DNA of 64,000 bases from NCBI GenBank assembly GCA_031763025.1, contig JASSKH010000040.1:372001-436000 (forward strand), given 5' to 3'. Origin of the DNA: Macrocystis pyrifera (taxonomy: Eukaryota > Sar > Phaeophyceae > Laminariales > Laminariaceae). A program made the translations under genes and the position numbers. The notes beneath the pieces were generated by a model that saw only the letters and a list, made by a program, of their open reading frames with translations, was not told the DNA's origin and made no database searches. Positions 1-64,000 of this stretch are shown here, piece after piece. Positions within the stretch are counted from its first letter, which is position 1; every line of letters starts with the position of its first letter.

Positions 1-640
1 TCGCTTTTGTAATCTGTTTTTTCGGCGTCTTGCTGTTGATTTGATGTTCTTCTCTTTTGGGTGATTGCGTTGGAGAGTATGATATCCGCCGCTTCCCCAG
101 CGCGTCGCGCGGTGAGACTCATGCAACAGCCGCTATAGGTTCATGCGCTGTTGATCCGCGCGGCGCAGGGAATTTTCCGTCTTCTCCCGGTCCGCCTGGT
201 TATTTTCTTGTTGGTAACACTAGCATCTATGTCACCGCGGCTGTTTTTGGTAGTGCCACAGCCCCTCTGTCGCTGCTTGTAACAAGTAGACCCTCATTCC
301 TTTGACCCATGCTTGCCGCTGGTTCGACTCTGCAGTCCGCTGCAAGGCCGGACACAGCGACAAGCGCGCTGGCCCCAGAACGGCACTCCGGACAGCCGGT
401 TCCGTTCTGGGCGCAGCAGCATAGTCGGCCGAGCTTTCTCTCGAGTGTATGATGTCCGTCACGCTAAAAATCTGACTATCTACGCGCAATCGGCTACAGC
501 CTTGCAAATTAGAGGTGCAGGAGTGGGTTGTGAAGTGCCGCATCTTCGATCCATTCTCCGAATTCTCCGGATCGGTTTAGTTCATGCCTGAGTTTTCTAT
601 TGATCTGCATAATATATACAGCCTTTCAGGGTGGACTAGT
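1..640 (+). mobile_element. 3' part of the internal region of a small LTR element (fossil)
   Basis: The last ~140 bases (about 500-640) resemble the sequence just before the LTRs at 2019 and 4404: the same GTGGGTTGTGAAG-type stretch, then a CTGCAT motif and a purine-rich AGAGTGGGCTAG-like tract. This therefore looks like the end of a related element that shares the LTR at 641-918 as its 3' LTR. No reverse transcriptase, protease or integrase is visible. The 5' end lies outside the window. Confidence 0.5.
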
Positions 641-918
641 TGTTATGATACTGCTTTGTATGAGGTTGAAAGCCCGGTAATTACCAGGGTTCAGTCACTG
701 GGAACGTATTTGTAGTACTTGGAAGGCGTATCTTAGATGGAAAACCAGGGATTTTCCAGAGACGCACGAGCTTGGTCTCAGTCTCCGCGTGCACGACAGG
801 AATAAAACTGCTCTTCTTCTATAGCTAAGCAAGCAACACACGTGAGTACCAACGATTACCGACTTGAAAGGCAGACCTGTCCAGGGATACAAAGTGTCCC
901 GTAACCTTGACCTTAACA
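641..918 (+). repeat. LTR of subfamily A, left copy
   Basis: 278-bp LTR with TG...CA ends. It is followed at 921 by a TGGCGCC primer-binding-site-like sequence. It matches 2019-2298. Confidence 0.7.
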
Positions 919-2018
919 AGTGGCGCCGTCGGCTTAGGATTTCCGCTTTTTGTCGGTTTGAGTTGTTTGTCACTGGCTTGTTGTGCTTGCTTTCCTATTG
1001 TTGTGGAGTAAGTTTGTTCCGGCCACTGCACGATGGAGACTCAAGAGGTGAGAGGGTCTGCTTCTCCTCACGGTGGCCGAGCCACTGAGGGCCCCTCAGT
1101 GCCCCACCGCCAAAGGCCCGTCGATGGGGATCGAGCGCCTTGTACAACAAACCAAAAACGAGTGGAGCACGAGTCTAGGCAGGAGCCCTATGCGAACGAC
1201 GTGGATCGAGCGCCTTGTACAACAGACCACGAGGAGAAAGAGCTTCGACCGGAGCCCCCTGCCGGGGCTCGAGCAGCCTCCGCCACACGGACTCTGCCGT
1301 CCAAGACAACTGGACGCCCCCGCTCCTTAGAGCGCGTGACGCGCGCCACCAGCCAGGCCTTGTGTCTTGCAGCATTGTCTCCCCACTCGTGCCCTCTGCT
1401 GTCCAAGCTACCTGGAAGACCCCGCTCCGCTGAGCGCGTACCCAGCCAGTCCGTGGAGCCAGCTGCGTCTGCTCCGGGCCGGAGCACATCGGACAAACCT
1501 GGACGCAGCGATTGGGGGGTGATTTTTTGTCTGCCCGATATGTTTCTGGTGTGTTTTTTTTTGGGGGGGCTGGGTTAGGCATGTAATTTTGTGTATTTTG
1601 TCCTGCCTACCCCCCCCGCTCAGTGTCGGGACTGGTCTGGGCACTCGGCCGCCCAATTGCGGCCCAGGACGCGCTTTCAGGGTTGTGGACTGGGTTTAGG
1701 TGATTCTTGCCGTCTTCCGTGTTATTTTTCTTTTCGTTCGCGTACTCACTTTTCGCTTTCCCATACATCTTCCTTGCTTCCCCCCCCCCGTGCGGGCGGC
1801 ATGGCGATGGTTTTCATTGACGATTTCTTCCTGCCCCTTAAGGCTAGGTCTTCTCTTTTTTTTTTTTACGTGCTTTGCCGGCTTCGTTGCCTCGCCGTTC
1901 AGAGGTGTGGGAGTGGGTTTTGAGGAGCCGCATCTTCGAGTCATGTTCTAGTTCGTGGAATCGGGGTTTCCACGAATTTCTCATAATTCTGCATGTACGG
2001 CTCATCAGAGTGGGCTAG

Positions 2019-2298
2019 TGTTATGATACTGCTTTGTATGAGGTTGAAAGCCCGGTAATTACCTGGGTTCAGTCACTGGAAACGTATTAGAAGTACTTGG
2101 AAGGCGTATCTTAGATGGAAAACCAGGGGTTTTCCAGAGACGCACGAGCTTGGTCTCAATCTCCGCGTGCACGAAAGGAATAAAACCGCTCTTCTTCTAT
2201 AGCTAAGCAAGCAACACACGCGTGAGTACCAACGATTACCGATTTAATAGGCAGACCTGTCCAGGGATACAAAGTGTCCCGCAACCTTGACCCTAACA
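2019..2298 (+). repeat. LTR of subfamily A, right copy
   Basis: 280-bp direct repeat of 641-918, preceded by a purine-rich tract. It abuts an LTR of subfamily B, which starts at about 2303. Confidence 0.7.
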
Positions 2299-2302
2299 TA
2301 GT

Positions 2303-2567
2303 CACGGTACCTCCTCTCCCCTGTTGCGGCATTATGGCTTGTAGCGATCGTCCCCTCATCATACCTGGCAGGCATTATCGCCTGCTTTTCTGATGAGCGC
2401 CTCGCCCTTCGTTCAGAAGACCTCTGGCGAGACGAACAGCAACTAATGCAAGAGTTTATAACTTCTAACATCGTCAAGCACCTCGTGTGAGTGTCCAGAG
2501 CAGAGCCAAAGGCATCAACCTGCCAGCAGTAGTCGGTCCCTAGGTCCATACTGCATTGCACTTAACA
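2303..2567 (+). repeat. Solo-like LTR of subfamily B (fossil)
   Basis: About 265 bp, clearly similar to 3803-4065 and 4404-4666. All share the CCTCTC-CCTG-TGCGG start region, a TGATGAGCGCCTCGCC core and the GTCGGTCCCTAGGTCCATACTGC tail before CTTAACA. No internal region of its own is visible beside it. Confidence 0.6.
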
Positions 2568-2863
2568 TTCCCCCGACGTGTGCTCGATTTGTTTGGAGCA
2601 ATCTCAGCACGTACGTACGTGTTGAAAAAAATAAAGCAACTACTACCGCTGTGCGTACTAATACTCTACTACTGCTGCTGTGGCATGCATGATATGCGTA
2701 GAGTATAAGCCAGGGGTCGCAGTTACCGGTGTATACACCGGTACTTACGGGTAACACACTTTGGCGGCAGGAGACTCGCAAGTCGCGTTGCAATCACATT
2801 TCAGTGTCCCGTATCCCTTTCTATTAAAGCCTACATGCATGTTGGAAACCTCCCTGAAAACAT
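2568..2863. other. Intergenic, no gene seen
   Basis: Contains a short CGTACGTACGT run and trinucleotide words (TACTACTGCTGC) typical of this window. No coding exon could be supported. Confidence 0.5.
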
Positions 2864-3360
2864 CAGGGTATTCCTCGGGATTTTTCCCACGGGATTGGTA
2901 TCCCGCGGTTTTGTGCGGGATTCGGGATAGTCCCGTGGTCCCGTGATAAATGTGAAATCCTATACCCGCACAAACGCGTCCCGCACAAAGTATAATATCC
3001 CGCTCCCGCGCCACGGAGAAGTGTATTTCCCGTTCCCGCACAAATACGTCCCGCACAAAAAATATCCCGTTCTCGCACAAACACGTCCCGCACAAAAAAA
3101 GAGACCAAAAACAACCCCCAACTGACGTTTGCACTTCACATCCGAACGAAATTGGGTCACGTTTCTTATGAGGTGTGTGAAGACGTCGGATGCACCACGC
3201 ACCGGTCGAAGCCAGTCCGAAATCCCGCCGTCCCGTGATGAATGCGAAATCCCGTGCCCGCACAAACACGTCCCGCGATGGCGCTGTTTAGTCCGGGGGG
3301 GTAACTGAGTCCCGCGGGATATCGTCCCGGAGTCGAAAAGGCGCCCCGAGGAATCCCCTG
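2864..3360. mobile_element. hAT-like non-autonomous DNA transposon with a CCCG-rich interior
   Basis: The left end reads CAGGGTATTCCTCGGG and the inverted right end CAGGGGATTCCTCGGG, a 16-bp terminal inverted repeat with one mismatch and a hAT-type CAG start. The interior is an irregular array of TCCCGCACAAACACG-like units in both orientations. This resembles the subterminal transposase-binding arrays of Ac-type elements. No transposase is encoded. Flanking octamers (GAAAACAT and GGAATTTC) do not match, so the target duplication is lost or the ends are slightly misplaced. Confidence 0.6.
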
Positions 3361-3802
3361 GGAATTTCAGGCAACTGTTCCCCACGAGGACGGCTCAAAC
3401 CTACCGGGTTTAGCGGGCACTACCGGTAGGGAACTCCGACCGCTTCTGTAAGTTTTCCATATTTCGGCTGGCCCTGGTGGAAGCTTTTCATCATCAGCAG
3501 TACACTTGATTACAGTGTGGATCCGCCAACAAGAACCACCTACTATGAACAACCCGTAGACCTTACTGTGATGCCATATTTGAACGACGTTAAGCATGAT
3601 GTACTATTATCTGGAAGTTAGTGTAGGATTCGCCGCTGAACACGAACTCTCAGTCGAATTTTCTTAGCGTAAAGAGGTAAATGAGGGCAAGGCTGCCTGA
3701 TGCATTCCGTAGGCCGTGTGCGTTCGCAAGAAAGCAAAAATAAGTCATAAACAAAGTCCCGCCGCACTGAAAACACACAAACCAAAAGGCAGTGCGCTGT
3801 AG

Positions 3803-4666
3803 TGATACCCCCTCTCTCCTGTTGCGGTGTTATGGTTTGTAGCAATTGTCTCATCATACCTGACAGGCGTTGTCGCCTGCCTTTCTGATGAGCGCCTCGC
3901 CCCTTCGTTCAGAAGACATCTGGCGAAGCAAGCAGCACAACTAATGCAAGAGCTTAGAACTTCTAACATCGTCAAGCACCTCGTGTGAGTGACTAAAGCA
4001 GAGCCAAAGGCATCAACCTGCTAACAGTAGTCGGTCCCTAGGTCCATACTGCCTTGCACTTAGCACTGGCGTCGACGGCAGGACGCTTTTGGTACATTGC
4101 TCGACTCGCCTTAGCTTATGTCGCTCCTGGTTACGCGAGCCAAACCGCTTCCTCGAGTTTTGTTCTTCGAACTAGCGTCCGGGTAGTACTACCTTGTTTT
4201 GCCTTCGTTCGCGTATCCATACTTTCGGACTTGTTGTTGTCTGACTCGCAGTGTCCACGTGGCTACAGCCTTGGAAGTTAGAGGTGTGGGAGTGGGTTGT
4301 GAAGTGCCGTATTTTCGATCTATTCTCCGAATTCTCTATATTGGTTTAGTTCGTGCCTGAATTTTCTATGAACCTGCATATACGGCCCTTCAGAGTGGGC
4401 TAGTGTGTTCCCTCTCCCCTGCTGCGGCAATATGGTTAGTAGCAAATGTCCCCTCATCATACTTGACTGGAGTTATCGCCTGCCTTTCTGATGAGCGCCT
4501 CGCCCCTCCGTTCAGAAGACCTCTAGAGAAGCAAGCAGCAACTAACACAAGAGCTTATAACTTCTAACATCGTCATGCACCTCGTGTGAGTGACCAGAGC
4601 AGAGCCAAAGGCATCAACCTGCCAGCAGTAGTCGGTCCCTAGGTCCATACTGCCTTACACTTAACA
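3803..4666 (+). mobile_element. Very short LTR element, subfamily B (fossil)
   Basis: LTRs at 3803-4065 and 4404-4666 (263 bp each) bracket a 338-bp interior. A primer-binding-site-like TGGCGTCGACGGC directly follows the first LTR. The interior end (4255-4403) matches the end of the region before 641, so subfamilies A and B are related. The LTRs are more diverged than those of subfamily A, which implies an older copy. No protein domain is present. Confidence 0.65.
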
Positions 4667-5150
4667 GACCGCGGCTAACTTGAGACCGCATCCCATAGAA
4701 CGAGTCCCACGCGTTAAACTAAGCTCGCCCACTTCTGAAGACGCCGGGTTTGTGGAAATCGGTCACCTACAGCTCTCGCAATCAACGATTGGTGTCAAAA
4801 CACGACAGACTGATTAAATTATGGAAGTCTGTACGCACTGCGCTATCAAGATTTTTTTTCGCCAATAGGCAAAAAAACGGCCTCATTGCAAGAACGGTGG
4901 GGGCGAGGAGCGTGACAAATGACAGATGCTCCTATCTGGTGAAGCTCAAAACTGCGTTAAGCTACTGCATTGGAGGCTTTTCTAGTGTACAAGCATGTAC
5001 TGTATGTGTGGAGCTTGAGCAGTTAAAAACATCTGCCGCGCTCCCCATTCCCGCCGTGCCTGCGTTCTTAGGGCTCAACCTTACCAACCATAGATACCCT
5101 GGACCAACAACAATAACAACAACAACAGCACCATATCTCCAAAACAAAAA
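4667..5150. other. Intergenic, no gene seen
   Basis: An open frame runs from 4750 on the plus strand, but it has no recognisable domain and continues into the hAT-like element at 5242. I do not treat it as a gene. Confidence 0.4.
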
Positions 5151-5250
5151 CGAATTGCTGATGGTCCTGAGCAGGGTTGTGAACAACAACGACAACAACA
5201 TAATACCTCCCAAACCCAAACGAACTGCTGATGATCCTGAGCAGAGTTGT
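5150..5250 (+). repeat. Two tandem copies of a ~70-bp unit at the edge of a hAT-like element
   Basis: The segment ending in CCTGAGCAGGGTTGTGAAC (about 5150-5190) is repeated as CCTGAGCAGAGTTGTGAAC (about 5218-5253). The second copy forms the left terminus of the element at 5242, so the element end and its flank were duplicated. Confidence 0.5.
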
Positions 5251-5499
5251 GAACCAAAAACGAAAAAAGGCTCGGTCGGCTTTCGGTTCTTCACCGAAAA
5301 GTCGGTCGGTTGCGGTCGGGTGTTTTTTATAGCAAACCGATAAAAAACGAGAAAAAAACGAGAAAAAAACGACAATGCCGGTAGGTTTTGGTCGTTGTTT
5401 GGCGAACAAACCAAAAACAGAATGTCGGTTTTCGGTCGGGAAAAAACGAAAAAAAACAGACCGAAAAGAACGACCTTCGCTTTTCGGTTCACAACCCTG
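5242..5499. mobile_element. 258-bp hAT-like MITE
   Basis: Left end CAGAGTTGTGAACC and inverted right end CAGGGTTGTGAACC form a 14-bp terminal inverted repeat with one mismatch. The flanking octamers ATCCTGAG and CTCGTGAG agree at six of eight positions, consistent with the 8-bp target duplication of hAT elements. The interior is packed with TCGGTCGG and AAAAACGA words in both orientations, as expected for subterminal binding sites. No coding capacity. Confidence 0.75.
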
Positions 5500-6711
5500 C
5501 TCGTGAGACTCCAAAACATCACCTGTGAAATCTGCGTGTCAACTACTAAGAAGGAGATACACAACTACCGTTTTTGACTGGACTTCATTTTTACAATATA
5601 TATGAAACAAGAGACCACCACCCACCACGGCACCACCGAGCGTCACCGCAACACCACCACCACCACCACCACCACCAAGAAGCAGCAGCAGCAGCAGCAG
5701 CAACATGCCGTGGCTCTACGATTACTCATCTTTCCCTGATATACGAAGATGCAACCCGCAACCCGTCTAGCAAACAATCAACCAACCCCAGCACAGCAAG
5801 AGGACTAGAGGCTTGCGAGGTCTGCGAGTGCACGCGGACCCCCTTTGATGTGTGCAATGTGGTCCCTGCATGTTCGCCGAGAGCGGGAACCTCTCTGGGA
5901 ATCATGCTGTTTGGGCCTCTCTCTGGTGCTCTGACTTGACACGGGTGCTCTGTCTGGATGTGGCGGAATAAGGCTCTGGTTTACTACTGCATTGGGCATA
6001 ACCATACGCTTGACCCAAACTCCACATATTATTTCCCCGAAACGACACTGCTGCCCTAACGCGGTTAAAGGGGGTGCCACCCTTTTGGAGCAGCCACCAT
6101 TGCATAGCTGAGCGCACTGAGCACGGTTTTCGACACGAGCAGCACAGGAGGATAGAACCCAACCGTGGCTACATCAGTCCCGTGCACGTTTCGCACGGTG
6201 AAAACGCTAAACCGAACAGACGAACACAGAAGGGAAAGGCAGACAGAGGTCAACATCTCCCATTGATCTCGATAAATATCGGCACGCTGCAGAAGATGTT
6301 GTGACAGTTTCAGTACCTTTTGTTCGTTCGCTCACCTCTACCCCCCACACGCACCCTCGCACCCGACGATTACAGAAGAGCACTGCTCCTCGGAGTTCGC
6401 TTCTCGTATTGAAGGTGTTATTCCTCTCAATGAGGAACCACTCGAACTCTATCAGACTACATCCTGCAAGGCAAAAGATGCACTAACAACTGCCACGTGT
6501 GAGCGATCAATCACAATCGTTAGGAAGAGTAACAGTAGTAGGGTCCGTCCTACTACCCGGTGCCTTATCACTTCACCACCTCCTTGACTACCCTATTCCG
6601 TCCGAAACGCCGTCCCTCAATCCAACCCCTCTTGCTTTTAGCTTGCCCGCCAATGAAATACGTACTCAATATTCCCCGCCTACAAAATCACGCGTTTTTT
6701 TTTTTTTGGTA
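5500..6711. other. Intergenic region upstream of the membrane-protein gene
   Basis: Contains a CAC/AGC trinucleotide tract at about 5645-5705. No exon could be supported. The 3' part must hold the promoter and 5' UTR of the gene starting at 6712, but no TATA box is convincing. Confidence 0.4.
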
Positions 6712-8493
6712 ATGTCAGGTTCGGCGAGATGGCAGCCATCGGCCGCGACGGGTCGAAAGCGGCCTCCCTCGAGGGGAGACGACACCGCGGGAGGAGACGA
6801 AGCCGCCAGCATGGCCGGCGCGTTCTCACTCGCCGCGACTTTTCTCTTTGGGCTTGCCATTTCAAGCGTTTGCAGCAACCTTGCTCTGCAGTTGATTTGG
6901 CCCGCCGACAAGAACACTGATTCTACCGCCGCCACCATCGCTGCCGACAATAGCGACGGAAACGGCGTGGGTGAAACCAACAATCGTGCGGCAGCGCCCG
7001 GCCCTAGCCCCAACAACAGCCGCAGCCCCAGCCCCGGTCCTGCTGCCAGCCCCAACTCCAACCCCAACCCAGAGGAGGAGACGGACCCCGGGCAGGGATT
7101 AACGTGTTTTTTTGTTATACTAGTGGTGTTTAGCGTGTGCATTGCGTTTTCCTTGTTCGTATCTCGGAAAGTGTTTGGGGTCACGATCGATGCTGATTTG
7201 TCGCCGTGGAAGTTGTACGTGATGACGGAGGCGACCATGATGGCTGCCCTCGTGCACTGGTTGTGGGGACCAACGAGGCCTTGGCATAAGTTTGTCCTCG
7301 GCGTGCTTGGCCTCTGGCTGAAAGCGTCTCTCGCCGGGCTCCAATGCATAGCTCGCGCTTCGGGAAGACTCGCCGTTATCGTGCTTTGCGCGGCCGGAAG
7401 GGGAGTTTTTGACGCGGCCGGACTGCTCTTGACGAAGGCCGCTCAGCAGTGGGAGACCGTCCAGCCTGACAACCCCAGCGACGACGGCAACGATGACGGC
7501 GGTGGCGGCGAAGAACCGACTCCGGAACCGGACCGAACCTTGTACCGCAATTTGTTTTCGGAAAGTAATCTGGTGGGTACAAGGGCATTTTTGTCTTTTT
7601 CTTCCCTGAAAAATGTCATTAAAATTGCCACGTTTCACGCATGTATATGTACAACAATAGCACACACCATACTATGTTATAGACACGTGTTCCACATTTC
7701 TTCGGTCCGTTCTTCAAGTCCTCCCCACCGTCAGTGTCAAAGAAGACCCTTCCGCCGACGCGTGTTGGCCGCGCGTGGCGTGTGCCGCGCTGCGCTACCA
7801 CCCCCTCCCGCCCCGCCTCTTATGACCGGCATATTTTGCAGTTTCCTCCGATTCAGATTGACTTCGAGTCTCCTTCCGTCACCAGGACCCCCGACACCGT
7901 GAAGCCGAGGGCGGGTTGCCTCCCCGAAGCTACGCCGGAGATAGAAACGAGCAAAGTCACCCGCAGGAGGCTCGATCGCTCCTGCCGTAGCCCACCGCAC
8001 ACCGTCCCGCCACGGACAGGTAACGTTCCCCGGATGCCGCTCCAACAGCGAGGGGCGGCAGGAAGCACCCCAAGCGAGATCGATGGCGGCCCCGGTTCGG
8101 CGTCGCAGAGCAGCCTCCAAAGGACGAAGAGCGGGGATAACGTCACGGACACGAAGGTCGTTTGGGAAAACGTGAGTGCATGCTCGCTTTGCGTCGCTCT
8201 CTTTCTTCGGGCCGGAAAAAACAAATGTTGATAAACCGGCTCGTGTGCATACGAACTACTACTGTGTATCATTTCTTCACGGAATTGCAAGGAGACGTTT
8301 ATTCTTTGTGCTAACACTCCCACACGGGTCTTGCATTTTCGGACAAAGCGGTACGTCGCTGTGTACTACTGCTGCATGTCGCAATACCTGGAGAGTGGGC
8401 GGTAAACCTGTCCCGCCAGTGACGCGGGTCTCACTGGCGTGGTTTCAACCTTTAGTACGAAAGCCTCATTGTTGTCCGTTTCAGAAGACCTGA
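6712..8493 (+). CDS. Multi-pass membrane protein, three exons, unknown family
   Basis: Exons 6712-7572, 7842-8171 and 8485-8493 all join in phase 0 at GT/AG sites (donors GTGGGT and GTGAGT; acceptors ATTTTGCAG and CCGTTTCAG). They give about 399 residues ending in Lys-Thr-stop. ATG 6712 is the first in-frame ATG; the open frame extends upstream only from a GTG. Hydrophobic segments lie at about residues 34-62, 129-151, 167-186, 192-214 and 216-243. A Ser/Pro/Asn-rich loop (about 65-128) separates the first two, and an acidic Gly-rich stretch (about 252-275) precedes a polar C-terminal tail. No family was recognised. The membrane helices are seen; the location and role are unknown. The three-residue last exon is inferred only from splice-site and phase agreement. 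Confidence 0.65.
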
Positions 8494-10380
8494 GATCTGC
8501 CCGCGGTCAATGGCAAACCGCAAAACCATTTTATGCAAGCAACGGCGCAAAATTCACGCTATGTGGCGGACGCTTGTCGCTTTTTTTCTCGGCTGCTGCA
8601 TTGTGAGGCAGCAACACAATCCAGCGTATTGTGTACCAGGTATACCGTACTCCTTGACTCGATTCCTCCCTCCTCCCGCTCCCCCCAACCCCCGAACCCG
8701 CCTCATGCACTCTAGCTGCGTGCCGATGTGAGAAAGGTCGAGGAAGCAGGTCGTTTCGCCAAGCACCGTCCCGACACGCCGGCACGCAAAGTTACCCACG
8801 AGACGCTCCAGGGCCGGTAGTTCACAGTCGGCGGGTTATTTGTCTGCTTTTTTTTTCCATCCCATTTATTGTCATCGCTCCTCCTTTTCTCTCTCCTTCC
8901 TAGTCGTACCTCAGATGATCTGGGGTCACACAGTAGGCTCTCCCCCCCCCCCCCCCCCCCCCCCCTCCCCACTAAAAGTCGTGCCTTGCTTTATATATAT
9001 ATATATCGAGAGAAGACTTTAGCCCATTGGTGGCAACAGGCCGTTAATTACTGACCTTTTTATTCCTCCAGTGGTACGCACAGTAGGCCAATGGTAAACG
9101 GAGGCGAACCTATGGTCGCCTCAGCCGACGGGGCCCCGCCGGAGGCTCAGCTGGGGACTACTAAGTTGAGCCCTATTTTTGTACGTATAGAAGAAAACCG
9201 CACGGTCTTAACGGAAGCACCGCGCACATTTTTCGATTGGCATGGGGTTACGGCTAAGGAGGGTATACTGTACGTGCGTACATATGCTGGGTGAACACCA
9301 TGAATGGAGAACCACCGCTAGATACTGGCTAGCTCAAGCCGCGCCAACTCGCAGCTCTTTGCGTTACTTTTTTCCGACATGTATGAACATGCCACTAGGC
9401 TTTCTGAGGGGGGGGGGCAAACAACCGAGTCTCGAAATCGACGATAGTCGAATCCATCTTATTTTGGATAAACCCACACGACCATCAATTTCCAAAAGTC
9501 GCGGTGCTGATTCTGCCGAATAGAATCAGAGTGGTGACAGAGCAGAATCATAATCTTGATAGTTCTTACTTGCAATTCGACCTATTTATGTGTCCACTGA
9601 CAATACTGCGTTTCACCTGGGGGTGTGTAACAGGGACGCGAGGGGCACACTAGGGCGGCTTCGGCTCCCAACGTGGATGCTATCGCGGACAGCCTTTTCA
9701 AAACACGGCCCGCTGTCGACGGCTGCCTCAGTGATGCCCCCGCGAGCGTCGCTCGAGGTGCAATGAAGCATGCGACCAGCACACCTCCGGGGCACAAGGT
9801 TGGTCGAGTTCTTTCGTTGCGGGTTGGTATTAGGGAGCGCTTTCGCAGGGTGCGTGGGTGTGTGGGTGGGTGGCCCCCGGGTGGCTATCTCCACCGGGCC
9901 TGATCCCCTCGGGATGAGGGCGGGTCAACCTACTCACGCGCCCGAGGTAGCAGCAGTTTATTCTGCTGTTGCAACGGGAGCGACGGGATAGATTGACACA
10001 CGACACGTATTTCATGTGTGGAAGTGTGGTGAGCGGTGAGATGTGTGTATATCATTCCGTCGGGGGATAAAAAAACTAAAAAAGTGGCTGGATGGATGGG
10101 TGGGTGGGTGGGTGGGTGGGTGGGTGGGTGGGTAGATGCAGCTAGTAGAGGTCGGATCCCCGATGCTACAGCGGTCTTGCTGTGTGCTCAGGAATGAGCG
10201 GCTACCGCGCGCTCTCTCTATTTGCCCTTGTGGTTGGAGCAGATGAACAGGGTACTACACCGCACTGCAGTCGCATTCGCGTGGTCACGGTGTCTTCGGC
10301 CGGAACTTCGATATGTATATGGGACTGGCCCGCACCGGTAGTTAATTGTTGCAGCGCATGCCGGCGGCGTCTGGCCTTGG
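8494..10380. other. Intergenic, simple repeats only
   Basis: Holds a poly(C) tract (about 8942-8965), a TA microsatellite (about 8992-9006) and a (GGGT)n tract. The open frame at 9091-9294 follows a pyrimidine-rich stretch ending in CAG and could be an exon, but nothing confirms it. Confidence 0.4.
10090..10134 (+). repeat. (GGGT)n microsatellite
   Basis: Ten or so consecutive GGGT units, bordered by GGAT variants. Confidence 0.9.
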
Positions 10381-10383
10381 CTA

Positions 10384-10487
10384 TTACGGGGGGGCATAGT
10401 AAATAGGGCTAGATATTAATAGTAAAAAAGCGAAATATATAGGTTTTCGTGCGTACCGTAGGTCCTATTTAATATGGTCCCCCGTAA
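10384..10487 (+). mobile_element. TA-target MITE, copy 1
   Basis: Starts TTACGGGGG, ends CCCCCGTAA and is flanked by TA on both sides. The interior carries the family core GGTTTT-GTGCGTACCGTAGGTCCTATT. It matches nine further copies in this window. A TA target duplication points to a Tc1/mariner-type system. Confidence 0.8.
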
Positions 10488-10502
10488 TAGAGACCATTCG
10501 CC

Positions 10503-10560
10503 CCCTATGGATGGTCATACGACTACGGCCATGCATGATAACGCGTACACCCTTCCCTCT
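10503..10560 (+). mobile_element. SINE-like repeat, 3' end fragment, copy S1
   Basis: Carries the family signature GGTCATACGACTACGGCCAT, then ATGATAACGCGTACACCC and a pyrimidine tail. 5'-truncated. It lies 15 bp after MITE copy 1. Confidence 0.6.
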
Positions 10561-11355
10561 CCTCCCCTCCCTTCCCTCGCTTCCCTCTCCCCCTTCCCTC
10601 CCTTCTTCCCTCCCCCCCCTCCCTTCTTCCATATGTTTGTTGTGAACATTTTGTGGCTTTTCTCGTGTATTTTTGCGCGCTTGATTTGGTGGCGAAAAAT
10701 TGGCGATTCACGAAGATATTTCGCTTTTCGGGAGGGTCAGAAAACCCGCTGGCAGCGGAGACGGCGCGCGGCATGGACGCTCCCCAACCCTCGACGAGGA
10801 GGATCGACGATATGGACGCAGACCAGGCACTACCAAGAGGGGGAATGAAGGTGCGATACTCCTGCTGATTGCCGCGGCGGCGGTGGAGGTCGTTAAACAG
10901 AGCAGGTGGTGGGTTCTCCAGTCGTTTCCGACGGCGTTTTGTTTCTCGCTTGGTCGGCGTTTAGGACTTCGCGAGGAAATCAAGCGGTTCATATATGCAC
11001 ATCGCTGACTTTCACGTGTGTGTTGGGGGGGACTTTCTTTTGCCAAGAGTTTGCTTTTTTTTGCTGTTTTGTGTGTTCGTTTGTTTGTTTCATTTGTTTG
11101 TTTGTTTGTTTGGTGGGTTGTTTGCTTGTTTCTTTGTGTGTTTGTTTTTTCCCACCACCTGCAAACGTACCAGGAACGCCAGGTGTGAGCTCTGCGTTGA
11201 CGGCCCCGACAGAGCAGACCGACGGGATATGAAACTAGCCGGGCGTGCCAAGGTCACCGGCGCAAGTATTATCGTCGCCCTTGCCACTTTTGGGCTGATG
11301 CTCAGCGGTTGCCCCATGGTCCTCCGGCCGGTAGCCCGCGCTAATTGTTCCTCTC

Positions 11356-11404
11356 GCCCATACAACTACGGCCACGCATGACATAAGTACACCCCCTCTC
11401 CCCC
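11356..11404 (+). mobile_element. SINE-like repeat, 3' end fragment, copy S2
   Basis: Diverged signature (CATACAACTACGGCCACGCATGA) followed by AAGTACACCCCC. A GATTATCGTCG...GCTCAG-GGTTAC stretch occurs on both sides of it, suggesting a local duplication. Confidence 0.45.
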
Positions 11405-11549
11405 ACGATTATCGTCGGGCCGTGTGCTCAGTGGTTACCTCATCTCCCAGGTAGTCCGCTCTACTTTCTCCCCCCCCCCCCCCCCCCCCCGGTAATTTCT
11501 CCCCCGTAATGAGGGCCCAACTATTGGAGGTGTCTCTATTAGGAGCAGG

Positions 11550-11632
11550 GCCGGTGCTCCGTCTCGAAAGGCATGCGAGGGTCCATGGACATTCGACTCC
11601 AGAGATGCATTACATGATTACACCCTCCTCCT
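11550..11632 (+). mobile_element. SINE-like repeat, degenerate copy S3
   Basis: The GGTGCTCCGTC...GCGAGGGTC...GCATTACATGATTACACCC order of the family is kept but eroded. It ends about 50 bp before exon 11683-11832 and so lies in the upstream intron. Confidence 0.4.
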
Positions 11633-11682
11633 GCCCTTCCCCCCATCTTCCCCAGTCCGCAAGTCGGCCGCTTGTAGTCCAG

Positions 11683-11832
11683 GGGAGCGAAGTTCACTGC
11701 TGCACGGTAGACCCACAGGTGAGGAAAGAGATGTGGGCCCACACTCAATACTTCGAGGACATGGGCGGCGAGGCTGTGCCCGGTGTGTTTGAATACCTGC
11801 CGGTGACCGTGCTCCGCCCGAGCTCCAGTGAG
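11683..11832 (+). CDS. Paralogue-pair gene 1, EVHCC exon
   Basis: An open 150-nt exon (50 codons, phase 0 to 0) between TAGTCCAG and a GTGAAT donor. It encodes EVHCC, then DP, EMWA, EAVPG and YLPVT motifs. The exon at 39094-39237 on the minus strand encodes the same order (EVHCC...DP...EMWA...EAMPG...YLPVT) with about half the residues identical and the same phases. Agreement in sequence, length and splice phase is good evidence that this is a real exon. No known domain was recognised; the vicinal cysteines could bind metal. It is followed, after an intron carrying a 731-bp TIR element, by the WYVQPGGR exon. Confidence 0.7.
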
Positions 11833-12576
11833 GTGAATAACCGACCCCTGCGACAGTAGACGCAGTTGGTAAAAAATACCGTCGCGAGTTTCGCGGGATC
11901 TCGGCACGTGCGTACCAGGCGTACGTAATGTCAAAGACAAAAATAGGGCACCAGCTGTGAGATTGAGGATTTCGTCGTAAATCGTATTTGCAAGCTTTTT
12001 TTTTGTTAGCCGTGTGTGTTGTAAAGTACTGTACTGCCCGGTACGAGTGACGATAAAAAAAAAAGAAAACATGCACTTCCAAGTATATATATACCTGGTA
12101 TATGCCATCAGAACCCGAAGAGAGGCCGGGGAGGAGAACCTGTTGATATCTCGGCACGTGCTATAAGGTCAGAACTCGAAGAGAGGGGGGGGGGGGAGAG
12201 GGAGGGGGTCCGGCGGTCGTGACTGTCGACAGGGCACCCTGGCGACCGACCCAACGCCTGCAATGCAGCAGAGCACCAAAGTAATCCACGCTTGGACCCG
12301 CATGACAATACAAAAAACGGGTATCGTGCTCCCTGACTACAACACGGTAACGTAGATGCATGGTACGACGGGGGTACAAACGTACTGCTATTTTCTGAAG
12401 CTGTTTTTTTCTTCGGGGAGCTCTGCACCCCACCCACATAAACCCTGAACTCGAGAAAACATGAAGGCATAATCCGATACACAAATGACATGGCCTATAT
12501 ATATAGGTTATACGATTTTTTTTTCTTGAAAAAAAAACACCAATGACACCCCCCCCCCCCTGTGATTTCTCAGTTA

Positions 12577-13307
12577 GGCTGTTTCCTATGCGTTTCGATT
12601 TCGAGCATCAGATTTGTATGTTTCTATCTCAAAAATGAATGACCCTGCTTATGCAGTCCAAATATGCAAAAACCGAGGGGAAATTTTTCGACTTGGGTCA
12701 TCAGATTTTCAAATCGAAAAATGGCATGCTCTCTAAACTCAAGATGATATCCACGACGGCAAATAGCAGCAGAACGATCGATGAGTTGGATGGTGACACA
12801 GCTGTATAGCGACGTTTTTCGCGCCCGACGCGCGGGCGGCGCGTCCCTCCGTCTCCGTGGCCAGACTACAATCGGCTGGCGCGGGCTCGGGCCTAGAGAC
12901 CAAGAGAAGCGCACTAGGCACGCACCTCTCCGTGGACACGTACTCGTAGACTACACTGCTGTACAGCAGCCAGCAGCAGCAGTCAGTCACAAAATGGAAC
13001 GCAAAATACCAAGAAATGCTGGCTCTAGCGCACTCGCCACGTCTCTTCGCCGCCAGACCAGAGGCAGTCAGCCTTGGCTCGGACGCTTGGGTCCTACGCG
13101 CAGGGCAGCGCACCCAGCGCGTCTCTTCGCGGCGCCAAACCACAACAACAGCAGTTGGTCTCGGCATTTGCTCGAATCTCTACACGCACAATTTGTAAAT
13201 CTAATTTTTCAGCATAGGAAGACCGTTTCGATTTGGCAAGTTCACATCTGAAAATACAGTCGGGTCAAAATCTGAAGCTCGAAAATCGAACCGCATAGGA
13301 AACGACC
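12577..13307. mobile_element. 731-bp TIR element with TTA target duplication (PIF/Harbinger-like)
   Basis: Left end GGCTGTTTCCTATGCG and inverted right end GGTCGTTTCCTATGCG continue as an imperfect inverted repeat of about 45 bp (TTCGATTTCGAGCATCAG in the left arm). TTA is present immediately outside each end. A 3-bp TWA duplication is typical of PIF/Harbinger elements. The GC-rich interior (about 12800-13150) differs sharply in composition from the AT-rich ends, and no transposase is visible. It sits in an intron of paralogue-pair gene 1. Confidence 0.75.
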
Positions 13308-13563
13308 TTACAGGAGCCCCGCCAATTAGAAAACGTGCTTGGCCAACTAAAGTGCTATTAATACGGGATACTCTATCGCAGGAGCCCTCGGTAGCGCAGC
13401 TCGTTTGCCTGCTTCCGACGACAGAAACTCGGAGCCTTCCACTCTCCCATGAACCTTCGGGTTCCATATCTCTCTCTGCACCCCCCCCCTCTGTCGCTGA
13501 GCGCTGTTACAACAAGCCAACCATTTTTTTTCGTGTTTTTTTTTTGGGGGGGGGGGGAAACAG

Positions 13564-13686
13564 TTCTCCACAGACCGGGGGCGGATGTGGTACGTGCAGC
13601 CCGGCGGCAGGGCGGGGAGAAAGGAGTGGAGCGAGGAGGAGGGGCGCATCATCTGGGAGGTGCCGCAGGCGATACTTTTCAGCAAG
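13564..13686 (+). CDS. Paralogue-pair gene 1, WYVQPGGR exon
   Basis: 41 codons, phase 0 to 0, with acceptor GGAAACAG and donor GTGGGG. Encodes WYVQPGGR, then W-x4-EGRIIW-x-VP and a final FSK. The minus-strand exon 38239-38364 encodes WYVQPGGR...W-x2-GGRIIW-x-VP...FLK, with one residue of length difference in the aligned part and identical phases. The family is unknown. The conserved tryptophans and the PGGR and GRIIW motifs suggest a small folded domain, which is inference. A G-rich tract lies directly before the acceptor. Confidence 0.75.
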
Positions 13687-14165
13687 GTGGGGAGGCGGGC
13701 GTTGTTCGACCTTGTTCTTGCTTTAGACACGCGTGCGATGGGGGATATATATATATATATAGGCGTACAGAAGGAGGGGTCCGTCCCCCCCTAAGGCGGT
13801 GTGGGCAAGGCGGCGGTATCCCGCTATAAGGCGGTCAAAAAATCGCTTGGCGCCACTGGAGGAATAATTGCACTCATAACCTGGAATGAATAAGGCGGCC
13901 TCCCCCAATAAGGTTATCAATTGCTTTGGCACACCGACGCTTCACTGGGGGACCCCTACTGCACGTTCGTTGAAACGGATAGCCTACCGCATGACGCGCA
14001 AGATCGCACATACGCACACCCCGGGCCGGACAAATTTCAACTCCAAGCTTCTCTCGACAATGGGGAGAGCGTAAAAAAATGCCGTGGAGAGATGGCGAGT
14101 CTTTATGGAAAAAATAATATGTCGACGATAATATTTTTTCCAGATGCCACAATTTACCGCTGTTG

Positions 14166-14169
<4 letters not shown>

Positions 14170-14249
<80 letters not shown>
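14170..14249 (+). repeat. 80-nt uninterrupted poly(C)
   Basis: Every base from 14170 to 14249 is C. This is by far the longest homopolymer in the window. It follows TTGTGTG and is followed by AAGTTAAAG. Long frames of proline or glycine read through it are artefacts. Confidence 0.95.
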
Positions 14250-14251
<2 letters not shown>

Positions 14252-14393
14252 GTTAAAGAGAAAATCGGCTGTGGAAATTCGCTCCAGCATGGGGGTTGGT
14301 TCGTTATCTTGCGCGCAGTATGCGGCACTACTGCTCACGTTCAGTCAGCGTCCAGCAGAGGGTTCGATACCTTGCGCGTTACATACGTTACTG

Positions 14394-14432
14394 CTACTCA
14401 TGCTCAGTCAGCCGCTGACTGAGCATGAGTAG
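14394..14432. repeat. Perfect 39-bp palindrome
   Basis: Two 19-nt arms (CTACTCATGCTCAGTCAGC and its exact complement) are separated by a single C. The left arm is itself the end of a ~60-bp unit that occurs twice just upstream (about 14296-14357 and 14360-14412, sharing CTTGCGCG and TGCTCA-GTCAGTCAG). Confidence 0.9.
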
Positions 14433-15136
14433 TGAGTTATCCCTTCTGACCAACAAGTAGCACCCAAGTCTTCTCCGGTTCTTCGCTCGAGGGAATGTTT
14501 CATCCCACCCAGCAAAAACAAACGCCTTGTGAGAAACAATGCGAAAGCTCGTCCCGATAAGTGCACAGGCCCGTGCATGGGCCAGGAACAGACGGAACAA
14601 ACATTGCAGAAAAAAGTGACACTTGCTACGTACGGTTGAGGGAATAAAACCTGAAAAAAAAATATGGGGCCCCTCGCTTCGGGGGCTCCGCAACTTAACC
14701 CAACAACCGTTTTTGTTTTTTAGAAGCGTTGCAGGCTAAATAAAGCCCGCTGCACAATGGGCGCGTAGGCGTCTTGAACAAAGGGAACAAGTAGCACCGG
14801 GCCTCTCGTGATTAACATGAAATCAGATGTTTGGCTAACATCCTTACGTCCCAATTTCGGCGGAGAAAGAAGGGGGTATATAGAATGCCTGCGATTTCCT
14901 ACACAGACGGCGAGCGCCTAGGCTCGTATGATACCTACTTCTTTTAGTTTTTTCAGTTTTTAAGCTAGATTTCTCAACCCCTCTACATGACTGGACTGCC
15001 GTTTTGAGGACAATTGGGAGGGGGAGTTACTTGAAACTACTGCAGAGTTAAACACATGTTTTTGTGCTGTTCAGTAAAAACTGTTTCTTACGAGAGGGCC
15101 GATTTCTTTTTCTTTTTTTTTTTTTCATTACCACCT

Positions 15137-15353
15137 TCACTTTCCAGCTTCTGGACAAAGCCGTGGTCACTCACAGGTATCGTCGTCCCTTCTCCCCCCC
15201 GGTACGTGCCTGCATTTTTTTCACGCATAGGGTTCAGCATTCCCACCGCTCGTCGACGTTCATTAAATGCTGCTGACTCACGCACTCGCGCTTTCCGCAA
15301 ATCTATTTTATGCAAGGAAAAGCCCATACGAGTATGTGCACTCGGGTATAATT
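15137..15353. repeat. Dispersed ~215-bp repeat, copy 1
   Basis: Matches 31172-31385 over its length (CACTTTCCAGCT-CTGGACAA-GCCGTGGTCAC, then CCGGTAC, GGGTTCA and CTCGGGTAT landmarks). The shared minus-strand reading retains LNP-R and SDHG..Q/REL-ES similarity, so it may derive from a coding sequence. The origin was not recognised. Confidence 0.55.
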
Positions 15354-17187
15354 GAACCCTCGTGATTGATTTCGGTAGGAACGAGGACCACCCACCAAGC
15401 CACCAGGGACGCCAATACTCTGCCGTAAAGTACGTAGTGGATGAAAATATATTGGGGCGTGTTGTCAGTGTCAGTACCAGTGCCGGTGCCAGTGCCGGTG
15501 CCCTTAAGGAGTCCCGTCCGTCAAAAATATTTAAGACAAAAAAGGTACACCGCTATCGTACCACGCGCCACATACAAATCGGATTCCCTACTTGAGGTGT
15601 TCGCGAATAATTTCGTTGGGACCAATTTCGTTGTTTTTTCTCGTGGTCTGTTTTCTGAATACAAATGAACCCAACCCTTAGAGTCTTCCCCAAAGAGTTG
15701 CAACCCACCCCAAGGATAACTACATAGCAAAAGGTGGCCCGAAACGCCACTTCAAAAACCTCATTTGCTATTGGGTTCGGTTAGCTCCTACACCATGAAG
15801 GTTCCATGGATTGGGCTCATTTTTTTGCAGGGAAATAATCATTTCTTGGGCTGGGTTAAATGTTGCTACGAAAGTTCCGTGGATTGGATTCATCTTTGTG
15901 TGAGAAACTAGTTATCAAGCGTCGTCTAGGGAGAGTTTTCCGCGTTTAATAATCATGGTTGCCCCAAGCGTTTCGCAGCTCCCTGTGTTGCAATGGTCTC
16001 GCGGTAGTGCCGGTATATATGCGCCAGCCAACAATACCGGCACTATATACAGCGGCAAACCAATCGGCACTAACTACTCCGCACACCGCCACACTGACGA
16101 ATCCCATCTGAGGTCCCAAGCGATTCCGCAGGCACTGCAGCGGGCAACCGGCACTATAGAGGGGGGCACTACCGTGTTGCACTTCGGGGACACACCCTAC
16201 CTCGGTAGCCCGGGCTGCTTCGTGTGGCCGATGCTGTACTATAACCCAGTCATTTTTTTCCATAATTTGTTTCCCTTTCAGGTCGCTAAGGGGATACAAG
16301 AGTCCCCACCTCGAGCAGATCATGATCTATCTACAGCGCATGTAGATCATCTAGTTCCTCACCAGCCTTAGTGAGATTTTTCGCGGGGTCTGGGTAGGAC
16401 AGATCCAAACCAGGAAACATGTGCTGGATCGTGCAGAACATACGGGTCCTACCTGGCAACACGACCTAGATCATACACGACCGGGAATATATGATTTATC
16501 TATTTTAAAGACCCAGATCATCAAGTGAGAATCGATTATCTGTCCTGATCGTTTGGTCTCTTTAAATGACAGTTACGTACCGGTTAGTACCATTGCGTAT
16601 TGGGGATTATGTGACTCTTGACATCTGAGGTTGTAAGTCGTGACGCGCAAGGCTCCCTCCTTCTCTGCCCCTACCGTGTGGGAGGCCAATAACACATGCC
16701 CTGAAACATCCATCCATAGACAGTCATACATTCTGGGCTACCGTTGTCCGAGGCTACAAACGTGTCCGAGGTGTAGTTAGATTATCCTTTCTAACCGACT
16801 GGCCCTGCCCTGCCGCGTTTCGGAACCACGTCCATCAGCGGGTAATTTCCCGGTACCCCTGAGGCCGTTGCGTGTACACATGATACAAGACCCACGTTTA
16901 CACCATCCTCGTATTCTGGTCTGACAATATGCGGCACAGCAGAGAACGATGGTCGGCATGGCAGTCAGTCCATCCACGTCTTTTGACCCTCGCGCCCCTT
17001 TCTCTCCCCAAGGCATTTATATTCCGCCATCGATTCCGGCGCCCATTCACCTCTCAGCTCACGTCTCGCACTCCCGCCCCCCGTCCTCGCCGCCTCCACC
17101 AATCTCTACCGTGTTCCCCCCTCGACCGAACCTTTTCGTGTGCCCACCGCCACCACACACGTTCTTCCGCGCGCTTGTACGTAAAAG

Positions 17188-17375
17188 GTGCCTGCAAAAA
17201 CCGACGAGAGTTGTGACGTATGCCGCAGGAAGGGACACCAGTGCAACTGGACCCCTGACATGCTGGAGTGTCTCTGCGACTACTGCGCGGACGCCCCTCG
17301 CCGGCACTTGGACGGGTGCGGCCAAGCGCGCGATCTCGGCTTCAGCTGGGCCAGGGCGTGCGACTGCCTGGGGGA
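17188..17375 (+). CDS. Paralogue-pair gene 1, cysteine-rich CxxC/CADAPRR exon
   Basis: An exon of 188 nt, bounded by AAAAG and a GTGAGT donor. The upstream in-frame TAA at 17182 requires a splice acceptor here. It encodes 62 residues plus two bases: CDVC at residues 9-12, NWTP at 20-23, CDYCADAPRR at 30-39, ARD at 47-49 and ARACDC at 55-60. The minus-strand exon 37823-37636 aligns without a gap over all 62 residues with 31 identities, the same length and the same phases. Paired CxxC and CxC cysteines suggest a zinc-binding module, which is inference; no named family was recognised. Downstream it either splices to 17458 or stops at TGA 17377-17379, a stop that is also present at the same position in the paralogue. 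Confidence 0.8.
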
Positions 17376-17457
17376 GTGAGTTAGCACACCCCATGCGCGG
17401 AGGCGGAGGTCTGCTGTCGTGCTCGGGACTTGTTGTTGTGTCTTGCCGCCCATACAG

Positions 17458-17608
17458 CAGTGGTTGCAGGATAGTAGAAAGCAAACGAGGGTTTCAAGTG
17501 GCGGCGTCGTACGCCGAGGGCGGACGTCGACACGTCGTCGTGTTTGCCTGGAGAGGCGAGAGACGACCGGGTACAACCCCCCCTCCCCCGCGGGCGCGCT
17601 TAGGCTAA
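17458..17608 (+). CDS. Paralogue-pair gene 1, possible terminal exon
   Basis: Acceptor CCCATACAG, phase compatible with the GTGAGT donor at 17376, then an open frame to TAA at 17606. Encodes SGCRIVESKRGFQV, ASYAEGGRRHVVVF, then a Pro/Arg-rich tail. A second, diverged copy of the whole unit follows at about 17640-17850 and still encodes ASYEAGGRRTVVVF. No equivalent was found beside the paralogue, so the true C-terminus may instead be the in-frame TGA at 17377. Confidence 0.45.
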
Positions 17609-17629
17609 GGCCTTCTGCCGATATCTAGA

Positions 17630-17850
17630 CTTGTTTACTGTTGTGTCTTGTCGTGCGCAGAGTTATTGCCGTTTCGGGTCGGGAGAGCAAGCGTTTTCGA
17701 GTGTTGTGAGATGGCATCGTATGAGGCCGGGGGACGTCGAACTGTGGTTGTGTTCCGAAAAAAAACTAAAGACGAGTGGTTACAGCACCCTCCCTCCCCG
17801 CCCGCCCTTAGCACAAGGCGAGGTGTTTTGTTCGTGCTCGATGGTACTGT
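17630..17850 (+). pseudogene. Tandem duplicate of the terminal exon and its intron flank
   Basis: About 210 bp repeating 17425-17630: the same CTTGTT-TGTTGTGTCTTG pyrimidine tract, an AG acceptor, ESKR, then ASYEAGGRRTVVVF, and the same C-rich stretch ending in TTAG-AAGGC. The reading frame changes between ESKRFRV and ASYEAGG relative to the first copy, so it is probably not a functional exon. A third partial pyrimidine tract follows at about 17855. Confidence 0.55.
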
Positions 17851-17879
17851 GTTGTAGTACGTCTTGTTGTCGCGCACAC

Positions 17880-19940
17880 ACCATTGGTTGACTTTATACA
17901 GAGAGTATGTGATGAAAGGTCAGGCCCGGCCAACGGAGGAAACGCGTGACGGCCGTTAGCGAGCAACAGGCCGAACGTTATCGATACCCAGTGCTGATGC
18001 GGTATTGGTTGATACTCTAAAACGCCCTCCTACATATGAACGCCGCCTCCGCAAAACGTCCATCGCTGGTACTCGAGGCTGGTGGGTAGCGAATATCGCT
18101 CAATTGTGTGACTGTACCATTATGGTGAACGTGACTGTACTATTATTATGGGTGAGTGTGTATATAAGTACATCGCAGTGAACATTGGCATGGCCTGTCC
18201 GCGACTGACGGCTGGAATGCATCTAGGAGCAAACGGGATAGGCGAAGGGCATTATGTATTGGGAGCGGCGAGTATGCTTGTGTGACTGTAACATGGTGAA
18301 CGTCTTTACTCTGTGTACTAGCCCCGTGACCACCCAGAGACTGCGGGTACGAAATGTCCTTCTCTAGTGCGATATTAGCCTTGCGGCGACCTAGTGCGAC
18401 TAACGCTGGGGTGTATATCGGGTGTAAGAGTTACTTTTTTCTGTTTTTTCGTTTTTTTTTATTTCCTGTCTTGAAGGGTTTTACGCAAGGGTTGTCGGAG
18501 GAATCTTAGGCGGGGAGCGGCAGTCGACATACCCAAGCTGAGCGTGCCCTGCGGCCGCTGAACGCTTTGGGCAGACTTGTGGGAGAGAATAATTGCTCAA
18601 ATATTATTCCACGTGGGATACAGCCCAAAGGTTTATATGTACAATGATGCAATGATATGGGTGACGAAGCGAAGGAGAGAGGTTAAAGGAGAGCCCTCAA
18701 TCAGGGATGGCTGCCTCCCTCATCCCACGAGGTCGTCGATGAGCGTATCAAACTGCGGAGGTTGCCGAAAAATGTTGGAGCCAGCTGCTTCACTGCGCGA
18801 ACAACTTCGTTACGTATCACACAGGTTCATTAACATACACATGGGATAGTCCCTGTCCCAAGGTTCAACTGTGCAATACAGTGTGCGACGAAGCGAGTCA
18901 AGAGAGGATAACGGAGACCACTGGATCGAACATAGGTGTCTCTCTCATCCCGCGAGGCCGTTGACGAGCGTCTCAAACGCAAACATTGCTGAAACACCGG
19001 AATATTCTGGTTTTTCTCTACTCAAGCACACACTTCTACCGTTCGCATGCTTACCGCGCCTCTCCCCCCTGCAGTCGGAAAACGTCGCTGGCATCAGCAA
19101 GACGCAAACAGGGCGAACCAACGATAATCACGCCCCATGCATGTGAAGCACTCGGACTAAACTAAACATGCAGCAAAAAATGAGTTCAACGCTTTTAGGG
19201 GGCTACGTAGAACGACAAAAGTAATGAAGACAAGGGTTTCGTATTGTCAACCGTAAGAATAAGCATGTTGCTTCATGCGTGTCGCGCAACTGCTTGCAGC
19301 TTTTTCTCGCGACCACTTAACGAGAAACACAACAGCCCGTGGTGTTGCTTGCGTTCGTCCGGTGTAGAAATCGAAATATGTAACTCGTCGTTTTTTTCAC
19401 TCTGAACTCTCAAGTAGACGTAACTTACTCAACCCAGCCCAACTGCAGACCTACTGTAGAGGAGAGGCATGTAACGCGCGCGCCCCCCGGCGCTAAAACA
19501 TCCCTAGCCTCCCGGAATGAGTGGGCACGGACAGCAGCGTGCCCCTGTTTGCGCATATTTCTCTCTATCTCTCTCTCTGACGCGTGGCTTCGAACAGCTT
19601 CAACGCAGTCAACTACTGCATGGCAGGGTATGCCCGCAAGAGGGCCAGAAAGCTCCGAAGACGCGAAATAAAATGGGTACAAATTATACCTCTCTTTGAC
19701 CCCCCCAACACACCACTCACTACGTGAGCTAGACATCCAGGGTACCGTTTTTTTTTTTTTTTTTTTTTTTTTTTTTGGCGGTCGCCCACAGCTGGTCGTC
19801 GAGTTAGATCATTTGTGCGAGGTAAAGAACCTTTACTCTGCACAACGGAATCGATCGTATCACGTAGTGTTCAAGGTAAGCCACCCAAGAGGCAGTTACA
19901 TAGTACTTCCATTGCTGTCTCCGGAAGTGGCTACACCGGA
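17880..19940. other. Intergenic, local tandem duplications
   Basis: A TGTGACTGTA-CAT-ATGGTGAACGT motif repeats at about 18110 and 18280. Two ~230-bp tandem units at about 18600-18835 and 18840-19015 share GACGAAGCGA and CATCCC-CGAGG-CGT-GA-GAGCGT landmarks. A poly(T) of 28 lies at about 19749-19776. No gene is supported. Confidence 0.45.
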
Positions 19941-19944
19941 AATT

Positions 19945-20190
19945 AAACTAACTCATTGAAGCTGTCATCCATATGCAAGTCCGCCTCACAAGCGGTTCCC
20001 AGTAGGATGCAGCTCACCCTTCATGCGACTCGCCGGATACCTCACGGCGCTTCGCGCTTGGTGCAAGCAATGTCTGCCTGGTCGGTGAAAACCCGACATG
20101 CTCCGTCCCGGCATTGTAGGGATGCGAGGGTCTACGGTCATACGACTACGGCCATGCATTACATCTCTCCTATCGAGTACACCCCCACAC
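19945..20190 (+). mobile_element. SINE-like repeat, long copy S4
   Basis: Starts near AACTCATTGAAGCTGTCATC and ends GGTCATACGACTACGGCCAT...TATCGAGTACACCCCC. It is followed directly by a second copy in the same orientation. At ~245 bp these are the longest versions in the window and probably near full length. A GGTTCCCAGTAGG box at about 19995 vaguely resembles a pol III B box. Confidence 0.65.
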
Positions 20191-20202
20191 ACCGGTAAAT
20201 AA

Positions 20203-20423
20203 ATTAACTCTTTGAAGCTGTCATCCATGTGCAAGTCCGCCTCACAAGCGGTTCTTAGTAGGATGCAGCTCACCCTTCATGCGAGTCACCCAACAACTTC
20301 ACAGCGCTTCGCGCTTGGTGTAGCATGTCTTCCTGGTCGGTGAAAAACCCACGTGCTCTGTCCCGGCATTGTCGGGATACAAGGGGCTATGGTCATACGA
20401 CTACGGCCATGCATGATATCGAA

Positions 20424-20461
<38 letters not shown>
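20203..20461 (+). mobile_element. SINE-like repeat, long copy S5 with a 37-nt poly(C) tail
   Basis: Same order of landmarks as S4 (AACTCTTTGAAGCTGTCATC...GGTCATACGACTACGGCCAT), ending in GATATCGAAT and then C from 20425 to 20461. The poly(C) tail starts where the other copies have GTACACCCC. Head-to-tail with S4. Confidence 0.7.
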
Positions 20462-20462
<1 letters not shown>

Positions 20463-20548
20463 ACTTCTCCGCAAGCGCCGCCACCGAGACAAGAATAAAC
20501 CACAATGGCGCTTACTATAGCCTAGAGCTAAAGGACGGTACAGCAGTA

Positions 20549-23500
20549 CTATTGCGGGTCTTGTCGCTTCTCGCCTCGCTGTGGTCTGTTGCTCTCTCCT
20601 AGGGCCTCCATCAAGGGCTCGAAGTCCGTGACGAACCAATCAGCGCCCTTCCTCACCGCCTCACGAATCGTTACTCCCCCATACCCGATAAACGCCTGCG
20701 CCGGAGGCTTCGCCTGTGGCGGTAGCGTGACAGGTACCGATACGTTGCCCCGTGAATTGAGCGCGATGGAACCGCAGTGGCCGAGTCTACGGAATATAGG
20801 TAGGCAGGGTGTGCGTGCTTGCTTGATTGTGCTACCGTTAGAATCCCGGCCGCGCACGAAAACATCCAACACAAACAACTAAAAAACGAAGCGGAACGAG
20901 ACGAAACCAAAAAAGCAACAAGATGAGCAACGCGACCGATCGGGTGCAGCAGCCTGATCTTGACACAAAAAAGGGGGAGAGGCAGAAAAGAGTGACATAC
21001 CCGCACACATTAGAGGGTTCAACCGACTACAGCGCGGACAGTTTGCGCCAGGTGTGTGGGGTGTACTCATTATCATGCATGGCGGTAGTCGCGTTACCAT
21101 AGACCCCTCGCCTTCCTATGATGCCGGGACGGAGCACGTCGGATTTTCACCGACCACGCAGACGTTGCTTGTACCAAGCGTGGGGCGCGAAGTAAAACAT
21201 CCGTCGTCACGCAGCAGTGACCTACCTCGTCGTGCGACAGGCCGAGAAACAACACGTCATACCCTTTTATGCGACGTCGTTACTCGGGTGCCGGGGTTTC
21301 CAGCAGGGCTCTTGACAACTTCGGCAACAGCAACAACACGGTGACGAGATCGTGTGTACGGCTAAACCGTTGTCATAACAGCCGGCCGAATACACCGCCC
21401 AGGACCAGCCGACACGCCGGCGCGGTCCGTCACACGGCTCACCTGCATGTCCGTTGCCCCGTCCCCTACCATGACGACGCAGTCGTATTGGAACTCCTTC
21501 GACAAGCTGAAGGTTTGAGGAGGGGCGGACAAAACGCCGGAAACGCAGTAAGCGCGTGGCGAGCACGAGCGAGAAAACATGAACAAAAAAAAAAACTGTC
21601 CGAACGTCTGACTCGCGTGGGCAACCAACACCTTACTGTAGTGGCACGCCCTCAAGATACCGCCTCTCGACGTTCAACAGGGGTATGTGACCTTGCCGTC
21701 CCCGGAGCAAGACGAAATGACGCCACAAAAACACCACACATACATGCATACCTGCTGTAAAGGGTCAACTATCAATTTACAACCAGTAATGTCTACGCGA
21801 GGGAAAAAATGCGATGAATACCACAATACACCACCCCCTGCCGAGCAAATGCAGCACCATCCCCCCCCACCCACCCGCCCACCCACCTACCTACCCACCT
21901 CACACAGCAATCGCGTGGAGGCGTACCCGCACTCCCTTGCAACAAAACAAAAACGTACAAACGTACGCAAACACGCAAACCAACCTACGGCAAGAATCAC
22001 ACCACTTTAAACGAGGGCAGAGCGCCAGCCCCGACCGACAAGTTCCCGACTCACAGGCCGACAACCTTGGGCTTCCCGCCGTCCCTAGACGTAGGCTCGT
22101 CCGCATCGAAGCCGGTGTACTCCCCGGTAACGCCGTCGAACTGGAGGGAGTTCGCGAATATATTGCCTCGAGGGATGGACAGCTGGTCCGCCACAGGCTC
22201 GATCATCTTTTTTATTTTAGGAGGGGGGTATAGAATGCAGGGAGAGAGGGTGGGCACAGGCAGGGTAGACCGTCGGCGTGAGCGCCGGCTTTGATCTGAT
22301 ATAAGAGTCTTGACTTCCGACTTGGGGTTTGACCTTCGATATTAGATTCGAGATTCATCAAGTCATACTATTTCAATTTGTTATTTTCCCGATTCCCAAT
22401 TTGATAGTCTTCATTCGGCGAGGAGGCAACGATATGCAACGCAATCTTCGGCCAGAAAATTCATTTGCTCCACGTACTTTCGCCTTTGTTCTCGAAACCT
22501 CATGAGGATTGGAGTCCAACCTATGACCAGGTGCGTCAAAAAGCAAAACAAAGAAACACACAAAACACCTTGCAGGCCTCACAAGGGAGGAATAGAAGAC
22601 GCGCATGGTATCCGTCCCCCATGCCACTCCTTGCTCCCTCCATTGCTCGCCCCATCACAATGAAAAACGCACCGCAAATATCGGTCGTACCGTCGGTAAT
22701 ACAGCCAACGAACGAAACAGAAAGAGAATGAGCTCGCACCGAACAAAATTAAGTCGACCAGAAAGGGCTAAACCACCGACTGAAAAAACGCACAACTGCT
22801 GCCACTCCCCGCCTGCTCGCCTGTACCCTCTTTCAGTAGCCGTGCCCAGTGGCGCGGACCACTACCCCGGCGCACCCGGGGGAACCACGCTGCAGGCGGG
22901 CCGGGCCCTCACCTGCCGAAAGCCTCCAGACACCAGGTAAACTGCAACCCCTCTGCTGTGCAACAGAGACACCAGCTCCGGAATACCTGCGCCACAGCCA
23001 TGAATGGCGAGAGTAATCGGTGATCGGGGGGAGGGGTGGGGACCGGTGCAGGACGATGAACAACAACACTCTTTGTGTTTGCCAGAGTCGAAGAGGACGT
23101 ATCACGTTGCGCGCGAAGCGAGCAACTCACAAGGCGGATCACGCCTCCGCGGCAACCGGTGCCGTTATCGTCCGGTTGATAAAATAAAAAGGAGGGAGCA
23201 ACTGCTATGGCCCACGAGGAACGAGCGTGACGAACAAAACCGAGGCCGAGTCAGAGAAAAGGGAGGACTCCCCTCAATGGTCGCGAAGAGATACGTACCA
23301 CTATTCCATTTTTGTTTCACGTACAGCGACACCAGAAGAGCGGTGCTTTCTTGGAGCTGAGACGGGTGCTGCGATAGGCGTAGCTTTGGCTAGTTTTTGT
23401 TGTTTTCTGAATGACGGAGCTCCCCAACCCGAAATCGTCGGAACGCCTTCGTTTTTTTTTCTGGCGATATTGCTGTTTCGCACACCTATTCAAAGGTCAT

Positions 23501-25783
23501 GAGATTGTTCATCGGGTTGCACTTTCCGTTTTTCTCAAATTGACCTAATAATAGTATAGAGCTTCTCAAGCAAGGAACCTCAGAAAAAATGGTGCACTTC
23601 TACTTTGTCATGTGTCCTGAAGCACAAGGACTACGTGCACCGCATTGATCCGAACTCCCGCGCTAATGTAGTCCAGGGTGGGCACGAGAGAGAAAACGCG
23701 TGCCGTGGCTGCTGTTGTTTCCCCCCCCCCGTCCCTGCATTGTAGGGATGTGAGGGTCTACGGTCATACGACTATGGCCATGCATGATAATGAGCACACA
23801 CCCCCCCCCCCCCCCCCCCCTCTCTCTTTGGTCTCGCTGCTGCTGCCCTTTTTTTTCGTTCGCCCATTTCTTTCCCTGGAAATACAACCCGAGCCGGCCG
23901 ACATGGAGCACTATTATTATATAGTACTATCGCAGATAGACACACCGACACCGACGCCAGCAGGAGAACGAAAAAGATAACATTTTCTCACGGGCAACAA
24001 AACAGAAGCAGCACTTCAGACCACGCGAGACCACATCCTCACTCAAAACCTGGCCACGAGACCGCACTGCAAAAAGAAAAGAAAAGAAAAAACTACTTAC
24101 CACGGGCCACAGACTTGCGGAGGGGGGGGGGGGGGGGGGGGGCGGACGAGCGGGCATACGGTCTACAGTACACGCGACGCGGGCTTCTAAATAGCAGTGC
24201 AGTCCAGCTGGAGCTACTTAAAAAAACAGGCAACACGAGCCACAATCGGCATACACGGGCCCTCTCCAGACCAATGTCGATCAACGAGGTTGAAAACCAA
24301 CACGCATTGAGACAGCCCTTGTCCCCCGCGGCGGTTGAACCTCTTCGCCCCCTTCTCGCCACGAAGCACAGCGCCGGGCCACACAAGGCGCGCGCGCCGC
24401 GTGCCACGCGCATACTTGATGCATGGCGACGCTGCTCGTAGCGCTATCTGCGTACCCGAAGAAAGATTAGCGGCGATCTAGACAGCAGACACAAGGACAA
24501 TCCTTTGCCGTGATGCCCCTTCCCCTTGACCACCCTTCCCCTCCCCCCACGCCGCTACCCGCCCCCGTCCCTGCGTGAACCCTTTAGAATTTGTTGTACG
24601 CAAGTGTTTGGGGATGAACTACTTGTATTTAGTGTAGGATAGTTTCGCAGTGGTGAAAACATTTCCATAGTGTTTCATCCCCTGAGAGACGACGCAAACC
24701 ACAAGCAACACAAAAAATTATGAGCAAAAAAAAAAAAATGAAAAAGGGACGCAGTCCACGTACCGGGCGACAGCCGTGGTGGGTGCTCCTCTAGACACCG
24801 AACGACCACCCCCCTCGATGGAGTCATGAGGTCCAGCCTCGCCTTCAGGGCGTCCTGGAAGGGCAGAGATCCGCCCATTGCTCTGGCGAGGCGGTGTCAC
24901 ATGTGTAAGGCGAGGCGGTATATATGTGATGGGATTCACGGAGGGGGGGGGGGGGGGGGGGCGTACTCATTTGTTGCTTGCCTTATTAATAGTCATTTGA
25001 CCATTGACCACGCGTCCTTTTCGAGACGGAGCACCGTTCCTACTTCTACTAGAAACACCTCCAACGGGGGGGGGGGGGAAGCGGAGGCCAGGCGCAGGCA
25101 AAAATTCCTAGCAAGCCCGAGGAAAAACAGCTATAAATGGGCGACTTGGGAGAGTAACGAAACATTGCAAGCGGCACGAAACTCAAACGCACTGGCCACA
25201 GACACACGTATATGTATATGTGTATAACCTAGGTTGCCCTGAGTCCAAACAGTGTGCAGGTTGGATACATGCAACTAAAAATTACGCGCAACGAGTCCGG
25301 ACATTAGACGAAAAAGCATTACACTAAGTGTCTGGCGTGGCAACCCCTCCTATCGGACTTCGAGGTGCACCTACACTTCAAGATAGTAGGCGATAAATAG
25401 CACACAGAGGACGGTAGGTAGTAGAAAGCAGGTCATCGTGGGCCCTGCGCGCGGTGATCCCTCCGCGTCACAGCATTGAAAGGCCCCACCCTACCCCACC
25501 ACCCCGCACCGCTTAGCCCCACCCCCCACCGTTTTCTGGCTGGACGGTGAAAACCCGACGTGCTCCGTCATGGCATTGCAGGGATACGAGGGTCTATGAT
25601 CATACGACTACGGCCATGCATGATATCGAGTACTTCCCCCCTACCCCCCCCCACCGCTTTTACCCTCCCTTCTTCTCACCTACTGGTGAGATCGGCGACG
25701 GCTTCTGCTGCCCCGCAAAAGTCGGCCAGCACGTCAATGCCCTCTTCGGCGATGACGGTGCTGTCCACGTCAAAGCACACTGC
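20549..25783 (-). CDS. PSP: Phosphoserine phosphatase (HAD superfamily), six exons
   Basis: Exons 25783-25680, 24882-24764, 22986-22913, 22206-22055, 21506-21443 and 20713-20549 (minus strand) join at GT/AG sites in consistent phases. They give 225 residues that follow plant and animal phosphoserine phosphatases end to end. Seen motifs: AVCFDVDST with the nucleophile Asp and Asp+2 (motif I), RAMGGSLPFQDAL, PPRLSPGIPELV, YLVSGGFRQ with the motif II Ser, FANSLQFD, GGKPKVV with the motif III Lys, MVGDGATDM (motif IV), FIGYGG and the DWFVTDFE end. The family removes phosphate from phosphoserine with Mg2+, the last step of serine synthesis. All key residues are present. The 5' exon with the start codon (perhaps a plastid or mitochondrial presequence) was not found upstream of 25783. 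Introns hold three SINE-like and one LINE fragment. Confidence 0.95.
21055..21215 (-). mobile_element. SINE-like repeat, copy S6
   Basis: Minus-strand copy in the last intron of the phosphoserine phosphatase gene. Reads GCTTGGTACAAGCAA...GTCGGTGAAAA...CCGGCAT...GCCATGCATGATAATGAGTACACCCC. Its last 15 bases match the LINE 3' end closely. Confidence 0.65.
23728..23821 (+). mobile_element. SINE-like repeat, 5'-truncated copy S7
   Basis: Starts within the family at CCTGCATTGTAGGGATG and ends CATGATAATGAGCACACACCCC with a poly(C) run. Located in an intron of the phosphoserine phosphatase gene, in antisense orientation. Confidence 0.65.
24121..24142 (+). repeat. Poly(G) tract
   Basis: About 20 G after GCGGA, in an intron. 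No recognisable LINE or SINE sequence adjoins it. Confidence 0.8.
24943..25064 (-). mobile_element. LINE 3' end fragment L1, with poly(C) tail
   Basis: On the minus strand it reads the last ~35 codons of the LINE, ending in VNGQM-like residues and a stop in ...AAATGAGTACGCC, followed by ~18 C. 5'-truncated. It lies in the first recovered intron of the phosphoserine phosphatase gene, in the same orientation as the gene. Confidence 0.7.
25534..25660 (+). mobile_element. SINE-like repeat, copy S8
   Basis: GGTGAAAACCCGACGTGCTC...GATCATACGACTACGGCCAT...GATATCGAGTACTTCCCCC. It ends about 20 bp before the splice donor (25679-25678) of the first recovered phosphoserine phosphatase exon, antisense to the gene. 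Confidence 0.65.
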
Positions 25784-25799
25784 CTGACGCGAAGAGGCG

Positions 25800-27284
25800 G
25801 GGGGGGGGGGGGGGGGGGAAGTCGAGAGGGAGGACAGTGTTAGCGAACCGTTCGGCGACGCAACAAACGGCGCCGGTGGCCAATCCGCACCAACTTGACG
25901 TTTCGCGATTTGACCTGTCGCTATTTGGCCGCAGGCGATTTGATCGCGTGCGACCGACACCCGCGCGGTTTACCGCACATAATGCTATGGCAACCGATTT
26001 ACCACACACGATATTACGACGAGAAAATGTGAGCACGCGCGACAGCAGTATCGCATGCGATTCACCGAACGCGATTTTACAACACGCGATTAATCGCAAG
26101 CGATCCACCGCACGTAATTTACCACAAGCGATGACACACCAAGTGACCCACCACACCCCATACCTAGCACACGCCACTTTAGCGCCCGCATTTTTCGAGC
26201 CGTGACCACAGGTGCCCTCCCCCCCCCCCTTCCCCCCCCCCGCCGGGGCATGCCCTAGTTTCGTCGCGCAGAGAGGTGTCGACATTCGCACTGTTCGTCG
26301 TTTTTTATCGAATGTAGCCAACTCACGCTCCTCTGGCGATTTCATCGACCGAAGAAACCGAATAAATAATGGTCTCACTGCTGTTCGAACTTCATCTGGC
26401 AAGGTGGCGGCATATGCTACAGTCGGAATAACACTTTTTTTTTCTTCGGAGAAGGCTCCTTCCTCCCTTGAGCTCTACGAGCATAACAATTTCTGAAATA
26501 AAAAAAATGCACAAAGGATCCTCCTGTTTCCGGGACAGAGTAGTGTGACACCCAACGACCAACTTCGATGGAAACTGTTAAGCTGAGCCCTCCGCACAAC
26601 CCCACGGGCCAGGAAGGCATGCGACAATTGCTTACAGTATCGGGTTTCCAGCACATTGGGTAGCTTATCAGCTAGGGAGTCCCCCACGTCAGTCATATAA
26701 GTTTAGGCTCACAAGAGCAAGCAGCCCTTATCGTCGCGCGGCTATATATACAGTCTGCGTACGTATCGGTTTGGCTATTCAATCCCCCTTCATACAACAA
26801 AAAATAATATCTAGATAGATAACAGTTTCTAATTTTGACGATGCCCAGAAAATGGGGTGCCCAAAAAACTCCCTGAAGCCCCTGCCGTGAGGTTTGGTAC
26901 CATATGGTGAGGCGTGTTCTGAAAAGCATAGGGTTTTGTGTCCCCGGGTTTGAAAGACCAAATAAAATAAACACGAGCAAGCACGGGGCAGCTATCGATC
27001 AAACGCGGACAAGCAACTGAAGAGCGCCTTCGCCGCTGCCTGCGCGCCTACAGTCGCAAATGGGAACCGCCGGAACCGCGTTTCTGGGCTCCGTCCTGTT
27101 GGTGTGTTTTTCGCTGTGCGATCGTTGTGACATGGCGAGACAGCCACGTCTTGGCAGTCTAGGCCCAAACACTCCGTCGGGAGCACAGCTAGGTCCAGCT
27201 GCAGCAACAGCAGCATCCCGATGGTCCTGGCGTTGATTTTTCCCACTCGAGGTCGACTCCAGACCCCAGAATTATAGCATACTA
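25800..27284. other. Region upstream of the first recovered phosphoserine phosphatase exon
   Basis: Starts with an 18-nt poly(G). A ~200-bp stretch (about 25900-26140) is dominated by GCGATTT-like words (CGCGATTTACC, CACGCGATTAATCGC). The missing 5' exon of the gene should lie here or beyond, but no candidate is convincing. Confidence 0.4.
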
Positions 27285-27389
27285 CTACGGGGGACCATAG
27301 TATATAGGACCAACTATTGTTAATAAAAACAGCAAAATATACAGGTTTTTGTGCGTACCGTAGGTCCTATTTAATATGCCCCCCCGAAA
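27285..27389 (+). mobile_element. TA-target MITE, copy 2
   Basis: CTACGGGGGACCATAG start, CCCCCGAAA end, TA on both sides, core in plus orientation. Confidence 0.7.
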
Positions 27390-27697
27390 TAGTACGTAGT
27401 GCTGTGCGCAAGCAAGCATGTATTACAGCATGATGCAGCAAAAGGTGTTGATGTTGCTGTGTGGTGCTACTGTACGAGTACGTCGTACTACAGCAGTACT
27501 TGTAGGCGACACAGCAGCAACGTCTCTTGAGCCTGGTCGCCGATCCGAATGCCTTCTCTCCTGTGTACGGTACCACAACAATACCAGTACAGCAGTAGTA
27601 GCGCATTGGAGCCCGATCGAACAACAACTACAACTATTTTTACAGCGAAACATATTTTGTGGTGTCTATGGGACAACAACGACGGCTACTATTCATA

Positions 27698-27807
27698 TTA
27701 CGGGGGTCCATAGTTAACGGGACCAAATTTTGTTAGTAAAAATAGGTAAATATATAGGTTTTTATTTTATGTATACCGTAGGTCCTATTAACTATGTACC
27801 CCCGTAA
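27698..27807 (+). mobile_element. TA-target MITE, copy 3
   Basis: TTACGGGGGTCCATAG...CCCCCGTAA. Its right TA (27808-27809) is also the left TA of copy 4. Confidence 0.8.
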
Positions 27808-27809
27808 TA

Positions 27810-27914
27810 TTACGGGGGTCTACAGTTAACAGGACCTATGGCATACATGAAAACCTATCTATTTAGGTATTTGTACTAACAATATTTGGTCCTGTTTACT
27901 ATGGTCCCCCGTAA
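27810..27914 (-). mobile_element. TA-target MITE, copy 4
   Basis: Same ends as copy 3 with the interior in the opposite orientation. Separated from copy 3 only by a shared TA, which implies insertion of one copy into the target duplication of the other. Confidence 0.8.
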
Positions 27915-28586
27915 TACCACCGTCCACCATCCAGCAACGCACACAAGTTGACGACAGCTAAAAATATCCTGCTGCTGGGCGAATTCCTAGCGACAGCTTT
28001 CTTACCTTGCAAGGCTCCCCTCCGGGACGTGCCCAGGGGAGTAGCGGAGGAACGGATTGAAAACTACGGGAAACTATACAGCATAGCATACTGCTGTACT
28101 ATACGCATATGACACAACACACGACTTTATGAAATATCTGCACAATACTTTACTGCTGTGCAGATAGACATGTACACCCATTGAGAATTGTACCTGCATT
28201 TTGGGGACAAAACATACATGGAACAGCGTGGAATTGCTACTACCAGGTACCAGGTACTATTTATTTCGTTTGCCTTCCGGCAATGTACAGGGCATTCTTC
28301 AATCAGTGTTATTGGTTGAATAGTTTCGTTTTTACAGATTTTTCTTGCTGATTCCGCCAAACATCGTACTTCGTATCATATTTGTCAGTACGTGAATGCA
28401 TTGTTGCGGCACTCACGGCGAAGAAGGCTCCTCCCGCACAAAACCGAGGACTGCCGACAAAAAAAAAGGTTTCAAAGCACTCCACGCGTGACACACGGCA
28501 CACACACGACACACACACGCGTGGCACACAGCAGTACACAGGAGTACAGCAGTAGCAAGCAGGATGACAATAACAAAAATAGACTA

Positions 28587-28697
28587 TTACGGGGGACCAT
28601 CGTAGACAGGACCTACGGTACACACAAAAACCTATGTAGTCAACTATTATTACTACTAATAACAATATTTGGTCCTATTTACTATGGTCCCCGGTAA
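28587..28697 (-). mobile_element. TA-target MITE, copy 5
   Basis: TTACGGGGGACCATCG...GGTCCCCGGTAA flanked by TA, interior in minus orientation. Confidence 0.75.
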
Positions 28698-28760
28698 TAT
28701 GATGCACCGAACAAGGGGCTGGAACTCTCGACCACACTCAACTGTCACCGAAAATCGCAC

Positions 28761-28761
28761 T

Positions 28762-28799
<38 letters not shown>
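28761..28799 (+). repeat. (CAG)12 microsatellite
   Basis: Uninterrupted CAG units. Alanine, serine or glutamine runs translated from it are not evidence of a gene. Confidence 0.95.
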
Positions 28800-28800
<1 letters not shown>

Positions 28801-29253
28801 TTGTCGTACCTGTGGCAGCATGTATATATCACACAACAGCAGAGACTCCCAGCTCTACAGATCGCAGGGTCCGATAAGAAAGCAACTACTGCTGTGCGTA
28901 GAACGCCACAGAAATACAGCGCGCACAAAATACCGCACACACGTGATGTTGCTTCCTGCTCTGCTGGCGGGCGGCAGGCGTGTACAGCATTGTAGCCAGC
29001 TGATTGTAGCACGCATCCACGGCTCGTGTGCTGTCTGTTGTCTGAAATGTCTGGGTTTCGTATATACATCATACAAAAAAAGAAGAGAAAAAAAAAATAG
29101 GCATGATCTCTGCGAGGCTCGAACCCAGGCGTTTCAAATCCAAAATCGAACATCCGAGACCGTTTGACCGTAACAACGAAGATCCATATTCTTATTTTTC
29201 GTGGCGCGCGACAGATCGGACGAACATGCACATTAGTAAAGAGAGAGACGTGA

Positions 29254-29660
29254 GGGCGTGTCTTATTAACTCCCTCCAAAGAGCATGGAAACGAGCGGAA
29301 CGGAAAGAGGCTGTTCGTGGTCATTCGTTCCGTGCCTGTTTAAAAAAACGTGTTTGGGTCCATGCAGAATCCTGGGCCTCGCCAGCCGAATCAGTACGAA
29401 CGGTATCTTTTGCACATGCCAGAGCACACTGGTGTCCACATCCATCTTCGGTGGTATCCATCCAATATGTTCCCGTTCGGTCGGGCCGTTCGGTCCTCCC
29501 AAACAAGAAAAAGGGGTGCAACACTTCTTCTTCCTCTTCCTAGATATACTGTTTTTCTCGGGCTGCACTGAATCTATTCGTTTCTCGCAGCCAATCAGCA
29601 TCAATTCGTGCAGCAAATAATATTCCATTAATGCTTCTGGGGGAGGGTTAAGACACACCC
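29254..29660. mobile_element. 407-bp TIR element with TGA target duplication
   Basis: The left end GGGCGTGTCTTATTAACTCC pairs with the inverted right end GGGTGTGTCTTAACCCTCCC, and the similarity continues through AAGAGCATGGAA and GAAGCATTAATGGAA. TGA lies outside both ends (29251-29253, 29661-29663). Related to the element at 30864 (shared left end and a CATGCAGAATCCTG-GCCTCGCC interior). No transposase. A 3-bp duplication and G-rich ends suggest a PIF/Harbinger-like system. Confidence 0.7.
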
Positions 29661-30863
29661 TGATGTCGGATCGCAGCCTCCGACAAAGCAACCAGCCACA
29701 GCAGTACACCGCCGCGGAGCTGCCACACGCGTGTGGTGTTTCTGGCTGCTGCCTATGCTGTTGGGCGGGGTTGTGACGTCGTTTTGTGTTCTCTGTATTA
29801 TGTCTGCTGTCTGCGGTAGATGTCTGGTGTGTGCTCGGGGCACGAAACACAAGACGCCCGGAAATATAAGGATATTTCGCGTATTAATACTGAATCCAGA
29901 CGGTGCTTACATTTCCGTCCAGATTTAGTGTGGGTCTGTTACACACAGCAGCGGCACCAAGGGAAGTAGATGGTGAATTACGGACCGCAGGCTCCGATGC
30001 GCACAACTAGCCACAGCAGTACAGCGCAGATGGGTTTGTCACACGCACGGTGTTTGTCTGCTGGCGCTTCTGGGCGGCAGCGTTGTGATGTTGTGCTCTC
30101 TGCCTGTTGTCTGTTGTCTACCTGATACCGGTACATGTCTATGCTGTGTGCTCGTGAAATTGCAAAAAGCTTACGACATTTTACCGGTACGTCCTTGTGA
30201 AATAAGAGGCGTCTCGTACTGACACCAGGCAAAAATCGTACTGTCCACTCCCGCCGAAATTAAAAAAATGAGCGCCCGCCACGCGCTCCACACTGCACGG
30301 ATCGCACCCGGACCTCGGCCAATGTGTCCGGACGGGCTTTCTGTGTCAGAGCACTTAGGCTTTTTGCCGAAAAGTTGGGAAGAAGACGAACGAAAAATTC
30401 ACAAACATAACTACCGGCTATACCCTATAAACATAACAAGCGGTGGAAAAACTTGACCGAGGCAGTTTGCTCCTGCCGAGCTTTTCCCTGGCGTACTGCA
30501 CACCAGCACCGGATTAGTATACGTCGTTCCTTCACACTATTGTAGGGTAACTTGCTCAGGAAGGAGCCTTGATTAAAAAACGCCAGTCAGTGGGCTCCGT
30601 GGGTTCAACCGAAGTGACCAATCGACCAATTTCGATGGACCGATGCTCAACTTGGAAAAGCTCACGCCGGCAGCTCCAGACCAACTAAGCACTAATACGT
30701 TTTGAAAGAAGTCAGTCCCTTTCACCAGGCATACAGCTTGCATTTCACTAATCATGGCGTCGCATGTTTCGTTACCAGCATTTCCTCTCCCCGAGAGACA
30801 CAGACTTCCGAAATAAACACAAAGGGTGCGCTTTTTTTTTAGCAGGGAACTTCAAATTTATTA

Positions 30864-31144
30864 GGGCGTGCTTTAACCCCCTCCAAAGAGCATGTAGTGA
30901 GCGGAACGAAACGAGGCTGCACGAGTTTGGGTCCATGCAGAATCCTGAGCCTCGCCAGCCGAATCAGTACGAACGGTATAAGTTTCGCACATGCCACGAC
31001 ATCAACACAATGTTGTGCGCAAAATGGTTGTCCACGTCCATCTTTTGTGGTGTCCATCTACAACCAACCAGCACCAATTCGTGTGGCAAATAATATTCCA
31101 TTCGGTTCGTTCCAATGCTTTTTGGGGGGAGTTAGGACACGCCC
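30864..31144. mobile_element. 281-bp TIR element related to 29254-29660
   Basis: The left end GGGCGTGCTTTAACCCCCTC pairs with the inverted right end GGGCGTGTCCTAACTCCCCC. The arms continue through AAAGAGCAT and AAAAGCATTGGAACGAACCG. The interior shares CATGCAGAATCCTGAGCCTC with the first copy and carries a deletion relative to it. Flanks TTA and CTA agree at two of three positions. Confidence 0.65.
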
Positions 31145-31171
31145 CTATACTCTCGGGTACCCGGGTACCAT

Positions 31172-31385
31172 CGCTTTTACTTTCCAGCTCTCTGGACAAG
31201 CCGTGGTCACGGGTGTCTTCTCTTCTCCCCCTCCGGTACTTGCCTTCATTTATATCGCGGAAAGGGTTCATTCAGCACTCCCACTGGTCGTCAATTTCAC
31301 CGATTTTTTCTGAGTCTCGCTCTCGCGCTTTCCGCGATGAGAAAACGGCACGCAGAGTCACAAAAAAATGCGAACCCGGGTATCA
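31172..31385. repeat. Dispersed ~215-bp repeat, copy 2
   Basis: Matches 15137-15353. It begins about 28 bp after the TIR element at 30864-31144. Confidence 0.55.
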
Positions 31386-31553
31386 AGCCTGGCCGGTTAG
31401 GCACGTACCGAACTCGGATGGGTGCCTCCAGAATACAGCAAAGAGCGTTGGGTTCGCACAGAGGGACAGAGGGGGTGCGATCGTTTTTCAGTGCTCGTTT
31501 TCTCGTAACACAGCAGCGGTATATTAAGGGTGCTATTACGGGGGGCATATTAA

Positions 31554-31659
31554 TTACGGGGGTCCATAGTTAACAGGACCTATGGTACACACTAAAAAAC
31601 TATATATTTACCTATTTTTACTAAATATATTTGGTCCTGTTTACTATGGTCCCCCGTAA
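31554..31659 (-). mobile_element. TA-target MITE, copy 6, with a partial copy in front
   Basis: TTACGGGGGTCCATAG...CCCCCGTAA. A second TTACGGGGGGCATA terminus lies directly before it at 31536-31550, so a truncated copy or a nested insertion precedes it. Confidence 0.7.
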
Positions 31660-31748
31660 TAAATAGGACCTACGGGAAACACAAAAAACTATATATTTTG
31701 CTATTTTCACTAACAATATTTGGTCCTATTTACTATGGTCCCCCGTAA
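31660..31748 (-). mobile_element. TA-target MITE, copy 7 (left end missing)
   Basis: Begins within the family at AATAGGACCTACGG directly after copy 6 and runs to CCCCCGTAA. Only the first ~15 bases of the left terminus are absent. Confidence 0.65.
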
Positions 31749-32224
31749 TAGTTAAAGCTAAAGTCCAACATTATAGTTTCGGAAGGCTCTCTGGACCAGA
31801 TCTTATTTCCGAAACGCACATTAACCCGTTTAGGACTGCAGTCCCGTTTTTCGGAAAAAAACGCTTGCAATTTGACCGGTTTGTCCCAAAAGCGAAACTT
31901 CAGTCCTCAAGGGGTTAATGCTGTTGTTGTTCGGTATTGGCAACCTTAACCCTCCCTTTCTGGAAGGATCGAGCGCTCAAAAACGATCGCACTCCAGTAT
32001 CAAATTAACTCAACGCTCCCTACGATAGATGCACTATACTATTAATAGCTGTGCACACATACTTCACCAAAACCGCGTGATGTTACCGTACCTGTGCCCT
32101 GCGGAGAGCTCCCTTGGCCCCCTCCACGTCGAGCCCTTCCCCTCCCTCCTCCGACGCGGCACTGAAGCACCGAGTCCATGCCGGCTGCGGCAATTGCGTC
32201 AAGATTTCAATCCAGAGGGACAGA

Positions 32225-32725
32225 CAGAGACGTTTCGGGCGGTTCAAAATCGAGGTGTCTCAGGTATTTAAAATGGGAACGTCATCGGCATTTTGAAGAA
32301 ATGAGGGCGTTTCAGATCCTTGAAATGGGGCGAGGTTTTGGCTGTTCAAATGGAGACGTTTCGAGCGTTTCAAAATACAAAGACGTTTTACGGCATTACC
32401 AAGTGGAGGCGTTTCGAGTGTTTCAAATGGGAGCCTTTCAGGTGTTGTAAGTACTATGGAGTTTGAGGCGTCCTTAGACAGACACGTTTTGAGCGGTTCA
32501 AACGAAAGCGTGTCGGGCGTCATAAATGGCAGCGTTCGGGCGTTTCAAATGGGGGCGTTTTAGGCCTTTCGAAGGGAAGCGTTTCAGCTGTTTCGAAGTG
32601 AGCCGTTTCGGGCGTTTTAAATTGAGGTGTTTCAAATGGAGGCATTTTAGGCGTTTCAAATGGAGGTGTTTTCAGGCGTTCCGAATGGAGGCGTCTCAGG
32701 GGTATTGAATTTCAGGTGTTTCAAA
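32225..32725 (+). repeat. Degenerate ~24-bp minisatellite
   Basis: About 20 imperfect copies of a unit close to GCGTTTCGGGCGTTTCAAAT. The open frames across it (Arg-Phe-rich) simply translate the repeat. No flanking exon is evident. Confidence 0.75.
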
Positions 32726-34670
32726 CCTTTCTCGGCGTACGACAGACGAAGGACGACGGGGACCCCACCCAGGCGGGAGGCCGACCACGAATATCAATTT
32801 GTTTGTTGTTGAAACTCACATAAATTTGTCCCCCAAAAGTGAACAATTACGAGCGAGTGAATTTTCTAGTTCACTTGTGTCAACGGAAGCTTCTGGATCT
32901 CAGGTCTCGGAGGGATGGTGGAATGACTCAGTGAACATGAGATAAGGTGGACAAAGTTTTGCGGAACTACTTGCCGGTTCAAAGGCAATACAGCAGTATA
33001 CATGCCAGGTAAACAGCAGTTCCAGGCACAGGACACCAATTTTTAAGAAACAGGACTTGTGGACCACGCTGAGTTTCATATTTTGAGAAGGGGTGCGTAC
33101 GTTCTCGCACACTTATTTCGGTTTATAACGACTCCCGAAGTTCTTATTTCCATGTAAATATCAGCTTACGCCTTTCGTATTCCTTGTTTTGTTACTTTTC
33201 ATACCATCAATAGGTGTCGTGTACTACTATACTACTTGTACATGTGGTACTACCGTACATAGAGTAGTGCGACGGTTGTGCTATCTGTGCAAGCTACAGA
33301 CTGCCTCTGGCGTTTCTACAGAGTAATACGATCACCGCGAGACAGCTCAGATCCACCATATGCACTACTGCTGTACCGTGCTTGCACTCCCTCGTTATAC
33401 AAGCAATGTAGCATTGGCACAGCATTGGCGCGCTGACCCTCGAGGTCTATGGTGTAGGTCGACGAGGAAGCCGTGGACTTCGCATTCGTGCGCTCTGAGG
33501 CACCAATCAGGTAAATACTTGGTATGCGCTTCGTACAAACCAGGTACGGCAGCAGTATTTGAGTCTGCTGCAAGTGCAACGCCATGCATGCTTGCATATC
33601 ACGTTGTTGCACCGCAACCCGCTGCTGTTGCAGCTTACGCATACCTGGTTTAAAATGTACAACTATTCCCTTCGAGCGCGTGTCATTATTCGTACGAGGG
33701 TGCTGCGTATGGATTGCGAGCAATCATGCACCACAGGTACATACGTACCAGGTAAACAGTGTACGTGTATACGCTCTCGTGCTGCTGTTGTACTACTAAT
33801 ACTACTGCTGTACTGCTGACTAGGAGTAGGGTTCCAGACACCGTTTGCTGCTGTGTGTGAAGTGGGAAGTGCTTCCATCCGAGCCCGTGTCACTGCATGC
33901 AGTACCACGGCCGCAGTCGTGCACCTCACCCGTTACGTACTGCTAACTGCTACGACTGCTACCAGTCAGGTTGACGAAGTTAATGTGTACCTGGTTGATG
34001 TGTACCAGGTATATACACGTGTACGGAACGGCGGTGGAAAGCAGAAAGTTGCCCCTGTATACGTGACTCCTCGTACTGGAGTCCCTGTGATACGTACGTA
34101 CGTAGGTTGTTCGTCGCTGGAACGACATGATTGCCAAGAACTGCGGTATCAAAAACCACCACCACCACCACCACCACCACCACCACCCCAGGAAATGCCC
34201 TTGAAGGAAGCTTCTGACTCTCGCCGCCGTTTCGACAAGAGGTAACCGGAAGCCGCTCGCTCGCTGCTGCAGCCCGAACTCTTTGCGTGCCCTTATCTCT
34301 CAATGCAGCGATTGCGTTGTACTTGCAGCGTAGTATACCAGGTACCTGGTACAAAGTAAACATGCATCGACTGCTTGCTATTTGTATTGTCTGATGTCCA
34401 TTTGCCCCTCGTACCTTGGCCCTGTTGACTGTTGAAAGAGGAACCAAGGGGGCTCGACGGCATGCTACCGACAGCGCGAAGTAGCTCCTCGCTGTAAGCA
34501 GTGGACGTAACATCGTGGGTAGAGAAATCGCGTGCTCCTGCTGCTGTGGTGCTGTGTCCCGCAACAGCAGTCAATGGCAACGACCTCTCACTGCCATTGA
34601 CAGCAGGTGCTACACGCTGTACGAAGGAAAACCAGGGAGTTCATGAAGCAAATGAAGCTGCCTCAACAAG
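32726..34670. other. Intergenic, no gene seen
   Basis: Rich in TACCAGGTA/TACCTGGTA and ACAGCAGTA words and a (CCA)11 tract at 34154-34187. Several short frames exist but none has a domain or supported splice sites. Confidence 0.4.
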
Positions 34671-34674
34671 GGTC

Positions 34675-35110
34675 AGGTTTAACGGTCGGATCCTGATCCT
34701 GGGGGGAGAGACGGTGTGGGTGGTGCCCGCCCTCTTGCTTCATGCCGTGCAGCAGTGATGTTGCAGAGTGACGCGAGAAATATCCACCTTTGTTGGACAC
34801 GATGTGCGAGCGCATGTCACAAGCTAGGCCCCGCGGGCGGAGATAAGGTACCGGGAAAATGGAAATTAAATAATATTTATACTGCAGTCAGTTGTGCTAC
34901 ATGTATTAATAATATTATTGTAGGAAGTTTCAATAGTTATATTATGAATACTAATAGTAGTAATTACGCTGGCCAACTACGAGTACGACGGCCGTAGCAC
35001 ACCTCGTGTCGTGGCGAGCAAGCTCCGTCCTCAAATCGCAGATCGCGCAAACCTCGCCTCTACCTTCTACCTGCTGCGTGACCTGCACGTCTCCTGTCAT
35101 GTTTTGTTTC
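34675..35110 (-). repeat. Repeat unit U1 (inverted relative to U2)
   Basis: Reverse complement matches 35145-35605: GGCGAGGTTTGCGCGA, GAGGACGGAGCTTGC, GTTGGCCAGCG, TATCTCCGCCC, CATCGTGTCCAACAAA and GGATC-GGATCCG appear in the same order. U1 and U2 are head to head around a ~35-bp centre containing CGTACGTACATACGTAC-like sequence, giving a potential hairpin with arms over 400 bp. Confidence 0.7.
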
Positions 35111-35144
35111 CTCTCGGTACGCATACGTACATACGTACACAATA

Positions 35145-35605
35145 TCTGAGATGAAACATTACACGACAGGAGAGGTGCAGGTCACGTGCGTGTAAGGTAG
35201 AAGTTCGAGAGGCCTGGACGTGGGAGGTAGAAGTTGGAGGCGAGGTTTGCGCGACTTGAGGACGGAGCTTGCTCGGCACGAGGTGTGCTAAAACCGCCGC
35301 AGTTGGCCAGCGTACTCACTACTATTCAAAACTAGTAACTATTGATGCATGTAACACAGTAGTCTCCCTAAATCTTAATATTTCTCTCGCACCTTTTTTT
35401 TTTGTCGCCTCTGGTGCGGGAGTATTTTCGATTTTCCCTGTACCCTATCTCCGCCCCGCGACAGGGCCTAATTTACGACAAGCGCTCGTACATCGTGTCC
35501 AACAAACGTGGAGATTCCTCGCGTCACTCTCTGCAACATCACTGCTGTATGGCATGAAGCAAGCGAGGGCGGGCCCAGGATCACCAGGATCCGACCGTCT
35601 GTACG
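35145..35605 (+). repeat. Repeat unit U2
   Basis: Plus-strand copy of the unit. It ends in AGGATCCGACCG and is followed directly by U3 in the same orientation. Origin not recognised. Confidence 0.7.
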
Positions 35606-37065
35606 TATATTCTGTACACATAATATCTGAGATGAAACGTTATACACGGCAGGAGACAGACGTGTAGTTCACGCACGTACCATACATAGAAGGTAGAAGT
35701 TGGAGGCGAGGTTTGCGCGATTTGAGGACGGAGCTTGCCCGGCACGAGGTATGCCGGAACCGCCGTAGTTGGCCAGCGAAATTACTACTACTATTGATAG
35801 GGCTGTGAGTGGGCTGGAGTTCCCGCCTAGTTGTTAGTTGGCTGGCATAGTCGATTAAACTCAGGCGAGCGTAGCGAATCAAAAGAAAAAAACCCGGCCG
35901 AGGAGGCCCCGCTGGGGACGCCCCCGGGGGGCCCGCCGAAGGCACTTCCGGAGGATCGCGCTGAAGGCTCCGCCGGAGGCAAAAAAATGCGCTAGTGGGC
36001 TTCGTTTTACACTCGAAAAGTGTGACAAATCGGCCAGGTTCATCTCTGGTTTTGATCACGAAAGGTAAAGTTTGAAGTTCGTCTCAGGTTGTCAGACGTT
36101 ACAGGGAGGCACCAGAAATATGGACATGCCGTCCCCGTTTGGGGATCTCTCACTGGTGGTGATACATTTTGTCGTAACGGTAAATGCTCGTGCGGCACGC
36201 AGTAGCAGACCAGCAAAATATCACAAAAAACACATGGAAAACGGACTGGGACCTCTTCTGCAACAAGTAGCATAGATAATAGAGTATTTATCGCCGGCGA
36301 TTCAGCGATTCAAGAACGGTTCATAGTTGAGCAAGCAAATACCATGTGATACCCTTAGTGGTGTTTAATGAGTTACCAACTAACACACAAAACGAATTTG
36401 TGCTTTACGAGATTTCATTTCTGGGCCTTACGGTCCTCGCTCAATAGACACGCAGCTCAGCGAGCATCGCTCAAACATCCGAGCCAGAGGTGCTCATCAT
36501 CCACTGGACACTGAAAATACTAAAGAGAGAGACATCGTCGATGGCGATGGGTTGATGCGCCATGAGTTGCAGAAAACCTCTCTTTGTGCTCGCAGCGTGG
36601 TTAGATAGTCAGCTAGTGGTAGTAGTACTGCTTGGAGATACCAGGAAATACATACCCGTACCAAACAAGCCTTCCTACAAGCAAGGAAACCCAAACGTGA
36701 AAAATAGTTGGAAAGTTAGCACCGCCGCAACAAACTATAACCCCTAGCCAACTAATAACTAGCTGGCGACTAATAGTCAGCCAACTCACAGCCCTAACTA
36801 TTGATGTATGTAACACAGTTATTAATAGTAGTCTCCCCAAATCTTAATATTTCTCTCGCGCGTTTTTTTTTTTTCGTCCCCTCTGGCGCGGGCGTATTTT
36901 CTTTGTTTCCCTGTGCCTTATCTCCGCCCGCGACGGAGCCTAGTTTACGACATGCGCTCGCACATCGTGTCCAACAAATGTGAAGATTCCTCGCGTCAAT
37001 CTCTGCAATATCACTGCTGCACGGCATGACGCAAGAGGGCGGGCCCAGGATCAGGATCCGCATGA
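35606..37065 (+). repeat. Repeat unit U3, split by a hAT element
   Basis: Matches U2 from ATAATATCTGAGATGAAAC to GGATCAGGATCCG once the 999-bp insertion at 35798-36796 and its 8-bp duplication are set aside. The intact U2 gives the pre-insertion sequence ACTATTGATG-ATGTAACACAG. Confidence 0.7.
35798..36796. mobile_element. 999-bp non-autonomous hAT element with a perfect 8-bp target duplication
   Basis: Terminal inverted repeat TAGGGCTGTGAGT and ACTCACAGCCCTA at the two ends, flanked by ACTATTGA at 35790-35797 and again at 36797-36804. The empty site is preserved in repeat U2 at about 35338. Subterminal TAGTTGTTAGTTGGCTGGC and GGCTGACTATTAGT words repeat in both orientations. The interior includes a GC-rich stretch (about 35895-35985) and no recognisable transposase. 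Confidence 0.9.
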
Positions 37066-37635
37066 ATAACACGCAACGCCCCCCACCCCCAATTCTACTA
37101 CTATTGCAGGCATCTGGCACGTTTACCTGGTACGAGGTAGCTGCTACTATCCACCGGCGCAACCCCCTGCTACCTTACCTACGGCCCGCTACAGATATCA
37201 GAGTATACTTTCACCAGAAATTTTGCACTGCACACGAGTTCTGAGTGTGGAACACGGTTCGCGCTGCAAGCAGGCAATGAGAGCCACACCGGTGGGCGGG
37301 TGGGGGGATGGGTGGGTGCTGGGTGTTCGTTACCTGGAACATTCAAGTCTAAGCTCTTCAGGGGAGTGAAGACTGTTGCAGCCCGACGCTATATGCCTAC
37401 GCTTGTGGCGAAGACGCGCAAAGCGCGAGCACGGTAGTCTCCCTGGCCACATGCCCGTCCCTGGAGATAACAAAAAATAGCCCACGCCCTTATGATTCCC
37501 GCCCAAAACGACGGGGGCGCGTATTTCTTCAATCATGCGAGCATTTTCATGCTTGTTGTGGGCGCCACGAGGAGGACGCAACACAACTAAGGTTCCATCC
37601 GAACCAAAGACCTCTGCCTGAGTCGGCGCGGTCAC
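37066..37635. other. Region downstream of paralogue-pair gene 2
   Basis: On the minus strand a frame stays open from the end of the Cys-rich exon (37671-37330 in another frame), with a GSDGTLVVLRPPRG segment vaguely like the GGRRHVVVF exon of gene 1. The similarity is too weak to call an exon. Confidence 0.3.
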
Positions 37636-37823
37636 CAGCGCTGGCAACGGCAAGCCCTGGCCCGCTTGCATCCGAAGTCACGCGCGTCGTAGTTCCCTTG
37701 CAGCTCGCGGCGGGGGGCGTCAGCGCAGAAGTCGCAGATGAGCGCCAGGTTGTTCGGGGTCCAGTTGATCTGTCCTTCCTTCTGGCCACATGTCGTGCAC
37801 CCCTTGCCAGATTCCGCCGGCGC
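37636..37823 (-). CDS. Paralogue-pair gene 2, cysteine-rich CxxC/CADAPRR exon
   Basis: 188 nt, acceptor TTTGCAAG, then 62 residues plus two bases ending at GTGACC. Encodes CTTC (residues 9-12), NWTP (20-23), CDFCADAPRR (30-39), ARD (47-49) and ARACRC (55-60). Ungapped 50% identity to 17188-17375, with the same length and phases. Of the cysteines, those at 9, 12, 30, 33, 58 and 60 are conserved between the two copies, while those at 19, 28 and 43 of gene 1 are not. The conserved six would fit a zinc site. It ends either by splicing at GTGACC or with the in-frame TGA that overlaps that donor. Confidence 0.8.
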
Positions 37824-38238
37824 CTTGCAAACGTGCGGGAGGAAGGGGAGGGTGGTAGTGGTGGGATATTTCGGTTGCATGACTTGGGCCGGGGTACATT
37901 TCGGCTTGTTGGTGGGCACGGCGGCGGTGGCGGTGGCAGCGGAAGGGGGGGGGTACCAGCGCAAGTAAACAGGGGTTTTTAGGGGTTGACGGGAGCCAAA
38001 AGGTGTCCCGCTGCTTGGTGTTTTCCATGTGAAACACATCCCCGATCAGAAGATCATGATGACGTGGCAACGTGGACGCAAATGTGTACACGTATGCACA
38101 AACCAACAGTAGCACTGGGAAAGAACCGTTGGCACTGATGTGAAACGCGGCTGCAAATCGAGGCTGCGAAAGAGGCATTAGCGCTGGTTCGAAACACGGG
38201 CCGCAGATCGAGACCGAGCAAAAACGCTATTTACGCAC

Positions 38239-38364
38239 CTTGAGGAAGAGGTCCTCTGCCGGGACGTTCCAGATAATGCGACCACCCTCGTTCCAGTCGT
38301 TCCGCATGTCTCGACCACCAGGCTGCACGTACCATACATCCTTTCCCTCGCCCGCCGTCTCGCG
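38239..38364 (-). CDS. Paralogue-pair gene 2, WYVQPGGR exon
   Basis: 42 codons, phase 0 to 0, acceptor TTTCTCCAACAG and donor GTGCGT. Encodes KDVWYVQPGGR, DW, GGRIIWNVP and DLFLK. Counterpart of 13564-13686. Separated from the Cys-rich exon by a 415-nt intron. Confidence 0.75.
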
Positions 38365-39093
38365 CTGTTGGAGAAAGCACAAGTAGGCGATAATGACGAT
38401 CAGCGCTTGGCAACAGCAAGCGTGAACAAAACAAGGGGCACGGGCTTGTCGAGAGGGAGAAAGTTCCGTGGTTTCTGTTGCTAGCGATCAACGAACGGCG
38501 CGCCACTGCTACTATAACGCGGCCTACTGCATGTGCCGTACAACAGGCTTATGTGTTGTACTACAGTAGGACTTTCCACCATTCAAAAATTACATCCTAC
38601 AAACAGGTGGACCAATCAGAAAACTGCGGGCATGATTTGTTTTTTCTCTCTACAGGCTACTGTGTATACTGCAAGTTATTGTGCTGTACAGGCTAGGGTA
38701 ACCCCACCGCAGGCTAGGGCAAAGTTAACACAGCCTCTGGTTCGGTTGCGAAGCTCATCAATAACAGCCAAACACTCCCCCCACATGCGCTATCTTCTCT
38801 AGTCTTCGTCGTACGTATCGTACCGAGATGCCATAAAGCAAGCAAGTATCAGGTTGAAATGAGCACGCCAGAAATACGTACATATGCAAGAGTTTTATTG
38901 TTGTACTTACGTATTACGGTTAACTTTGTATTCCAAAGTAGAAATTGTTCACACTCAAGTTATCCTCCAAATTATTTTTGATCCGGAGGGTACAGTCTTG
39001 ACAACGTTGTTTATCATTTTCCTATTAAAATAATAGTTTTCTCTTGAAATGAAATCCGGTCAAAAGTATTTTTACAAGGGCCAGAGGAGTCAC

Positions 39094-39237
39094 CTTGCTC
39101 TGCCGGATTAGAGTAACCGGAAGGTAAATCAGCTTGCCGGGCATAGCTTCGTTACGTTCTTCGTCAAAACTGCGAACGCGGGCCCACATCTCCCTCGCGT
39201 CTTCTGGGTCCGCCTGGCAACAGTGAACCTCCTTCGT
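39094..39237 (-). CDS. Paralogue-pair gene 2, EVHCC exon
   Basis: 48 codons, phase 0 to 0, acceptor CTGACCAG (a stronger upstream TTTCTTCAG at about 39270 is an alternative that would add 11 basic residues) and donor GTGACT. Encodes KEVHCC, DPEDAREMWA, EAMPG and YLPVTLIR. Counterpart of 11683-11832. Confidence 0.7.
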
Positions 39238-39299
39238 CTGGTCAGCGCGACGCCGCCGCTTCGCTCTCTGAAGAAAGGGGCGTAGAGGAGCGGGGGGTG

Positions 39300-40620
39300 G
39301 AGCGGAGGGGAGGGAGAGGAGGAGAGCGGAGGAAGGGGGGGGCGGGGCTCGAATTGGATATCGTGGCGCTGGTGCTCAGCACCGCATGACGATTTGGGTA
39401 TGTACCACACAAAAACGCGGGTGGGCCGCGCGAATTAGGTATACGGAACATCGACTTCTTCCTCGGGATGGGTATTGGTACTGGCATGCGCGCGTTGCAT
39501 TTTTGACAGGTGGACAACTTCGAAGAGTAGCAAGTCCTACCTTAGTTAATCACGTCAAAAGGCACCGTTGCAAGCTTCCTTATTGGTTCCCCCGTGGTTG
39601 TGTTCTTCTTTCTGGCAGTGTTCCCTTGACGTTTTATGAGTGAGCAACGCTGAAGCTCATACTGCTGCACATTGTCGGATGACAAACGTACTGACAAAAA
39701 TAATATAACTACATTGTTGTCGTATCCCGTTTTAGTGTCGAAAACTCGCAAACCGTTGATATCAGAGGCGAAACGGGTTCATAAGCAACAAAAAAGGGGT
39801 CAACAGTGCTAAGCCGGCCGTAGTATTTGCCTCGGGTGCCGCTCAACTTCCCATGGAGAAGGTCAGATAGACTCCCATCGACTGCACACCTCCAAGCGAA
39901 TGCGCGACAATGTTACTGGTGGCCTTCGCGGGAAATTATATCCCTGGAATTTGGACCTTGCTGTATATAGCTTGAACTCATGGGTGGCGTACCGCTAATT
40001 GCGGTCGAATGTCCAATCACGGCCGATGCCTTTTGTGATGGTTACCGAGGGCGCTCTTGTTTTATTTCGGTTCCTGCACGCGTGGGGTCCGCGGTAAGGA
40101 CGAAGCGATGATGGGCAAGGTGTGCTGCCACTAGCAGGGGCTACTCGTAAGAAGGATAAGCTAGTATGGGCATCGTCGTGTCAAAGTCGGCTGACACGCG
40201 GTCATACCTCACAGCCTTATGGAAAATAAAGCACACCTCGGCAGGGTTGCTTTGTTCGTTGGCTGGTCTGGGACTATGGAAAGGTAAGTTGCCCGCCCCA
40301 CGACGACATGTTGCTGGTGTGTGCTGTGTGGAGAGGTTACCGGATCACCCTATCTGGACCGTCTTTTCGTCGTTTTTCGCCATCAGCGTGACGTACGGAG
40401 CCCATCTTCCCCCATCCCCCCCGCCCCACCCCACCTTCTGAAGTAAACAAACCAGGTGAAGCTATCACTGCGTCGAGTACCGCTAACTGTCTGTACTTTT
40501 TCCATCAACCGATTGGCCCCCCCCCCCCCCACCCCCAACGACAGAGAAGGCTTACGGTATTTTTTTCGTCGCTGTTTCATAGAAAAAAAAGCGAAAATAA
40601 CGTAAACGAACACCCCGCAC
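39300..40620 (-). other. Probable intron of paralogue-pair gene 2
   Basis: No exon could be matched to gene 1 here. A minus-strand frame with CQKC (about 39490-39510) and another ending KLATVPFDVIN (about 39542-39610) are possible but unsupported. A poly(C) of 14 lies at about 40517-40530. Confidence 0.35.
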
Positions 40621-40848
40621 CTTTTCCTTCGAATCGGCGTTGGACCTACGCCTCTTGTTTTTCCCGCTTGCGTTCTTGAATGGACGGGCACGAGCACTGC
40701 TGGTGTCGGAGCCTCGCCGCGGGACCAAGCCGTCAACGGCACGGGTACGAGCGCTGCTGTCGTCGGAGCCTCGTGGCGTAGCCAAGCCGTCGTGAGAACC
40801 CGCATTAGACGATAACTTGTCGGCCGTTGAGTCCTCGACCTTCACCTT
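40621..40848 (-). CDS. Possible upstream exon of paralogue-pair gene 2, disordered and basic
   Basis: 76 codons, phase 0 to 0, between GGAATCAG and a GTGCGG donor. An in-frame TAG just upstream requires an acceptor here. Encodes two ~20-residue repeats (DGLATPRGSDDSSARTR and DGLVPRRGSDTSSARAR), then GKNKRRRSN, which could be a nuclear localisation signal. Phase and strand fit the downstream EVHCC exon. Membership of this gene is inferred from position. A gene 1 counterpart could be the frame ending RGGMK at a GTGCGA donor (10850), but sequence similarity is not evident. Confidence 0.45.
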
Positions 40849-41193
40849 CTGATTCCCCTAGGGTGTATCCACACGCACGTGTATACAGCAGGAGGAAGAC
40901 GAGGGGGCGCGGCCGAAATCGCCAAGTTAATAGACTATTAAACGGACGCGGGGAGACACCATTCATTACCAGAAACAGGGATTGGGGGAAGGGCGGGATA
41001 GAGCGGTGTGGGGCGAAATTAGGGATGGAGGGAGGGCAGTAAGTGTTTGGAACACGTGCGCTACCACCGAAGCAAGAGGACACGTCTTGTTGGCCTCGTG
41101 GGCTTTCGTACAGCCCGCGCTGGGCAGGAGTCAAGCCAATGGCAACCCAAGACGTAGGTCGTGACGGGTCATCTAGCCCCACCCAGACGGGGG

Positions 41194-41514
41194 GGTCAGG
41201 ACAACATGGACTCCGAGGCACTCACGGAAAGGCTGAAACATGGCATCAAGAGACAAATTATCGTCGAAATCGGCGGTCTTGCGAGCGTGAGCGGTCTAAA
41301 GCTGATGAACGTTGCGGTCGGCATTCCGGACGTGTTGCAGTAGTATACTGATAGCTTGTACGAGAACTCCAATACGTTCGGAAGACCGGCCGCAACTCTC
41401 GCCAACTCTAGACCGCACACACTCGCAGGGCCGCCGATTTCGACGAGATCTTCTCTTTCAATGCCATGCTTCAACGTTTGCGTGGGTGCTTCGAAGTTCG
41501 AAGTTGTCCTGACC
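41194..41514. repeat. Inverted duplication of a coding segment
   Basis: Arms 41194-41338 and 41375-41514 are inverted copies separated by ~36 bp. The plus arm encodes a 45-residue frame (41206-41343) with LKHGIKR, VEIGGLASVSGLKL and VAVGIPDVLQ. The minus arm encodes LKHGIERE, LVEIGGPASVCGLEL and VAAGLPNVLE. The similarity is better kept in protein than in DNA third positions, so both derive from a constrained coding sequence. The family is unknown. A transcript across it would fold into a long hairpin. Confidence 0.65.
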
Positions 41515-42143
41515 CGCGGCCTGGAGGGGACTGGATGATGACCCGCTACGGATTGTTTGTCTGCACTTCTGCAAATAACGCAGAGGCAGGTTATGGGAGG
41601 TCATACATAGAGAGAGACAAAGTAGCAGTCAGTCAGGCACGGAGGGGTGGAGAGAAGGCAGGAGGGGGGGAGACAATGTGTTGGTTAGCGGTCTACTTAT
41701 GGCCCGTCAAGGCCTCTTGAGACTTGTTATGCTGGTTATACTGTGGGAATGTTCCTCGACGACTGTTCTTCAACCATCGCAATCGTCTTTGGAAGGAAGA
41801 AGGAACACATTATATTTGCCATCAAACGCTTCCTTTCTAAAACAATCGACATATTACTGCACCGACATTTGTGCTGCGTGTCATCACCATGGCAACAGCG
41901 CACTCATTGAGGTCTAAGCGTGGCAATCGATCAAGGGATGATGACGAAATAGCTCGTACAAAAGTAGAGCTCTCCAGACTAAACGAAGTGCCGAAAACAT
42001 CATCGTCCGGGGGGAGGGGGATCGCACTGAAAGCAGTAGAGCACACCCCTATCAGAAGACCCGCCCGATACGCTGAGCACTGCATCACAAAGACTGCTCA
42101 CGCCAAGCTCACCGGAACACGTTTCTTCTCAACGATGAGCTCG

Positions 42144-43325
42144 TCACCCCCCCCTCCCGGGCCCTTGGTTCTTCCTTGACCGCACCGAAGACTTGGTTGC
42201 GATTCTCATTGTCGTTTGTGAAAAATTCTGGCTCGTCATTGGGCTTGCGCGACGACTGTACCTCGGTCTCGAGCACGGGGTGGCTGGAATACCCCCCCTG
42301 CGACGACCTTCCCAGGAAGTGGCTGAAATACCTCCCTGACTCGAACTCCCCACTTTCACTGATGCCTCAATTTTGACCTCGCTCCTCTCCCGGGTCCTCG
42401 GCTCTTCATTGATCTCCCCAAAGACTCGTCGGTGACTCTCACTATTGATAGCGTTCGTGCAAACTCCAGGCTCGCCGTTGTGCTCGCGCGACGGCTGTGC
42501 TTCGGTCTCGGGCACGGGGTGGCTGGAATACCCCCCCTGCGACGACCTTCCCAAGAGGTGGCTGAAATACCTCCCCTGACTCGACCTTCCCACTTTTACT
42601 GATTCCTCAATTTTGATCTCGCTCCTCTCTCGGGTCCTCGGCTCTTCATTGATCGCCCCAAAGACTCGGTGGTGACTATCAGTATTAATAGCGTTCGTGC
42701 AAACTCCAGGATCGCTGTTGTGCTCGTGCGACAGCTGCACTTCGGTCTCGGGCAGGAGATGACTAGAATACCTCCCCTGCGACGGCCTTCCCAGGAGGTG
42801 GCTGAAATACCTCCCCTGACACGAATTTCCTACTTTCACCGATGCCTCAACATTCTCCTCGCCCCTCTCCCGGGTCCTCGGCTCTTCATTGATCGCCCCG
42901 AAGCCTCGATGGTGATTCTCACTATTAAATACTTTCGTGCAAGCTCCAGACTCGCCGTTGTGCTCACGCGACGGCTGTGCCTCGGTCTCGGGCGGGGGGT
43001 GGTTGAAATGCGTCCCCTGGGACGACCTTCCTAGGAGGTGGCTGAAATACCTCCCCCGACACGACCTTCCCACTTTCACCGATGCCTCAACATTCACCTC
43101 GCCCTTCTGCGGGTTCCTCGGCCCTTCTTTGAACGCCCCGAAGGCTCGGTGGAGATTCTCACTATCGTTCGAAGAACCTCCAGGCCCGTCACTATGCTTG
43201 CGTGGCGGCTGTGCCTCGGTCTCGGGCAGGATATGGCTGAAATGCATCCCCTTCGACGCCCTTGGCGCTTTCACTGCTGGTTCAGCTCTAGCTTTGGGGT
43301 GAGAGACCCTACTGGATGTAGTCAT
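42144..43325 (-). CDS. Protein with tandem 80-residue repeats, unknown function
   Basis: 393 codons from ATG 43325. After ~24 residues it is built of four to five repeats of 78-80 residues (240 bp), each with SxxLPETEAQPS, EHN, FGAINEEPRTRER, EASVKVG and QGRYFSHLLG. The composition is hydrophilic with no membrane segment or known domain. In the last repeat one C is missing from the CCTCCCC run at about 42337 compared with the other repeats. This shifts the frame, so the final ~65 residues do not match, while the expected motifs continue in another frame. Either the gene is decaying at its 3' end or this is an allelic or assembly difference. Introns cannot be excluded. Confidence 0.6.
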   Translation of the reverse strand: MTTSSRVSHPKARAEPAVKAPRASKGMHFSHILPETEAQPPRKHSDGPGGSSNDSENLHRAFGAFKEGPRNPQKGEVNVEASVKVGRSCRGRYFSHLLGRSSQGTHFNHPPPETEAQPSREHNGESGACTKVFNSENHHRGFGAINEEPRTRERGEENVEASVKVGNSCQGRYFSHLLGRPSQGRYSSHLLPETEVQLSHEHNSDPGVCTNAINTDSHHRVFGAINEEPRTRERSEIKIEESVKVGRSSQGRYFSHLLGRSSQGGYSSHPVPETEAQPSREHNGEPGVCTNAINSESHRRVFGEINEEPRTRERSEVKIEASVKVGSSSQGGISATSWEGRRRGGIPATPCSRPRYSRRASPMTSQNFSQTTMRIATKSSVRSRKNQGPGRGG

Positions 43326-43699
43326 GTTATCGTCTGTCGCGAGGGAGGGTTGATCGACCTGGGTTGCATCGCATCAATCAGAGGGAGCAACAGCGAGGTT
43401 ACTTGTTGGAACTACATCCACGTTTCCGCGAGCGACACACTACGAGTACAACAGTTGGAATTAGGGTACGACGACTTTTGTGCAGTGGCATATAGAAGGG
43501 CTAAAGTTGGTGTGACCGACCGCATCGGGAGGATGTCATCAGGTGCACTGCTACAGCCAACCAAAGTGGCTGTGTGGCAACCCGAACACAGTAAGATTCG
43601 GGAAAGGTGTTCCCCAAATTACATGCGTTTTCTTAAAGAGAATGCGCGGTCTGGACGCTGTAGACATAAAGCCTACTGAGCGAACCGAAACTGTACTAT

Positions 43700-44165
43700 T
43701 TTCCAGAGCTGTTCAAGGCTCCGAACCGAGCGAGCTTTAACTCTCTCTTTATATACATTCTTACGGTTAGGTTCGGTATGGATCATCCCCTGTTGTTTTC
43801 TACGAGTTAGTTCGGTTTGGTTCTAAAATTTCTAGCATTTGTACGGACCGACTCGGTTCGGAATCGTGGTCTCAAGATTCAACATTCCTACAGATCGAAT
43901 CGCTTCCATCTTAGTAAAATGCCGATCCTTTTACGGTCGTTGTTTTGAGAACCGTGGGGAACTCAACGGTTCCCACGCAAATGGACCGTGCACGATATGC
44001 GTGTTGGAATCCGAAGCAAACAGATCGGTCGTATTTTGTTTTCGGCGCGCATGTGACTGACCGTGGTCGTTCAGTGCGAGGTTTGGGCACGTTTGTGACG
44101 AACCATGGGCATGGGCACGGTTTTATTGTACGGTCGAAAACCGCGACTTGTAAAACGGTCATACT
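43700..44165. mobile_element. Possible hAT-like element remnant
   Basis: Begins near CAGAGCTGTTCAAGGCTCCG (43703) and is crowded with GGTTCGG, CGGTTCGG and CGTGGTCG words in both orientations, like the interiors of the hAT elements at 2864 and 5242. No matching right terminus was found, so this is tentative. Confidence 0.3.
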
Positions 44166-44166
44166 A

Positions 44167-46442
44167 CTATTTGCAAGAAAAATGTGTGGATGGGTTCATG
44201 GCACTCTCGCTACTGCTAAAAAATTTCGAACAAAGGCAACAGCCACCGTGGGACGTACCCATGCAAGTATCGATACTACAGGGAACCCTGACCCATAGCA
44301 GGCAACGCTCGCGCTTTCTCATGCTCACCCGAATACGTTCTGTTGAAATCGCGTCGCACGTCTCCGCCATTGTGGACAAACGCATTGGTGTTGACGTGCG
44401 GTAGGGTTTCTTGCTGACGTCACGCACCGTGCCTTCCCTGTTGCCCTGTGCCCTGTACCGCGGGTGCGGCTTGGGCTGCGGTGGGGCAGTGTGTTCTGGG
44501 CTGCCCGTCGCCGTCGTCCGTAGACGCGCTGTGTTTGGCGCGCGGTGTTGCTTCGTTTGGGTGTGCACGGTTCCCTCGCTCCCTCCCTGTCTCGGATACC
44601 CAAGGTGGAGTTTCGCATGCGGTGGGGCGGTGTGGGGTGAACTACCGTGGGAGCGAAGAGGCATGTTTTCGGCTAGTTTCTGCACCTCCGCCGAGGTGAC
44701 CCCGATGTTGCGAGGCCTCCTCGGTGGCAAGACGTCGGCTGCCTTTATCGCCTCCAGCGGCTCATGGATCTGGAACCGAGGTCCACCAGAGGAGATCGTT
44801 TGACGAGCAGCAAGGGTCGTAGGGGGGGGGGGGGGGGGGCGTACTAATTTGTTGGTTACCTTAGTTATTTGACCATTGACTACGTATCCCTTTCGAGACG
44901 GCATTCGTGTTGCGGTATGCATGCACAAGCCGTACGAAGGAGAAATGAGTGCACTGTGCAATGGCGCGGCGACATGACGTGAGCGCTCGTTTGGATTTTC
45001 TGCGATGAGTCTACCGCAACTGTCCGCGTCGTATACTACAACAATGTTGCAAACTAACAGGATGTAAAAACGCATTTTGCGGCGTACAACTATTTCCTTG
45101 AATACGATCTGCTCGTATCCAACAGGACCGACAAGAAACGATTCGAGCATTACAATGGCGTTCTCACCGCCCGTCGCCTGCGCGCCGCCCATATCTGGCG
45201 CAGGCTTGTCGTGACCAAGTTAGCTGCGTACACGACGATTCGGCGCGGTGTCCGGGGCAGAACGCAGATGACGCGCCTGGCTCCCTCTCTCGTGTTTGAG
45301 ATTACTTTTCTTGGCAAGGCAGCCGAGTGTTCAATGACGGTTTCGACGGGGCGAAGCACAGTGCAGATGCTGCGCATGATCCTTTCCCTTGCTGTAGATA
45401 GCGCTGTCGTCAGGAACCCAGTCGTGTACTGGACGACCCTTTCCATTGCCCTGAGCATGGCACAAACCGTGAGCTTGGCTGCGTTACATATCAATGATAT
45501 CGTCTTCCTGATAAAGTTGACCGCCATTACACCGATTGTTTCCGCCGTCCGGAGCACAACGCAGGTAGCGCGCCTGGCGACGTTCCTCATGTTTGATATT
45601 AAGGCTTTGAATAAGACCTCCGCGAAGCCCACGACCGTTCCAACTGCCCTGAGCACGATGCAGACCATGTGCCTGATCCCCTCCGTTGTGCCGGAGATTA
45701 AGACATTGAGGGAAACAGTGACGTACACGAAGACTCTCTCTACTATCCGCAGAGCGACGCAAGCGATTATTACTCCAGCGACCCAAGGTAACCAGCGTAC
45801 CCACCCGAGGCCACGGCGAACCATTCCAGCTACCTTCTTCCTGTGGGAGACGAGGTTACGTAGCAGCTCGTATGCGGCAAAGTTCGCAATCAGTATTCCG
45901 GTGAGGATGCGGTACATGGCCGCCGGGAGGTCGATGCCCATGGCCCACTGAAGCGCCCAAAGATTGAAGAGGCGCCAGAAGTACAGACCCGTACTTCCCA
46001 GAAGTACCATGATGCCGAAGGCCTTGAGCGTCAATGCTCGCTGTTCCGACTCAACGTGACTATTTTTTCGATTGTGCTTACGTGCGTCGTGGCCTAAACG
46101 GCGGCTCCTATGGATGTTGGCCTTTCTCGTGACGGAGATAGCAGACGACGATAACGCCCCTCGGCGAGCGGTGTGGAGGGTGTGTGTTGGGGACCATCCC
46201 GCCTGCTTGCCGGTGTTGTCACGGCTAATGTCGGCCATGGGCGATGCTGCCGCACCAGTTACTGCACCTAGCAGCGAAGGAGCAGTTTTTTTCGTCGGAG
46301 AATTCATCAGCGGTTTTGGTGATGGCAATTGTGTCGGCGGTACATACGACATCGCCTTTTCGTTGTAAACGCAACGCGTTGCTTCCGTTGTGGGATATAC
46401 GGTACATTCTTTGTACCGACAGCGGGCGCTCTGATGTACCAT
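44167..46442 (-). CDS. Membrane-associated protein with six 33-residue repeats, two exons
   Basis: Exon 1 runs 46442-45168 and exon 2 44769-44167. The GTGAGA donor and TTCCAG acceptor join in phase 0, giving about 626 residues. Residues 1-135 are polar and basic. Hydrophobic stretches lie at about 140-165, 173-193 and 212-232. Residues 228-425 are six repeats of exactly 33 residues, each opening CxxLR or similar (CVALR, CIVLR, CVVLR, CAMLR, CTVLR, CVLPR) and amphipathic. The donor falls exactly at the end of repeat six. As 33 is 3 x 11, the repeats could form the 11-mer membrane-binding helices seen in perilipin or synuclein-type proteins; this is inference. Exon 2 carries a duplicated ~47-residue HTAPP segment. 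The intron holds a LINE tail. ATG at residue 31 is an alternative start. Confidence 0.6.
44822..44901 (-). mobile_element. LINE 3' end fragment L2, with poly(C) tail
   Basis: Minus strand encodes RKGYVVNGQITKVTNK-like residues, then GTACGCCC and ~18 C. A run-through frame joins it to flanking sequence, but it lies within the intron of the gene at 44167-46442, in sense orientation. Confidence 0.65.
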
Positions 46443-46563
46443 GTATTTATTTCAGAATTAAATTTGATTCAGAAACAAAGCAGTATATAAACTAATGGAG
46501 AGCTACTGTACGAGTACTGCAATATATCGTACGCGTCTTTATACTGTAGATTTACGTCGTAAT

Positions 46564-46700
46564 CTGGAACAGAAAAGAGGGGACGCAAAGCAGGGTGGAT
46601 CCCTTTTCGGGAAAGCCTCATTGTTGTGGGGGGAGAAAATGATTGAGTATCACTCCGTGAGCGATATCGCAGCTCTACAACAGCACGACAATTAGAAAGA
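46564..46700. repeat. Dispersed ~140-bp repeat, copy 1
   Basis: Matches 50197-50338: CTGGAACAGAAAAGAGGG, CCCTTTTCGGGAAAGCCTCA, GAGTATCACTCCGTGAGCGA and CGCAGCTCTACAACAGCACG in order. The minus-strand reading VVELRYRSRSDTQS and TMRLSRKGI is kept in both copies. Confidence 0.7.
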
Positions 46701-47950
46701 TAGCGAGAAATGCGATAGTGAAAAGGGGCAAACGAGCGACGGCTGGTTGGCTCTACGGTCACAACAAGCAAACAGGGTTTAATCCAGGACGAACGCGATC
46801 GAATACAACGAATCCCCGGACCGCGACTATTAAGACATTAGGGAGTAGGCACCGTGGCACGTTGAGGTGCTTGCCCCTGCGAATTCGATTACGAGAGATG
46901 CGATAGTGAGAAGGGACAAACGAGCGACGGCTGGTTGGCACTACGGCCACAGCAAGCAAACAGGGTTTAATCCCCGACGAACACGGTCGAATACGACGAG
47001 TTGAATCCCCGGATCGCGACTACCGTCGAAGACATTAGGGAGTGGGCGCCGTGGCACGCTGAGGTGCTTACTCTTGCCGAATCGATAGCGAGAGATGCGA
47101 TAGCGAGCAAGGACAAACGAGCGGCGGCTGGTTGGCACTACGGCCACAACAAGCAAACAGGATTTAAGCCCGGACGAACGCCGTCGAAGACAACGGGTTG
47201 AATCCCCGGACCGTCTACCGTAGTAGACATTAGGGAGTAGGCGCCGTGGCACGTTGAGGTGCTTACCCCTGCCGATTCGATAACGAGAGATACGAGAATG
47301 AGAAGGGACAAACGAGCGACGGCTGGTTAGTACTACGGCCACAGCAAGCCAACAGGGTTTAATCCCCGACGAACGCGGTCGAATACGACGGGTTTAATCC
47401 CGGGACCGTAACAAGTAGACATTCGGGAGTAGGCACCGTGGCACGTTGAGGTGATTACTCCTGCCGATTCGATAACGAGAGATACGATAATGAGAGTGGA
47501 CAAACGAGCGACGGCCAGTTGGCTCAACGGCCACAACAAGCAGACAGGGTTCAATCCCCGACAAAAAGGCGTTCTACGATCGAGGTTGACCCTATTTTCT
47601 GGAGCTCCTCACTTAAGGAGCTCCATACCCTACCCTCAAACTGACTTCAGCAAAAAATCAGATTGAATCTCGATGAATGCTCCCATGGCCCAAGTATATT
47701 AAAAAGTCATTTTCGAAACAAGATTGACATTCCGACGATTTTGGGCTGAGGAACTCCCGTCAAACAGAAAACACTTTTAGCGGGAAAGTCTTACTTCTAA
47801 CGTAGAACGCGTCCGAACGGGATCGAATACACCGGGTTGAATCCCCGGACCGCGACTAGAAGACATTCGAGAGTAGGCACCGTGGCACCTTGAGGTGCTT
47901 ACTCCTGCGGGCGGTTCTGGCCATGCGGCCGCAGTAAGCGCGCTGGGGTC
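46690..47950. repeat. ~190-bp satellite with tRNA-like promoter boxes
   Basis: Units start near GAGAGATGCGATAGTGAGAA at about 46700, 46890, 47085, 47281 and 47470, with a sixth, diverged unit after an unrelated stretch (about 47570-47810). Each unit has TGGTTGGC-CTACGG, then GGGTTTAATCCCCGA. The copy near 47519-47555 has TGGCTCAACGG and GGTTCAATCCC, which fit pol III A-box and B-box patterns. The gap between them is too short for an anticodon arm, so no tRNA gene is called. Confidence 0.7.
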
Positions 47951-47999
47951 AATGCCCAACTCGCACGAGCGAGCACATAGGGTTACACCTCCGACCTGC

Positions 48000-50120
48000 T
48001 ATCGATACGACGGCAGCCCATCGCAACTCACATACTCGGTCACATGCTCGGTCAGTCCTAGGTAACAACCCCGATCACGAAAATAGGGTTAAATCCCCGG
48101 CATGTTCGAGCACAGGGTGACATTTCGGCCACCACGAGCGAGCAGGGTTTGTTTTCTAATCATGCAAGCTTATTACGTGCACTGCGGTCTCACGGTTCAA
48201 CCCCGGTGAACAACTACGTGCGAGGCATCGACGAACGAAATCGTGCTGACACGAACCACCATTTCGTAGTGGAGTATACTCTCTGAAAAAAAAAAATGGG
48301 TTTTAGCCTATTCAAGGTGTACGTACCTACTGATTTTATTTACAACACAGCAGCAGTATACGTACTTCGTACCCGAATGCGAAGTCAAACATTCAGCGGC
48401 CGTGGGCACCGTTGGACCGGAGTTTTTTTGCTAAGAAAGAGCGCGAGAACCGCGAGGAACAATAAGGACGGTACCATCGATGGAAGCCATGCCTGTCCAA
48501 GAACGACGGGGGATTCGTGTATCGTATGGCGGTTCAAGAGAGCAAGGACAGCGGGGCGTGTTTGTGGCCGGTATAGCCACGAGAGCGGTGACGACGACAA
48601 TACTAAGGGACGGTGACTTGTCAACGCACGTGAGGATAGAGTGCGATGACACCGGAGGACGGTCACACATAGAGTAAGGGGAGTAGCGCGACGGCTGACC
48701 CTCAATCGCACGACACGTACATGTAAGCGGGGCGTACCATGATCGATAGGGTCGCCGTTGCCGGCTGCTAGAAATAGGGACGGGGATGCGGCACTTGACG
48801 AACGGTAGCACAGGAGTAGCAGAAGGCTGGGCTATGCATAGCGACCTGTACGCGACAGCACAGGCGAATCGAAGCCAGGAGTGCGCCAGCGTTCGCGACA
48901 CGATAAGCGGCGATGTGGAACTGTAACGGGAACAGCGGGAGCGTAAGGTGCTGGCGTTACTACAAGGGGGGAACGTGCACGGGCCACGCACCTGGCGACT
49001 AAAATGACGAGTCGCGGCGTAATCCCACCTTCATGTATAGTTGGAATATACATACCGGTATATAGTGGCAAAATAATATAATATAAAAAGTACATGTCGT
49101 ATACATGCGAGTCCTCAACGCACACGCGAACACGTTGACACACGCACAGAAAAACAGCGAGCGCACGAACCAGTATATTTTGCATCCGTGACACTTATTT
49201 TGACCGATCAAGTCTATATCGCATATAATCGACAACTGTTTCACGTCTGTACCCACGTGGTATTAATAGAAACTGTACGGAATATAAATATATGTATATA
49301 TATCATACTACTGATATTCATAGACCGTCAATCCGAAGTGTGGTCGCAATTGATTGCCCTTACGTCCGCCATGTCTCTCGGCGGGTGCGTCTGGTCACAG
49401 TCGCATCGAGCCTACGTTAGCTCCAAGTACATCGCAACCTACGGTAGTGAGTGGTGCACCGTATCTCAAGTGCCTGTAATTGCTTACTATATCAAGCATA
49501 GTTGCACATCTTGCCGTGTCAAGTGTGGTAGGATCTGCCAGCGTATGGCTTGTGACCCTATCACGGAGGCACCGAGAAGTAGGTTTTTCGTTCCTATTTT
49601 CCCCAAATCTGAAAGTCGAAGAACAAATGGGATGAGGGGGCGAGGACCAAGCGAAACGTAGAAAACATGCCGACTGTGGCAGACGTTATGCGTGCTTCAT
49701 TAGACGAAAGCGTATAGTAACTACGGGGGGGGGGCGGGCTGCGGTATCTGGGAAAATATAGTGTGGGAGACCACCTACATAAACGCTCCGCCTTTGTCGC
49801 CCCTCAAGCACGACATGAGCGTATGTTAATCCGGAAGAACCGCACGGAGACACGCTACAACACTGCGTGCTGACAACCAGGTAAACGCGTTCCGGGTGCA
49901 TCACACCGCGATCGCATACCTCAGCGCGTATCACCGTCGGAGGGGTATGGAAAATTGTACACCACGTTCCCACGGGACAACCAACGGAGCAGAACCCCTA
50001 ATCAACCAGGCTACAAGTTTGGGAACAATAAGGAATAGAAGGCACCCGCAAAAAAGGATACGCATCACACGAGCGACGACATTAACATAAGAGAAGGATC
50101 AACAAGTATAGGTGTGATCT
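48000..50120. other. Intergenic, no gene supported
   Basis: Includes a frame at 48480-48677 (RGVFVAG, THVRIEC) and another at 49188-49661 with neither domain nor splice support, and a G-rich run at about 49725-49734. Confidence 0.4.
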
Positions 50121-50127
50121 CATGCCG

Positions 50128-50597
50128 CAGCAGAAGGAGGCCTCATTGATCCCAAACTATATACGAATTAACGTACGACGCGATGTTACAACAGTAACCT
50201 GGAACAGAAAAGAGGGGGCGCCAGCAGGGTAGATCCCTTTTCGGGAAAGCCTCATTGTTGCATGCGGAGACAGTGATTGAGTATCACTCCGTGAGCGATA
50301 CCGCAGCTCTACAACAGCACGACAAAGTAGAAAGAGGCTAGGAAAAAAACAGACCATCCCGCCCGCCCATCGTTGGTAGCGAAGTGTACCGTCGACAACG
50401 ACATCAGTTTTGTTAGTGTTTATTTCACCCGGGTACCTACTCTCTGCGACGAGGTGCCGCGTTGATTGCCAGACAACCAACGCGGGAGTAGTAACCCTGG
50501 GTGAGAGTCTCCGGCTGGTCGCAGCAGGAGGCCTCATTGATCCCAAACTTTATACCAGTACGAATTAACGTACGACGCGATGTTACAACAGTATCAC
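50128..50597. repeat. Dispersed repeat copy 2, flanked by a ~65-bp direct repeat
   Basis: 50197-50338 matches 46564-46700. The sequence just before it (GGAGGCCTCATTGATCCCAAACT...GTACGACGCGATGTTACAAC, 50135-50190) recurs at about 50527-50592. This gives direct repeats ~390 bp apart. Confidence 0.6.
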
Positions 50598-51545
50598 GGG
50601 CTATAGAGCTGGAGAGCTCTCCGGCGTTTTGTTTTCTACGGCGTTCGGTCTCTTTTACACGGGAACGCTGGCGCTTCTTATGGAAAAACTTCGTCTAAGC
50701 GCTAGAGACTATCCCGCTGCGTGTTTTCTTGTATTCGCTTTCAAGTATACATACTTGAAGCAAACCTCAACGGAATTGTTGCGTATGGCCGAAACCGCAA
50801 CTAGCAAAGTGCAAGCGTTGGCAAGGGCCGGTCCTGACGCGGAAAATAAACGAAATAAAAAATGAAATAAAACATAACGAAATAAAAAAAACGAAGAGCA
50901 AAACTAAAGAGCACGTGAGTTGTATTGGTCAAACTAAAAAAAAATAGAAGTAGAAATCTCGATACCTCCGTTTTCACGTTTCGTTTTTTTTTGTCCCAGA
51001 GGACTTGAAAAAAACGAAATGGGTGCCGAAATAAGGGTTACCAAGGGTCGAAGAGGAACTTTGGAGAGCTCGAAGCGTTAGGATGAAGTTCCGATAAAGT
51101 TTTTACGACCGGTTGGCAAGCGCACGATGGCCGAGGTAGTGCATGTGTCACGCGGCTTGTCTGCTGACGGCGCGAGCATGAATGGGTAGGGAATCACCAA
51201 GGGGTGCCCTCGCAAGAAACCGGGGCATCAGCAAATGGCGGTGGCGGTATTTTTTTCAACATGATGAGTTCCAATCATTATTCAAACGTCTGCCATCGAA
51301 AAGCGTTGGCCGATACACAAGTTCTAGAGCACTACGCAGGGAGCGGACTGGACCACGAGAACCGCCTGCTGTGAAGGGTGCCTCGCATTTGCGAGTTGCG
51401 TCTATCCAACGTCGCTGTCGAGCGCTATGGCCGGGAATCACGTGCTGTGGCGGTTGAGTCATTCTGAAACATTGCACCGCGTACAAGTTCGACTCGACTT
51501 CTTTTTGTCTCGTTCTTTTCTTCTCTTTTTTTCTCGTTGTTATAA
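50598..51545. other. Intergenic, no gene supported
   Basis: AAATAAA-rich stretch at about 50845-50960. Small frames at 50629-50865 and 51182-51457 are without domains. Confidence 0.35.
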
Positions 51546-51779
51546 GGGCTCATCTTAACGGGAACTTTCGGCTCTTTCAATTTGACTTGATTTTGTTTTC
51601 TAATTTAATTCAAGGGCCCATCTTATCGAGGACTTTCGGTTCTTTCAATTTGACTAGATTTTTGTTATATTTCTAATTTAATTTACATCTGATTGAACGG
51701 AATTTTAGTTTTTTGTTTTTCTAATTTAATTTACATCTGATTGAACGAAATTTAAAGTGTTCCCCGTTAAGATGGGCTC
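51546..51779. mobile_element. 234-bp TIR element with TAA target duplication
   Basis: Left end GGGCTCATCTTAACGGGAAC and inverted right end GAGCCCATCTTAACGGGGAAC. TAA lies outside both ends (51543-51545, 51780-51782). The AT-rich interior has two copies of AATTTACATCTGATTGAACG and two of CTTTCGG-TCTTTCAATTTGACT. Non-coding. The 3-bp TWA duplication fits PIF/Harbinger. Confidence 0.75.
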
Positions 51780-51996
51780 TAACTCAACCTGCTGTTTTTT
51801 ACGGAAACCGACAGTCCGTTTATTTCGTTTTCTTGTTTCGCTTTCTTGGTCCTCGTTAAGACCGCGCCTAGTCTACACAGTGGTTATGGACCGAAGTCGC
51901 CCTTGATCGCGTGTGGTCGACGTATCACGCAGCTTGCAAGGCTGACTAGCCACGAGACTATCGTTGAAAGCTTATCGTAAAGCAGTATAAGCCTTA

Positions 51997-52866
51997 GGGC
52001 CGCTCCTAACGAACCGAAAAAAAAAGATCACGATTCGTGACTTTTTGGCATGCCAAAAGATCACGATCCGTGACATTTCAGTTCTAACGAAAAAAGCCGA
52101 AAAACGTCGCGTTTCGAGATATTTTCAAATACTAATATATCGGGGGGGGGGGGGGGGTACATAGTTAATAGGACCTATGGCATACATAAAAACCCATATT
52201 TTTGCCTGTTTTTGCTAATAATATTTGGTGCTGTACTATGGGCCCCCGTAATAGTAAAAATTGCGATATCTCAACCCCAACGTTTGTTGGGGGTGGAGCC
52301 GAATCTCGAGAGCGGGGCACGGCCACGCCGGGCTGGGCCGTCCGCACCTGGCCCAGCCGGTGATATATTCGAATCACGGGCCGAAGCCTGACCCAGCCTG
52401 TGAGATTCCGATTTCACCGACCGTCGGCCAAGCTCGGTTCGCGAGATTGCATCTCGCAGGCCGTCTGCCCGGCCTGGTCTGTGACATCCTCAGGTCATTT
52501 TTTGCGTTTGTCTTCCAGCAGGCTCCTCCTCCCCCTGGAGATTTCGAGGCCACAACCTCCTCGTTAGCCCGCGCCCAGCGGTGTCTTTGGGTAGCCGCCC
52601 GTTGTCCACAAGCGACGTACCAAGCAGAGTCTGCCATGCCCCTATACCGACCTTCGGATACCGTTGGTGCGCGTGGGTTGCGTAGTGCCTTGATCAGGCG
52701 TATTTTGAGACACGACAGTTTTTTTTTTTTTTTCGGGAAAAGCTAGAAAAATTGGCGTCATGAATCGTGATTTTTTTGTCGTGATTCATCACGACAGAAA
52801 AAAACACGATTCACGACAAAAATCTCACGAATCGTGATTTTTTTTTTTGTTCGTGAGGAGTGGCCC
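51997..52866. mobile_element. 870-bp TIR element with TTA target duplication
   Basis: Left end GGGCCGCTCCTAACGAAC and inverted right end GGGCCACTCCTCACGAAC continue for ~45 bp through an A-run to TCACGATTCGTGA. TTA lies on both sides (51994-51996, 52867-52869). Further ATCACGATTCGTGA palindromes are repeated near both ends. A TA-target MITE is nested at 52142-52251. A GC-rich middle carries an open frame at 52261-52746 with no recognised domain; it may be captured host sequence. Confidence 0.8.
52142..52251 (-). mobile_element. TA-target MITE, copy 8, nested
   Basis: Core GGACCTATGGCATACATAAA...CCCCCGTAA TA. The left terminus is replaced by a run of 16 G. Nested in the 870-bp TIR element. 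Confidence 0.65.
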
Positions 52867-52869
52867 TTA

Positions 52870-54740
52870 TTATAAAGAAAAAAAGGGCATTACACTACAG
52901 TGTGATATGGGTGGAGTATTCATGGGCTATAGATATAGATAATACGTTGCAGTCTTGTAGTCTCACGAATACGAGAATAATCCAAAGAATGGATTAACCC
53001 GGCGGATATTCCGTCAGTTGAGAGTAACGTTCTCTTAGGAATGTTCCCTAGGGCGGAAAACCCCTTAGATGAGAGTAATGTTCCTTAACGCAGATAGGAT
53101 CACGAAGTGAGATATTCTTATATTAGCAGAAGAACGATTGGTAGCCATAGGAAAGTTCTGTAGGCGTACATCAGATAAGAGGAATTTAGGAGAGTTTGTG
53201 GCGTGGGGTGGGACGAGCTCCGCATCACAACAGCCGCGTATCCTGCTGCAAGAAAGAAAACTATGAGCGGTTATGAAGCGAATATCCGCACCGTACAGAC
53301 TGCATACAGCAGCAGTGTCGCCCTCGTCATACGAGGAAAAGTGATGCTGTAGTAGGTGCTGCAGCGTGATACCCTCAGGCGGGCAAGGGTAGAAGCTGTG
53401 TCAGCTGGGGGTATGACAGGTGGGTACGGAAACGAGATCCGTGGTGGTTGATGGTGCACCTGCGCAGCTACTACTATCACATGCGAACAAGACCGTCGTT
53501 GGGGAGTAGGTATATCGTGCTGAAAACGAAGTTACAGCCATGGCACACTACGATTGCTGCAGCAGTAGATAGCAAGGCCTCGTCCGAGCGTACGACGGCG
53601 CAGCCCCCGACCAACCTACCTGTGCTCTCGGGCAGTCCACCTTACCTACGTGTAGCATACGCCACGTACGTACGTGCTTGCGGGTCATTTATCGTCCCCA
53701 ACTGCAATTCAATCGCGCCCGCTTCTCTCTGATCAAACATCCTTTCGTTGCTACCTGTATACTGTACCGGTTGACACCGGTATGAAGTACCCACGTACAT
53801 GCAGTAGTCCCCGTGTATGATACCTCGTACCGGTACCGGTGTGTACCCATGTCCATGCTCACCTCTCGGTGTAGAGCAATCTCCGAACGAAGTCGTTTTC
53901 AAACGAATGCGCCTCATACGCGGCGGGTTGTGGGGCACCTCTCCGCGAGGCCACCCACAAAGAGAGGCGAATGAGGCAGACTTCTATGCCCTGTGATCGT
54001 CGATTCGCAGCAGAAGGGGCCCACTTGGCTTCCGCCAGAGGGTCGAGATGTCGGTATGGCAGCTGTCCCAGAGATGGAGAAACGGGAATCGCAGGTTGTT
54101 CTCAGCCTCTCCCTCCCTACTCGTACGATTGACGATAAAACCGTTTCGAGCGTATCGAAAAAAAGGAGGCGTTATTGCCTTCGTTGAATTCGTTGTACGT
54201 CAACACAGCAGTATCTCACTCTCGTGTCGGTTCGGATACGCACTCTCGTATCGGTTCGGATACGTCGGATATGGGACCTCTCATCAACAAAGATCTTCCT
54301 TTTTTTCCGTTTCGTTGTTTTTTTAGTTTTTTTGCTCTCTTGGATGACCACAGAAATGTAACAACAAAAAAAAAACAAAAGTACCACCAGGTACCTGGTG
54401 TACCCGTGGTAATACCTGGTACAGCAGTGCAGTACTACTATTACGGACCAACGCCCAAATGGGTAGGGTGACCCGTGTACTGAGTCAAGCTGGGGAGACT
54501 ATTGAGAGGTTTTAGTGGGTTCAACTCCTACACTACCTGAGTCGGGAGAGATAAAATCTAGACTTTGGTGCCTACATCCTCGGAGTACACCACACTTCAA
54601 TGACGGTCAGAGACACAGGCCCGACCACAAAGGTGGAAGAAACGAACCGGGTTCGAACCGGTGCACGAAAACTTGAGAAATAAGTGTGGACAGGGATTTC
54701 CTCTCGCTCTCCGAGGCATTAAAAAAAAAAAAAAGTACTA
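52870..54740. other. Intergenic, no gene supported
   Basis: Contains a twice-repeated GAGAGTAA-GTTC motif (about 53015-53090) and TACCAGGTACC-type words. A T-arm-like CCGGTTCGAACCCGGT on the minus strand at about 54648 is not part of a full tRNA. Confidence 0.4.
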
Positions 54741-54743
54741 CTA

Positions 54744-54847
54744 TTACGGGGGATCATAGTTAATAGGACCAAAAGTTGATAGTAAAAATGTGAAAATATA
54801 TAGGTTGCTGTTTGTACCGTAGTTCCTATTATCTATGGCCCCCGTCA
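54744..54847 (+). mobile_element. TA-target MITE, copy 9
   Basis: TTACGGGGGATCATAG...GGCCCCCGTCA with TA on both sides, core in plus orientation. Confidence 0.75.
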
Positions 54848-56438
54848 TATTAATAATCTGTGTACTGTGATACTGTGAGTAATACTACCTGGTATGATAT
54901 TTGCGTGGTTGTGCCGCTATTAATGTTGACAGGTTGGCAGAGTATTTGAGTTGACAGCTGACAGTTGACAGTTGACAGCTGACAGCGAATCTGCCGCAAG
55001 ACCCAGGACATCAGAGAGGAACAAGAGCGTTTGCAGGCCCCCAAACTCACTCTTCTTTCACCTCCAGCACCTGAACTCTCGGCACTTCATATTATAGTAG
55101 AGATACATATCTTATTGTTATAGGTGCCAACTATCAGCACATTTTGGCCCATCGTACACATCAATCATCAGTGCAGTTGGTGGAGCTGTCTGACAACAGT
55201 CCCGTGCTATGCGTTTGAAAGTCTCCAAATAAGTATGATCGTTCGGAGACCAGCGCATCGTTCACCGAAGGGGCTCGCGGCCCTATATGTTAGAGACAGC
55301 GACGATGCCACCCACCACCACTACGTCGTGAAGATCTTCATTGTTCATGTCAATCCACCGGTGGTAAAAGCGTTCGGGCATAAAGAAAGTGTGCAAGCGA
55401 AGCCGAGGTGGCAGGACGCGTTCGCGTGGCGCAAATTTGGATAATGTACAAGACACATTTACCATTGATAGCAGCGCGGGACCAGGCGGGACGAAGATTC
55501 GCGTGGGCTCATCGTCCAAAAGGCGGACTGTGCGCCGGCCACAAGCGTGTCATCAGTGCAAGTCGGAGCTGAGGGCGTTTTTGTTTCCGCACAGCAAGAA
55601 GGAGGGTCCCGTCGTTGTCCGAGACACTATTTGTCAACTAACTGTTGTTGTGGAGCCGTTATTTGGTCGGCTAAAAAACGTGCATCCGACAACGGCGGCC
55701 GTTTTGTGGGACGGCATATATATGTAGAGGGAATCGTCCGGTTTGTAGAACCGCAGGACCTCCCCGGGAGGAGGGAGTAGTATATATACTGTACCGGATG
55801 GCGGCGTCACAGACCGGTTCGGCGCGTTGTGGACGCGCCCAGTCGGTGTGCCAGCATCGCTGGACAGATTCGGAAAAAAAATCTCGACCTGTCGATATAA
55901 TATGTGAGTATCTCGGGAAGAGCGGCTGAAGTGTTGGCGCTTGAAAGTGTGACGGGATGGAGCATACCGAGCAAGGGCGAAGAAAAACTGGCTGCCTCGG
56001 TGGCGTGCTCAATCGGCATGGTAGGCATATGGTTGATTGAGCGCACGGACGAATCGCTGGAAGAAGGCGAGGCGATTCGTGGCCGGCGCGCCGGCTTCCT
56101 CGTGGCGAGGACTAGCCGTGAGTCGGACGATGGAGCGCGCGTCCGAATCGAAATGGGATCTAACGGAAGAAGGGACAGCGGGGTGTGCGTGAGACGGTGA
56201 AGGAAGCAGAGGCGGAGCCGCGGACGCAACCGAAACATGAGAGAACTCGGCTAATCCCGGTGACACGCGAGGCTGAATTAGACACAACAGGGAGGGGGCG
56301 CCTGAGGACCGAAATCCGATGCACGCCCCCGCCTAAATAGTGGCGACAGGGAGTGTAAAAGATATAGTGACCAACTCGGCTTTGTCGAGGCAGGGGTTGC
56401 GTCCGAACTAGACTTCGGCGCGGCGCCATCATGTATGT
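54848..56438. other. Intergenic or unresolved exons
   Basis: A frame at 55389-55727 contains RRPQACHQCKSELRAF, a CxxC-bearing segment that could be an exon, but boundaries and family are unclear. A GACAGTTGACAGTTGACAG micro-repeat is at about 54950-54985. Confidence 0.35.
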
Positions 56439-56932
56439 GGGGGGGGGGGGGGGGGGGGCGTACTCATTTGTTGCTTGCCTTAGTCATTTGACCATTGACC
56501 ACGCATCCCTTTCGAGACGGAGCACCGTTCCTACTCCTATTGGAAACACCTCCAAGAATTGGGCGCTCATTACGTTGTTTCCATAAATTACATAGAAACT
56601 TTTTGCTAATCTTATCCCCTTCCTGTTTGGCCTCCTGTGGCCACCATCTATCTCCTAGGATAGCGATCGTTTTTCTCGCTGCTATTCATTGTATCAAACT
56701 CCTCCATGTCACATTCGTCTATTTTCCTCATCTCCTCTTCTAACACATCCCGTTCCTCCTTGTATATTTCACATTCTCCTACTATGTGAGTTCTACTCTC
56801 TATTGCTTTGCCACACGGGCACATCTGTGCGTCTACTTCCTCCTCTTCCCGGCTACTGGTGTACTCGTACCTCTTTCTTCTTTCTGGCAGGTCCAGGTCC
56901 CCTACACGAAAGCGCAGTTTCAGCGTTTTCGC
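56439..56932 (-). mobile_element. LINE 3' part L3, 5'-truncated, with poly(C) tail
   Basis: On the minus strand the C-terminal part of a non-LTR retrotransposon protein is read: LKLRFRVGDLDLPERRKRY, EEEEVDAQMCPCGKAIES, THIVGECEIYKEERD and EMRKIDECDMEEF. After a frame change comes the conserved end to GCVVNGQMTK and a stop. CPCG-x8-H-x4-C is the usual cysteine/histidine motif near LINE C-termini. The tail is GTACGCC plus ~20 C. 5' truncation at 56932 is typical of target-primed insertion. At least one frame change makes it inactive. Confidence 0.85.
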
Positions 56933-56939
56933 GGCAGGC

Positions 56940-57560
56940 TAGGAAAGCACGGCGTGATGACCGAGGCCAGCGCCACTATTAACGGTAAAGTTGACGGTGG
57001 TGCGACGGGCACTTCAGATCGCAAAAAATATATAGCGGAACCGGCTAGAGCAACGCCGGCACATGTCAAGGCAGGAAAATACGGGGTTGAGAATGTCGCG
57101 GAGCGACGTAATTACTGTAGAAACACGGTCAACTAATTCTCGGCATAAACCGAGCATCTAGGTAGGTCGTGAGCGTTCATTCGGGGTCCCGCTCTTGTTG
57201 ACGCCACCAGAAATGTCAATTTACGGGGCAGGCCGGGCCCGACTTCTGTGCTGTGGAAGTTATCTGTGTTGTTCTGCTTGGGTCACCCAAACAAAGAAGG
57301 TGCATGGTGTGCGATATATTGCTGATTTTGGCGTTGGCATGCCATTGCACGATTGATTGCAAAAACAAAGCAATTGCTACTTGCATGCAACTTGGATGCT
57401 GGGTGCAAGTCACGTGCAAGTGCGTGGCAGCATGCATGCAAGCTTGTAGCTTGCAACTACTGCGTGCGAGCAACTGTGTGCAAACTTGCACGCCATTGCA
57501 TGAAAGTGCACGGGTGTGCAAATTCCATGCAAGTTACACGGAGGCCAACACACCGACCAC
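56940..57560. other. Intergenic, TGCA-rich patch
   Basis: From about 57340 to 57540 the sequence is dominated by TGCAAG, TGCATG and GTGCA words without a fixed period. The Cys-rich frame across it is a by-product. Confidence 0.4.
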
Positions 57561-57572
57561 CCCGACACGGAA

Positions 57573-57606
57573 TCCTAACCATAACACTAACCCTAACACT
57601 AACCCC
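57573..57606 (+). repeat. Short degenerate interstitial telomere-like tract
   Basis: CCTAACCATAACACTAACCC and continuation: five imperfect CTAACC/CCCTAA units, compatible with a TTAGGG telomere repeat. Confidence 0.45.
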
Positions 57607-57647
57607 AGAGGCCTGCTTGGTTGCTGTGCTTGAAAAACTCTAGAAAG

Positions 57648-58055
57648 GGCTGATTTCTGATTGGCTGGGGCTCATGGAGCCAGCGCGCGGCGCGAGTTGC
57701 CTCTCGTGACAACGTCGAGGCCCCGCCGCACCGGGGGAAGATAAGGTCCCATCCTCGGATAAGAAACACATCCATATGTCTACAACTCCAGCAACCTGGG
57801 AACAATAGCGGACATCCCCCAGGTCGATGCCGCCCGCATGGCGTGGAAACCCCAACCCCACTCTGTCTGACTGATTGGTGGTTGTGGCTGGGTCTAATCG
57901 AGCCAGCGCGCGGCGAGAGTTTACTTTCGAGACAACGTCAAGGTCCCGCCGAACACCTGGGGGGGTGACAAGGTCCCATCCCCGGATCATAAATCCTCCC
58001 ATACATATATAACTCCAACAAACTGCGGGTCGATACCGCCCCGCACGGTAGTCCT
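57648..58055. repeat. Two tandem ~210-bp units
   Basis: GATTGGC-GGGGCT...GAGCCAGCGCGCGGC, GACAACGTC-AGG-CCCGCCG and AAGGTCCCATCC-CGGAT-A occur in the same order at about 57655-57850 and 57872-58055, with ~80% identity by eye. No coding signal. Confidence 0.65.
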
Positions 58056-58406
58056 TACTTTTCCGTTTCCGAGTGGTACATCACGGCACAAAAATGTAAG
58101 TGCGTACGGGAAACGCAGGGCTAGCGTCACGGGTTTTGAACCAGTCGTTGCACAGCTATTATAATATACCCGGTATGTTAATATAGTCGTAACTCAGATC
58201 CGGGGCCAGATACATAGCAGGCAGGCTCTCCTCTACCCCCCACGCCTCGTACGCACGGTTCGTGCCTTGTATTTTCGGAGTTTTTTTTTGTCGCAAGATG
58301 ACTTGGCACTTCTTCTCATTTCCGTCGTCGACTCGCTCGCGTGCAATTGCTATACTACTATTATTGCGACGTGTACATACCTATACCGTGTTCCAGGTAC
58401 AGTGTA

Positions 58407-58511
58407 TTACGGGGGACCCTAGTAAATAGGACCACATATTGTTAGTAAAAATAGGTAAATATATAGGTATTTATGTGTACCATAGGTCCTATTAACTATG
58501 GACCCCCGCAA
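58407..58511 (+). mobile_element. TA-target MITE, copy 10
   Basis: TTACGGGGGACCCTAG...GACCCCCGCAA with TA on both sides, core in plus orientation. Confidence 0.8.
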
Positions 58512-59746
58512 TAGTAAATTGCGAGGCCGAACGGTTCGGCTTTCGCTACTTTGATATCTGTATTGCGTACTACCTGGTCCAGGTATAATGTACGCGGTAT
58601 TCATTTATAATGGAAATACGTGTAATACTAATATACTACTGCTGGTCTCCATGTAATATCTTATTTAAGCACAAGTATAAGACCACACAACTAAGTAAGA
58701 CAAGTAAAAACAAGACAGCATGTTTATATTTCATACTACTGCTGTCGACATGGCAATGATCACGCAGATAGATACGTTCGTTCATGGTATATTATTCCTA
58801 TAATATATGAAAAATTCAACACGGCGACAACAGCGAACAACCAGTCTTCTCATACAACAACTATTTATACCTGGTATACGTGTGATACGTCCATCGTGAA
58901 ATCAAAAGTAAAGAGAAACGCAACAATATCTCCCGTGGTTGGTCGAGGGTTGACGGGTGGGTCTAACTATAGGATTAGATATCGAATAGGATCGAAGGGG
59001 TGCGAGCTCTTGGACACCGACGAGATAACAACACTGGTACCACTCGTCGGAAAAGTAAGGACCGTTTAGTCTTCATATTGATGATTAAATTCTCCTTCTA
59101 TTTCCGACCAGAGTTGGTACATACATATATAATAAGTCGTTCTATTAAATAGAAAATAGAACAGAGGATGATGAAGAACGTGGGAGCATGGAAACTTGAA
59201 ACATTCGAACATTCATTTCAACAACAAGACACGATGACAACATCGACAAGGAAACTCCTCCGTGTTTTACGGAGCACAGCAGCAGTTACTTCTACGTACG
59301 TACAAAAGTGCAACTATTTTTCCAACAGCGGGTACCAAGTTATTGATAAAAATGTTAATGTGTACCTGGTACCTGGTAATATTTAACCACAGTAGTGTAC
59401 ACAACCAACCTGTGGCTTCAGTGCGTGGTGCTGCTAACATCTCGTCTGTACCGTTGACCTCTCCCGATTCCGTCAATCCCCCTATTCCGTCAATCTCGAC
59501 GACGTAACTGTCGTCACCGTTCACCGCCCTCCCATCCTCGCCCACCCCCTCGTCCACCCGCTCGTTCACCCCGCTCCTCGAACGGGTAGAATACACGACC
59601 AGCGTATGCGTACAATAGTGACACTGCTGCACCTCTTCCACCACCACCAGCAGCAGCACCAGCAGCAGCAACCCGCCCCTCGCCCGGCACAGGGCAGCTA
59701 TTAATAGTGCTAGTACTACCGCAGCCGTAGCAGCAACAAGAGCAAA
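58512..59746. other. Intergenic upstream of the BED-finger frame
   Basis: AT-rich with TACCTGGTA words, then (from about 59500) a Pro/Ser-codon-like C-rich stretch with CAC and CAG triplets. No exon supported. Confidence 0.4.
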
Positions 59747-60493
59747 ATGTTTCACCAACGACGACCCTCGTCAGGACAAGGAGGAGGAGGAGGAAGAGGA
59801 GAAGGAGGAGGAGGAGGAGGAGGAATGGGGGGCGTGATGAGAAGCAGCGGCAGCAGCAGCAACAACAGCTATGGACAACCCCGTACGACAACGACAACTG
59901 CAGCAACGACAACATCGTCAGCAGCTGCTGCTGCTGCTCCCGACGAAGTTGCCGTGACGACTGACTACAACACCTACAACTACAACACCAACACCAGCAC
60001 GAGCGTCAAAAACACAACATCGTTTCCATCATCACCATCATCATCATTGAGATCGTCCGACGCCGCTGTGTCCGATCTAGGCATCATCCAAGCAGCTCAG
60101 AGGGCCTTCAAGTGTCCCGAAGGGTTCAAGCTATCCACGGTGCCGCCTGCCTCCTCCGTCAACCGTTCGAGAATTTACACCTACGGCGTCCGAGTCGACG
60201 CGATCGAGATTACTCCCACTACCACCCCAGACAAGTACACCACCCCCAACAAAAACAACGACAACATCAACAACAATGGTAAGGCTAAGGCAGATGTTGT
60301 CGTTACGCCTCGAAAGGGCTATCGGCCGAACGGAAGGTTCTACTGCCTGGCGAGCCACGGGTGCAGAATGTCCAAGACCTTCCTCAAGATCTCCAAAGGG
60401 AGCACATCGTCCGCGACGGACCATCTGGCCATGCTGCATGGAGGACCAGCGGTGCCCAAGAAGACTTCCCCCCCTGACGCCGCCCTGAGGTGA
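59747..60493 (+). CDS. BED-type zinc finger protein (possibly hAT-transposase-derived)
   Basis: 248 codons from ATG to TGA. Residues 1-100 are low complexity (Gly, Thr, Ala, Ser, Asn). Residues 105-160 and 180-195 look folded. Near the end, FYC-x5-C (Cys200, Cys206), then TFLKISKGSTSSATDHLAMLHG with His226 and His231, matches the layout of stramenopile BED fingers, which bind DNA and usually sit at the N-terminus of hAT transposases. No transposase catalytic or dimerisation region follows in the next 400 bp. The protein is therefore either a free-standing BED protein, or the first exon of a longer gene using the GTGACC overlapping the stop. Confidence 0.6.
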   Translation: MFHQRRPSSGQGGGGGRGEGGGGGGGMGGVMRSSGSSSNNSYGQPRTTTTTAATTTSSAAAAAAPDEVAVTTDYNTYNYNTNTSTSVKNTTSFPSSPSSSLRSSDAAVSDLGIIQAAQRAFKCPEGFKLSTVPPASSVNRSRIYTYGVRVDAIEITPTTTPDKYTTPNKNNDNINNNGKAKADVVVTPRKGYRPNGRFYCLASHGCRMSKTFLKISKGSTSSATDHLAMLHGGPAVPKKTSPPDAALR

Positions 60494-61362
60494 CCTTTAG
60501 TTTGATGAGGATGTTGATTATTTGATGATGTTTCTTGGCTTGGTTCTTGCGCTGCTCGTTGTCCCCGTCTCCTCTCTTCCTTCTCCCACATGTCATTTTG
60601 CGCGTATTATATTTGTTGCGTACACAATACCAGAATTCTGTTACGTATACATTGTTACACCAGGTTTATATAGTGAAGTGCATACAGCAGTAATTACGTA
60701 GTTACGTTTTGAATGTTTACCTGTGTAATTACTTACTGCAAGTTACGTTTTGAAGCATATACATACGCACTTACCAGGTAGGTACGTAATTGCGTTTACC
60801 GTTTCAACCAGTTTGTCATCATTGTTCCACCTGTTTTTTGTGTATCGGCGCAACAAACCTTAACCCTATACACCGACTCCTATCTGTCGACTGGGAGGGA
60901 GATGCGTAGGGGGTGAGGGGGGGGGGGGGGCGGGGCGTACTCATTTATTTGTTGCTTGCCTTAGTCATTCGACCATTGACCACGCATCCCTATCGAGACG
61001 GAGCACCGTTCCTGCTCCAAATGCATGTGGAGACATCTCCAACAATAATTGGGCGCTCATTACGTTAGTTCCATATATTACATACTATAGAAACTTTTTG
61101 CTGTTAATAATCTTATCTCCTTACTGTTTGGCCGCCTGTGGCCACCATCTATCTCCTAGGATAGCGATAGTTTTCTCGCCTACTACTGCTGTAGTGATCA
61201 AACTCCTCCATGTCACATTCGTCTAATTCCCTCATCTCCTCTTCTACACATGCCGTTCCTCTTCGTACATTTCACATCTACTATGTGAGTTCTACTCTAT
61301 GGCTTTGCCACACGGGCACGTCTATGCATTTACTTCCTCCTCCTTCCGCTACTGGTATACGA

Positions 61363-62319
61363 GCTGGGGCAGCCAAGACCCCGTCGATCCAGGAGGTCGG
61401 CCATGCAGCGCCCAATTTTACGCAGTTGGACATGAAATTTTGACACGGTGTTGTCCATGCACCAACCGAGACATTTCGTGCTGGGCTTTTTTTTTTTCTT
61501 GGTCGAGAGATATGACCGAAAATAAACCCAAAAAAATACGAACACGAGACTGAAACTCCTCTAACACATGTACAACTGTTCGCAAAAAGGCGGAGGGACG
61601 TTCCGGCGTCCGGCGCACGCCACGCCACACACCAGTCAACCCTCCCCCGATGTTGGTCCACCCTTCGATGCGTTGTCTCACGAACGGAAGAGCTCCCTTC
61701 TGCTTGTTTCTTCTCTCCCTTTTCCGGTCACGGACCCAGCAGCTTTACTGCGGTACTGGGTGCGTGGTTCGTATCCGATACGACGGTAGCGCTCGCTAGC
61801 CACACTGTAAAAAAACGAAGAATCGAAAAGCCAGAAACGAGTTTTGATTTTGCACGGGCGTCACGAAGACGGTGTTAAATTTCAGATCGAAAATCGCAAA
61901 ATTGAGCGCTGAATCGTGGCAAATATATGTTTCTCGTTACACTTGATTCAAGCATGGAATACTGTTTTTGGCCATATCTCGTGATGGACAACGAATTGGG
62001 CGATGAAACTGATGAGTATCGATCTTGTTCTTGTACCCCCAGTATATATAACGTCTCTACCAAATTTCGCCTTGATCGGGAACGACTATTTCATTACTGA
62101 ATTTAGCTGGAATTTAGTGCAAAAAGTTGGTGTTTTAGAGTTTTCGCCGATATCTCGTCGAGTTCGAGTCAAATTGTAAACATGTCACTATTTTTATGTA
62201 GCTTTTTTTTTTGCACATGCACAGGTCAGTGCCTCCAAATTACAAGTCCTAATTTGCAGTGGTTCACGAGATACGACTCCATGATTGATATTAATAGTCC
62301 GTTTCATGGCTGGCCCAGC
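61363..62319. mobile_element. 957-bp TIR element inserted in LINE L4
   Basis: The LINE reading is continuous across this segment when compared with L3 (CTACTGG-TA-AC on the left, CGTACCTCTTTC on the right). Ends GCTGGGGCAGCCAAGA and, inverted, GCTGGGCCAGCCATGA match at 14 of 16 positions. No clear target duplication and no transposase. Confidence 0.55.
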
Positions 62320-62715
62320 CCGTACCTCTTTCCTCTTTCTGGAAGGTCCAGGTCACCTACACGAGATCGCAGTTTCATCGTTTTCGTGAAATCCTTTGGG
62401 CCCTGCAAATATACGTTTTCATTCCTATTCCTCCGCTCAATCCTCCGTATATATCTTACCTGTGGTAGTGTTTGTTTCCAATTCTACCTTGTTTCTTAGC
62501 GCTGGCCTTTCCCTTCTTTCTGTTCTTTTACTTCTGCCTTGTACCTCCGAAACTTCCCGGCGGACATGATTTCTTTCTTCTTGGCTTGCCCGTAAATACC
62601 TCCATACTTTCGCAAACTACGCTATCCCCCCGTACTCCAGCTCGCCCTTTTGTTAGTTTCTCCCATACAGCTTTATCTATTGTGGCTGGCAACCTCTTTT
62701 TTGGCATGTTCCTTT

Positions 62716-63504
62716 TTGTAGGGCCGTATTAACGAGAAACTTTTTTTCATGATACTCCGCCAATATTTTTTTTCGATCGATTTGATTTACATCTGATTGG
62801 TCAACAAGTGAGTCACCAAGTACGCGTGTTGACTTTCGATTCGAATCAAACGCAAAAAAAAACGATTTCGACAAGAAGTCTTTTGGGACTTATTTTGCTC
62901 TTCGTGTTATTCAATTTGGGGAGTTTGTCCAACTCGACGTGGCATGTGCCTGAAACCGAAGCAAGTCACGCAAACTTGAGCCGTGTCGTCGACTGCTTCA
63001 CAGCTGAGATCCACCATTCCCGGGAGACAGGGCCACCGGAGCAGCCGCAGCGCGAGGTCCGACGGCCCCTAGCAGAGTAGACCATCCACGGCGCCTCACA
63101 AATTTACAAGGCCGTCGCAAACCTAGTTTTTCATCCCTGTATGCCTCGCAAACCACATGACGACGAGCACCGACCAGGTCACGACTTCCCTTACAAGTTC
63201 GATCGCTGTATTCTCGTCGCTGCTGTCTGTGTGGGGCTTCGGGGCTGCGCCAGCCACCCAAGACATCCCAAGAGCGATAGCCTCTTCGCCGGTGCCAGCA
63301 GAAACAATCGGCCGCTGAACGCGGCGCTCCGGGGAGGACGCGGGCAGTTATTCGCCTAGTTGGTTGCCCTCGGGTGTTCGTTAGCCCTTGAGCGATTTTT
63401 TTTCAAATACGCTATTCCTCGATAGGACCCAAAGGCATATTTTTCACGAAATTATATTTATATCAAATCAACTTCTTTTTTTCATATTCGATTATCATGA
63501 AGAC
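62716..63504. mobile_element. Second insertion in LINE L4, probable DNA transposon remnant
   Basis: Splits the LINE between WQYKVR and RNMPKKRLP. The left end GGGCCGTATTAACGAGAAAC and the inverted GGGTCCTATCGAGGAATAGC near 63434 resemble each other and the ends of the element at 51546 (GGGCCCATCTTATCGAGG inside it). ATTTACATCTGATTG is also shared with that element. Frames at 62808-63080 and 63141-63359 are unrecognised. Confidence 0.4.
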
Positions 63505-64000
63505 GAGTCCTTACTTTATATTGCCATTTCAACTTTCTCATGTCTCTATTTGTCTTGAGTGTGTACATTCCCAGTTCTGCTCGTAATACTGCTGTAATAC
63601 CAGTCGCACTTGAGCATACTGAGGATTTTTTCGGCTGGTGTCATTTGTACTGTTTCCAACTGTTTCACGAGCTTCCTGTTCCGTTCCCATACTTCTCCTG
63701 CATATTCTAGCTTTGGTACTATCACATTCATCACGATACATCTCTTAATCCTAGTGTAGTGTCAAGGTGCCAGTCTGTTAGGGTGGCATCCATTTTGCCT
63801 ATTATACGTGTGATTCACCCTTTCCTATTACTTTCGCTATGTGTGTATTCCGATAGCAGTCTTGTGAGATCTCTACGCCAAGGCACGTATACTGGTCTAC
63901 GATCGGCAATTCATCTTCTCCCCGCTTCCAACTGAAATTTACCGGGTACACCCTATCTTCGCTACAAACTACTACGCATTTCTTGACGTTCGCCGTCACC

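Follow-up and report, generated by a model that had tools for sequence, protein, structure and literature searches.

Two convergent paralogous genes of Macrocystis pyrifera probably end in a selected three-exon block with zinc-finger-like cysteine spacing

We analysed a stretch of 64,000 nucleotides of Macrocystis pyrifera DNA (the window), in which two sets of three exons, here called copies A and B, resemble each other. Copy A lies on the plus strand and consists of exon 1 (11683-11832, EVHCC...YLPVT), exon 2 (13564-13686, WYVQPGGR...GRIIWEVP) and exon 3 (17188-17379, the cysteine module), the last being coding to 17376 and including a TGA at 17377-17379. Copy B lies on the minus strand, with exon 1 at 39237-39094, exon 2 at 38364-38239 and exon 3 at 37823-37632, coding to 37635 and including a TGA at 37634-37632. 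All six stretches are open. In tblastn searches of the whole window the two copies shared 51% identity over 45 amino acids in exon 1 (E 4e-14), 62% over 34 columns in exon 2 (E 1e-10) and 53% over 59 amino acids in exon 3 (E 3e-19). For each of the three exon peptides the partner exon was the sole strong non-self match, the next best in the window being a match of B exon 3 to 10844-10746 (E 0.012) that crosses a stop codon. The same three pairs were recovered when the window was compared with itself in all frames, amid many repeat matches. Local matches between regions A and B gave best scores of 65.1, 62.0 and 45.8 bits. When region B was shuffled 40 times with its dinucleotides kept, no score exceeded 25.4 bits (mean 21.3), and the opposite strand of that region gave at most 20.4 bits. 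A fourth real match, of 36.6 bits, is probably an out-of-frame shadow of exon 3 present in the comparison of the regions. Our results bear out the preliminary description in that the exons match one by one, with order and relative orientation kept. The same description called the genes unlinked, which does not hold: both lie inside the same window, convergent and tail to tail, with 20,252 bases separating their stop codons.

The divergence between the copies was measured by the NG86 method over 137 aligned codons. This yielded a pS of 0.577 and a pN of 0.290 (bootstrap 95% interval of pS-pN, 0.158 to 0.428), corresponding to a dS of 1.10 and a dN of 0.37 and hence to a dN/dS of about 0.33, that is, to purifying selection. 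In this codon set 23 of 45 residues are identical in exon 1, 21 of 33 in exon 2 and 31 of 59 in exon 3, and differences at codon positions 1, 2 and 3 number 44, 38 and 62. Nucleotide similarity is strong for exons 1, 2 and 3 (z 9.3, 9.3 and 23.6), whereas the six 200-nt flanks showed no clear similarity between A and B (z 0.5, 0.9, 2.8, -1.4, 1.3 and 1.2), the flank upstream of exon 2 (z 2.8) giving the single value that is not plainly null. GC content is 0.56-0.66 in the exons versus 0.44-0.56 in four introns. The dN/dS ratio, together with flanks and introns that bear no clear similarity, indicates that both copies evolved as protein-coding sequence. A recent non-coding duplication, in which similarity would extend equally into the introns, is rejected on these same exon and flank values. 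The earlier proposal of real, selected coding exons with diverged introns is thus sustained, and the window almost certainly holds two selected paralogous coding genes; the pair is a genuine, though probably unremarkable, duplication. The many repeated stretches of the window would also suit a different origin, in which a single gene of a transposable element or virus was inserted twice and left these exons as remnants. We regard this as extremely improbable, given that the introns fall at matching places, that the flanks are unlike and that the window contains two copies only; moreover, four scans of IMG/VR viral contigs returned 31, 15, 24 and 11 pattern matches, none of which was confirmed as a relative.

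The exon borders bear on how each gene ends. In both copies, exons 1 and 2 are preceded by AG and followed by GT and have lengths that are multiples of three, so that the phase 0-0 previously assigned to them fits. The A exon 2 acceptor is preceded by a run of G and stands without a good pyrimidine tract, and the acceptor of B exon 3 is AAG. The phase 0-2 given earlier for exon 3, on the other hand, is not established, because an in-frame TGA stands in register in the two copies (CDCLGE-TGA in A, CRCQRW-TGA in B). The GT that had been taken as the donor of exon 3 overlaps this stop codon in each copy, and the candidate donor is good in A (GTGAGT) and weaker in B (GTGACC), so that both a terminal exon and a donor are possible readings. 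Comparison of 4000-21000 (plus strand) with 34000-50000 (minus strand) revealed no further credible paralogous exon pair past exon 3 among the best 60 matches (E up to 0.5); within these 60, the best other match had an E of 0.012 and was not colinear. Exon 3 is therefore best read as the last exon of both genes, and is likely to be so.

A different end can be drawn for copy A within its 3.5-kb intron 2, which also contains an unbroken run of 80 C (14170-14249). Three small pieces on the plus strand (15148-15176, 15379-15429 and 16282-16345), each preceded by AG and the first two followed by GT, join exon 2 in frame and add 47 residues and a TAG. If exon 2 usually joined these pieces, the cysteine module of A would belong to an alternative or disused transcript. 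However, nothing else in the window matches the 47-residue reading better than expected by chance (best match elsewhere, E 0.47); it has no Pfam match, its donors are weak and its pieces were picked by eye from a long intron. Furthermore, exon 3 is about as similar between A and B as exon 1 is. We consider this ending very unlikely.

Further exons can be proposed upstream of the three-exon block in both genes. For copy A these are a 5′ exon with an ATG start and four hydrophobic stretches (A-I, 6712-7572), open and followed by GT, and two exons with AG and GT borders (A-II, 7842-8171; A-III, 9634-9798), all on the plus strand and in phase 0. For copy B they are, on the minus strand and likewise in phase 0, an open 5′ exon with an ATG start, two hydrophobic stretches and GT after it (B-I, 46352-45168), and a second exon with AG and GT borders (B-II, 44769-44329) in which a repeat, HTAPP...GTV, occurs twice, its halves being alike at z 9.8. 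The structure predicted for B-I is all-helix, at low confidence (mean pLDDT 53.0). The resulting conceptual models comprise 606 amino acids in six exons for A and 695 amino acids in five exons for B, both open in phase 0 throughout to the ATG. Such models are not selective, since each upstream region offers 13 distinct open phase-0 blocks to choose from. The assignment of 6712-7572 to the gene of copy A is tentative, and the N-terminal exons as listed are rather doubtful. Similarity between A-I and B-I was not significant (z -0.5, reached by 202 of 300 shuffles), and neither was that between A-II and B-II (z 1.1, 290 of 2000 shuffles), control open reading frames scoring up to 56 versus 44. 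The best partial test, which compared A-II with the first half of B-II, gave z 2.9 (34 of 2000 shuffles), a score equalled by open reading frames elsewhere in the window. Homology of the two genes upstream of the block is rejected as unproven. Among upstream and neighbouring open reading frames, Pfam matches stayed below cut-off: Trypan_PARP (E 0.00021, 21.7 bits against a cut-off of 100), DUF6618 (E 0.013), HSM3_N (E 0.28) and RhlB (E 0.67).

Repeats are frequent in the window. Most of a tandem array at 42230-43165 (3.9 copies of a 240-nt unit) reads open on the minus strand (GRYFSHLL...), its last unit being in another frame than the rest, and a second array at 46699-47562 holds 4.5 copies of a 195-nt unit. 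A short dispersed family is found on both strands at 27.3, 27.9, 28.6, 31.6, 52.1, 54.7 and 58.4 kb. Searches with Rfam and with ARAGORN (bacterial code) returned nothing.

In the full alignment of A and B, 76 of 153 ungapped columns are identical. Eight cysteines, five tryptophans and one histidine are common to both copies, the cysteines at alignment columns 6, 7, 100, 103, 121, 124, 149 and 151 and the histidine at column 5; three more cysteines are found in A and one more in B. Exon 1 thus contributes HCC, exon 3 a CX2CX17CX2C spacing that is exact in both copies, and the end of the block a CXC, with the stop codon three residues past it.

No family had been recognised for these sequences in the preliminary description, and the databases agree: Pfam, NCBIfam and PHROGs gave nothing credible for the module, and the PDB, searched by sequence, no convincing relative. 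The rows found for the module, phrog_13030 (E 0.48) and PLD_C (E 0.18), are below curated cut-offs. With Pfam at E up to 10, no zinc-finger family was reported for either exon 3, in a test in which the HMMER filters discard most weak matches. One further PDB sequence search gave nine matches, all at chance level (E at least 1). Two scans of GTDB contigs yielded 49 and 19 pattern matches, none confirmed; this miss, like that in IMG/VR, is expected, because the collections are viral and prokaryotic and the gene is eukaryotic. The absence of relatives from these family libraries, solved structures and viral and prokaryotic contigs says little about novelty. In the open-access texts retrieved we found no description of the module, and its motif strings, searched as text, turned up in three papers, each with a single short string of unrelated meaning. 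By eye, GKDVWYVQPGGR has a likeness to the methyl-CpG-binding domain; Pfam lent this no support, and the assignment was rejected.

The closest resemblance in cysteine spacing is to GATA (class IV) zinc fingers, for which two publications give the motif CX2CX17-20CX2C (PMC8367991, PMC5693882). The cysteine pairs of the module are 17 residues apart in both copies, inside this range, and a tryptophan lies between them, as in GATA fingers. GATA zinc fingers also carry an LCNAC signature, which the module lacks; unlike them, it has no Pfam profile match at E up to 10 and adds a conserved HCC, a CXC and a Trp-rich part. The residues after the last cysteine pair of CX2CX17CX2C (ADAPRRHLDGCGQARD and ADAPRRELQGNYDARD), where a GATA finger would have a basic region, are of mixed charge and not strongly basic. 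GATA membership is not claimed, since the Pfam search gave no profile match. The spacing of the module does not appear to fit the EsV-1-7 motif, C-X4-C-X16-C-X2-H. EsV-1-7 proteins form a cysteine-motif family that is expanded in brown algae (PMC7457493).

The cysteine spacing, the five shared tryptophans and the stop codon close behind the CXC lead us to read the three-exon block, of about 153 residues, as a single C-terminal domain that closes at its stop codon and has one metal site or perhaps two. In exon 3, the CX2CX17CX2C would hold a single zinc ion. A second metal site, around a Trp-rich middle (YLPVT...WYVQPGGR...GRIIW.VP), may be made up of the HCC from exon 1 and the CXC at the extreme end. 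Judged on spacing, the chances that the cysteines bind metal are evenly balanced; a structure prediction for the exon 3 pair, made from two sequences, was unusable (mean pLDDT 45.5, pTM 0.27). The product could be a small domain that binds protein or nucleic acid and, on weaker grounds, it may form the C-terminal end of a longer protein whose N-terminal part is rich in helix and partly hydrophobic.

Should that N-terminal part direct the module to the secretory pathway or the cell exterior, disulfides might form between the cysteines instead, and the same paralogues would carry a luminal or extracellular domain that does not bind metal. The hydrophobic stretches of A-I and B-I agree with such a location, although the attachment of these exons is unproven. 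The copies also differ in several of their extra cysteines. The sole PDB sequence match with an E below 0.001 was to a disulfide-rich plant protein (1jxc, 25 positions, E 0.00089); with other queries it was weak (E 0.12 and 0.017) and the first CXXC was unmatched, and we judged it probably compositional. Moreover, metal sites show two CXXC pairs at zinc-finger spacing and a CXC more often than disulfide modules do. A disulfide-bonded module is in our view unlikely. The preferred reading, convergent paralogues about 20 kb apart that each end in a selected, homologous three-exon domain of metal type, has as a whole a probability of about 0.6. A stronger version, in which the block is an undescribed eukaryotic domain of one algal lineage, with a two-site zinc module (CXXC-X17-CXXC; HCC with CXC) and a Trp-rich core at the C-terminus of membrane-associated proteins, is in our view unlikely as well.

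As linked inverted duplicates under purifying selection and with diverged introns, the two genes resemble lineage-restricted paralogous pairs, and beyond such pairs in general they offer nothing except the uncatalogued module, which opens no general question by itself. If it is absent from other lineages, the module is one more uncatalogued domain among the numerous orphan genes that complex algae carry and, if it is truly lineage-limited, the paralogue alignment is a ready-made seed alignment. In practical terms, two independent copies validate six splice borders where recognisable genes are lacking.
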